Positions 1 through 40,105 of a DNA stretch of 40,105 nt are shown here, piece by piece. The notes under the pieces were generated by a model, which ran no database searches, had not been told where the DNA came from, and worked only from the letters and a program-made list of their open reading frames with translations. The DNA lies in NCBI GenBank assembly GCA_020439925.1, contig JAGRPC010000142.1, positions 325 through 40,429 of the forward strand. The letters are read 5' to 3'. Position 1 is the stretch's first letter. Each line of letters starts with the position of its first letter. Origin of the DNA: Verrucomicrobiia bacterium (lineage in GTDB: Bacteria > Verrucomicrobiota > Verrucomicrobiia > Verrucomicrobiales > DEV007). A program made the position numbers and the translations under genes.

Positions 1-371
1 TTGAAGGAATAGATCCCCCTCTTCAGGCCCAGCTCGATCTCGGCGCGGGTCTTGCCCACGCCGGCGAAGGTGCACTTGCCGGGATCGCCGCCGGCCTTCT
101 CGACACGGAAAAGTTCCCCACCCGAGACGATGTCGAAACCCGCGCCTTCCTTCGCGAGGAGGTTGAGAACGGCGAGGTTCGAATTCGCCTTCGTCGCGTA
201 GCAGACAAGGCAGTCGAGTTCGGCACCCATCGCGCCGGAGAGACGCCGGTAGTGGTCGAGAATGGTGCCCGCGCTGTAGACGTAGAGGGGCGTGCCGTGT
301 TCGGCGGCAAGGGCCGCGAGATCAACGCCTTCGCAGTGGAGCGTGCCGTTCTGGTAGTGGAAGGAATGCAT
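1..371 (-). CDS. lysA: Diaminopimelate decarboxylase, N-terminal part (cut by window edge)
   Basis: PLP-dependent enzyme that decarboxylates meso-diaminopimelate to L-lysine, the last step of lysine synthesis, in the cytosol. The first 123 residues or so are visible. They show the fold-type III alanine-racemase-like barrel start, with YATKANSN around the PLP-binding lysine (K61), GFDIVSGGEL at about residue 84, and a GVGKTRAEIE stretch typical of LysA. The chosen ATG at 371 gives MHSFHYQNGTL, the usual short N-terminal lead. The gene runs off the left edge, so the C-terminal substrate-binding residues cannot be checked. It lies 48 bp downstream of sufU on the same strand and may be co-transcribed with it. 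It is ordinary chromosomal flank, not island cargo. Confidence 0.93.
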   Translation of the reverse strand, partial: MHSFHYQNGTLHCEGVDLAALAAEHGTPLYVYSAGTILDHYRRLSGAMGAELDCLVCYATKANSNLAVLNLLAKEGAGFDIVSGGELFRVEKAGGDPGKCTFAGVGKTRAEIELGLKRGIYSF

Positions 372-419
372 GGGCGCGAAAGATACCGGGGATTTCGCGA
401 CGGGCAAGCGCGGGCTCGG

Positions 420-869
420 TCACTCCGTGGAGACGCTGCCCGCCTTTTTCAGCGCCGCAGCGAGGGTGTGCCAGGCGAGAGTCGCGCACTTCACCCGGGC
501 GGGAAACTTCCGCACGCCGAGGAGGGCGGAGAGTTCGCCAAGCTCAAAGGGATCGACTTCCGGATCCTCCTTCGCCGTGAGCATCTCCACGACTTCCGCG
601 ATCTTGGCATCGAGTTCGGCACCGCTCAGCCCCTTGATCGCCTCGGTCATGATCGAGGCCGAGGCCCGGGAAATGGCGCAACCCTCCCCCGTGAACTGCA
701 CCGCCTCGACCTTCGGACCATCCTGGCGCACGTAGACCCGGAGCCGGTCGCCACAGAGCGGATTGTAGCCCTCGGCCTCGAGGTTGTGGGGATCGAGAAC
801 CCCCTCGTTGCGGGGCCGCTTGTTGTGGCTCAGGATGATTTCCTGGTAGAGATCTTCGAGGTTGTCCAT
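420..869 (-). CDS. sufU: SufU-type iron-sulfur cluster scaffold protein
   Basis: A 149-residue protein of the IscU/NifU-N fold that accepts sulfur from a SufS-type cysteine desulfurase during Fe-S cluster assembly. Visible ligands are C39 and D41 in NPLCGD, C64 in GEGCAISRAS, and C128 in VKCATLAW. The long segment between the second and third cysteines is characteristic of SufU rather than IscU. The ATG at 869 gives MDNLEDLYQEIILSH, the canonical start of the family. No sufS or sufBCD is in view, but they could lie outside the window. The divergent tRNA-Leu/integrase boundary follows upstream. The call is secure; assignment to a complete SUF pathway is inference. Confidence 0.93.
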   Translation of the reverse strand: MDNLEDLYQEIILSHNKRPRNEGVLDPHNLEAEGYNPLCGDRLRVYVRQDGPKVEAVQFTGEGCAISRASASIMTEAIKGLSGAELDAKIAEVVEMLTAKEDPEVDPFELGELSALLGVRKFPARVKCATLAWHTLAAALKKAGSVSTE

Positions 870-933
870 CTTGTAGGGTTAGCAACGAAGGGGGTCGTGG
901 CGAACACCGAACCCTCTTCGGTCCTCGCGACGA

Positions 934-1015
934 TACCGGGAACAGGACTCGAACCTGCACACCTTGCGGCACTTGATCCTAAGTCAAGCGTGTCTACCAA
1001 TTCCACCATCCCGGC
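934..1015 (-). tRNA. tRNA-Leu (anticodon UAG)
   Basis: Reading the minus strand from 1015 gives a class II tRNA of 82 nt. The acceptor arm GCCGGGA pairs with TCCCGGT (one G-U), followed by discriminator A. The D-arm contains TGGTAGAC. The anticodon stem CTTGA/TCAAG encloses the loop CTTAGGA, so the anticodon is UAG. A short variable arm follows, then a T-arm with loop TTCGAGT. No CCA is encoded. It is the likely integration locus of the adjacent tyrosine recombinase, although the integrase sits at the tRNA 5' end rather than the usual 3' end. Confidence 0.95.
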
Positions 1016-1064
1016 TTTCGCCCATATTACTTGGATTTCAGAGGATTCAGTGGTAAGCTTGGAG

Positions 1065-1090
1065 CAGTTTTATACACCAGTTTTATACAC
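1065..1090 (+). repeat. Perfect tandem 13-bp direct repeat upstream of integrase
   Basis: CAGTTTTATACAC occurs twice with no gap (1065-1077 and 1078-1090), in an AT-rich patch between the tRNA 5' end and the integrase start at 1122. Adjacent short direct repeats next to an integrase gene are typical of arm-type recombinase or excisionase binding sites, or of an operator controlling int. The role is inferred from position. Confidence 0.6.
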
Positions 1091-1121
1091 TCAACCCTCT
1101 CAGAGCCTACCTCATGGCTTT

Positions 1122-2228
1122 ATGAAAACAACTTCGAAGACTGCCAGCAAGTCCTGGCTACCCACCAAGTGGCAGGGGCTCTACCGACACGGAAAAACCG
1201 GCATCTACTACCTCCGCCTCGGAAAGCGGACTTGGAAAAGCCTCAAGACCGAGACCCAGTCGGTCGCCCTGAAGGAGCGGGACAAGCTTCTTGCCCAGGA
1301 AACGAGACGCTCCAGCGGCAAGGCGGCAACGCTGGGTCTCAAGGGAACCAGGTTTTCCGACCTGGTTGCCTGCCGCCTCACCCAGCTGGAAAACCAGCCC
1401 AGCCTCAAGGATTCGACCCGGACCTTCTGGAAGAACATCTTCACCTGCCTCGAGAAATCCTGGCCCGGGTTGTGGGATCGCGAGGTCGACAGCCTGACGC
1501 AGGAAGAGTGCGAAAAATGGGCGGGTTCATTCAGCAAGACGGCCTCCGCCAGCCTCTTCAAGCACTCCCTCGCCGCATTCCGGCAGGTGATGAAGATTGC
1601 CATCAAGGCAGGCTTGAGACACTCCGATCCCACCGAGGACACCCGAGTCCCAACTCCTCCCGGTAAGGACCTTTCCCTGACCCTCCCGAACCGTGAGCAA
1701 TTCGCGCTCTGGGTGGCCGAAATCCGGAAATCCCGCAGCCGATGGGCGGACGATGCCGCGGACCTTGTCGAATTTCTCGCCTACAGTGGCTTGCGGATCG
1801 GTGAGGCGGAGCATGTCCTCTGGAGGCATTGCGATTTCACGAAGGGCGAACTCATCGTGCTCGGGGATCCCGTGACCGGAACCAAGAATCGCAAAACACG
1901 CCGGGTGCCCATGATCCCTGCACTTCGAGCGCTTCTGGAGCGGCTCCGCAAGGAACGCCCCAAGGAGCACGCGGATGCCCATGTTCTCAGGGTCCACTCC
2001 GCCAAGGACTCCATGGACCGGGCGGCTGACACCTTGAAGCTGAGCCGGATCACCCATCACGATCTTCGCCACCTCTTCGCCACCACCTGTATCGAGTCGG
2101 GAGTGGACATCCCCACGGTTTCAAAGTGGCTCGGGCACCAGGACGGCGGAGCCCTGGCGATGAAGGTCTACGGTCACCTCCGGAACGAGCACAGCCTCGA
2201 GCAAGCCAAGCGCGTCTCTTTCTCCTGA
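1122..2228 (+). CDS. Tyrosine recombinase (phage-type integrase)
   Basis: A site-specific recombinase of 368 residues. The catalytic set is visible: R225 in YSGLRIGEAE, H313 and R316 in HHDLRHLF, H339 in WLGHQDGG, and nucleophile Y350 in KVYGHLR. The N-terminal 180 residues hold an AP2-like arm-binding segment (YYLRLGKRTWKSLKT) and a SAM-like core-binding domain. The open frame extends leftwards to 252, but that stretch runs through tRNA-Leu and antisense to sufU/lysA. The ATG at 1122, just after the tandem repeats, is therefore the plausible start. It presumably integrates and excises the island at tRNA-Leu. All catalytic residues are present, so it may be active. Confidence 0.93.
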   Translation: MKTTSKTASKSWLPTKWQGLYRHGKTGIYYLRLGKRTWKSLKTETQSVALKERDKLLAQETRRSSGKAATLGLKGTRFSDLVACRLTQLENQPSLKDSTRTFWKNIFTCLEKSWPGLWDREVDSLTQEECEKWAGSFSKTASASLFKHSLAAFRQVMKIAIKAGLRHSDPTEDTRVPTPPGKDLSLTLPNREQFALWVAEIRKSRSRWADDAADLVEFLAYSGLRIGEAEHVLWRHCDFTKGELIVLGDPVTGTKNRKTRRVPMIPALRALLERLRKERPKEHADAHVLRVHSAKDSMDRAADTLKLSRITHHDLRHLFATTCIESGVDIPTVSKWLGHQDGGALAMKVYGHLRNEHSLEQAKRVSFS

Positions 2229-2244
2229 CGCGGGCCAAAGACTG

Positions 2245-2277
2245 ATCACCGTGATGGATCTGGTTTCTCCTTCACCC
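2245..2277 (-). repeat. Shared 33-bp gene-end motif, copy 1
   Basis: On the plus strand it reads ATCACCGTGAT, then 10 variable bases, then TCTCCTTCACCC. The same two blocks with exactly the same 10-base spacing recur at 6077-6109. Both copies sit at the 3' end of a minus-strand gene. In this copy the motif encodes the last residues and stop of the upstream gene (VKEKPDPSR then stop). The inner 11-mer is an imperfect palindrome. Confidence 0.55.
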
Positions 2278-2659
2278 GAATCAACACTTGTTTTTCCGTG
2301 ATCATCGTCAATTCCAGTCGGGTATCGGTCACTTCTGCAATCCGTGATTCCAAAGGGTCGTTGAGGAAATCTTCGACCACCGAACGGGCATGGGACAGGG
2401 CGGATCCCTTCACGAGTTCCCGGAACTCCTCAAACTTCTCCTGCCCGATCCGATAGAGGACCGAGGGAGGTTCGATTCTCACAGGAGAACCCTCGCGCAG
2501 ATTGCGATATTCGGTGACCACCTGCCGGAGGGTCGACTCCCTTCCCGCCGTAGGCCCGTCTCCGTCGCCTTGGCGTAGCCATTCTGCATGCGCCAGCGTC
2601 TCCCGCACCTCCGCGGGAGTCGTCTCGGCAAAACCTATCAGTTCTTCAAACCACATCAT
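2246..2659 (-). CDS. Uncharacterised protein, WFEEL-x-GF N-terminus
   Basis: About 137 residues from the ATG at 2659. A second ATG follows at once at 2656, and a GTG at 2692 is also possible. The N-terminal MMWFEELIGFAETTPAEV resembles the opening of a widespread family of uncharacterised bacterial proteins. The remainder is charged and mostly helical, followed by a C-terminal beta-like stretch (LELTMITEKQVLIRVKEK). No catalytic motif is visible, and no signal peptide or membrane segment. It converges on the integrase gene, with 17 bp between the two stops. Island cargo of unknown function; it may be a shortened or diverged member of its family. Confidence 0.55.
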   Translation of the reverse strand: MMWFEELIGFAETTPAEVRETLAHAEWLRQGDGDGPTAGRESTLRQVVTEYRNLREGSPVRIEPPSVLYRIGQEKFEEFRELVKGSALSHARSVVEDFLNDPLESRIAEVTDTRLELTMITEKQVLIRVKEKPDPSR

Positions 2660-2872
2660 TTCGCTACCAAGAAAGTGACCAGCCTTCACCACTCTAACAG
2701 AATACCCCTCCGGTCAATGCTCCCCTGCTTTCTTACCAAGGCTATACAATTACCGATCTTCCTGAAAAACACTACGTCCTCCTTTTTTGCTGGTCCAGTT
2801 CCGTGCATTTCGCTTTCCTCTTTCAGTAAGCAGAAGGTCAACTCTGCCCAAGCCGCCACCTAACAAACCCCT

Positions 2873-5551
2873 ATGAGAAAACTCCGAGCTCTTCTAGCCG
2901 TCATCTCCGCCTTCCTCGCAACTACAGCCACCGGCTTTTCCCAGGAACGAACTCCCGGCACCTCGACGATCAATGAAAAGGGAGAGTCCGTCACCACGCC
3001 CTACGTCGTGGAATCCACCAAAGACATCCCCTTTCAGATCGTCCACTTTCGCGAGGGCGAGGCCGACGCATTTTCCGTCGTGCTGAATGAGCTTCTCATC
3101 ATCCCTGACAAGGCGCTCAAGGCGGATCAGTTCACTGAACTCCTCAAGCAGGAGAAAGTGCCCGTCAAAACGGTGGAGGAAATTTCCAAGCAAACCCGAA
3201 TGCTGAAAGTGTCGATGGACTCGCCGTCGGTCGAAGCCTTCCTCCAGACCGCAGCAGACCTGAGAGACTCCGGCCTTTGTGAGCAGATCTACCTTAACGA
3301 GGTTTCGACTCTCGACCAGAACCTCCCGTGGAGCTATTCGGAAAAGCCCTCCGCTGAGAAATGGGAGATGAAGAATCGCGGCCCGGTGGGACTCCCGCGT
3401 GGCACCGTCTTTGATGCGGATGTCGATGGGCACGAAGCCAAGCTGATCAATCCCCTCATTGCGGGTAATACCATTCTGATTGCGGTGATCGACAGCGGTG
3501 TCGATCGCAATCACATCGACCTCGCCAATCGCGTCGTCGCCAACCCGGCCGATCCCCTGAACGGAGTAGATGATGACCAGAACGGCCTCGTGGACGACAC
3601 GTATGGCTGGAACTTCGGAGACTCATCAAACAACACGCTAGACACCGACTCTCACGGCACCCACGTGGCCGGCATCATCGCCGCGGACAACACCAGTGGT
3701 AAGGGCTGCTGGGGACACTTCCCTCAGGCCGATATCCTGCCGATCAAGATCACTTTTGTCGGAAATCGGCTCGTCACGTCGTCCGTGCTACAGGCCATGG
3801 AGTATGCCGTGGCTCGGGGAGCAGATGTGGTGAACATGTCTTTTACCATGAACCAGCAGGTCACCCCCATCTGGGATGTGATGCGCGCGAATCAGGACGT
3901 CTTCTTTGTCAGTGCCGCGGGGAATGACGGTCAGGACCTGGCAGTGAAAGACTGCTTCCCGTGCGAGTTTCCATCGCGAAATGCATTGTGCGTTTCCAAT
4001 CTCACTTCGGAAGGATTGCTCTCCAGCGATTCCAACTACGGAAGTGCTGCTGGTGGTGGCGGTGAACCCGTCGGCGCGCCTGGCGATCGCATTCTCTCTA
4101 CCATACCGGGAAAAAACCAGTTCGGCTTAAAGAGCGGCACCTCCATGGCCTGCCCCCTGGTGGCCGCCCTGGTCGGGAAGATGAAAGCCATGGGCTTTTC
4201 CGACCCCACGGACATCCGGAGGACGCTCCGGGATCGAGGCGACTTCTACCCTGAACTCCAGGGCGACGTAGCCTACTCGGTCAATGCCTTTAGAAGCCTG
4301 AAACAGCGCCCCAACTTTCCCATTAACAACTACAAGGATGAGAAGGTCATCATCGCGGGCGCAAAGATGAAACGCTCGGAGAATTACCCGTTCGCGAACT
4401 TCGAGGAGGAAGGCGTCATGCCCGATGGGTTGACTCCGAACACCGCCTTCACCATCACCACTGCAAAGCAGCTGGCGGCCATCAATCAGCCCGCTTACCT
4501 GGACAAGCACTTCCTTCTCAAGAACAACATCGATCTCTCTGATATGGCCAATCCCTTCGTGCCGATTGGATCGGAGACAGCTCCCTTTACCGGTAGGTTC
4601 GACGGGAATGGGTATGCCATTTCCAACTACCAGAGCAAGACAGGCGGTCTCTTCGGCAAGGTCGACCAAGGGGGCGGCATTCGCGGTCTCCAACTCACTC
4701 GGGCCCGGGTGAACGTGCCCCAGGGCGGGAGCAACTACTCTGGCATCCTAGTCGATACTCTCGCAGGCGTGATCAACAATTGCAGCGCTGAAGGTCAAAT
4801 TTCCGCCCCGGTGACCGCAGGCGGGCTTGTCGGCCAGTTGACTGGCTATTCCACCCTTATTTCAGGCTACGCTGACGTCGAGGTCAAAGCAAAGGTGGTC
4901 GGCGGACTCGTTGGATTTGTCTTCCGCACCGAAAAGATCGACCGCTCATTCGCGACGTGCACCCTGATCCCCGAAGAGATTGGCGGCGGACTCATCGGTT
5001 CCTTCTATCACTCCAACACCTACGCGCCCCGGATCACCCAGTCTGGCGCGGATTGTTACATCCGCGCCAGGGGAAGCCAGCACAAGTCAGCCGCCGGCTT
5101 CATTGGCTACGCTCAAGACCATAACAACTCTTGCGCCGACCTTCAGATCGAGAACTGTTTCGCCTACGGTACCATCATCGCCGAGAACCACGTGTCTGGG
5201 TTCATCCACAACCCTCGTGGCTGTACCATTATGAATAGTTTCTCCAGCGTCGAAATCATCGCGGATAGCTTCTCTGACGTGTATGGCTTCATCAGCGCCA
5301 AGCAGCAAAGCGTGGAGTGCTTCTACCTCTACGACTCCCGGTATCAATTTCCCAGTCAGGTCCCGCCAAATGGTCAGAACTGCACTCTGGTGTCTTACTT
5401 GGGCATCTTTCCCGAACCAGAGGAGGACTTGCGGAAGAAAAGCACGTTCTACAAATGGGATGAGAAAACGTGGCAGCTAAGAGATGGCTACTTCCCCTAT
5501 CTGAAAGACATTCCGCCCCTGCACCCCTGGATTTTCAAGCCGCCCAAGTAG
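2873..5551 (+). CDS. Secreted subtilisin-family (S8) serine protease with GLUG-like C-terminal repeats
   Basis: An 892-residue exported endopeptidase. Residues 1-22 form a signal peptide (MRKLRALLAVISAFLATTATG). A prodomain-like region runs to about 170. The S8 domain shows the full triad: D207 in AVIDSGVD, H261 in SHGTHVAG, and S424 in SGTSMACP. After about residue 520 come repeats of the type GGLFGKV, AGGLVGQL and GGLVGFVF, resembling GLUG motifs that form a beta-solenoid, probably for adhesion or substrate binding. The end (HPWIFKPPK) has no obvious anchor or sorting signal. Upstream, 2693-2872 holds no other gene; a TATACAAT near 2743 could serve as a -10 box. It likely acts outside the cell or in the periplasm. 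The family call is secure; the substrate is unknown. Confidence 0.9.
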   Translation: MRKLRALLAVISAFLATTATGFSQERTPGTSTINEKGESVTTPYVVESTKDIPFQIVHFREGEADAFSVVLNELLIIPDKALKADQFTELLKQEKVPVKTVEEISKQTRMLKVSMDSPSVEAFLQTAADLRDSGLCEQIYLNEVSTLDQNLPWSYSEKPSAEKWEMKNRGPVGLPRGTVFDADVDGHEAKLINPLIAGNTILIAVIDSGVDRNHIDLANRVVANPADPLNGVDDDQNGLVDDTYGWNFGDSSNNTLDTDSHGTHVAGIIAADNTSGKGCWGHFPQADILPIKITFVGNRLVTSSVLQAMEYAVARGADVVNMSFTMNQQVTPIWDVMRANQDVFFVSAAGNDGQDLAVKDCFPCEFPSRNALCVSNLTSEGLLSSDSNYGSAAGGGGEPVGAPGDRILSTIPGKNQFGLKSGTSMACPLVAALVGKMKAMGFSDPTDIRRTLRDRGDFYPELQGDVAYSVNAFRSLKQRPNFPINNYKDEKVIIAGAKMKRSENYPFANFEEEGVMPDGLTPNTAFTITTAKQLAAINQPAYLDKHFLLKNNIDLSDMANPFVPIGSETAPFTGRFDGNGYAISNYQSKTGGLFGKVDQGGGIRGLQLTRARVNVPQGGSNYSGILVDTLAGVINNCSAEGQISAPVTAGGLVGQLTGYSTLISGYADVEVKAKVVGGLVGFVFRTEKIDRSFATCTLIPEEIGGGLIGSFYHSNTYAPRITQSGADCYIRARGSQHKSAAGFIGYAQDHNNSCADLQIENCFAYGTIIAENHVSGFIHNPRGCTIMNSFSSVEIIADSFSDVYGFISAKQQSVECFYLYDSRYQFPSQVPPNGQNCTLVSYLGIFPEPEEDLRKKSTFYKWDEKTWQLRDGYFPYLKDIPPLHPWIFKPPK

Positions 5552-5553
5552 CC

Positions 5554-5578
5554 TCCTCCGAGCCGCCCACCCGGAGGA
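5554..5578 (+). terminator. Putative hairpin after the subtilase gene
   Basis: TCCTCCG (5554-5560) pairs with CGGAGGA (5572-5578) around an 11-nt loop, 3 bp after the stop. There is no U-tract, so it may slow rather than end transcription. Confidence 0.35.
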
Positions 5579-5621
5579 CGACCGTTTACTAACTGCTAGG
5601 AATTGCTGATAGACGGCATGG

Positions 5622-5659
5622 GGTTGTCAGGCGGGGGCGGCGCCCCCAACCTGACAACC
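5622..5659. repeat. Very stable GC-rich palindrome in intergenic region
   Basis: GGTTGTCAGG (5622-5631) pairs perfectly with CCTGACAACC (5650-5659). Inside, GGGGGC pairs with GCCCCC around a three-base loop, giving about 16 bp of stem with one small bulge. No T-run follows on either strand, so a standard terminator is unlikely. A REP-like element or a protein-binding palindrome fits better. Confidence 0.55.
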
Positions 5660-6076
5660 GATGAATGCAATCACAGAACCCAACCCGCTTTGACTCCGTC
5701 ACGAATGTCGCGCGTCTGTAAAATTCCTTGGGCGGTTCGACCCGATCCGTCCGTCTGCTAGATGAGACCGCTTTTTCTTTTCCCGGGCCCGAATCGGGCA
5801 ACTTGCGCTTTGCAACGAAATCACCACGGCAAACGCGCGGATAGCAGGCTGCGTCGCGGGAGACCGGAGATGCTTACCCGGGAAAGAAAGACACTCGTGG
5901 GAAGAACTCAACCGATCACCCTTCACCCTCTTTTCGAGAGATCCATCTGATGACGAACCCCTAACCCTGGCGGAAAATTCCACTGCCCCACTTGACCAAC
6001 CCTATAGCAGGCATTTGGATTGGAGAGAAATGAGCGCGGAATCCATTCAGAACAGAATAATTCCGGGCAGGGATTC
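5660..6076. other. Intergenic stretch without a convincing gene
   Basis: About 420 bp between the palindrome and the 3' end of the C39-like gene. Only short, low-quality frames are present. A stretch near 5975-6010 (CTGCCCCACTTGACCAAC) faintly resembles the diverged repeat found at 8373 and 14235. Nothing else could be supported. Confidence 0.5.
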
Positions 6077-6109
6077 ATCACCGTGATAAACCCCGCGTCT
6101 CCTTCACCC
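6077..6109 (-). repeat. Shared 33-bp gene-end motif, copy 2
   Basis: Contains the same ATCACCGTGAT and TCTCCTTCACCC blocks with identical 10-base spacing as at 2245-2277. Here the stop codon of the C39-like gene lies inside the second block. In the alternative minus-strand frame the motif reads VKETRGLSR then stop, close to the VKEKPDPSR end of the gene at 2246. It may therefore be the leftover 3' end of a related gene. Confidence 0.5.
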
Positions 6110-6700
6110 CTTCCCCCAGCACACCAGCCCAGCCCTCCCCGATCCCGCAGTCTTCAAGTAGGTCTCCCAGGAGATCTCGCGGGCGTCGAAGAAAGGCAGG
6201 CCGTTCCCCGCGATGAAGAGACGGTTGGGCTTGAGACCGTAGCCGTAGATCACCACCCAGTGCTCCACGTCCTCGTCTCCGGTCTTGAGGCAGGTCAGAA
6301 TGGGAAAACCCGCGTCAATCTCCCTGCGGATCTCGCGAAAACCGAGCCGCTTCCGGATCGAGACCCCGACGCCGCTCCTGCGCAGCGCGTCGGCCACCTT
6401 CCGGGTCGAGGCCCCATGGCGCCGGGTGGGCCTGACGCGGTGAAAGAAGGCATCGATGTCCGCGTCGGGATGAAAGGTGTGCAGCACCATCAAGCCCGCA
6501 ACGAACCCGCAGGTGTAGGATTCGACCTGGCGGTAGCCGGGAACCGCCAGCGTGACCACTCCCGGCACCCCCGGATGCTTCAGGCGATCGTGCAGGACGC
6601 AGATCCCGGTCCTCGCGGCAAAGGCATCCCTCGCTTGGTCGGCGACTTCCCGGAGGGTGGCGAGCAGGTTGGTGGGCAGGATCATGAGTTTGGTTTTCAA
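6104..6700 (-). CDS. C39-like papain-fold cysteine peptidase
   Basis: A 198-residue protein with the signature of the C39-like (peptidase_C39_2) papain fold: Q58 (oxyanion) and C64 in QVESYTCGF, H147 in EHWVVIYGYG, and a likely N166 in AGNGLPF. No signal peptide or membrane segment is clear. C39 domains cleave double-glycine leaders in bacteriocin export, but stand-alone C39-like proteins are mostly uncharacterised, so the substrate is unknown. It stands alone, with long gaps on both sides. The start at 6700 (MKTKLMILPTNLL) is the only good ATG. A second, unrelated C39-like protein sits in the dynamin operon at 31771. Confidence 0.75.
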   Translation of the reverse strand: MKTKLMILPTNLLATLREVADQARDAFAARTGICVLHDRLKHPGVPGVVTLAVPGYRQVESYTCGFVAGLMVLHTFHPDADIDAFFHRVRPTRRHGASTRKVADALRRSGVGVSIRKRLGFREIRREIDAGFPILTCLKTGDEDVEHWVVIYGYGLKPNRLFIAGNGLPFFDAREISWETYLKTAGSGRAGLVCWGKG

Positions 6701-7305
6701 TCCGATGGCGCCATCTCACGGACATCGCACATGGTGGAATCTACGCCCTCGCAAACAGCAGTCCATCTACACTCTCGGCATTCAGGCAACTCACCGGGAC
6801 CCTCGCTCGAGATCCGATCGATCCGACCAGAACCCCAACGGCAGCAAAGTCCGAGATCGATCACGTCGCTGCCACAAGCCTCCCCCGGCGCTTGCGCCTC
6901 CAGAAGGCAAACCCTATGAAGCCCATCAGGAGAGGCACCGTGACCACGCTCGATGAGAGAAACAAGTTTCCGAGGATGGGACGAAGCTCACTGTAGAGAG
7001 ATCTCTCCTTCCATGGGAAAGCTTTCAACGATCGAAGCGCTGCGACAAAGGCGCATGAGCAGTTATGCCCTCATCGTTCAATCCTGAGGCTGGTTTCTCA
7101 GACATTGGATCGGATCTCCGGTCTTTGCTTTCCTGCTCAATTCCGAAATCCCCGCATTGGGAAGGATCAGGAGGCTGAAAGGGGGGCGAGCATTCCCTGC
7201 ACTTCTTATTCACAAGCGAAGAACCCGATACCGGAAATCAGGTGAATCCTCGGTAAATCCTCCTACCGCCGAATCGCAGCAAGGTGTAATCTAAAGAGGA
7301 TTCTG
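6701..7305. other. 600-bp gene-poor region
   Basis: No convincing full gene. The left half contains a possible small membrane-protein remnant on the minus strand (6861-7028, listed separately). The right part ends in AGAGGA six bases before the ATG at 7306, one of the few good ribosome-binding sites in the window. Confidence 0.4.
6861..7028 (-). pseudogene. Possible small membrane protein or C-terminal remnant
   Basis: A minus-strand frame of about 55 residues from a TTG at 7028. It has a basic start (KAFPWKERSLY), a hydrophobic helix (VVTVPLLMGFIGFAFW), then RRKRRGR and a short tail. This is the pattern of a membrane anchor with positive residues on the cytoplasmic side, and it recalls C-terminal anchors of exported proteins. 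There is no ATG, no ribosome-binding site, and an upstream in-frame stop. It is more likely a remnant than a working gene. Confidence 0.2.
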
Positions 7306-7935
7306 ATGCGCCACCCTCCAGAAATCTCCGCGATTGCCCGAACCCTGCGGGAAACTAGACTGCCAAGGTCGGATGTGCGGATCGGAGAAATCATGGTGAA
7401 GCCCACTCGGGCGATTATTTCCCCGCTCCAATACAACACGGAGCGATTTGAGTTGCTCAAAGGGAGCCACGATTACCAGGTGGAGATCGGTGGGCGGATG
7501 GCGGACCTGAGCCTGCAACTCTATCTCAATCTCAACCACCACTACCGGCTGTTCGCCTATTGCCGCTGCGGATCGGCGAAAGGGATGACGTTCAGCCTGA
7601 ACTTCACAACAGAGAAGGATCTGAAAGGAGTCATCGGGCTGGAACAGAAGATCCAGTTCACGGAGGGCCGGGGCGAGGACCGGGAGAAGGCTCGCCAGAT
7701 CCGCCAGGCCAAGAAGCGGATCATGGCCGACATTCTCCTGAGAAGCGGTTTTGAGGTAACAGACAACGACGAGGTGAACCTGGGAACGTATTCCGCAAGA
7801 CGGAAAGCATTTCTCGATACAACACCGGAGACCTTTCTGGGCCAGTTTGTCGGCGTGGCCCTGCTCAAGGGCCATCTCCAGGGTAACAAGGGCTACCAAT
7901 TCGCCTGCCTGCCGCGTTTCGACGACTCCTTTTGA
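7306..7935 (+). CDS. N-terminal part of a frameshifted HNH endonuclease
   Basis: A 209-residue frame with ribosome-binding site AGAGGA. The sequence is alpha/beta (FAYCRCGSAKGMTFSLNF; KARQIRQAKKRIMADILLRSGF; FVGVALLKGHLQGNKGY) and shows no known motif of its own. It stops at 7935 right after RFDDSF. If one T is removed from the TTTT run at 7930-7933, the reading continues as DWKWDSTREVSE straight into an HNH domain. I therefore read it as the first two thirds of one protein of about 306 residues, split by a single-base frameshift. The N-terminal domain may be a specificity or fold domain of this endonuclease type. Confidence 0.65.
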   Translation: MRHPPEISAIARTLRETRLPRSDVRIGEIMVKPTRAIISPLQYNTERFELLKGSHDYQVEIGGRMADLSLQLYLNLNHHYRLFAYCRCGSAKGMTFSLNFTTEKDLKGVIGLEQKIQFTEGRGEDREKARQIRQAKKRIMADILLRSGFEVTDNDEVNLGTYSARRKAFLDTTPETFLGQFVGVALLKGHLQGNKGYQFACLPRFDDSF

Positions 7936-7960
7936 CTGGAAGTGGGACTCCACCAGAGAG

Positions 7961-8227
7961 GTGAGTGAGGCCCTCGCTCCAAACAAACGAGGCAGTCGCG
8001 GATCACGGGTTATCCCGCTGTCGCTTCGATTTCGCGTGCTGGAACGGGATGGCGGGAAGTGCGCTCTCTGCGGACAGGGGACGGCCGATGGGACGACGCT
8101 GCATCTCGACCACGTGGTGCCCTACTCTCTGGGTGGTCTCACGGTGATGAGTAATCTCCAAACCCTCTGTGAACCCTGCAATCTGGGTAAAGGAAATCGC
8201 TCGGTTCGCTCCTTCTTGCTGGATTGA
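7961..8227 (+). CDS. HNH endonuclease domain (C-terminal part of frameshifted gene)
   Basis: The downstream frame encodes a compact HNH nuclease: a zinc-knuckle CALC, LHLDHVVPYSLGG with the catalytic HH pair, NLQTLCEPCNLGKG with the conserved N and second CxxC. HNH modules cut DNA using one divalent metal ion. The frame is open from 7847, but the first part overlaps the upstream gene out of phase. A GTG at 7961 is the first plausible independent start. The domain keeps all catalytic positions, so recent frameshift, sequencing error or programmed slippage are all possible. Confidence 0.7.
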   Translation: MSEALAPNKRGSRGSRVIPLSLRFRVLERDGGKCALCGQGTADGTTLHLDHVVPYSLGGLTVMSNLQTLCEPCNLGKGNRSVRSFLLD

Positions 8228-8764
8228 GAACGGTGCCGCTAAATGAGCGGATTGCCCCCAGGATCACTTCCCCGCCTTCTTTGGGGAAGAGGAAGGGACC
8301 TTCCTGTTGGCTCAGGGCAAAATCCAGAGTGGGGCCTCGTAGAGGTTCCTCGGTCCAATCGGAGCATACCATCTCCCTGAGAAACTGCCTCCGCCCTCAC
8401 TTTTCGACACCGATTGGCGCCAAGACGAAACCGTCTTCCGAAGGCAGGCATGCGCCTCTTCGTGTGAACCGATCTGCTTTCCCCTCCCCCTGCCCTCCTA
8501 TCTCAAACCATCAAGGATCCTAACCGATCCCCTCCCCATCCTCACCACGCATTCAGACCCATCGCCGATCCCTTTGATTGCCGACAATCCATGGATGGAT
8601 TCAAGCCAACCGTTCCTCCGTATGGAAGGGCAGAAAATCTGAGAATCTTTCACCCCTCCCCTTAATTCTGTCCCACCCCTTGTAGTAGAAATGCGGCACG
8701 ATACCGGGACTGAATTGCACGTGACATCCATTCTTCCGTGAAGTATCCGACAAATTGACGAACG
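8228..8764. other. 540-bp intergenic region upstream of the FGE gene
   Basis: No convincing gene on either strand. It contains one copy of the diverged repeat (8373-8457). The last 100 bp before the start at 8765 are relatively AT-rich and probably hold the promoter, but no box can be called with confidence. Confidence 0.45.
8373..8457. repeat. Diverged intergenic repeat, copy 1
   Basis: Aligns with 14235-14322 over about 85 bp, with small gaps. Shared blocks include CTCCCTG, CTCCGCCC, GACACC, GGCATGCGCC. Both copies lie in the leader regions of large plus-strand genes. Identity was judged by eye only. Confidence 0.35.
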
Positions 8765-11700
8765 ATGGATTCGAAACTCCGTTACTGCCCGCGGACTGTT
8801 ATGCCGCTTCTGCTGTTTGCCGCGGGACTGGTTACAATTGTCTTGGAAACAAAGGTTGGAGCTGCCCCCTCCGTCTCGAACGTGGCGGCGGCGCTGCGAC
8901 CAGGGACGGCGCTCATCGACATCACTTATGACCTCGAAGGTGATGACCTGAGCAGCGTGCTTGTGAAGCTCGAGGCCTCCAGCGACGGGGGAGCCACCTA
9001 TGAAGTTCCCGTCGACACTGCGAGCGGGGAAGTCGGTGTCGGCGTGGTCCCCGGGTTGGGAAAGGCCATCGTCTGGAACGCGGGTGCGGATTGGGGAGGG
9101 AAATACAGCACGCAAATGCGATTTCGCGTTGTCGCCGAGAAGGAACTTGCGGAGGTGTCCGGAAAAACCTTCACCATGGGCGCGACTAGCGGCGACACTG
9201 ACTCCAATGCGCCCCCCACTTCGGTTACGGTGAGTTCATTCCTCATCCAGAAGACCGAGACGACCAAGAGGCTATGGGATAAAGTGAGGGATTGGGCGGT
9301 AATCAACGGTTACCCGGATCTGCCCCCCGGCGCGGGTAAAGCCCCGAATCATCCGGTTCAGAGCGTGAACTGGTGGGATGTCGTGAAGTGGTGCAATGCC
9401 CGCAGTGAGAGGGAGGGGCTCTCTCCGTGCTACAGAGTGAGCGGCATGGTCTATCGGTCCGGAGAATTCACGCCAGACTGCGACTGGAGCGCCAACGGCT
9501 ATCGCCTGCCCACCGAGGCCGAATGGGAGAGGGCAGCTCGCGGAGCCATTTCGGGATCACGATTCCCTTGGGGGAGCGACATCAATCATTCGTATTCGAA
9601 TTTCCAGAACAGCGGGGGCGAGGCCTACCAGGAGGGAACGACAGGCTATCATCCAACCTTCAATGATGGGGTGACACCGTTCACCTGCCCGGTCGGGTCA
9701 TTCTCTTCCCACGGATTCGGGCTTAGCGAGATGATCGGCAATGTATGGGAATGGTGCTGGGACTGGGATAGTCCGACGGCTTACCTTTCCAGTGCCGGCA
9801 CCACGAACCCCACCGGCCCCGCGTCGGGAACGGATCGCGTGCGAAGGGGCGGTGCCTGGACAAGCTTCGCGGTGGGACAAAGGATCTCGAATCGAAGCAG
9901 CACGGCTCCGTCATCAGCAACCAACGCAATTGGGTTTCGATCGGTTCGCACCCTAACATTCGGAGATTTTGTAAGGATTCCAGCGGGCAGCGTCACGCTC
10001 GGCGTCAATCCAGGTGATCCGGAGACCGACGCTCCGACGACCTCTGTTTTCGTCGACACCTTCTACCTCCAGAAAACCGAAACCACCAAGGCGCAATGGG
10101 ACGCCGTTCGGACCTGGGCTCTGGCAAATGGCTACACCGACCTTGAGGCCGCCGATGGTAAGGCCCCGGAACACCCGGTTCACAGCGTTAGATGGATCGA
10201 GGTGGTGAAGTGGTGCAATGCCCGGAGCGAGATGGAGGGTCTGCATCCATGCTATTATGTCGGTGTGAACGTTTTGAGAACCGGCGAGAGCCTGCCCGAA
10301 GTCGACTGGAGCGCCAACGGCTATCGCCTACCCACGGAGGCCGAATGGGAGAAAGCCGCCCGCGGAGAGGCCGAGGGGAAACGTTTTCCGTGGGGCACCG
10401 ATTCGATCACCCATGTCGAGGCGAACTACCGAAGCACCACGGAGCACGCATACGACATCAGTCCGACCCGGGGCACACATCCGACGTGGACGGATGCAAG
10501 TTCCGTCTTTTCCTCGCCGGTGGGCAGCTTCGCCCCAAATGCCTTTGGACTCTACGACATGTGCGGCAACATGTGGGAGTGGTGCTGGGATAGGTATGGA
10601 AGCACCCACTACTCCACGATCGCCGGAACGTGGAATCCCAGAGGACCGAACACCGGCACAAACCGCGTGCTTCGCGGAGGGAGTTGGAATCGGAACGCAG
10701 CCTACTCGCGCAACGGGTATCGCCTCAGTCACGGCGCCACATCCTCGACAGGATCTGACGGTGGATTTCGACCAGCGAGAAGTCGAATCGAGGACAATTT
10801 TTTGATGATCGAATCGGGGAGGTTCAGGAGAGGGAGAATCACCTTGGACAGTGATCTGGATGCCGACCCGGGCAATGTGACGATCAGCGGCTTTGAAATG
10901 GAGGCGACGGAAACGACGAAGATCCAATGGGACTTGGTCCGGACTTGGGCGCTTGGCAACGGATACAGCGACCTCGCGGCAGGAGCCGGAAAATTCCCCG
11001 ACCACCCGGTCCAATCGGTCACCTGGTTCGACGCGGTGAAATGGTGCAACGCACGTAGCGAGTTGGAGGGGCTCACGCCCTGCTACTCCGTTTCAGGAGA
11101 AGTGATGAGGACAGGATCAGCAGCGCCGGTGTGCGATTGGACCGCGGACGGTTATCGGCTGCCGACTGAGGCGGAGTGGGAAAAGGCCTCTCGTGGGGGA
11201 GAAGAGAATCTTCGGTTTCCCAATGGACTGTCAATCAATCACACCAGGGCGAACTTCAGGAACAGTGGCGGCGAGTCATACGCGAATGGAACCACCGGCT
11301 ACCACCCGACCCACGATGATGGGACTCTTCCCTACACCAGTCCGGTTGAGAGCTTCTATGGGAATGGGGCTGAACTCAGAAACATGGCCGGGAACGTGGC
11401 TGAATTCTGCTGGGACTATTACAACTCGAGCTATTATGGGACGAGCATCGGGGCGACCGACCCACGCGGACCTGCCCACGGAAGCGATCGGGTTGTGCGT
11501 GGCGGTGGTTGGTCGAGCGCCGCGCGCGTTTGCAAGTCATCCTTTCGAAGTTTTTCGGATCCCACGGTAGCGGACACAAATTCGGGATTCCGAACGGTTC
11601 GGCTTCCAGGATCGATCGGTTTCAATCTTTCGGACTTAACCTTGGACACCCGCAGCGACGAGGCCAGTCTCTCTTCACTCGCCCTGAGCGAAGGGGATCT

Positions 11701-13141
11701 CGAACCCGCCTTCGATCCCGCCACCGACGACTTTGCGGCTTCGGTTACTAACGCCGTCACCGCGCTCACCGTCACGCCGACGTCCACCGAGCCCAACGCA
11801 GTGATCCAGGTCAAGATCAATGAGGGGGATTATGCTGATGTCTCCTCTGGCGATGCCAGCGGATCCCTTCCTCTTCTCGTCGGCGAGAACGTCCTCATGA
11901 TTCTCGTGACCGCGCAGGACACCACCACCACAAAGACCTACACCATCACCGTCAACCGAGACAAAGCCAGCCAGACGATCAGCTTTGCTGCAATCGGAGA
12001 TCAGCTCGCCAATGCCAGCATCGACCTCTCTGCTACCGGAGGAGGTTCTGGCAATCCCGTGACGTTCTCCGTGAACACACCGGGCCATCTTTCCGGGAAC
12101 ACCCTCACCTTCACCGGAGTCGGATCGGTCACGATCACCGCCAACCAAGCGGGTAATGCCAACTACCACGCTGCTGAGCCCGTCTCCCATACCTTCACTG
12201 TGACGAAGGCGACCGCCACGGTGAACCTCTCCGGTCTCGATCAAGTCTATAATGGAAATCCCCGTATCGTGAGTGCGACGACCAATCCGATGGGACTGTC
12301 GGTTGACCTCACCTACGCCGGGTCCGAATCTCCGCCGACGAGTGCAGGGACCTACGAGGTCATCGGCACCATTGTTAGCGAGATCTACCAGGGCAGCAAA
12401 ACAGCGAACCTCGTTGTCTCCCGGGCAGGGCAGACCATTAGCTTTCCTCCGATCATCGACCAGCTTGGAACGGCGTCGGTCCAGCTCACCGCTACCGGAG
12501 GCGACTCGGGTGAACCGATCGTCTTCACCGTGGCTAGCGGCCCCGCCATGATAGGGGCCGGCAACATCCTCACTTTCACCGGAGCCGGAACCGTCCAGAT
12601 ACGCATTTCCCAAGCAGGCGATGCGAATTTTGACCCCGCTGACAACGTCACCCACACCTTCGAAGTAGTGCTCCCTCAACCAGACGTGGCCGTGGGACTC
12701 TCCCTTCAGAATCTCAAGGGGTCGCTGATCTACGGATCGCCTTCGAGTCAGCGAATCACCCTGGTTTCTCGAAAGGCCCGAGTCGTGACTGGTTACGCCT
12801 CATTGGCGAATCGCACCCTTCTTTCCGACCGTCGTGCCGCCGACCAACTCGCAGTGAAGGCAACGCCCGGAAACCGGTTTTTCCGAGTGAGCTACTTCGT
12901 CGCGGAGGGTGTCGCAACCGCAGCCATAGTCAGCGGATCCTATCGGACACCTGCAATGGACGGAACTGATGCGCTCCGTTGGGTCACCGTTCGTATTTCT
13001 CCAAGCAGGTCCCGGTTCGCCATTAAGAAGGACCGAAGGACCGTCTACCTGCGCAAGGCATTTACAGCGACCCTCCGCGCCAGTTCCACGCTTTATCCGC
13101 CGGCATCCGATGCGGGTTCGATTCGAGTATTGACGAGATAG
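8765..13141 (+). CDS. Secreted giant protein: three FGE/SUMF1-like domains, cadherin-like and MBG-like domains
   Basis: 1458 residues. A signal peptide (about 1-35) and a beta-rich segment (35-128) precede three tandem formylglycine-generating-enzyme-like domains (about 128-398, 399-676, 677-949). Each repeats TETTK...W, HPV.SV.W, GYRLPTEAEWE, GN.WEWCWD or its variant, RGG.W and GFR. Then follow a cadherin-like beta-sandwich domain (about 955-1067, FDPATDDF...TYTITVNR), two QTISF-starting segments with an MBG-like domain between them (about 1070-1300), and a C-terminal beta domain I do not recognise. True FGE needs copper-binding cysteines after RGGS. Domains 1 and 2 lack them and domain 3 keeps one (ARVCKS). 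These domains therefore probably bind carbohydrate or protein, as in many C-lectin-fold relatives, rather than oxidise sulfatases. No sulfatase gene is near. It likely works at the cell surface. Confidence 0.85.
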   Translation: MDSKLRYCPRTVMPLLLFAAGLVTIVLETKVGAAPSVSNVAAALRPGTALIDITYDLEGDDLSSVLVKLEASSDGGATYEVPVDTASGEVGVGVVPGLGKAIVWNAGADWGGKYSTQMRFRVVAEKELAEVSGKTFTMGATSGDTDSNAPPTSVTVSSFLIQKTETTKRLWDKVRDWAVINGYPDLPPGAGKAPNHPVQSVNWWDVVKWCNARSEREGLSPCYRVSGMVYRSGEFTPDCDWSANGYRLPTEAEWERAARGAISGSRFPWGSDINHSYSNFQNSGGEAYQEGTTGYHPTFNDGVTPFTCPVGSFSSHGFGLSEMIGNVWEWCWDWDSPTAYLSSAGTTNPTGPASGTDRVRRGGAWTSFAVGQRISNRSSTAPSSATNAIGFRSVRTLTFGDFVRIPAGSVTLGVNPGDPETDAPTTSVFVDTFYLQKTETTKAQWDAVRTWALANGYTDLEAADGKAPEHPVHSVRWIEVVKWCNARSEMEGLHPCYYVGVNVLRTGESLPEVDWSANGYRLPTEAEWEKAARGEAEGKRFPWGTDSITHVEANYRSTTEHAYDISPTRGTHPTWTDASSVFSSPVGSFAPNAFGLYDMCGNMWEWCWDRYGSTHYSTIAGTWNPRGPNTGTNRVLRGGSWNRNAAYSRNGYRLSHGATSSTGSDGGFRPARSRIEDNFLMIESGRFRRGRITLDSDLDADPGNVTISGFEMEATETTKIQWDLVRTWALGNGYSDLAAGAGKFPDHPVQSVTWFDAVKWCNARSELEGLTPCYSVSGEVMRTGSAAPVCDWTADGYRLPTEAEWEKASRGGEENLRFPNGLSINHTRANFRNSGGESYANGTTGYHPTHDDGTLPYTSPVESFYGNGAELRNMAGNVAEFCWDYYNSSYYGTSIGATDPRGPAHGSDRVVRGGGWSSAARVCKSSFRSFSDPTVADTNSGFRTVRLPGSIGFNLSDLTLDTRSDEASLSSLALSEGDLEPAFDPATDDFAASVTNAVTALTVTPTSTEPNAVIQVKINEGDYADVSSGDASGSLPLLVGENVLMILVTAQDTTTTKTYTITVNRDKASQTISFAAIGDQLANASIDLSATGGGSGNPVTFSVNTPGHLSGNTLTFTGVGSVTITANQAGNANYHAAEPVSHTFTVTKATATVNLSGLDQVYNGNPRIVSATTNPMGLSVDLTYAGSESPPTSAGTYEVIGTIVSEIYQGSKTANLVVSRAGQTISFPPIIDQLGTASVQLTATGGDSGEPIVFTVASGPAMIGAGNILTFTGAGTVQIRISQAGDANFDPADNVTHTFEVVLPQPDVAVGLSLQNLKGSLIYGSPSSQRITLVSRKARVVTGYASLANRTLLSDRRAADQLAVKATPGNRFFRVSYFVAEGVATAAIVSGSYRTPAMDGTDALRWVTVRISPSRSRFAIKKDRRTVYLRKAFTATLRASSTLYPPASDAGSIRVLTR

Positions 13142-13246
13142 TGAACTTTCAAAGGATCGTGAATCTAGTTTTAATTCCGAGTGTTTCTTGCCCACTGCGA
13201 TTGCCCCTTGTCATTTGGCGGAGAGTTGCCGTTTAAGCCTCAGATT

Positions 13247-14152
13247 ATGAAAGGTGACGTTTTGGTTTTAGGGGCTGGTGCCTCGACCCCATACGGATTT
13301 CCGACCGGGAATGAGCTCAGAAACAAGATCCTGGAAGACTTCTCGTATGAAACGAAGGTCAACGGGGCGATCTTTCCGAAGATTCTAACGGTGGTTCAAG
13401 ATCCCCTGAATCTTCCGTTTTCTCCGGAACAATGTGCCCGATTCCGGGACGAGTTTCGCCTCGCCCAGACTTATTCGATCGACGCGTTCATTGAGCGCCG
13501 TGCCGAAGAGTTCCAAGAAATTGGCAAGTTTGCTATCTCCCACTGCCTGCGCCGGTGTGAATCTGAGGCGGCGCTTTTCGACACGGGTGACTGGTATCAG
13601 GCCTTTTGGAATCGAGTGCTTCCGAATGGCTACCCGTTTCTTCGTGAATTTACTGTAATCACGTTCAACTACGATCGGTCCCTTCAACACTACTTGATGA
13701 CGGCGGCTAAAGCGGCCCTTGGTCCCGCATACCGGGACGATATGTATGACCGCGTCCGGATTCTCCCCATGCACGGCAGCTTCTCGAAAGTTTCTGCTAA
13801 CGCCCCCTTTGGTAGCGATGAGGAAAGACACACCCCGGAGTTCGCCCGAAGCATCTACCTCCCTCACGAGTTCTCTGGGAAGAATTTGCAGTTCTCCCCC
13901 TTTGACAATGCGAGGGATGCTCTCTCTGATGCAAAGAGGATCTTCATCCTCGGTTTCGGGTTCGATGATACGAACACCGAGAGACTTTTCAACGACCTCG
14001 ATCTCTCAAAGGCTGAGATTCACGCGACCGGGGTGGGCCTCGGAGACGGCGTAAAACGACGCGCATGCGACGCCCTCAAGCGACCGCGCCAGGATCTCTT
14101 CTACAAAGGCGGTAACGCCACCATGGTCGAACTGATCTCCGACCTCGTCTGA
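13247..14152 (+). CDS. Stand-alone SIR2-like protein
   Basis: 301 residues from the ATG at 13247. The in-frame lead from 13181 looks untranslated. The Rossmann-type SIR2 fold is recognisable by GAGAS (9-13) followed by TPYGFPTGNEL, TFNYDRSL with N141 and D143, PMHGS with H176, and the late LGFGFDDTN. SIR2-like proteins of this type in defence islands bind or hydrolyse NAD+, often to starve infected cells. N and H, the residues used for NADase activity, are present. It stands alone with no partner gene within 100 bp, and 253 bp before the Type III cassette. It could be an orphan effector, or an NAD-binding protein of unknown role. Confidence 0.75.
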   Translation: MKGDVLVLGAGASTPYGFPTGNELRNKILEDFSYETKVNGAIFPKILTVVQDPLNLPFSPEQCARFRDEFRLAQTYSIDAFIERRAEEFQEIGKFAISHCLRRCESEAALFDTGDWYQAFWNRVLPNGYPFLREFTVITFNYDRSLQHYLMTAAKAALGPAYRDDMYDRVRILPMHGSFSKVSANAPFGSDEERHTPEFARSIYLPHEFSGKNLQFSPFDNARDALSDAKRIFILGFGFDDTNTERLFNDLDLSKAEIHATGVGLGDGVKRRACDALKRPRQDLFYKGGNATMVELISDLV

Positions 14153-14157
14153 CCAGG

Positions 14158-14174
14158 AATTGTTTTCGACAATT
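14158..14174. terminator. Small hairpin after SIR2-like gene
   Basis: AATTGT, loop TTTCG, ACAATT, starting 5 bp after the stop. No U-tract follows. A weak terminator or a protein site. Confidence 0.35.
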
Positions 14175-14234
14175 GCCAAAAGAATTCTTCGGTCAGTCCC
14201 CCAGGCCCCGTCGCTCCCCTCCTCTTCGGAAGTC

Positions 14235-14322
14235 CTCCCTGTGGAACTCTCCTCCGCCCCACTTATTGACACCAACTGGTGCCGTGGTGAATCCCCCTCC
14301 AGAAAAGCCGGGCATGCGCCCC
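14235..14322. repeat. Diverged intergenic repeat, copy 2
   Basis: The partner of 8373-8457. This copy contains TTGACACCAACTGGTGCC, in which CACCA and TGGTG form a small palindrome. It lies just upstream of the predicted promoter of the Type III cassette. Confidence 0.35.
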
Positions 14323-14352
14323 GGAGAGGCTGGATTTCCCCACCCTCCGGAG

Positions 14353-14381
14353 TTGCGTGTCCCCTGACGGAACGCTATAAC
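14353..14381 (+). promoter_or_regulatory. Predicted sigma70-type promoter of the Type III/Argonaute cassette
   Basis: TTGCGT (14353-14358) and TATAAC (14376-14381), separated by exactly 17 bp, with the -10 box 23 bp before the ATG at 14405. The 5' leader would be very short and has no Shine-Dalgarno sequence. Confidence 0.45.
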
Positions 14382-14404
14382 CGTGACACCGTCGCCGCCG
14401 CCGC

Positions 14405-17400
14405 ATGTCCAACCCCTTCTTCGACCACCCCATCCTGAACTCCCCCTACGAGTGCCCCGCGCGGCACTGGGAGCTGGACGGGGAAGGCCAGCCCACCCAG
14501 CAGATTCTCGAGGAACGGCGCAAGGCAAAGTTCATCACGCCCATCCCGAAGCCGAAGAAACGGAAAAAGGCGGACACCCAGCAGGAACTGGTTTTCGACG
14601 AGGGCATGGGGCTCTCGACCGCGCGGCAGCAGTATGATCCCACCTCCGTGATCAACGAGGTGCGAGGTTACGTCTCCACGTGGCGCAACCTGCCGCCGAA
14701 CCAATGGCAGGTCACTCCGGAAACCCAGCGACTCCTCCAGCACTGGCGCCACCACAAGTTCAACGACGTCCGCCCTTTCTTCTGCCAGGTCGAGGCGGTG
14801 GAGACGGCCATCTGGCTCACCGAGGTCGCCCCGCTCTCCCCCTCGGGCAAAAGGATCCTCAGCCTCCTCGACAGTGCCAACGAGGATGCCAACCCCGAGC
14901 TGAGCCGCCTCGCGCTGAAGCTGGCCACCGGCGCCGGGAAGACGACCGTGATGGCCATGCTCATCGCCTGGCACACGGTCAATGCCGTTCGTCGCCCCGG
15001 CAGCAAGCAGTTCACCCGCGGATTCCTGATCGTCGCCCCGGGGCTCACCATTCGGGACCGCCTGCGGGTCCTCCAGCCCCACGATCCCGACAGTTATTAC
15101 AAGAACCGCGAGCTGGTTCCCCACGACATGCTCGACGACCTGCACCGGGCCAAGATCGTGATCACGAACTACCACGCCTTCAAGTTGCGCGAGCGCATCA
15201 CCATTTCCAAAGGGGGGAAACAGCTCCTCAAAGGGAGAACGGGCGAGGAAATCCTCACCACCGAGACCGAAGGCCAGATGATCCAGAGGGTCATGCCCGA
15301 CCTCATGGGCATGAAGAACATCCTCGTCATCAATGATGAGGCGCACCACTGCTACCGTTCGAAGCCCAAGGACGAGTCCCAGGAGGAGGAGTTGAAGGGA
15401 GACGACAAGAAGGAGGCGGAGAAGAACAAGGAGGCCGCCCGCCTCTGGATCTCCGGGCTCGAGGCTGTGAAGCGGAAGCTCGGCCTCGCTCGGGTGGTCG
15501 ATCTGTCCGCCACCCCTTTCTTCCTGGCTGGATCCGGCTACGTCGAGGGCACCCTCTTCCCCTGGACCATGAGCGACTTTTCCCTCATGGACGCCATCGA
15601 GTGCGGCATCGTGAAGCTCCCCCGGGTTCCCGTGGCACAGAACATTCCCGGCGAGGAGATGCCGATGTTCCGGGAATTGTGGAAGCACATCCGCTCGAAG
15701 ATGCCGAAGAAGAGCCGGGGATCGGGCGAGGAACTCGATCCCCTGAAGTTGCCCACGCTGCTGAAAACCGCCCTCGACGCGCTCTACGGCCACTACGAAA
15801 AGACCTACCGACTCTGGGAGGATGCCGGGATCAGTGTGCCACCCTGCTTTATCATCGTCTGTCAAAACACCGCCATCTCCAAGCTGGTCTACGACTACGT
15901 GTCCGGATTCCAGCGCAAGAACGACGACGGCACCGCGACGCTGGAGAACGGACGGCTCCCCCTTTTCCGAAACTACGACGAGACCACCGGCAACGCCTTG
16001 CCCCGGCCGAACACCCTCCTCATCGACAGCGAGCAGCTCGAGTCCGGCGAGGCCCTCGACACGAACTTCCGCGCCATGGCCGCCGACGAGATCGATCGAT
16101 TCCGGCGCGAGATCGTGGAGCGCACCGGTGACATCCGGGCCGGCGAAAATCTCTCCGATCAGGAATTGCTTCGCGAGGTGATGAACACCGTGGGCAAGGC
16201 CGGTTCCCTCGGCGGGTCGATCCGCTGTGTCGTCTCCGTCTCCATGCTCACCGAGGGCTGGGATGCGAACACCGTCACCCACGTGCTCGGCGTGCGCGCC
16301 TTCGGCACCCAGTTGCTCTGCGAGCAGGTCATCGGGCGGGCCTTGCGCCGCCAATCCTACCAGCTCAACGAGGCAAATCTCTTCAACGTCGAATACGCCG
16401 ACGTGCTTGGCATCCCCTTCGACTTCACCGCCAAGCCGGTGATCTCGCCTCCTCAGCCTCCGCGGGAGACCATCCAGGTCCGCGCCGTCCGCCCGGAGCG
16501 GGACCATCTCGAGATCACCTTCCCCCGGGTCGAGGGATATCGGATCGAGCTGCCCGAGGAGAGGCTCACCGCCACCTTCGACGAAGATTCCGTCCTCGTG
16601 CTCACCCCCGAGATGACAGGGCCGACCAAGAACCGGAACGAGGGCATCATCGGACAGGGAGTCGACCTGACCGTCGATCACCTCGGCGACATGCGACCGT
16701 CCACCCTCGTCTTCCACCTCACCCAGCGGCTCCTCTACACAAAGTGGCGCGACCCGGGGGAGGAGCCCAAGCTGCACCTCTTCGGCCAGCTCAAGCGCAT
16801 CACGAAAGAATGGCTCGACACCTGCCTGCAATGCAAGGGCGGCACCTATCCGGCGCAGCTCATGTATCAGGAGTTCGCCGACATCGCCTGCGAGCGCATC
16901 ACCCGGGGCATCACCCAGGCCTTTCTCGGCGAGCGCCCCATCAAGGCCCTGCTCGATCCTTACAACCCCGACGGCTCCTCGCGCCATGTCCGCTTCAACA
17001 CCTCGAAGATGGACCGATGGGAAACGAACTCAGAAAAATGCCACGTGAACTGGGTCATCCTCGACAGCGACTGGGAAGCCGAGTTCTGCCGCGTTGCCGA
17101 GAGCCATCCGAAGGTGCTGGCCTACGTCAAGAACCACAACCTGGGCTTCGAGGTGCCCTACCGCTTTGCCGCCGAGGTGCGGAAATACCGACCTGACTTC
17201 ATCGTCCACGTCGATGATGGGCATGGCCCCGAGGATCCGCTGCACCTTGTCGTCGAGATCAAGGGCTACCGCCGCGAGGACGCCAAGGAGAAGGCCGCCA
17301 CGATGAAGACCTACTGGATCCCCGGCGTGAACCACCTCGGCACCCATGGTCGCTGGGCCTTTGCCGAGTTCTGCGACGTGTGGGAGATCGATGCGGACTT

Positions 17401-17479
17401 CGAGAAGAAGGTCGCGCAGGTGTTTGATGAGATGATTGCGAAAAGCTGCGAGGTCGCGATCTCGCATGCCTCCACTTGA
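14405..17479 (+). CDS. Type III restriction enzyme Res subunit (helicase-nuclease)
   Basis: A 1024-residue superfamily 2 helicase-nuclease that translocates on DNA and cuts when the partner Mod finds unmethylated sites. Visible: Walker A TGAGKTT (K179); NDEAHHCYR as motif II; DLSATPF as motif III; SMLTEGWDANTVTHVLGVR and QVIGRALRR as motifs V and VI; and a C-terminal PD-(D/E)XK nuclease with D931 in RPDF and E951-x-K953 in VEIKGYR. The N-terminus (MSNPFFDHPILNSPYECPARHW) is that of the BPTD_3080-like Res group. First gene of a five-gene operon: 12 bp to the zinc-ribbon gene, with its Mod two genes on. All motifs are intact, so it is likely active. Confidence 0.92.
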   Translation: MSNPFFDHPILNSPYECPARHWELDGEGQPTQQILEERRKAKFITPIPKPKKRKKADTQQELVFDEGMGLSTARQQYDPTSVINEVRGYVSTWRNLPPNQWQVTPETQRLLQHWRHHKFNDVRPFFCQVEAVETAIWLTEVAPLSPSGKRILSLLDSANEDANPELSRLALKLATGAGKTTVMAMLIAWHTVNAVRRPGSKQFTRGFLIVAPGLTIRDRLRVLQPHDPDSYYKNRELVPHDMLDDLHRAKIVITNYHAFKLRERITISKGGKQLLKGRTGEEILTTETEGQMIQRVMPDLMGMKNILVINDEAHHCYRSKPKDESQEEELKGDDKKEAEKNKEAARLWISGLEAVKRKLGLARVVDLSATPFFLAGSGYVEGTLFPWTMSDFSLMDAIECGIVKLPRVPVAQNIPGEEMPMFRELWKHIRSKMPKKSRGSGEELDPLKLPTLLKTALDALYGHYEKTYRLWEDAGISVPPCFIIVCQNTAISKLVYDYVSGFQRKNDDGTATLENGRLPLFRNYDETTGNALPRPNTLLIDSEQLESGEALDTNFRAMAADEIDRFRREIVERTGDIRAGENLSDQELLREVMNTVGKAGSLGGSIRCVVSVSMLTEGWDANTVTHVLGVRAFGTQLLCEQVIGRALRRQSYQLNEANLFNVEYADVLGIPFDFTAKPVISPPQPPRETIQVRAVRPERDHLEITFPRVEGYRIELPEERLTATFDEDSVLVLTPEMTGPTKNRNEGIIGQGVDLTVDHLGDMRPSTLVFHLTQRLLYTKWRDPGEEPKLHLFGQLKRITKEWLDTCLQCKGGTYPAQLMYQEFADIACERITRGITQAFLGERPIKALLDPYNPDGSSRHVRFNTSKMDRWETNSEKCHVNWVILDSDWEAEFCRVAESHPKVLAYVKNHNLGFEVPYRFAAEVRKYRPDFIVHVDDGHGPEDPLHLVVEIKGYRREDAKEKAATMKTYWIPGVNHLGTHGRWAFAEFCDVWEIDADFEKKVAQVFDEMIAKSCEVAISHAST

Positions 17480-17491
17480 TTCCTACGACCG

Positions 17492-18082
17492 ATGTCCACC
17501 GAGATTTGCCATTTCTGCGGTCACGAGATTCGCTTCCGGAACATCAAAGGCGCGCCGGTGCCTTTGCACCCCACGGGGAGTAATTGCTTGGGCAAGAAGC
17601 TTTACCAATTCGAGGCGCGCGACATCTGCCACCCCACGACCTGCCCCCGGTGCAGCGCCAACGTCTTTTTCATCCGCCACAATGGCGGCTGTGCCTGGTT
17701 CGATCAGTTGGGGGCTCCATGGGAGAAGCACCCATGCTTCGTTCGAGAGTCCGTCACACCCACGTCCTGGCAAAATCGAATGACCGAAGACTGGACCGTG
17801 CAGTTTCTCCTTTTCGAGGGCACTCTTCGTGATGCATCCGGCGGTGTCTTCGTGATCACCCCGAAACGTCTCGATAACCGGTGTTCGGGGAGGTATCGAC
17901 AGCAATTCAAAATGCAGCGTCCAGGGACCAATCATGAAAGCTTGTGGGCGTTGAACAGAAAATCTATTCTGCTGAACCAGACCCGTGATCAGGCTGTCAC
18001 CATGGACGGTGGAGTATGGAAAGTCTCCGAGCACACGCCCTCCTACCGCGAAGAACATCACCGGATCACTCGACTCTATTGA
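17492..18082 (+). CDS. Zinc-ribbon accessory protein of the Type III cassette
   Basis: 196 residues. An N-terminal zinc knuckle CHFCGHEI (C6, C9) and a second pair CPRC (C51, C54) are followed by VFFIRHNGG and a WFD...PWEKHPCF segment. This zinc-ribbon block is familiar from small proteins in bacterial accessory regions. The second half (about 85-196) is not recognised. It sits 12 bp after res and 48 bp before mod, so it is very likely co-expressed. It may bind nucleic acid or modulate the restriction complex, but no activity can be read from the sequence. Its role in restriction is inferred from position only. Confidence 0.65.
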   Translation: MSTEICHFCGHEIRFRNIKGAPVPLHPTGSNCLGKKLYQFEARDICHPTTCPRCSANVFFIRHNGGCAWFDQLGAPWEKHPCFVRESVTPTSWQNRMTEDWTVQFLLFEGTLRDASGGVFVITPKRLDNRCSGRYRQQFKMQRPGTNHESLWALNRKSILLNQTRDQAVTMDGGVWKVSEHTPSYREEHHRITRLY

Positions 18083-18130
18083 CTCCCGCGCTTTACCCTC
18101 TTTGTCCTCCTTCCCAAAAGTCATTTCCCC

Positions 18131-20956
18131 ATGCCCCCCAAGAAAAAGACCGCTGCCGCGAAGTCCGTCGAGACGATAAAACACTCGGAGGAAAAGCGGA
18201 AGAACATCCCCTCCGCCGAGCAGCAGTCCATCTTGCAGAAGGAGCACGAGCAGTCGCGGCAGGTGCGTTACCCGCGCAACACCGACCTCGACCCTCAGCT
18301 CGTCTGGCGGGGGAAGGACGAGCAGGACTGGAGCGATCTCGTCGTCCATGCCCCGCCGCTCTATATCCAGGAAAAGGTCCATCCCAAGGCCCTGATCGAC
18401 GACCTGCTGCGCCAGACGAAGGAGCGCCAGCACGACGAGGGCATGATCACCCCCGACCTCTTCGCTGACTTCAACGGCATCCCCAAGGGCGCGGACAAGA
18501 CCGAGTTCTACGCGCACGACCAGAACTGGAGCAACCGCATGATCCTCGGCGACTCCTTGCAGGTCATGGCCAGCCTCGCCGAACGCGAGGGCCTGCGGGG
18601 GAAGGTGCAGTGCATCTACTTCGATCCGCCCTACGGGATCAAGTTCAACAGCAACTTCCAGTGGAGCACGACAAGTCGGGACGTGAAGGACGGGAAGGTC
18701 GACCACATCACACGGGAGCCCGAGCAGGTGAAGGCATTCCGGGATACGTGGCGGGATGGAATTCACAGCTACCTCACCTACCTGAGGGACCGGCTGACCG
18801 TGGCGCGGGATTTATTGACGGATTCGGGGTCGATCTTCGTGCAGATCGGGGACGAGAATGTGCACCGGGTAAGGGCGGTGATGGATGAGGTGTTTGGGGA
18901 CCAAAATTCGTGCGGCTTTATTGCGTTCAAGAAAACAAGTGGTGCGGGGAGTTTTGCTGGAGGAACTGACCTGATTGCCGCCGTTTACGACTACATTCTG
19001 TGGTATTCAAAAGATATCAGCCGGGTGAAATATCGGCAGATGTATTACATCAAGGACCTTGCCGGCGTGGGAGGAGGGCAGTATTCACGCGTGCTTGAGC
19101 CGAATGGACGCGAAAGGGCGATTACACAAGAGGAAATCCAAGGAGGTAAAATTTGCGGAAGGGTGTTTCGTGGAGACAACCTAACTTCTCAAACGACTCG
19201 CGTTGGTCAGACGACAGTTTTTCCTGTCGAGGTTAGCGGAAACACGTTTTCTCCAGCAAAAGGGGGGTGGAAAACGAATCGTGTTGGCATGGATCGTTTG
19301 AAGCTCGCTGATAGGCTCTATCCACAGGGGAGGACTTTGTCATATCGTCGGTTCTTCGAGGACTTTGTCCTATTCCCCGTAGTCAATGCTTGGGACGACA
19401 CTGTTACGTCCGGGTTCGGAGAGACCAAGAACTACGTCGTCCAGACCAATACAAGAGTCATCGAACGCTGCCTCCTCATGGCCACCGATCCGGGCGACCT
19501 CGTGCTCGACCCGACCTGCGGTTCTGGCACCACGGCCACCGTCGCCGAGCAATGGGGCCGCCGCTGGATCACCATCGACACCTCGCGCGTGGCGCTGGCG
19601 CTGGCCCGCGCCCGCATCATGGGGGCGCGTTATCCCTTCTACCTGCTCGCCGATTCCAGGGAGGGCCAGCTCAAGGAAGCCGAAGTCGCCCGCACCGCAC
19701 CGAGTAGTCAGCCCGTCCACGGCAACATCCGCCACGGCTTCGTCTACGATAGGGTGCCGCACATCACTCTGAAATCCATCGCCAACAACGCGGAAATCGA
19801 TGTGATCTGGGAACGGTTCGAGGAGCAGCTCAAACCCGTTCGGGAAAGGTTTTCAGGTTTCAGTTTGAAGTTTTCAAGGGGGAAGGTGCCGGAGGAGTGG
19901 GAGATTCCCCGGGAACGGCCGAAAGATTGGCCACAGGAAACCCAATCGCTGCTGGACGAGTTCTGGGAACTTCGAATCGCACGCCAGAAAGAGATCGACG
20001 CCTCCATCTCCGCCAAGGCCGAATACGAATTCCTCTACGACAAACCCTACACCGACTCGAAGAAGGTCCGTGTTGCCGGCCCCTTCACCGTCGAAAGCCT
20101 CAGCCCGCACCGTGTCCTCGCCGTCGATGAGAACGACGAGCTGATTGACACCGTGCAGGAACCCGGTGCCGACTACCTGGCCAAGCAGTCCTTCCCCCAG
20201 ATGGTCCTCGAAAACCTCAAGACCTCCGGGGTGCAACAGGCCCACAAGGCCGATCGCATCACCTTCAACTCTCTCGTCCCCTGGCCGGGTGAGGGGCGGA
20301 TCTGTGCCGAGGGACGCTACCTCGAGGGCGACGCCGAAAAGCGCGCCGGCATCTTTGTCGGTCCCGAGTTCGGCACGGTTCAGCGAGCCGATCTCGTCGA
20401 GGCTGCCCGCGAGTGCGGCGATGCGGGCTTCGACGTGCTGATCGCCTGCGCTTTCAACTACGAGGCCCACACCACCGAGTTCAACAAGCTGGGCCGCATC
20501 CCCGTGCTGAAGGCCCGCATGAACGCCGATCTCCACATGGCCGAGGATCTCAAGAACACGGGGAAGGGCAACCTCTTCGTCATCTTCGGCGAGCCCGACA
20601 TCGACCTGATCACAGAGGACGATGGAGGCCTCCGCGTAAAAGTGAACGGCGTCGATGTCTTCAAACCCCAGACCGGCGAAGTGATCAGCGATGGAGCCGA
20701 CGGCATCGCCTGCTGGTTCATCGACACGGATTACAACGAGGAGAGCTTCTTCGTCCGCCACGCCTACTTCCTCGGCGCGAACGACCCCTACGGTTCGCTC
20801 AAAACCACCCTGAAGGCCGAGATCGACGCCGATGCCTGGTCCACCCTCCACAGCGACACCAGCCGCCCCTTCGAGAAACCGACGAGCGGACGGATCGCCG
20901 TGAAGGTCATCAACCACCTCGGGGATGAGGTGATGAAGGTTTTTAGAATCGCTTAA
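18131..20956 (+). CDS. Type III DNA methyltransferase Mod subunit
   Basis: 941 residues. An amino-methyltransferase of the beta class: motif IV DPPYG (D165) precedes motif I DPTCGSGTTA (D460), with the target-recognition region between them. It modifies adenine in an asymmetric site and guides Res. It is long for Mod. The C-terminal half (about 520-941) has an extended region (VLIACAFNYEAHTTEFNKL, GNLFVIFGEPDID) typical of the large Mod variants paired with BPTD_3080-like Res. The segment from about 18900 to 19450 (TRD) is clearly poorer in GC and in C-ending codons than the flanks, which suggests a swapped recognition domain. The stop is 3 bp before the Argonaute start. Confidence 0.92.
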   Translation: MPPKKKTAAAKSVETIKHSEEKRKNIPSAEQQSILQKEHEQSRQVRYPRNTDLDPQLVWRGKDEQDWSDLVVHAPPLYIQEKVHPKALIDDLLRQTKERQHDEGMITPDLFADFNGIPKGADKTEFYAHDQNWSNRMILGDSLQVMASLAEREGLRGKVQCIYFDPPYGIKFNSNFQWSTTSRDVKDGKVDHITREPEQVKAFRDTWRDGIHSYLTYLRDRLTVARDLLTDSGSIFVQIGDENVHRVRAVMDEVFGDQNSCGFIAFKKTSGAGSFAGGTDLIAAVYDYILWYSKDISRVKYRQMYYIKDLAGVGGGQYSRVLEPNGRERAITQEEIQGGKICGRVFRGDNLTSQTTRVGQTTVFPVEVSGNTFSPAKGGWKTNRVGMDRLKLADRLYPQGRTLSYRRFFEDFVLFPVVNAWDDTVTSGFGETKNYVVQTNTRVIERCLLMATDPGDLVLDPTCGSGTTATVAEQWGRRWITIDTSRVALALARARIMGARYPFYLLADSREGQLKEAEVARTAPSSQPVHGNIRHGFVYDRVPHITLKSIANNAEIDVIWERFEEQLKPVRERFSGFSLKFSRGKVPEEWEIPRERPKDWPQETQSLLDEFWELRIARQKEIDASISAKAEYEFLYDKPYTDSKKVRVAGPFTVESLSPHRVLAVDENDELIDTVQEPGADYLAKQSFPQMVLENLKTSGVQQAHKADRITFNSLVPWPGEGRICAEGRYLEGDAEKRAGIFVGPEFGTVQRADLVEAARECGDAGFDVLIACAFNYEAHTTEFNKLGRIPVLKARMNADLHMAEDLKNTGKGNLFVIFGEPDIDLITEDDGGLRVKVNGVDVFKPQTGEVISDGADGIACWFIDTDYNEESFFVRHAYFLGANDPYGSLKTTLKAEIDADAWSTLHSDTSRPFEKPTSGRIAVKVINHLGDEVMKVFRIA

Positions 20957-20959
20957 TGG

Positions 20960-23900
20960 ATGGACCAAAAGGATTTTCTATCGATCGATGCGCTTGTGCG
21001 CTCGCTGGCGGTTAATCGTGGACGCCCGGTCTGCCTTTTGCTTGGCGCTGGCGCCTCCATTTCTTCTGGAATGCCTTCGGCTCAGCGGTGCATTTGGGAG
21101 TGGAAGCAGGACATTTTTGTAACGAACAACCCGACCCTTCGAGAGACGGTTGGCGAGCTGTCGCTTCCCGGAACCAGACAGCGCATTCAGCGGTGGCTGG
21201 ATCAGCGTGGCAATCATCCTGTGGAGGGGGACTCCGACGAATATTCGTTCTTTGCCGAGGCGTGCTATCCAACCGTGCAGGATCGGCGTGCATATTTTGA
21301 ACCCTACGTCGCCAAGGCAAAGCCTCATACCGGTTATCGCCTCCTTGCGCAACTATCCAAGGCGGGGCTGGTGCGGAGCGTGTGGACGACCAACTTCGAC
21401 GGCTTAGTGGCCCGTGCCAGCGCTGCCGCAGATGTAATCTGCTTCGAGATCGGGATCGATACGCAGCACCGCGCCGAACTTCCGCAGACACGCGGAGCGC
21501 TGAGGGCGATTTCGCTGCACGGAGACTACCGCTATGACAAGTTGAAGAACACGGCAGCAGAACTACAACAGCAGGAAGCGGCTCTCCGTGAGGAGTTCTT
21601 ACACGAACTCCGAGATTATGACCTCGTGGTCCTTGGTTACAGCGGTCGGGACGCTTCTATCATGAATGTTTTGCGGCAGGCATATGAGAGGACGACACCT
21701 AGCCGCTTGTTTTGGTGCGGATTTGGCAGCGATACTCCAGCGCCGGTCGAAGAACTGATCGGCGCCGCTCGCGCGGCAGGAAACGACGCATTCTACATCG
21801 CGACAGATGGCTTTGATGATTTAATTACCCGCCTTGCACTACGTCAATTGGAGGGGGATTTGCTGACGAGCGCGAAGGCAATTCTGGGAGAAGTTACGGC
21901 GACGGCAGTCGTCCCCGCGGCCTTTGCGGTGCCTTCCCATCCGGCTACGGCACTGGTCAAAAGCAATGCGTATCTGCTCACTTTTCCATCCCACGCACTA
22001 AAGGTCCCGGTAGACATCCCATCGGGCGAAAATCGACGGCATTGGCTCGATGATAGACTTCCGCCAGAAAAAGGCGCACTGGTGGCGATGGATGACGGAG
22101 CGCTGGCTTTTGCGGACAGCAAAGACATTCAAGATGCCTTCAAAGGTCAACTGCGCTCGAACCCAATCGCTGCCGCCATTTCCGCAGACGATTTGGCAAA
22201 CGACGGGCGCATCCGCTCACTCCTTCGCAGGGCACTCGTGCAGAGCCTTGCAAATGACCTTGGCGCGATGACCGATCACAGTCGGCGGTTGTGGGAATCT
22301 TCGCATTACGAAGAGCGCCTGCACAACGGCGTCAAGTATCGGGTGCATGCCGCAGTGTCTTTCCGTTTGGAATCGATCGCAGGCAAGCCACACGTTGCGC
22401 TCATGCCAGAGGTCATGGTCACAATGGCCGATGGCACCCTCGCGGACCGCGACACGAGCAAGATGATTAGAAACGCGGTGTATGGCTTTCAGCACAACCA
22501 TGTCTTTGATAGTAATTTGAAATACTGGACCAACAGAATAGGCAACATTGACTTCCCGGCGAAAGGAGGTGGAGTTTTTCGCATCGGTCGTGCGCCGATT
22601 TATGCGGGCCTTTTCCAAAACGGGCGAAGCGCACTTCCTCAAGAAGTGCAGCGGCACGGTCGACAGCAGGGTCTCGTTGTGCCTGACGCCGACCTACTTT
22701 TCAGTTCAGCCAACGGCACGGTAGAAGTCCGCGACAAGAATCCGCTCAAAGGGTTGGTTCAAAATCGGCCGTGGGACTATCAGCTTACAACCTCAGGTCT
22801 GTCGGTGTCCGTCGAAGTTGCGGCGATCTGCCCGGCACAGGATGCGGGTAAGTTGCAAAGGTTTCTGAATCAGCTTCAGGAACGCGCCGAGCCCAACACC
22901 AACTCCGAGCGCGACTACCTGCAAATCTTTCCAGGGTTTTCCCAGGCCTTTGGCCTGCCGCTCAATTGTCCCGTCCGTGGACAAAACGGCTGGATCGATC
23001 TTGACGACGCCGTCGCCGGTGAAGGGCTGGCAGCCGCAAAGCAGCTTGCCAATAGAATCTGTGGTGCGTTAGACGTTATTCGCAGCACGCGCCCCCGGGC
23101 CGTCGCCACGATCTTTGTGCCATTTTGGTGGGCTCCATATGAGAAAATCGACACTGATACCGAACACTTCGATCTTCATCATTTCCTCAAAGCGTATGCG
23201 GCAAGGCACGGGCAGAGCACGCAGTTCATACGTGAGAAGACGGTCATCGCTCAACAGCACTGCCGGGTGCGCTGGTGGTTTTCACTCGCGCTTTATGCCA
23301 AAGCCCAGCGCACCCCGTGGAGGCTCGATTGCCTGGATGATGAAACTGCCTTCGTCGGAATCGGATACAGTCTCGACTCAGGTGCCGCACGGGGACACCA
23401 TGTTCTCCTTGGTTGCAGCCATCTCTACAATGCACGTGGGGAGGGTTTACAATTTCGGCTGGGTCGGATTGAAGATCCGATAATTCGAGGAAGGAACCCG
23501 TTCATGTCAGTCGACGACGCACGAAGAACCGGGGAGACGATCCGGCAGCTATTCTTCGACGCGAAAATGAGACTCCCTGGCCGAGTAGTGGTTCACAAGA
23601 GAACTGCGTTCACTGCCGACGAGCAACGAGGCCTGTTACAGGGATTGGAGGGCGTTCCCAACATCGAGTTGATCGAGGTCACCATTGAAGAATCCTTACG
23701 CTACCTGGCTTCGAAGATGAGCAATGGACGTCCGGAGATAGATACGTTTCCAATTCCACGTGGAGCAGTCATTGTCCTCGACAAAACCTCAGCACTCTTA
23801 TGGGTCCACGGTGCCACTCCGAATGCTCAAAACCCGAGTCGGAAGTATTATCAAGGAAAGCGACGTATACCCACGCCATTGCTAATTCGGCGCTTTCGCG

Positions 23901-24082
23901 GGCAATCGGATATCACGCAGGTCGCGACTGAGATTCTCGGCCTGTCGAAAATGAACTGGAACACCTTCGATTACTACTCCCGCCTCCCGGCGACTCTCGA
24001 CTCGGCGAGCGCTATTGCCAAGGTGGGTGCCTATCTTACAGGATTCGGCTGGGCACCTTACGACTATCGGCTCCTAATTTGA
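20960..24082 (+). CDS. Single-chain SIR2-APAZ-short Argonaute fusion (SPARSA-type)
   Basis: 1040 residues. A SIR2 NADase domain (about 20-290) has GAGAS (29-33), TTNFD with N145, and SLHGD with H187. An APAZ-like region follows (about 330-560), then MID and PIWI-like domains (about 690-1040). The MID-PIWI part carries signatures of short prokaryotic Argonautes: FDLHHFLKAYAARHGQSTQF, WWFSLALYAKAQRTPW, GCSHLYNARGEGLQFRLG, RVVVHKRTAF. The first PIWI catalytic Asp is replaced (FVGIGYS), so it should not slice. Known SPARSA systems, usually two genes, use guide RNA to sense invading DNA and then destroy NAD+ via SIR2, killing the cell. Here both halves are one polypeptide, inserted between mod (3-bp gap) and the helicase gene (9-bp gap), with codon use less C-ending than the neighbours. 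Confidence 0.9.
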   Translation: MDQKDFLSIDALVRSLAVNRGRPVCLLLGAGASISSGMPSAQRCIWEWKQDIFVTNNPTLRETVGELSLPGTRQRIQRWLDQRGNHPVEGDSDEYSFFAEACYPTVQDRRAYFEPYVAKAKPHTGYRLLAQLSKAGLVRSVWTTNFDGLVARASAAADVICFEIGIDTQHRAELPQTRGALRAISLHGDYRYDKLKNTAAELQQQEAALREEFLHELRDYDLVVLGYSGRDASIMNVLRQAYERTTPSRLFWCGFGSDTPAPVEELIGAARAAGNDAFYIATDGFDDLITRLALRQLEGDLLTSAKAILGEVTATAVVPAAFAVPSHPATALVKSNAYLLTFPSHALKVPVDIPSGENRRHWLDDRLPPEKGALVAMDDGALAFADSKDIQDAFKGQLRSNPIAAAISADDLANDGRIRSLLRRALVQSLANDLGAMTDHSRRLWESSHYEERLHNGVKYRVHAAVSFRLESIAGKPHVALMPEVMVTMADGTLADRDTSKMIRNAVYGFQHNHVFDSNLKYWTNRIGNIDFPAKGGGVFRIGRAPIYAGLFQNGRSALPQEVQRHGRQQGLVVPDADLLFSSANGTVEVRDKNPLKGLVQNRPWDYQLTTSGLSVSVEVAAICPAQDAGKLQRFLNQLQERAEPNTNSERDYLQIFPGFSQAFGLPLNCPVRGQNGWIDLDDAVAGEGLAAAKQLANRICGALDVIRSTRPRAVATIFVPFWWAPYEKIDTDTEHFDLHHFLKAYAARHGQSTQFIREKTVIAQQHCRVRWWFSLALYAKAQRTPWRLDCLDDETAFVGIGYSLDSGAARGHHVLLGCSHLYNARGEGLQFRLGRIEDPIIRGRNPFMSVDDARRTGETIRQLFFDAKMRLPGRVVVHKRTAFTADEQRGLLQGLEGVPNIELIEVTIEESLRYLASKMSNGRPEIDTFPIPRGAVIVLDKTSALLWVHGATPNAQNPSRKYYQGKRRIPTPLLIRRFRGQSDITQVATEILGLSKMNWNTFDYYSRLPATLDSASAIAKVGAYLTGFGWAPYDYRLLI

Positions 24083-24091
24083 CTCAGTTTC

Positions 24092-26164
24092 ATGCAATTC
24101 CGCATCGCCGACACCTTCACCGACAGCCTCGCCCGCCTCACCGGCGACGAGCAAAAGTCCGTGAAGATGACCGCCTTCGACCTGCAGATGAACCCGGCCA
24201 ACCCGGGGATGAGCTTCCACAAGCTCGACAAGGCGAAGGACAAGAACTTCTGGTCGGTGCGGGTCAGCTCCGACATCCGCCTGATCGTTCACAAGACGGC
24301 GAGCAGCCTGCTGCTCTGCTACGTTGATCACCACGACAAGGCCTACGCCTGGGCCGAGCGGCGGCGCCTGGAGACGCACCCGACGACCGGAGCGGCACAG
24401 TTGGTCGAGATCCGTGAAACGGTGCAGGAGGTCATCGTGCCGGTCTACCGTCAGGCGGAGATCGAGTTTCCGCCCAAGCCGCCGCTGTTTCGCGACCGTT
24501 CCGACAAGGAGCTGTTGGGATACGGAGTGCCCGCGGATTGGCTCGATGAGGTGCGCGTGGCAACGGAGGACAATCTCCTGCTGGTGGCGGAACGCCTGCC
24601 CGGGGAGGCGGCCGAAGCATTGCTGGAACTGGCCACCGGCGGCAAACCCTCCATTTTCACGAAGGCGGGACCGGAGATCGACCCGTTCGAACACCCCGAC
24701 GCCCAGCGCCGCTTCCGGGTGATGACCAACATCGAGGAACTGGAGCAGGCTCTCGACTATCCATGGGACAAGTGGACCGTCTTCCTCCACCCCGAGCAGC
24801 GCGAGTTCGTCGAGCGCAGCTACTCCGGACCTGCCCGCGTCTCCGGATCGGCAGGCACGGGGAAAACCATCGTCGCGCTGCACCGGGCCGTGTCCCTTGC
24901 CCGGCAACACCCGGAGGCCAGGGTCCTGCTCACCACCTTTTCCGATCCTCTCGCGAATGCCCTTGCCGCCAAGCTGCGTCGATTGGTGGGCACACAACCC
25001 AGGCTCGCCGAACGCATCGACGTTCTCTCCCTTCCCGCTGTGGGTGCTCGACTCTACCAGTCCCACCATGGGCCGGTGAAGCTCGCAGCCCGGGACGTGG
25101 TGAAATCACTGGTCGTCGAAGCGGCAAAGGCGGTGGACGGACATCGTTTCGCTATCCCCTTCCTGCTCTCCGAGTGGGAAGAAATTGTCGATGCCTGGCA
25201 GTTGGAAAGCTGGGAGGACTATCGGGAAGTCGCCCGACTGGGACGCAAAACCCGCCTGCCGGAGGCCCAGCGCGCCGTCGTCTGGTCCATCCTTGCACAG
25301 GTCCCCGGCGCCTTGCGGGAACGCGGGCTGATCACGCCCGCCACCCTTTTCACGACGCTGGCCAAGGATCTCGCTGCCGCGAACCATCCTCCCTACGATT
25401 TCGCCGTCGTCGATGAATCGCAGGATATCGGCATCGCTCACCTGAGGTTCTTCGCCGCTCTCGGTGCCGATCGTCCCGACGCCCTGTTCTTTGCCGGCGA
25501 CCTGGGACAGCGTATTTTCCAGCAACCCTTCTCCTGGAAATCGCTGGGGGTGGACATCCGTGGCCGCTCCCGCAACTTGCGGGTGAACTACCGAACCTCT
25601 CACCAGATCCGCCAACAGGCCGACCGGCTCCTCGGACCCGAGGTCGCCGACATCGACGGCAACATCGAAGTCCGGAGCGACACGATCTCGGTTTTCGATG
25701 GGCCAGCTCCGGAGGTCACCATCACCAACTCCGAGGAGGAGGAATCCAAGAGGGTTGCCTCGTGGATCCAAGAGGGTCTGGCGGACGGGGTGGCTCCCCA
25801 CGAAATCGCTGTCATCGTCCGCAGCGAGGCCCAACTTTCGCGCGCGCAAGGCGCCGTGGAACTGGCCGGGGCAGACCACAAGCTCCTCGACGGCACCAAC
25901 GACACGGCCACGGGGCGGGTCTCAATCTGCACGATGCCGCTCTCAAAGGGGCTGGAATTCCGCTCCGTCGCGGTGATGGCCTGCGACGACGAGATCGTGC
26001 CGCTGCAGGATCGGATCGAAACCGTGGGGGATGATGCCGATCTTCAGGAAGTCTACGACACGGAAAGGCACCTCCTCTACGTGGCCTGCACCCGGGCGCG
26101 CGACAAGCTCCTCATCACCAGCGTCGCCCCGGCCTCGGAGTTCCTGGATGATCTAAGGGGGTGA
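24092..26164 (+). CDS. RelE-like domain fused to UvrD/Rep-family helicase
   Basis: 690 residues. The first 100 have the RelE/ParE toxin fold pattern (FHKLDKAKDKNFWSVRVSSDIRLIV, then LLLCYVDHHDKAYAWAERR). From about 240 on lies a superfamily 1A helicase: Walker A GSAGTGKT (K258), motif II VDESQD, motif IV VNYRTSHQIR, motif V MPLSKGLEF, motif VI YVACTRARDKLL. SF1A helicases move 3'-5' on single-stranded DNA. The RelE-like part keeps the surface pattern of the fold, but whether it cuts mRNA cannot be judged. Last gene of the Type III cassette, 9 bp after the Argonaute. It may process DNA ends made by Res, or supply substrates to the Argonaute; both are guesses. Confidence 0.82.
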   Translation: MQFRIADTFTDSLARLTGDEQKSVKMTAFDLQMNPANPGMSFHKLDKAKDKNFWSVRVSSDIRLIVHKTASSLLLCYVDHHDKAYAWAERRRLETHPTTGAAQLVEIRETVQEVIVPVYRQAEIEFPPKPPLFRDRSDKELLGYGVPADWLDEVRVATEDNLLLVAERLPGEAAEALLELATGGKPSIFTKAGPEIDPFEHPDAQRRFRVMTNIEELEQALDYPWDKWTVFLHPEQREFVERSYSGPARVSGSAGTGKTIVALHRAVSLARQHPEARVLLTTFSDPLANALAAKLRRLVGTQPRLAERIDVLSLPAVGARLYQSHHGPVKLAARDVVKSLVVEAAKAVDGHRFAIPFLLSEWEEIVDAWQLESWEDYREVARLGRKTRLPEAQRAVVWSILAQVPGALRERGLITPATLFTTLAKDLAAANHPPYDFAVVDESQDIGIAHLRFFAALGADRPDALFFAGDLGQRIFQQPFSWKSLGVDIRGRSRNLRVNYRTSHQIRQQADRLLGPEVADIDGNIEVRSDTISVFDGPAPEVTITNSEEEESKRVASWIQEGLADGVAPHEIAVIVRSEAQLSRAQGAVELAGADHKLLDGTNDTATGRVSICTMPLSKGLEFRSVAVMACDDEIVPLQDRIETVGDDADLQEVYDTERHLLYVACTRARDKLLITSVAPASEFLDDLRG

Positions 26165-26843
26165 GAAAATAGTGAAAAATCTCCTTGCTGAACCACTACA
26201 TATTGCGTTCCTTTTCCTGTTCCCCACAAGATAGGGGGTGCACAGACCCAGGCTTGAGGGACGAATCGAGCACGAGATCTCCCCAGACGCTCTGCGGAGA
26301 TCCAATCACCTCAAAGGTTAAAACCCGAAGAGGCAATTCCTCCGGATCGGACTTCAAAATCCGCGTCGGAGAGGCCAGCCCAAACAGGCTGCCCTCCAAG
26401 AAAGCATTCGAGCCCAAAGGGCTCATGAACAGAAAAAGCCGCCCATTTCGCGGCACTGAGACTCATGGTCGAGTTGAGACGGCCATATGCCCCCAGGGAG
26501 AAATCCCATATCGAAGGGGAGTTGGGCAGCCGAAAGGGTGTCCATTTCGGGGACCAAGTCGCCCGGCATAAAAACATTCTAACTCAAACCCGACGGAACA
26601 TCAGCGCTACGGATCTCGAATCCGTGGTCCTCTGATTCTGAATAATTCCTCCCCACGGCGAAGCGTCGCCGCAGGTCCCCGCGATCCTGCGTCCGCCGCT
26701 CAAGTCGGAATACGTTCCGGCCCGCCTCAGGGACCCTCGTCAGTCCGTCGGATTTCTACATTCAAGGCTTTTCGGGCGGAGCTATGCCTGCCTCCTCCCC
26801 CGGCGGCATCAACATTTTCAAGTGAGGCGGCTCAATAAACAAA
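26165..26843. other. 680-bp intergenic region between cassette and DUF5131 module
   Basis: No secure gene. A low-confidence minus-strand frame (26196-26456) is listed separately. A hairpin ACGGAT-CTCGA-ATCCGT lies at 26609-26625. On the minus strand it looks like a tRNA T-arm (loop TTCGAGA), but no tRNA body surrounds it. No att-like copy of tRNA-Leu was found here. Confidence 0.4.
26196..26456 (-). CDS. Possible small unknown protein
   Basis: 86 codons with an ATG start. The middle (RVLTFEVIGSPQSVWGDLVLD) has protein-like character and could form beta strands. There are no motifs and no ribosome-binding site, and another frame is open on the same strand. It may be a remnant or chance. Confidence 0.25.
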   Translation of the reverse strand: MPRNGRLFLFMSPLGSNAFLEGSLFGLASPTRILKSDPEELPLRVLTFEVIGSPQSVWGDLVLDSSLKPGSVHPLSCGEQEKERNM

Positions 26844-27068
26844 ATGACTAAAACCAAAAAGAGGAAGTCCTCCGGTCCGGGGGATTCCAACAACACCAGC
26901 TCCAACGAGAGCTGCAACCTCGAGCTCCGGCATCACATCGAAGCCATCGCTCAAGGTCTCGCCGAAACCAACGGTCGCATAGATTCCCTGGAAGCCCGGC
27001 TGGCTTCCGGAGATGCGTGGCCCTCTGCACCGATCTTCGACTCAGAGGTCGACGACTCGGAACTGTAA
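26844..27068 (+). CDS. Small charged coiled-coil-like protein
   Basis: 74 residues. A Lys/Ser/Asn-rich start (MTKTKKRKSSG) is followed by a helical segment (LELRHHIEAIAQGLAETNGRIDSLEARL) with heptad-like spacing, then an acidic tail ending SEVDDSEL. No known family. It precedes the DUF5131 gene by 63 bp, which contain a strong hairpin. It could be a small DNA-binding or partner protein; the function is unknown. Confidence 0.5.
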   Translation: MTKTKKRKSSGPGDSNNTSSNESCNLELRHHIEAIAQGLAETNGRIDSLEARLASGDAWPSAPIFDSEVDDSEL

Positions 27069-27083
27069 CCCTCAACAAAACCA

Positions 27084-27114
27084 GCCCGGGTGGTCACAGG
27101 GTGGCCGCCCGGGC
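27084..27114 (+). promoter_or_regulatory. 14-bp-stem hairpin just before the DUF5131 start
   Basis: GCCCGGG (27084-27090) pairs with CCCGGGC (27108-27114). The inner GGTCAC/GTGGCC continues the stem with two G-U pairs, down to a three-base loop AGG. It ends 17 bp before the ATG at 27132 and has no U-run. It is more likely an attenuator, RNA-processing site or translational control element than a simple terminator. Confidence 0.5.
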
Positions 27115-27131
27115 ACTACCCACAAGATTAC

Positions 27132-28712
27132 ATGGAAAATTCTCATATAGAATGGACCTCGCACACCTACAATCCCTGGACCGGCTGCACGAAGGTCAGT
27201 CTCGGATGTAAGAACTGTTATGCCGAGAACCTTTGCGATACTCGCCGCGGACGAAATACCTGGGGGCTTGGCGGCACCCGAACGAGGGTTGAATCCACCC
27301 TCAAGGATCCCTACGAGTGGAACGAAGAAGCCAAGGCTTCCGGGGTCAGGACGCGCGTCTTCTGCGCCTCGCTGGCCGACGTGTTCGACGACCATCTCTC
27401 GATCCAGCAGGAGTGGCGCGACGAGCTGTGGCGGACGGTGCGACAAACGCCGTTTCTCGACTACCTCGTCCTCACCAAAAGGCCCGAGAACTTCTCGAAG
27501 TTCCTGCCGGCCGATTGGGGCGAGGGCTATCCGAACGTGTGTCTCATCGTTTCGACGGAGCGGCAAGAGGAGGCGGATCTACGCATCCCCAAGCTTCTCG
27601 CAACGCCCGCAAAGTATCGGGGCCTCAGTGTCGAACCCCTGCTCGGGGAGATCGATCTCAGCGCCTACATCGAGGAGCTGGACTGGATCATCGTGGGCGG
27701 CGAGTCCACCCAAGGCAAAGGAAAGGCTCGTCCGATGGAGCCGGAATGGGCCAGGAAGATCCGCGATCTCTGCCAGCAGCATGGGAAGCCCTTTTTCTTC
27801 AAGCAATGGGGGTCCTGGACCCTCGAGAGGCAACCGGGGGGTGTGGAAACCCACAACTGCGCCTCGGGAGAGATCCTCTACTACCGCCATCAGAAGAAAA
27901 AGAATGGCCACCTGCTCGACGGGAAGGTGCATCAGGATCATCCCTTCGGGAAACCAATCTCGCCGACGGATCTTGCGGCGGCGAACTCGCTCACCGATCC
28001 GGAACGGGAACGCTGGACGCACAATCTCGCCATCGTGCGGGAAGGTGCCGATGCCTTCTTTCGGGTGGGGGCTGCGTTGAAGGTGATTCGGGATGACAGG
28101 CTCTACCGGGCCGACCACCCCAGCTTCGAAGACTTCTGCCGCGACGAACTGGGTCTCTCGAAGACCCACGCCAACCGGCAGATCATCGCCAGCGTCGTGC
28201 ACGAAGATCTGGGGAAAATGGCATCGAAAGACGCAGAGTCCGGAGGATTCGGAATCCTGCCGCGGAATGAAGCCCAGGCACGGCCGCTCGCCAAGCTCAA
28301 GCGCGTCGAGCAACGTCGGCGGGCCTGGGGGGAGGTCCTTCAGCGTGCGAAGGAGGGTGCAACTCTCAGTGCGGAGCTGGTCAACGAGGTCGTCCTCGAG
28401 ATCGATCCCACGCTGCGACGGGAGTCGAAAAAAGGGGAGGCAGATGATGGTGCCGAACCAACCCCCGGGACGGAAATCGATCCCGAACCGGCATCCCCCG
28501 CGTTCATCGACGGCCTCATCGACCAGCTCCGGCTGGCGAGGCAGGATGAGAGCTGGACGAAGGTCGACGACATCATCGCCGAACTGGAAGAGGCCCGCAA
28601 AGCGCCCACCCTTGCGGCCGCCAAAAAAACAGCGCCCAAGCGAAGCAGGGAGAACACGATGAGGAAAACCCCTCCGGTTGAAGATCCGGTCGAGATCCCC
28701 GAAGCGGCCTGA
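27132..28712 (+). CDS. DUF5131 (phage Gp37/Gp68-like) protein with C-terminal helical DNA-binding-like domain
   Basis: 526 residues from the ATG at 27132. The first 270 match the DUF5131 family: IEWTSHTYNPWTGCTKVSLGCKNCYAE with cysteines C19, C26 and C29 (CX6CX2C), LTKRPENF, and VGGESTQGKGKARPM. The three cysteines suggest a metal or Fe-S site; relatives are often described as radical-SAM-like, but the spacing here is not the classic CX3CX2C. From about 305 a second domain follows (FEDFCRDELGLSKTHANRQI...NEAQARPLAKL). It looks like an HTH domain as in ParB-like or plasmid regulators and is followed by an Ala/Lys/Glu-rich tail. Family members sit on phages and islands and their reaction is not established. 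Confidence 0.78.
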   Translation: MENSHIEWTSHTYNPWTGCTKVSLGCKNCYAENLCDTRRGRNTWGLGGTRTRVESTLKDPYEWNEEAKASGVRTRVFCASLADVFDDHLSIQQEWRDELWRTVRQTPFLDYLVLTKRPENFSKFLPADWGEGYPNVCLIVSTERQEEADLRIPKLLATPAKYRGLSVEPLLGEIDLSAYIEELDWIIVGGESTQGKGKARPMEPEWARKIRDLCQQHGKPFFFKQWGSWTLERQPGGVETHNCASGEILYYRHQKKKNGHLLDGKVHQDHPFGKPISPTDLAAANSLTDPERERWTHNLAIVREGADAFFRVGAALKVIRDDRLYRADHPSFEDFCRDELGLSKTHANRQIIASVVHEDLGKMASKDAESGGFGILPRNEAQARPLAKLKRVEQRRRAWGEVLQRAKEGATLSAELVNEVVLEIDPTLRRESKKGEADDGAEPTPGTEIDPEPASPAFIDGLIDQLRLARQDESWTKVDDIIAELEEARKAPTLAAAKKTAPKRSRENTMRKTPPVEDPVEIPEAA

Positions 28713-28732
28713 TGGCTCATACCTGAAACCCT

Positions 28733-28771
28733 CCGCCCCTCTCGGCGCGTCTTGCGCGAGGGGAGGGGCGG
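28733..28771 (+). terminator. Strong hairpin after DUF5131 gene
   Basis: CCGCCCCT (28733-28740) pairs with AGGGGCGG (28764-28771), and inner C/G-rich bases extend the stem. No T-tract. A probable transcription pause or stop between the DUF5131 gene and the next small gene. Confidence 0.45.
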
Positions 28772-28822
28772 TTACCCGGGCGGGTCGTGACACGCGGCAT
28801 CGCCCTTTACCCGATACTCTTC

Positions 28823-29188
28823 ATGCCAATTCCAAATCGGTTTGACTCCGATGATCCAGAAGAAACTTCAGATCGATCCGATCTGATTCGTTCAAACCTC
28901 ATCCAGCGCATCAGGGATGCCGGCGCGAACGCCAAGAGGTTATACCAGACGATCTCCGACATCGATTCCTGGCCAGGGGGGAAACCTCCCGCTCACATCT
29001 CCAGGCTCATCGATGATGCCTTCACGGCGTGCGAGGATCAGCAAATCCGCCTCACCGACCTCTATTCCCAGCTTATAAGGGAATCCTGTGATGATACCGC
29101 GATTCTGCGCCAAGTTCTCGAGGTCGAGATACAGGGCGTAGACCTCCTCGTTCTGATTCGTAAAATCTCCGCCATGATTGCGAAGTAA
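28823..29188 (+). CDS. Small helical protein of unknown function
   Basis: 121 residues from the ATG at 28823. The frame also opens at a GTG at 28787, which lies too close to the preceding hairpin. Acidic start (PNRFDSDDPEETSDRSDL), then almost all helix-forming, without Walker, zinc or HTH motif (LIQRIRDAGANAKRLYQTI; ILRQVLEVEIQGVDLLVLIRKI). No signal peptide. It lies between the DUF5131 gene and a structured, terminator-bearing region, so it is probably the last gene of that transcript. Not recognised. Confidence 0.5.
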   Translation: MPIPNRFDSDDPEETSDRSDLIRSNLIQRIRDAGANAKRLYQTISDIDSWPGGKPPAHISRLIDDAFTACEDQQIRLTDLYSQLIRESCDDTAILRQVLEVEIQGVDLLVLIRKISAMIAK

Positions 29189-29201
29189 AACTCACAATAC
29201 G

Positions 29202-29278
29202 AGGCAAGCCTCCGAAGAAGGGTTCGCCAAGGAAGAGCCCTAGCAGCGAAGCTGCGCTGAACCCTTCGGAAGCGGCCT
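29202..29278. repeat. Branched inverted repeat (structured RNA or REP-like element)
   Basis: GAAGGGTTC (29217-29225) pairs perfectly with GAACCCTTC (29259-29267). Flanking CCGAA/TTCGG and AGGC/GCCT can extend it, and the interior holds GCAGC-GAA-GCTGC (29243-29255). The whole 77 bp folds back on itself. It is too elaborate for a terminator; the true terminator follows at 29300. Confidence 0.45.
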
Positions 29279-29299
29279 GAAGACGATTGCTCGAACACG

Positions 29300-29340
29300 C
29301 CGCCGCTCTCCACGTCAAGCCGAGGGGGGCGGCGGTTTTT
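29300..29340 (+). terminator. Rho-independent terminator
   Basis: CCGCCGC (29300-29306) pairs with GCGGCGG (29329-29335), followed at once by TTTTT (29336-29340). It ends plus-strand transcription coming from the DUF5131 module. The convergent nuclease gene stops at 29340. Confidence 0.75.
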
Positions 29341-30236
29341 CAGGTCAAGGTAGCAGGCAATCGCACGGGAAGTTCCGGGCAGTATTTCCGCCGGAACTCA
29401 CGCCAGTGCTTTCGCTCTTCCTCCGAAGTCGCGGAGGTCGCCAGCTCCTCCGTCCATGCCTCCAGGCCTTTTACGATCACGCGTTCGCTCATCGCAGGCT
29501 CCAGGTGGAGGTCGAGAAACTCGTTGAGGTGTCCATACGCGGGGGATCTCGCGGGGAGGACAAAGAGCACACGGTTCCGATCAGGATGTGGGCCGACCGC
29601 AAGGTGGGCCAGATTCCGGAGGATCTGGTAGTGCGCCCGGAACCAAAGCAGGTCGTCGAGAAGACCGGGTTTAATCACGCCTTCGAGCATGGGCCGGTAG
29701 ATCTCATCGCGGCGGGTCCCGTAGTTTGTCGCTTTGCTGCTGGCCATCCCGAAACCGGACTCGGTGAACTTCACCTCGCAGAAGATCTGGCCGCCGTCCT
29801 CCATCTCACCCCACCAGTCCAGATTCGTTCGCTCTTCCTGGTTGATGATCCGCTCGAAAGCCGCATGGGTGAGAGTCGGGAACCCGAGTGTCTCGGCGAT
29901 CCTCTGAGGTGCGGCCCATGGAAGGTTGGATTCCGACCGGGGCAGCAGCGGAAAGAAGAGGTTGAAGGCGAGTGCTTGGGAGGAGTTCAGATGTCCGAAG
30001 TCCCGGTGCAATCGGATGTGCTTGCTCTCAGCATAAGCTTCGAAAGCAGGACGAATGCCTTCGAGGAGATTGAGCCCCTTCGCCAAGTCGGCGGCGGAGA
30101 GAATGTGCGGATAGGGGCGATTCCGCCACACGCCCGAGTCGGGCAGCTTCAGCACTTGCTCGCGATAGATTCCCAGCCATTCGCGCATCTCGCGCGAGGA
30201 GTGGGGACGGATTTCTGGAGTGTCTTCTTGGTTCAT
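29340..30236 (-). CDS. Putative PD-(D/E)XK restriction endonuclease (PGN_0703-like)
   Basis: 298 residues. The family-type block HLNSSQALAFNLFFPLL (about residue 82) is followed by the nuclease core: an Asp in TNLDWWGE and the E-x-K pair in FCEVKFTESGFG. This matches the pattern of PGN_0703-type putative restriction enzymes, which are single-gene nucleases found in accessory regions with no obvious methylase. It would cut DNA at sites or structures not known. It lies 39 bp downstream of the phosphatase gene on the same strand, and the palindrome CTTACGTAAG is in that gap. The core residues are intact. It converges on the DUF5131 transcript and shares its terminator region. Confidence 0.7.
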   Translation of the reverse strand: MNQEDTPEIRPHSSREMREWLGIYREQVLKLPDSGVWRNRPYPHILSAADLAKGLNLLEGIRPAFEAYAESKHIRLHRDFGHLNSSQALAFNLFFPLLPRSESNLPWAAPQRIAETLGFPTLTHAAFERIINQEERTNLDWWGEMEDGGQIFCEVKFTESGFGMASSKATNYGTRRDEIYRPMLEGVIKPGLLDDLLWFRAHYQILRNLAHLAVGPHPDRNRVLFVLPARSPAYGHLNEFLDLHLEPAMSERVIVKGLEAWTEELATSATSEEERKHWREFRRKYCPELPVRLPATLT

Positions 30237-30250
30237 GTTTCGATTGGTGT

Positions 30251-30260
30251 CTTACGTAAG
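30251..30260. promoter_or_regulatory. Perfect 10-bp palindrome upstream of nuclease gene
   Basis: CTTACGTAAG lies 15 bp before the nuclease ATG (30236, minus strand). A related CTTATACGTAA occurs at about 30858-30868, upstream of the phosphatase gene. Possible operator half-sites of one regulator; not proven. Confidence 0.35.
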
Positions 30261-30275
30261 AGTCAGTGAGCTCGA

Positions 30276-30818
30276 TCAGGCATCGTCCCGGGAGCAGGTG
30301 CGCGCCACCACCTCTGACTGCCAGGGAGATTCGGGCCAACCCGGCTTCTGTCTCGCGCGGTGAACCTCATCGAGAAAGGTCAAAATCTCCTCGGTCGGAC
30401 AGCCGAGCCGACGCAGGGCCACGCCGAGGACCGTGCCAGTCCTTCCGTGTCCTCCCGCGCAATGGACGATCACACCCTCCCCGATTCGCACCTTTTCGAC
30501 TACCTTGTCGGCGATCAGGCGAATAGACTCCTCCTCGGCTTGCGGGTCATCCGGAAGCTCCGTTTCCACGAGATCGCACAACTCGACCGTCATCAATCGC
30601 TTTAGGGGCGCGGGATCGTATCGTGGGATTTCCGAGCAAAGGCAGACGACCCACTTGAAGCCCATTTCGTGGAAATCGCTCCACGAATTCATGGCCGGAC
30701 TCGGAAGGCTCATTCCGGCCAGGGGTGCCGGGTGGTCGAGCACCCAATAGAATTCGTGAGGGACACGCAGCCCCCGAATCTCGGGGCCGTTGAAGGGAGG
30801 GATGAGGGAGGGTTTCAC
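30276..30818 (-). CDS. Dual-specificity / tyrosine protein phosphatase
   Basis: 180 residues. The signature HCAGGHGRTG is complete, with nucleophile C120 and R126 of the P-loop. D82 in ELCDLVETELPDD is a plausible general acid. The length and lack of a signal peptide fit a small cytosolic DSP-like phosphatase that removes phosphate from Tyr/Ser/Thr or from a non-protein substrate. The N-terminal 45 residues (FYWVLDHPAPLAGMSLPS) are typical of the bacterial group. It lies between XRE and nuclease genes on the same strand; no kinase gene is in view. Confidence 0.85.
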   Translation of the reverse strand: MKPSLIPPFNGPEIRGLRVPHEFYWVLDHPAPLAGMSLPSPAMNSWSDFHEMGFKWVVCLCSEIPRYDPAPLKRLMTVELCDLVETELPDDPQAEEESIRLIADKVVEKVRIGEGVIVHCAGGHGRTGTVLGVALRRLGCPTEEILTFLDEVHRARQKPGWPESPWQSEVVARTCSRDDA

Positions 30819-30981
30819 GGAGAAAAGGTGATGGCGGAGTGAAAGAGTGCCTATCTCCTTATACGTAAAAAATCAGCGAAATATGGAAATTATATGAGAA
30901 TTCTGTTGGGGGCTCAAGTCCGTGCGAGTCGCGGAGAAGCAGGGCTCCGACACCGGCTCGCTCCACCACAGAGGTAAAACC

Positions 30982-31215
30982 TCACCGCGACGCCTCCCGC
31001 AGCACCTCCCAGAGATCAAGGTCGAGTGCCGCCGCGATTCGCAGGAGGGTGTCCAGCGTGGGCATCCGCATGCCGCGTTCAATGAAGGAAACGGTCTGTT
31101 GGGCTAGGCCGGTCCGCCGGGCGACCTCGTTCATGGAGAGACCGAGGCTCTCCCGCCGCTCGCGCAGAAGGCGGGCGGTATTTTCGCAGATTTTGACTCT
31201 TGTCTTATCGTCCAA
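30982..31215 (-). CDS. XRE-family helix-turn-helix regulator
   Basis: 77 residues, essentially one HTH_3 domain: LGLSMNEVARRTGLAQQTVS, then FIERGMRMPTLDTLLRIAAAL. The start is a TTG at 31215; no in-frame ATG precedes it. It is divergent from the GrpE-like/dynamin/Hsp70 operon (88 bp between the starts), with the palindrome TCTAACT-AA-AGTTAGA between them. Repression of itself and of that operon is the obvious hypothesis. It may also drive the phosphatase and nuclease genes downstream, although 163 bp separate them. Confidence 0.85.
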   Translation of the reverse strand: MDDKTRVKICENTARLLRERRESLGLSMNEVARRTGLAQQTVSFIERGMRMPTLDTLLRIAAALDLDLWEVLREASR

Positions 31216-31253
31216 CTCGGCTCTACCATGACCAGAACGGGCTTGAAATGCCT

Positions 31254-31269
31254 TCTAACTAAAGTTAGA
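31254..31269. promoter_or_regulatory. Operator-like perfect palindrome
   Basis: TCTAACT, two bases AA, AGTTAGA. It lies between the divergent XRE gene and the chaperone/dynamin operon, 34 bp before the ATG at 31304. It is the best candidate binding site for the XRE protein. Outer bases CCTTCT/AGAAGG extend the symmetry with a two-base offset. Confidence 0.6.
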
Positions 31270-31303
31270 GAGAAGGCCCGAGAGCCTTCCTTTTGCCTGC
31301 GAA

Positions 31304-31738
31304 ATGCTGACCCTTGTTAAGAGACTCTTCGCAACGCGCGGCCGAGCTGAGCCGGCTGAGGAGGCTTTCCTGGCAGCGGAAGCGCCTTCCGAGCCTCAAG
31401 CCCCCGTTTCGGTGCCTCCGAGGGAACAGCGGAGTCAGGATCCGATCTTGCTCTTCCTGGTCGACTTGTTGGACGAGATGGACGCACTGCCGGAGTCTTC
31501 ATCCGAAGGAAGGGAGGAACTGGCCTTGGTTCGAAGCCGGATCGAGGACCGATTACTGCTCTTAGATGCCGAAATGATCCGCGATTCCACCTGGAATCCG
31601 GAACGCCAGCGCGCCGTCGCCGTGTCGGGCGAGGTGTCGGCCGACGGAACCCACGTTATCGGCAGTTCCCGTGCTTCGGGCCTGTGCGTGGAGGGTCGGG
31701 TTGTCCGCAAACAGGAAGTGACTTTGGAGCCCTCCTAG
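31304..31738 (+). CDS. GrpE-like nucleotide-exchange factor (divergent)
   Basis: 144 residues. A variable Pro/Glu-rich lead is followed by a helix (PILLFLVDLLDEMDALPE...LALVRSRIEDRLLLL). The C-terminal block DSTWNPERQRAVAVSGE...GTHVIGSSRASGLCVEGRVVRKQEVTL has the layout of the GrpE beta-domain (Q-x-AV, then G-x-x-x-x-GRVVR-x-x-x-V). GrpE releases ADP from Hsp70. The gene opens the operon that ends with an Hsp70 ATPase domain, so a dedicated exchange factor makes sense. The long paired helix of normal GrpE is shortened. The assignment rests on the C-terminal pattern and on context. Confidence 0.6.
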   Translation: MLTLVKRLFATRGRAEPAEEAFLAAEAPSEPQAPVSVPPREQRSQDPILLFLVDLLDEMDALPESSSEGREELALVRSRIEDRLLLLDAEMIRDSTWNPERQRAVAVSGEVSADGTHVIGSSRASGLCVEGRVVRKQEVTLEPS

Positions 31739-31770
31739 ATTGTCTCTTTCACCTCAGCCACCCTCAAACC

Positions 31771-32514
31771 ATGGAAGAATTCTACATCGGCGATCCCGAC
31801 TATCAGCAGGGGCACTGGCAGCTTCAGAATCTGCCTGATAATTGCGCGGTCGTTGCGCAGGCGAGCATTCTCAGCCAGTTCGGCTTCGATGTCTCCATGG
31901 ACGAGGCGACCTATGTGGCGATGGCGAACGGATGGTATTCGCCCGGGTTCGGCACCTCGCCCGACGACCTCGGGAACGTTCTGGAAGCCTACGGCGTGCC
32001 CACCCACTCGGTCGATTTCGCCTCCATCGAGCAATTGGCTGCCGAATTGCAGCAGGGGCATCGAGTGTTGGTCGGAGTGAATAGTGGCGAACTCTGGGAT
32101 CAGGGACCGATGGCGGAGTTCTGGAACTGGTTCAACGAAGTCACAGGGCGGGACTCGTCGACCTTTACACCCGCCGATCACGCCGTGGCGGTCACCGGCC
32201 TCGATCTGAGCGATCTGAACCATCCGCAGGTCATCCTGAACGATCCGGGGCACCCCGACGGAGCAGGGCAGGTTTACCCCCTCGATCGCTTCATGGACGC
32301 GTGGGAGAACAGCGACTTCCACTACACCTCCACCTCGATGGCTCCCGGGGGAGCCGGACCGATCGATTTCGACATCGCCCGGTTCCTTGGGTTGGGGACT
32401 ACTGTCGCCGGCGTCTCTTTCGGACTCGATCCCATCACGGCGGACATGGCGGGCGACTTCGTGAACTCCCTCGTCAGCAACACCGACTGGGATGCCGTTC
32501 TCGCCGCCATCTGA
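31771..32514 (+). CDS. C39-like papain-fold protein in the dynamin/Hsp70 operon
   Basis: 247 residues from the ATG at 31771; upstream in-frame codons overlap the GrpE-like gene. Q19 and C25 in WQLQNLPDNCAVVAQ, H137 in TPADHAVAVTGLDL, and N157-D158 in VILNDPG give a complete papain-like set. The C-terminal 60 residues (DFDIARFLGLGTTVAGVSFGLDPI) hold a hydrophobic, glycine-rich stretch. It may be a protease or transglutaminase-like effector, or a regulator that processes an operon partner. Gaps are 32 bp upstream and 8 bp downstream. Similarity to the other C39-like protein (6104-6700) is limited to the active-site pattern. Confidence 0.7.
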   Translation: MEEFYIGDPDYQQGHWQLQNLPDNCAVVAQASILSQFGFDVSMDEATYVAMANGWYSPGFGTSPDDLGNVLEAYGVPTHSVDFASIEQLAAELQQGHRVLVGVNSGELWDQGPMAEFWNWFNEVTGRDSSTFTPADHAVAVTGLDLSDLNHPQVILNDPGHPDGAGQVYPLDRFMDAWENSDFHYTSTSMAPGGAGPIDFDIARFLGLGTTVAGVSFGLDPITADMAGDFVNSLVSNTDWDAVLAAI

Positions 32515-32522
32515 AAAACCAA

Positions 32523-34457
32523 ATGACCAAGGAACCCAAACCATTGCCCAACCTCGACGCAGTAGCCAACCTGATGACTCGGGTGGGATTGTTCGACGAG
32601 CAGATCGTCGGAAAGCGGGACGAGGACTATTTCTCCAGCATCGGCCCGGTGGCACTCGGGCTTTTTCGCCTCGTCGTCATTGGCGAGATCAAGAAGGGCA
32701 AGTCTTCCTTCATCAACGCCCTCTGCGGGATCCCCGGGCTCGTTCCGGTTCACGATGATGTGGCGACTTCGACCGTCTTCAAGATTCACCATGCCCCCGA
32801 GCCGGGATACACCGTCTTTTTCCAGCCCGAAGCGGAAGACAAAACATCGGAGATCGGGACCCAAAAGCTGGAGATCTCCGAGGCAGACCTCCACAGCTAC
32901 GGCACGGAGAACGGCAATCCCGACAACGAAAAGCGGGTCGACTTCATCGCGGTCTGCGCCCCTTCCCCGATTCTCAAGGACGGTTTGATTGTCGTCGATA
33001 CCCCCGGAGTCGGCGGGCTCTTCAAGAAGCACCGGGAGATCACGTTCCGTCATGCCCCGCGGGCTGATGCGGTCTTCTTCATCACCGACAGCGTCGAATC
33101 CCCGATCGGAGCAGCGGAAGTCGATTTCCTGAAGGAACTCCGGCGAATCACCCCCCTGATCTACTTCGTGCAGACCAAGGCCGCACAGGTGGATGCCGAA
33201 GCCAGGCGGAAGCGAATGGAGAACAATATCGGCATCCTGACCGACAAGGTCGGACTTAAGAAGGAGGAGATTCGATACTTTGTTGTCGATTCAAAACTGA
33301 AGTCGGAGGGGGACGAGGACCGAAACCTCGAGGATCTGGAGGATAGCGGATTCCCCCCGCTGATGTCCTACCTCCAGCATTCGCTCAAGGCTTCAAAAGA
33401 CCGCAATATCGCCACCGTGGGGCTTCGCAGGGCCTGGTCCAAGATCGCCGAGATCCGCGCGGAGATCGATCGACAGAAATCTGTCGTGTCGGCCGACACA
33501 GCCGAGAAGCAGTCGGCGTTCAACGCCGAGCTGGCCACCACGGAAGAGAAGCTGAAGCAGTGGAACTCCGAAATCCGGATCCAGTTGATCAAGGAGTTTC
33601 ACACCGAGGCCCAGGCGATCCAGAATGACATCCTCGGAGAGGTTTCCGAAGCGCTCCGTGTCGGAGGGAGGATCTCCGAGCAGGTTGGAGAGGCTCTTTC
33701 CGAGTCCCGGGATTTGAAACCAGAAGAGATCTACGGGTTGGTGGAACCGCTCTCAGCGGCTGCACGGGCGGAGGTTTCGCAGGTTCTTTTGGAATGCAGC
33801 CAGAAGCTCGAGGGACGTTTCTCCGCACTTCTGGGAGCGCTTTCCGTCAAAGCGGAAGGGAGCATCGCCACCACTGCCCTGAGCAGAGGGGTGATCAACA
33901 ACGCCACCCTGATTCGATTCTCGGATGCCCAGCTCCGGGATCTGGCCGCAAAGGCGGAAGAGTCGCGGTTATTTGATCGAGCCAGAACTGGCCTCTACGG
34001 CGGAGCCGCCGGCGTTGGAATCGCCATGGGGATCGGGGCGGTCGTGGGATCGGTCATTCCGGTTGTGGGAACGATTTTGGGCAGCACCGCGGGAATGGTG
34101 ATCGCCGGGCTTTGGGGTGGGTATCAGGCGAGCGAGTTCTCGCGGGTCAAGGAATCCGCTGTTGCACGACAACAAGTGCAAGCCGCGATTGACCGGGATT
34201 TGCAGGGATGCCTGACTCAGGCCCAGACAGGGTTCCAGAAGGCATTCAACACTCTCCGATCCAGGGCCGAAGAGGCTTTGAGCGACATGGTGAAGACGAG
34301 TCTCGATCAGTTGAGCAACACCCGCCAGGAACTCCAGCAACGGAGCAGGGCCACCGCAGAAGAGGTTCAGAGGACGAAGCAACAGATCCATGGGCGAGAG
34401 CAGATGCTGGCGGCGCTCCAGGGAGAAATGGAGGCGATGGAAAGGCTGCTCGGATAG
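32523..34457 (+). CDS. Dynamin-like GTPase A (membrane-type)
   Basis: 644 residues. GTPase motifs: G1 GEIKKGKS (54-61), G2 Thr in ATSTV, G3 DTPG (159-162), G4 QTKA (about 217). Long helices follow (330-480 and 575-640, TEEKLKQWNSE..., EVQRTKQQIHGREQML), with a hydrophobic glycine-rich hairpin (about 500-540, GVGIAMGIGAVVGSVIPVVG) that can enter membranes like the paddle of bacterial dynamins. The family reshapes or fuses membranes on GTP hydrolysis. The ATG at 32523 fits the 8-bp spacing; the open frame to the left overlaps the C39-like gene. It forms a pair with the next gene, as bacterial dynamins often do. Confidence 0.85.
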   Translation: MTKEPKPLPNLDAVANLMTRVGLFDEQIVGKRDEDYFSSIGPVALGLFRLVVIGEIKKGKSSFINALCGIPGLVPVHDDVATSTVFKIHHAPEPGYTVFFQPEAEDKTSEIGTQKLEISEADLHSYGTENGNPDNEKRVDFIAVCAPSPILKDGLIVVDTPGVGGLFKKHREITFRHAPRADAVFFITDSVESPIGAAEVDFLKELRRITPLIYFVQTKAAQVDAEARRKRMENNIGILTDKVGLKKEEIRYFVVDSKLKSEGDEDRNLEDLEDSGFPPLMSYLQHSLKASKDRNIATVGLRRAWSKIAEIRAEIDRQKSVVSADTAEKQSAFNAELATTEEKLKQWNSEIRIQLIKEFHTEAQAIQNDILGEVSEALRVGGRISEQVGEALSESRDLKPEEIYGLVEPLSAAARAEVSQVLLECSQKLEGRFSALLGALSVKAEGSIATTALSRGVINNATLIRFSDAQLRDLAAKAEESRLFDRARTGLYGGAAGVGIAMGIGAVVGSVIPVVGTILGSTAGMVIAGLWGGYQASEFSRVKESAVARQQVQAAIDRDLQGCLTQAQTGFQKAFNTLRSRAEEALSDMVKTSLDQLSNTRQELQQRSRATAEEVQRTKQQIHGREQMLAALQGEMEAMERLLG

Positions 34458-34461
34458 GTTG

Positions 34462-35991
34462 ATGACGTCCGGATCACCTCTCCCCGATTTCCTCCGTTCG
34501 GCGGCAGCCCTGCTTGCCCGGGCGGAAGGTCATCGGGATGACGGGATCGCCTTGGAGTCGATCGCCGATTCGGCCAGCCAACCGTTTAATCTGGCCGTGG
34601 TGGGCAGGATGAAAGCGGGCAAATCGACCCTGATCAACGGCCTCATCGGTCGCTCTCTCGCCATCAGCGACGTGGAAGAGGCGACGGCCACACTCAATTG
34701 GATCTGCCACGGCTCAAGAATTCAGGAGAAAGAGTTCCGGGTTCAATGGAAGAGCGGCAAATCCGAGGCTAGGCCACTGAGCGACCTCGCCTTGTGGACG
34801 GGGAAAAGCCCGGAGGTTCTCGAGCGAGTCAGGCAAACCAGTTTCCTGAGTCTTTACGCCGACATTCCCAGTCTGGCACAAGTTCAGATCATCGATACTC
34901 CCGGCACGGGTAGCGCGGTTGATGAGCACGAAATCGCCCGGGAGTTTCTCAATCCCGAAACGATCTCGCGATCCATCGAGGAAGGGGGCAAGGCCGATGC
35001 CATCCTCTACGTGATACCGCCGGTGGGACGGGAGCAGGACGAAGAGACCCTGCAGGCCTTTTCCGGCTGTCGCCTTCCAAATTCCGGCCCCTACAACAGC
35101 CTTGCCGTTCTGCACAAGTGGGACGGACTGGAGGTGGATGATCCCAAGTCGCGAGCTCGCGAGAAGGGACTGCGCCTGCTGGAGCAATTGCAAGGATTGG
35201 TGGCCGATGTCATCCCCATCAGCGGTCCCTTGGCTCTCGCTGGGCGTGCAGCTCCAGATACTTTCTTTGCCGGGCTCATCGATGCGATGGCCGTCGAAGA
35301 AAGAGACCTTCGGCGAAAACTGAAGACAGCTGAGCGCTGGGACTCCGACCTTGGGTTGGCGTCCACCCGACAGAGCTTTTCCCTACCGTGGGCCAGTTTC
35401 CGGCTGCTGGTTCAAGTGTTGCACCGCGAGTCGATCACTGATCCCGAGAGGGCCCGCCAGAGGTGTCTGGAGGAGAGCGGCATCCTCGAACTGGAGCAGG
35501 CATTGCAAGACCGCTTCTTTTCCCGGCAGGCCATCCTCAAGCAGTGCCAGGTGCTGACGCGCGCGGGCTTCGTCCTCGACACGGCGCTGCGGAAGCTGGA
35601 TCAGGAAGCGAGACACGGAACGGCACCTATCGAAGCGACAGGCTTTCCATCCCATGACGAGATCATCGACTGCGACAGGCGATGGCAGGGCTTCCAGTGG
35701 AACCTGGAGGCGCTTCACCTGGATATCAGCGTCGCCGATGCCCTGAGGGATCGCACCGATTTGTTTCCCGTCAGTGACCATCAGACCATCCTCTCCCTCT
35801 GCAATCACCTCGCCTCCCTACGCAGCCGCCGCGATCTGGGCACCGCGAGGATGGTCTCGTTGACAGAGGTGGAACGATTGACAACCTATTATCGGGGGCG
35901 GGAAAACTTGTCGCGGAATCGGGATCGGCCGCTCCTCGCGCACGTGGTGGCGCGCCTCGAAGAAATCTACCAGATCCTCAAAAGCGCCTGA
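34462..35991 (+). CDS. Dynamin-like GTPase B
   Basis: 509 residues from the ATG at 34462, 4 bp after the first dynamin gene. G1 GRMKAGKS (48-55), G2 EEATATLNW, G3 DTPGTGS (145-151), and G4 HKWD (about 220) match dynamin-family GTPases. The helical C-terminal half has no membrane hairpin, so this is probably the soluble partner that assembles with GTPase A. In known bacterial pairs the second member nucleates or bridges the membrane-bound one. No frameshift or lost motif is seen. Confidence 0.82.
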   Translation: MTSGSPLPDFLRSAAALLARAEGHRDDGIALESIADSASQPFNLAVVGRMKAGKSTLINGLIGRSLAISDVEEATATLNWICHGSRIQEKEFRVQWKSGKSEARPLSDLALWTGKSPEVLERVRQTSFLSLYADIPSLAQVQIIDTPGTGSAVDEHEIAREFLNPETISRSIEEGGKADAILYVIPPVGREQDEETLQAFSGCRLPNSGPYNSLAVLHKWDGLEVDDPKSRAREKGLRLLEQLQGLVADVIPISGPLALAGRAAPDTFFAGLIDAMAVEERDLRRKLKTAERWDSDLGLASTRQSFSLPWASFRLLVQVLHRESITDPERARQRCLEESGILELEQALQDRFFSRQAILKQCQVLTRAGFVLDTALRKLDQEARHGTAPIEATGFPSHDEIIDCDRRWQGFQWNLEALHLDISVADALRDRTDLFPVSDHQTILSLCNHLASLRSRRDLGTARMVSLTEVERLTTYYRGRENLSRNRDRPLLAHVVARLEEIYQILKSA

Positions 35992-36002
35992 TTCAAATCA
36001 CG

Positions 36003-37664
36003 ATGAACACCGCGGGAATCGATTTCGGCACCTCCACCACCCTGGTCGCCTGCTGGAATGAAACGGATCGACGAGCTGATCTCGTCCACCTGGGCCGATC
36101 CGGGCCGGAGCTGCCGACCACCATCCATGTGGACAAGGCTCGCCAGATGCTCTTTGGAGACGATGCCGACGACCAGCTCGCCCTCGATCCCGGCGGGTAT
36201 CAACGGAGGATCAAGCTCGGGTTGGGAACCACCCGGAAATACCTGTTGAATGGCCACGAATTCTCGGCGGTCGATCTTTGTGCCAGGTTTCTGGAGCATG
36301 TCCGCCATCGCGTCGAGACGGAGCATCTCCATGGGAAGCTGGATCGAGCCGTGATCGCCGTCCCCGCCAAGTTCGGACCTGCCGCCAGACAGGATCTCGA
36401 GAACGCCGCAAGACAAGCCGGATTCACGAAATTCGAATTGATCGATGAACCCGTGGCGGCCGGGATCGCCTTTCTCGAGGAAAAGAAAGGGAGCGATCTC
36501 GGCAAGGAGATCCTCGTGTTCGACTGGGGTGGAGGGACCCTCGACATCGCCCTCGTCGAGCGAAAGGAAGACGAGTGGATCCTCAATCACGACCACCTCG
36601 AAGGCGATCCTGCCCTCGGAGGGGAAGATATCGACGACACTCTCATAGATGCTGTAAACAACCAGCTGGTGCGATCCGGCCAGCCATCGATCCTGGACGG
36701 AAATTCCCACGACTATCCGCAGATCTACCGCCGCGTGGTGGAGACGAAAAAGCTGCTGTCGAAGAAGGAGCAGCACTCCTTCAGCCACTCCAAGGAAACC
36801 TGCCGACTCTCCTTCGACTGCACACGGGAAGAGTTCGAGCATCTCATCGCCGGACAGGTCACCCGGGCCATGCAGTGTGTGACCCGATGGAAGGAGCGAG
36901 CCGGGGGAAAGGGCCAATCCATCCGGAACGTCCTGTTGATCGGTGGCACCAGCCAGATCCCGGTGGTTTCGAAGCACCTCCAAGATCTCGGCTTGAATCC
37001 GATCCCGTGGACCCACGGGATGCGAGCCGTCGCTATGGGGGCGGCTTTGCGGGCGAATCGTGAAAGGTCGGCGGTTGAGAAGGCGGAAAGTGGAGATACT
37101 GCCGCGATGATTGTAACTGGGCAAGCCTTTCTCGACGGAACCGGGGTGGACCGAAATCCCGAAGAAGCTTTTCGATGGTTTAAGAGAGCCGCTGAGGCTG
37201 GAAGCCCAGAGGGGATGTATATACTCTCAAAGCTCTATTTGTCGGGTAGAGGCACGAAATTGAACTATACCATGGCTAACCTCTGGCGTGAGAGAGCTGG
37301 AAAGGCAGGGCATGAATCAGCTAAAGGAGAATTGAAGATTCTTTCGAATGCCTATTGTTCGAAGCATGAGAACCCACAAAGAGAGAGGTCTCCATCAGTG
37401 AGATCAACTCAAAGTTTGAAGGATGAAACAATTTCAAAACCTAATCTTGCGCATAATGACTCTTCGAAAAACCAAAAGATAACTCAATCGAAAACTGCAA
37501 TTCAAGAGAATCGAAACAGTGGCGAGAAGACTGTCATGGTAGTTTTGGGAGTAGTTGGAATAGTCCTACTATGGGTCATCGGAGTGGGAACCTTCGGCCT
37601 CGGGATCCCGGTTGCCATTTTCGGAACATTGGCAATCCTGAAGGGATTGTCGAACATAAAGTAG
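36003..37664 (+). CDS. Hsp70 ATPase domain with Sel1 repeats and membrane tail (no substrate-binding domain)
   Basis: 553 residues. The actin-like ATPase core (1-355) is complete: phosphate-1 GIDFGTST (5-12), DEPVAAGIAFL, phosphate-2 FDWGGGTLDIAL, adenosine loop VLLIGGTSQIPVV. The usual beta-sandwich substrate-binding domain is absent. Instead come two Sel1-like repeats (about 360-440; EEAFRWFKRAAEAGSPEGMY), a polar linker (445-500), and one or two membrane helices (VMVVLGVVGIVLLWVIGVG). From about 37080 to the end, base composition drops sharply in GC. The Hsp70 would thus be membrane-held and would contact clients or the dynamins through the Sel1 repeats. Last gene of the operon, 11 bp after GTPase B. 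Confidence 0.88.
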   Translation: MNTAGIDFGTSTTLVACWNETDRRADLVHLGRSGPELPTTIHVDKARQMLFGDDADDQLALDPGGYQRRIKLGLGTTRKYLLNGHEFSAVDLCARFLEHVRHRVETEHLHGKLDRAVIAVPAKFGPAARQDLENAARQAGFTKFELIDEPVAAGIAFLEEKKGSDLGKEILVFDWGGGTLDIALVERKEDEWILNHDHLEGDPALGGEDIDDTLIDAVNNQLVRSGQPSILDGNSHDYPQIYRRVVETKKLLSKKEQHSFSHSKETCRLSFDCTREEFEHLIAGQVTRAMQCVTRWKERAGGKGQSIRNVLLIGGTSQIPVVSKHLQDLGLNPIPWTHGMRAVAMGAALRANRERSAVEKAESGDTAAMIVTGQAFLDGTGVDRNPEEAFRWFKRAAEAGSPEGMYILSKLYLSGRGTKLNYTMANLWRERAGKAGHESAKGELKILSNAYCSKHENPQRERSPSVRSTQSLKDETISKPNLAHNDSSKNQKITQSKTAIQENRNSGEKTVMVVLGVVGIVLLWVIGVGTFGLGIPVAIFGTLAILKGLSNIK

Positions 37665-37672
37665 ACACGGCG

Positions 37673-37689
37673 CAAGTGCTAATCACTTG
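37673..37689. terminator. Small hairpin after Hsp70 gene
   Basis: CAAGTG, loop CTAAT, CACTTG, starting 8 bp after the stop; no clear T-run. A weak terminator candidate for the operon. Confidence 0.35.
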
Positions 37690-37800
37690 TATAAGGGCTA
37701 CAATAGTATGCAATCTGATCGACCTCTATCTGATTACCCGAAACAAATAGCTTCAGATTGATTGTGAACGCGCGCGCAAGATCCAACAAACACCTAAAAG

Positions 37801-37825
37801 AAAAACCCCGCCCATTGGAGCGGGG
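37801..37825 (-). terminator. Rho-independent terminator of the DUF932 gene
   Basis: On the minus strand, GCCCCGC-type bases pair with GCGGGG (plus-strand CCCCGC 37806-37811 and GCGGGG 37820-37825, inner CC/GG), followed by TTTTT. It lies 18 bp beyond the minus-strand stop at 37843. Confidence 0.75.
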
Positions 37826-37842
37826 CCTCCTTCCCGGACCGG

Positions 37843-38619
37843 TCAGCTCAAGCCGACCAGTCCGTCGAACAGCCCGTGGAGGGCTTGGCTGCGCGCCACG
37901 AGGGCGTAGGGATTCCCGCCCTTCATCACCTCGGTGGCGGCGTTGAAGAGGCTCCAGGCGTTGCGGGGAACGAACTCCTCGTGCCGGGGCGTGCGCCACT
38001 CCTGCAGCACGTCGGGAATCTGGGTGGTCGTCAGTGCCCGGCAGTCCAGGGCACGCACGATCAGGTCGTGGGCACCACGGTCGTTCAGGCGGTGCTCGCG
38101 GTAGGCGCCGATCCGGCCGTCGATCTGGTGGAACTTGTCCCCCAGCTGCCCCACGGCCCGGGCGGTCAGGTGCTTGAGGTCGCGCACGGCAAAGCGGGTG
38201 TGCTTCCGGCTGATCGCCACCTCTCCGCAGAAGCTGAGGTTGTCGCAGACGAAGACCCGCGTCCCGGCAACCAGTCCGGCAGGGTAACTCTTGTCGTGGC
38301 TGTTCCTCAGTCCCACCGTCCAGGTATAGTCCTTTTTGGCACCACCGGGAGTTTCCACGGCGAGGAGTCCAAAATAGCGGGATCCCTCGTGGGAAAGGGC
38401 ATGGGCTTCACCGGTGACCTGGAAGCCGGCGGCAAGCAACTGGGTCTCCACTTCGCAGACGAGGGCGGTGTGAGCCAGGGGATACCAGCTGGCAGTGCCA
38501 ATGGGCGTCTTCACCTCCGCAACGGCCTCACGGCTGACGGTGGTGGCTCCGCAGTGGAGCAGAAAGCCCTGGGGAGCCTTGGCTCTGCGGGCGGTGGGGA
38601 GTTCGAGCAATTCGTTCAT
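37843..38619 (-). CDS. DUF932 phage/plasmid-related protein
   Basis: 258 residues. VFVCDNLSFCGEVAISRKHT and the preceding LRNSHDKSYP segment are hallmark stretches of the DUF932 (plasmid/phage-like) family. HLTARAVGQL and VPRNAWSLFNAATEVMKG follow in the usual order. Members occur on phages, plasmids and integrative elements; the molecular role is not established. It lies downstream of the clamp-like gene on the same strand, with 137 bp containing a hairpin between them. A clear terminator follows. This supports the view that the right part of the window is element backbone rather than cargo. Confidence 0.82.
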   Translation of the reverse strand: MNELLELPTARRAKAPQGFLLHCGATTVSREAVAEVKTPIGTASWYPLAHTALVCEVETQLLAAGFQVTGEAHALSHEGSRYFGLLAVETPGGAKKDYTWTVGLRNSHDKSYPAGLVAGTRVFVCDNLSFCGEVAISRKHTRFAVRDLKHLTARAVGQLGDKFHQIDGRIGAYREHRLNDRGAHDLIVRALDCRALTTTQIPDVLQEWRTPRHEEFVPRNAWSLFNAATEVMKGGNPYALVARSQALHGLFDGLVGLS

Positions 38620-38679
38620 GGGTAGGGTGTGGTTTGGTTCTGTGTGTTTTGAGCCAGGGGCTCCAGTAGGAAGTTCGAG

Positions 38680-38720
38680 GCCCGGTTCATCCGCTGTCGG
38701 TGGGCAGCAGCGAACCGGGC
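38680..38720 (-). promoter_or_regulatory. Hairpin in the leader between clamp-like and DUF932 genes
   Basis: GCCCGGTTC (38680-38688) pairs perfectly with GAACCGGGC (38712-38720), with an inner GCTG/CAGC. No T-run on the minus strand. It may uncouple expression of the two genes or stabilise mRNA ends. Confidence 0.45.
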
Positions 38721-38756
38721 CGGTTTACAGGAAGCAGATCGCAGGAAAGGGAGGCG

Positions 38757-40105
38757 TTACAGCTCCACCTTTTGGAGGGTGCGGATGGTGGCACGGACCT
38801 GCCGGATCTCCCGTTCGGTGTTGCGTTGTTCGTTGCGTGCCTGCTTCAGGGTGTTGGACAGTTCTCCAAGTTCGGACTGGGCCATACGGAGGTATTCACG
38901 CACCTGCTGCAGGTTGGTGTTGGCCAGTTCAAGCGCAGGCAGTTCGGGGGCAGGCTCCCGGTGTGGAGTGGCATCGGCAGAAAGTCCGTTCGTATCCCCA
39001 GGGCGTGGGGGTTCTTCAGTAGATGGGGTAGGTTTCATAGTGGGTTCGGTTGATGTTGCAGGAGGGTGGTTTTCGATGGTTTCGCGGCTGGGTTCCTGGA
39101 CAGGCACTCGCACTGGCATGACAATGAGATCGCGCCGGGTCGAGCCCTCCTCTCGCAGTCGCAGCGGGGAGGTAGGATCTCCGAACTCGATGCGATTGAG
39201 ACCAAAGCCGAGAGCCTTGGCCAGGTAGTCCCGGTTCACGAAAACGGTGAGGGGTTTGCCGGTAAACGCGCCCTGGATGGGAACCACGGTGTAGGGATCC
39301 TCGTGACGACCACGGGCCAGCAGTTCGACGCGGTTCGCCGAGCAGTGCAGTCCCACGGGCTTGTTCTGGGTCTTCTCCCCGGGCAGGGCCTTCAGCACAC
39401 TTTCCATGTGTTTGAGCTCAGCAGGAGGCAGACAGAGGGCACCGGTAAAGGCATCCTCACCCGGCAGCACCTGCTTCCAGTTCGGATAGGTGCCGTCGAT
39501 GAGCTTGCCCGTGAGTCGCCAATGGTTCCCCGAGAGGCGGAAACACTCCGTCTCTATGGAGAGCTGCCAGTTCTCCTCCTCTCGCAGGGGTTTCCATTGG
39601 AAGAGGCGATGATGGGGAAGAATCACGTCTCCCTTCAGCGGCAGCGTCATCGAGTTCGAGCGATAGAGGTGTCTTCCGTCCGTGCCCACGAAGGTGTGGC
39701 CACCCTCGAACTTGACCCCCTGGATGACATGGCGTGTGGGATCTTCCGACACGCAGGCCATCGCCTCGAGAAGGGCCTCGCGGTCAGCGGAAGCCAACTT
39801 GAAGGGAGCCCTTACGATCGCCGGCGCGTGGGGGAATTCATCGAGGGGCAGGCTCGGCAGGGGCACGGAGAGGCTTGTGTCGCCTCGCTCGCGGACAAGG
39901 GTGACGGATTTCCCGGATTCCTGACGCAGGGTGACAAGATCCCCTCCCGCGCCATTCTTGATCGCTTCGCGAAGTTCAGCGAAGGAGACGAGAAAAGCGC
40001 CTTCCTGGGATTCCCCGTGTGCGGGGAGGTCGAGTTCGAGGTGGATGTCGAGATCGGTGGCGGAAAGGGTGGCGAGGTTCTTGCACGGAACGCAGGCAAT
40101 GTGAA
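38757..40105 (-). CDS. DNA polymerase III sliding-clamp (beta)-like protein, N-terminus beyond window
   Basis: At least 448 residues are visible; the frame is open to the right edge. Clamp-type blocks: NLATLSATDLDIHLE (domain I); EALLEAMACVSEDPTRHVIQ, TFVGTDGRHLYRS and KLIDGTYPNWKQVLP (domain II); VFVNRDYLAKAL, FGDPTSPLRL and IVMPVRV (domain III, the normal end of DnaN). After that it continues for about 115 residues: a Pro/Thr-rich linker and a coiled coil (about residues 390-448, NTNLQQVREYLRMAQ...). Clamps tether polymerases and repair proteins to DNA. A mobile-element paralog with its own C-terminal coiled coil could recruit an element-specific partner or interfere with the host clamp. 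Confidence 0.75.
   Translation of the reverse strand, partial: HIACVPCKNLATLSATDLDIHLELDLPAHGESQEGAFLVSFAELREAIKNGAGGDLVTLRQESGKSVTLVRERGDTSLSVPLPSLPLDEFPHAPAIVRAPFKLASADREALLEAMACVSEDPTRHVIQGVKFEGGHTFVGTDGRHLYRSNSMTLPLKGDVILPHHRLFQWKPLREEENWQLSIETECFRLSGNHWRLTGKLIDGTYPNWKQVLPGEDAFTGALCLPPAELKHMESVLKALPGEKTQNKPVGLHCSANRVELLARGRHEDPYTVVPIQGAFTGKPLTVFVNRDYLAKALGFGLNRIEFGDPTSPLRLREEGSTRRDLIVMPVRVPVQEPSRETIENHPPATSTEPTMKPTPSTEEPPRPGDTNGLSADATPHREPAPELPALELANTNLQQVREYLRMAQSELGELSNTLKQARNEQRNTEREIRQVRATIRTLQKVEL

Follow-up and report, generated by a model that had tools for sequence, protein, structure and literature searches.

The SPARSA system of Geobacter sulfurreducens (GsSPARSA; PDB 8in8, 8jkz, 8y7z, 8y80) is encoded by two genes and carries SIR2, APAZ, MID and PIWI domains in that order. 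The same set of domains also occurs in single polypeptides: SIR2-APAZ-PIWI fusions were already listed by Makarova in 2009 (PMC2743648), and 106 APAZ-containing short prokaryotic Argonautes (pAgos), 102 of them with SIR2, were described by Ryazansky in 2018 as one monophyletic branch (PMC6299218). In the latter work, APAZ group Ia comprises 117 proteins, and group Ib comprises 150 proteins, mostly SIR2-APAZ proteins without MID-PIWI from two-gene systems. Single-chain APAZ-Agos were treated as functional polypeptides in later papers (PMC10954474, PMC10810196), and PADLOC already holds full-length models of single-chain SIR2-APAZ pAgos (PDLC02384, PDLC02420). A further group of described systems has an effector nested between restriction-modification (R-M) genes: PrrC in EcoprrI, DarTG2 in a type I R-M system, and the Hma-embedded candidates ("guilt-by-embedding"). 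Passages of PMC12255303 (citing Payne and others) and of PMC12988326 present the embedding of defence genes within others as a published principle.

Here, we analyzed a stretch of 40,105 nt (the window) from a Verrucomicrobiia bacterium, in which a single-chain SIR2-APAZ short Argonaute is encoded inside a restriction operon. The Argonaute is an R-M-embedded gene, and the site it occupies is empty or otherwise filled in related operons. The fused protein itself belongs to a known family, and the operon context is more informative than the fusion; the novelty lies in the setting, which is a new testable instance of embedding. In the open-licence literature, no paper was found on this operon backbone or on the placement of an Argonaute in it. 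The features of the locus are as follows.

14405..17479, + strand: restriction endonuclease/helicase (RE) of the BPTD_3080 family (NCBIfam NF046055, 1375 bits)
17492..18082, + strand: slot-1 gene, 196 aa, Cys-rich, no family match
18131..20956, + strand: site-specific DNA methylase (Mod, N6_N4_Mtase; PADLOC MTase_III), by profile matches
20957..24091, + strand: slot 2, from the methylase stop to the helicase start, variable in relatives and empty in some
20960..24082, + strand: single-chain SIR2-APAZ-MID-PIWI short Argonaute (SPARSA type), 1040 aa, by PADLOC, phmmer and structure matches
20960..21904, + strand: SIR2 NADase domain, about aa 1-315, by Pfam SIR2_2 and PDB profile alignment
21947..22609, + strand: APAZ (N-L1-L2) region, about aa 330-550, by structure match; sequence similarity to the APAZ part is weak
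22652..24079, + strand: MID-PIWI, aa 565-1040, Z 41.7 to 8y7z_B
24092..26164, + strand: UvrD-like helicase, last backbone gene, with a conserved N-terminal domain (MxFRIADTF...)

The Argonaute frame is unbroken from the ATG at 20960 to the TGA at 24080-24082 and encodes 1040 aa. All motifs quoted in the original prediction were located in this translation: GAGAS (29-33), TTNFD (143-147) and SLHGD (185-189) in the SIR2 domain, and FDLHHFLKAY (737-746), GIGYS (800-804), GCSHLYNARGEG (818-829) and RVVVHKRTAF (875-884) in the Argonaute half. The profile search that it had proposed placed SIR2_2 above the Pfam cut-off and gave 1297 bits for the PADLOC full-length pAgo model over residues 5-1040; the PADLOC Aga_SIR2 model scored 625 bits over residues 8-1040. 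In phmmer searches against PDB sequences, the GsSPARSA Ago was matched over residues 591-1038 (E 1.9e-46) and GsSir2-APAZ over residues 24-326 (E 7e-31). These sequence matches are far above chance.

An AlphaFold2 model, built on 30 aligned relatives taken from genome contigs, reached a mean pLDDT of 85.4 and a pTM of 0.75, and GsSPARSA chains were top-ranked when it was compared by Foldseek and VIA-align. Residues 565-1040 superpose on the GsSPARSA MID-PIWI (8y7z_B) with Z 41.7 and rmsd 2.1 A over 445 residues, which identifies a MID-PIWI without PAZ. Residues 7-549 superpose on GsSir2-APAZ (8y80_E, chain residues 4-580) with Z 30.3 over 500 residues, so the APAZ (N-L1-L2) domain is present; the rmsd of this match, 6.3 A, is larger because it was superposed over two domains. 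Both halves therefore have the folds whose absence was named as a refutation of the original prediction, and its reading of SIR2, APAZ and MID-PIWI in one SPARSA-like chain agrees with PADLOC, Pfam, phmmer and the fold matches. GsSPARSA and the Argonaute share domain order and fold; they differ in gene number (two genes versus one), with about 25% identity over MID-PIWI.

An assembly join as the source of the fusion was ruled out, because about 30 other genomes encode relatives that agree with the protein in length and domain order. One genome scan yielded 41 loci with fused-Argonaute relatives in at least 8 phyla. A single-chain system from Paraburkholderia has reportedly been assayed. Compared with the single-chain pAgos of group Ia (Ryazansky 2018; PDLC02384, PDLC02420), the protein has the same architecture, the same length and a full-length model match, and no protein difference was found, whereas the operon slot is absent from their published descriptions. 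The single chain had been proposed as unusual enough to be a finding in itself; since the fused architecture was described in 2009 and, with 102 SIR2 cases, in 2018, the fusion was rejected as a novelty (PMC2743648, PMC6299218, PMC10954474, PMC10810196).

The same prediction held that the fusion fixes a 1:1 stoichiometry and could change filament assembly or activation. One chain does fix the ratio, and the PDB titles report filaments for the short-pAgo nuclease systems SPARDA and SPARHA; however, the two-gene SPARSA complex already has a 1:1 ratio, as a heterodimer (PMC10474274, PMC10781750). In short pAgo complexes the N-terminus of Ago adjoins the C-terminus of APAZ, and an engineered single-chain AfAgo acted like the split AfAgo heterodimer (PMC10954474). 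Higher oligomers of GsSPARSA were not reported in one study (PMC10474274), while PDB titles name dimeric and tetrameric SPARSA (8k87, 8y80), and therefore the state of split SPARSA is itself unsettled. The suggested effect on filaments or activation thus found no support, and altered biochemistry of the fused chain, through a fixed ratio or changed oligomers or filaments, is very improbable as an account of this locus.

The residues known to be needed in GsSPARSA were compared through the PDB profile alignment. N145 and H187 of the Argonaute align with the Asn/His dyad of GsSir2, N142 and H186, and are invariant in 30 sequences; alanine mutants of either GsSir2 residue lost NADase activity (PMC10781750). 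In the guide 5'-phosphate pocket of GsAgo, the residues H166, K170 and Q181 align with H740, K744 and Q755, which are likewise invariant in 30 sequences; K170 is required for NADase activity (PMC10781750). In contrast, GsAgo N184, R190 and N195, which contact the guide, correspond to R758, A764 and R769 in the ungapped stretch from Q755 to W772; in GsAgo, the N184A mutant and the R190A/N195A double mutant abolish activity, their requirement for the NADase acting via guide binding (PMC10781750). By this alignment, the 5'-phosphate pocket is kept and the base contacts are not. With these three residues replaced, the preference for the guide 5' end probably differs from that of GsSPARSA, and the guide type itself may be different. 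The PIWI site had been predicted to be inactive, and it probably is: the first Asp region reads AFVGIGYS and aligns with the inactive GsAgo segment, in a comparison with an inactive Ago alone.

By homology to GsSPARSA, a small guide RNA would be held by MID-PIWI and APAZ, and its pairing with invader DNA would shift the PIWI domain. This shift would release or open the SIR2 domain, which would then hydrolyse NAD+, so that the infected cell halts or dies. Guide loading, DNA pairing, SIR2 release and NAD+ loss, in this order, are the most likely course of events predicted by analogy.

The five genes of the operon (RE, slot-1 gene, methylase, Argonaute and UvrD-like helicase) are arranged in tandem on the + strand, with the methylase stop 3 nt before the Argonaute ATG and the Argonaute stop 9 nt before the helicase ATG. 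The methylase matches PADLOC MTase_III over its full length (1384 bits), while the RE, a member of NCBIfam BPTD_3080, matches PADLOC REase_III weakly; among the PADLOC matches listed, there was no Hma match for the RE-methylase-helicase backbone. Predicted promoters and terminators showed no excess over shuffles. Given this packing, the Argonaute would be co-transcribed with the R-M genes and would back up restriction with a second, suicidal layer; the simplest reading of the operon is that a suicide effector is co-expressed behind restriction.

Several details of the operon genes were observed in passing. The slot-1 protein (17492-18082, +) has two CxxC-like pairs and, like the Argonaute, a low GC3. 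Within the methylase, GC3 falls from about 0.8-0.9 to 0.48-0.66 at codons 200-400 (18731-19330), a pattern that would suit an exchange of the target-recognition part. The N-terminal domain of the helicase (about 95 aa, 24092-24379) is conserved and by eye resembles RelE/ParE; a profile built from 11 sequences had no match among PDB sequences, and the RelE/ParE identity was not retained.

Related operons were collected with two queries. The RE was run against the phylum of the window (289 genomes, 26 of them matching) and against plasmids (40 records). The methylase was run against IMG/VR (18 loci), the class to which Acidithiobacillus belongs (274 genomes) and two more phyla (249 and 247 genomes); in phage records it had no match at 1e-60. 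The backbone, in the order endonuclease - slot 1 - methylase - slot 2 - helicase, is shared by operons from several phyla, from plasmids and from IMG/VR contigs, and it was found without the Argonaute in other bacteria, plasmids and IMG/VR contigs. Slot 2 is empty in 11 and filled in 29 of the 40 loci with a methylase followed by a helicase (the window among the filled), a count of sampled loci that includes a few near copies (L095/L103) and is not a frequency estimate. One locus (L078) was scored as empty because a split methylase inflated its gap. At empty sites, the methylase stop and the helicase start overlap as TAATG in the Pseudomonas plasmids L084 and L087 and in the IMG/VR locus L105, and as ATGA in L098.

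The cargo of slot 2 is diverse and often of defence type: a GmrSD type IV endonuclease (HEC-06), HerA with a partner, an ABC-3C pair (PDC-M68), AAA_15 or AAA/HEC-01 with a partner, a Schlafen-AlbA ATPase, a HEC-07-like protein, HNH, an M78/IrrE peptidase, a methylase-HATPase-methyltransferase set, and proteins without a family match (366+144 aa, 254 aa, 159 aa and others). Slot 1 is variable too, with GmrSD_N, NYN, BRO-N, Schlafen and a UPF0175/DUF3368 pair. The 366-aa protein (L093, 2832-3929; L183, 8835-9932; and others) was seen with its small partner in IMG/VR contigs and a genome of the phylum Acidobacteriota. In L178 (8672-9445), a TIR-TM gene stands right after the methylase, and the helicase is missing.

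Defence genes cluster generally, and Ryazansky 2018 found no defined operon composition for these pAgos (PMC6299218), so the Argonaute might merely lie near an R-M system by chance, with no special slot. This is disfavoured and highly improbable, since many loci share one codon-level insertion junction (after the methylase VMKVFRV-stop in every case, and usually just before the helicase MxFRIAD), the cargo lies on the operon strand, and empty sites exist.

The Argonaute directly follows this methylase family in three loci: the window (Verrucomicrobiota), Acidithiobacillus and Gemmatimonadota. In Acidithiobacillus ferrivorans (L017), the same RE and methylase precede the Argonaute, without the helicase after it; in the Gemmatimonadota MAG (L023), whose Argonaute is 41% identical to that of the window, the contig ends on both sides of the methylase and Argonaute. 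The window is the only one of the three that is complete through the helicase. On the Argonaute tree, the three methylase-linked Argonautes require three or more label changes, a result repeated in bootstraps, and the three linked methylases lie apart on a quick tree of the methylases. The closest relative of the window's methylase is that of another Verrucomicrobia MAG (L131; SH-aLRT 98), which has GmrSD in slot 2 and, on another contig (L004), a 71% identical Argonaute. The scattering of the three loci on both trees, together with GmrSD in the locus with the nearest methylase, amounts to cargo exchange at a fixed site. In agreement with this exchange, the GC3 of the Argonaute is atypical: 0.60, with 0.68 for the slot-1 gene, against 0.87, 0.78 and 0.81 for the RE, methylase and helicase (p 4e-5 for the Argonaute contrast on blocks, neighbouring blocks being taken as independent). 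In A. ferrivorans, GC3 is 0.53 for the Argonaute and 0.58 for slot 1 against 0.76 for the backbone.

Among 28 genomes with a fused Argonaute, a methylase match (1e-40) was found in five, and the link between the two is therefore recurrent but a minority; most fused Argonautes are found outside this operon, which the Argonaute thus does not require for its existence. No relative of the fused Argonaute was confirmed in viral contigs. Other arrangements were seen as well: Roseitalea (L036) has methylase-Res-Ago, a Latescibacterota MAG (L014) has Ago-methylase-Res, and L018-L022 have a conserved 873-aa DEAD/ResIII helicase (truncated in L018) 3-15 nt upstream of the fused SIR2-APAZ-Ago. The latter form a two-gene pair, and their Argonautes belong to another clade, from Planctomycetota, Acidobacteriota and Acidiphilium.

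Taken together, we consider it probable that the protein is an RNA-guided NADase effector of abortive infection, of the SPARSA type, carried as cargo in a mobile restriction-modification-helicase operon. Its nested position and tight spacing, its repeated occurrence after the same methylase family in three phyla with at least three label changes on the Argonaute tree, and the R-M or ResIII/DEAD-helicase genes adjoining other fused Argonautes (L036, L014, L018-L022) would also suit a PrrC-like guard, wired to the R-M operon and firing mainly on inhibition of restriction or on single-stranded invader fragments produced by restriction or the helicase. Published precedents are PrrC inside EcoprrI (PMC12707154) and DarTG2 inside a type I system. 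However, the genes found in slot 2 are many and unrelated, and about a quarter of the sampled loci have none there; such varied or absent cargo is better explained by generic cargo than by a dedicated partner. Moreover, most fused Argonautes lack the operon, with the methylase match in only 5 of 28 genomes, and BrxU, encoded by a GmrSD gene within a BREX island, works independently of BREX (PMC12707154). We thus regard the guard role as unlikely, although not negligible. Quite unlikely, too, is the bolder proposal that the RE, methylase and helicase form a two-slot chassis to which the slot-2 Argonaute is wired, either because restriction and the helicase supply ssDNA targets or guide precursors, or because failure of restriction frees the SIR2 domain; the whole would then be a coupled system of restriction and RNA-guided suicide.

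Generic cargo of a mobile operon, the reading we prefer, links the locus to the known cases of embedding, and several slot-2 cargoes match the Hma-embedded models HEC-01, HEC-06 and HEC-07. The backbone, unlike those of these systems, combines a BPTD_3080 RE, a type III-like methylase and a UvrD-type helicase, and a guard role here is a candidate. The slot amounts to a natural experiment, in which one R-M backbone, in several phyla and plasmids, has a base-exact site that some genomes leave empty and others fill with an Argonaute, a type IV endonuclease, HerA, OLD-like ATPases or other genes. It allows one to ask directly whether suicide effectors are taken up by restriction systems as plug-ins, and whether such a plug-in senses the state of restriction. 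Because several cargoes have no family match, the slot is also a route to new defence genes.

Elsewhere in the window, a tyrosine-integrase ORF (252-2228) overlaps a predicted tRNA-Leu on the opposite strand (934-1015, -); an att-site search around this tRNA gave no repeat of at least 14 nt elsewhere in the window. A 1458-aa protein (8765-13141) has three FGE-sulfatase-type stretches with cadherin-like and MBG domains. Just upstream of the restriction operon lies a second SIR2_2 protein of 323 aa (13181-14152, +), and across the genome SIR2_2 is matched by this protein and the Argonaute only. Two overlapping dynamin-family GTPases (32301-34457 and 34390-35991) are followed by an HSP70-Sel1 protein (36003-37664).
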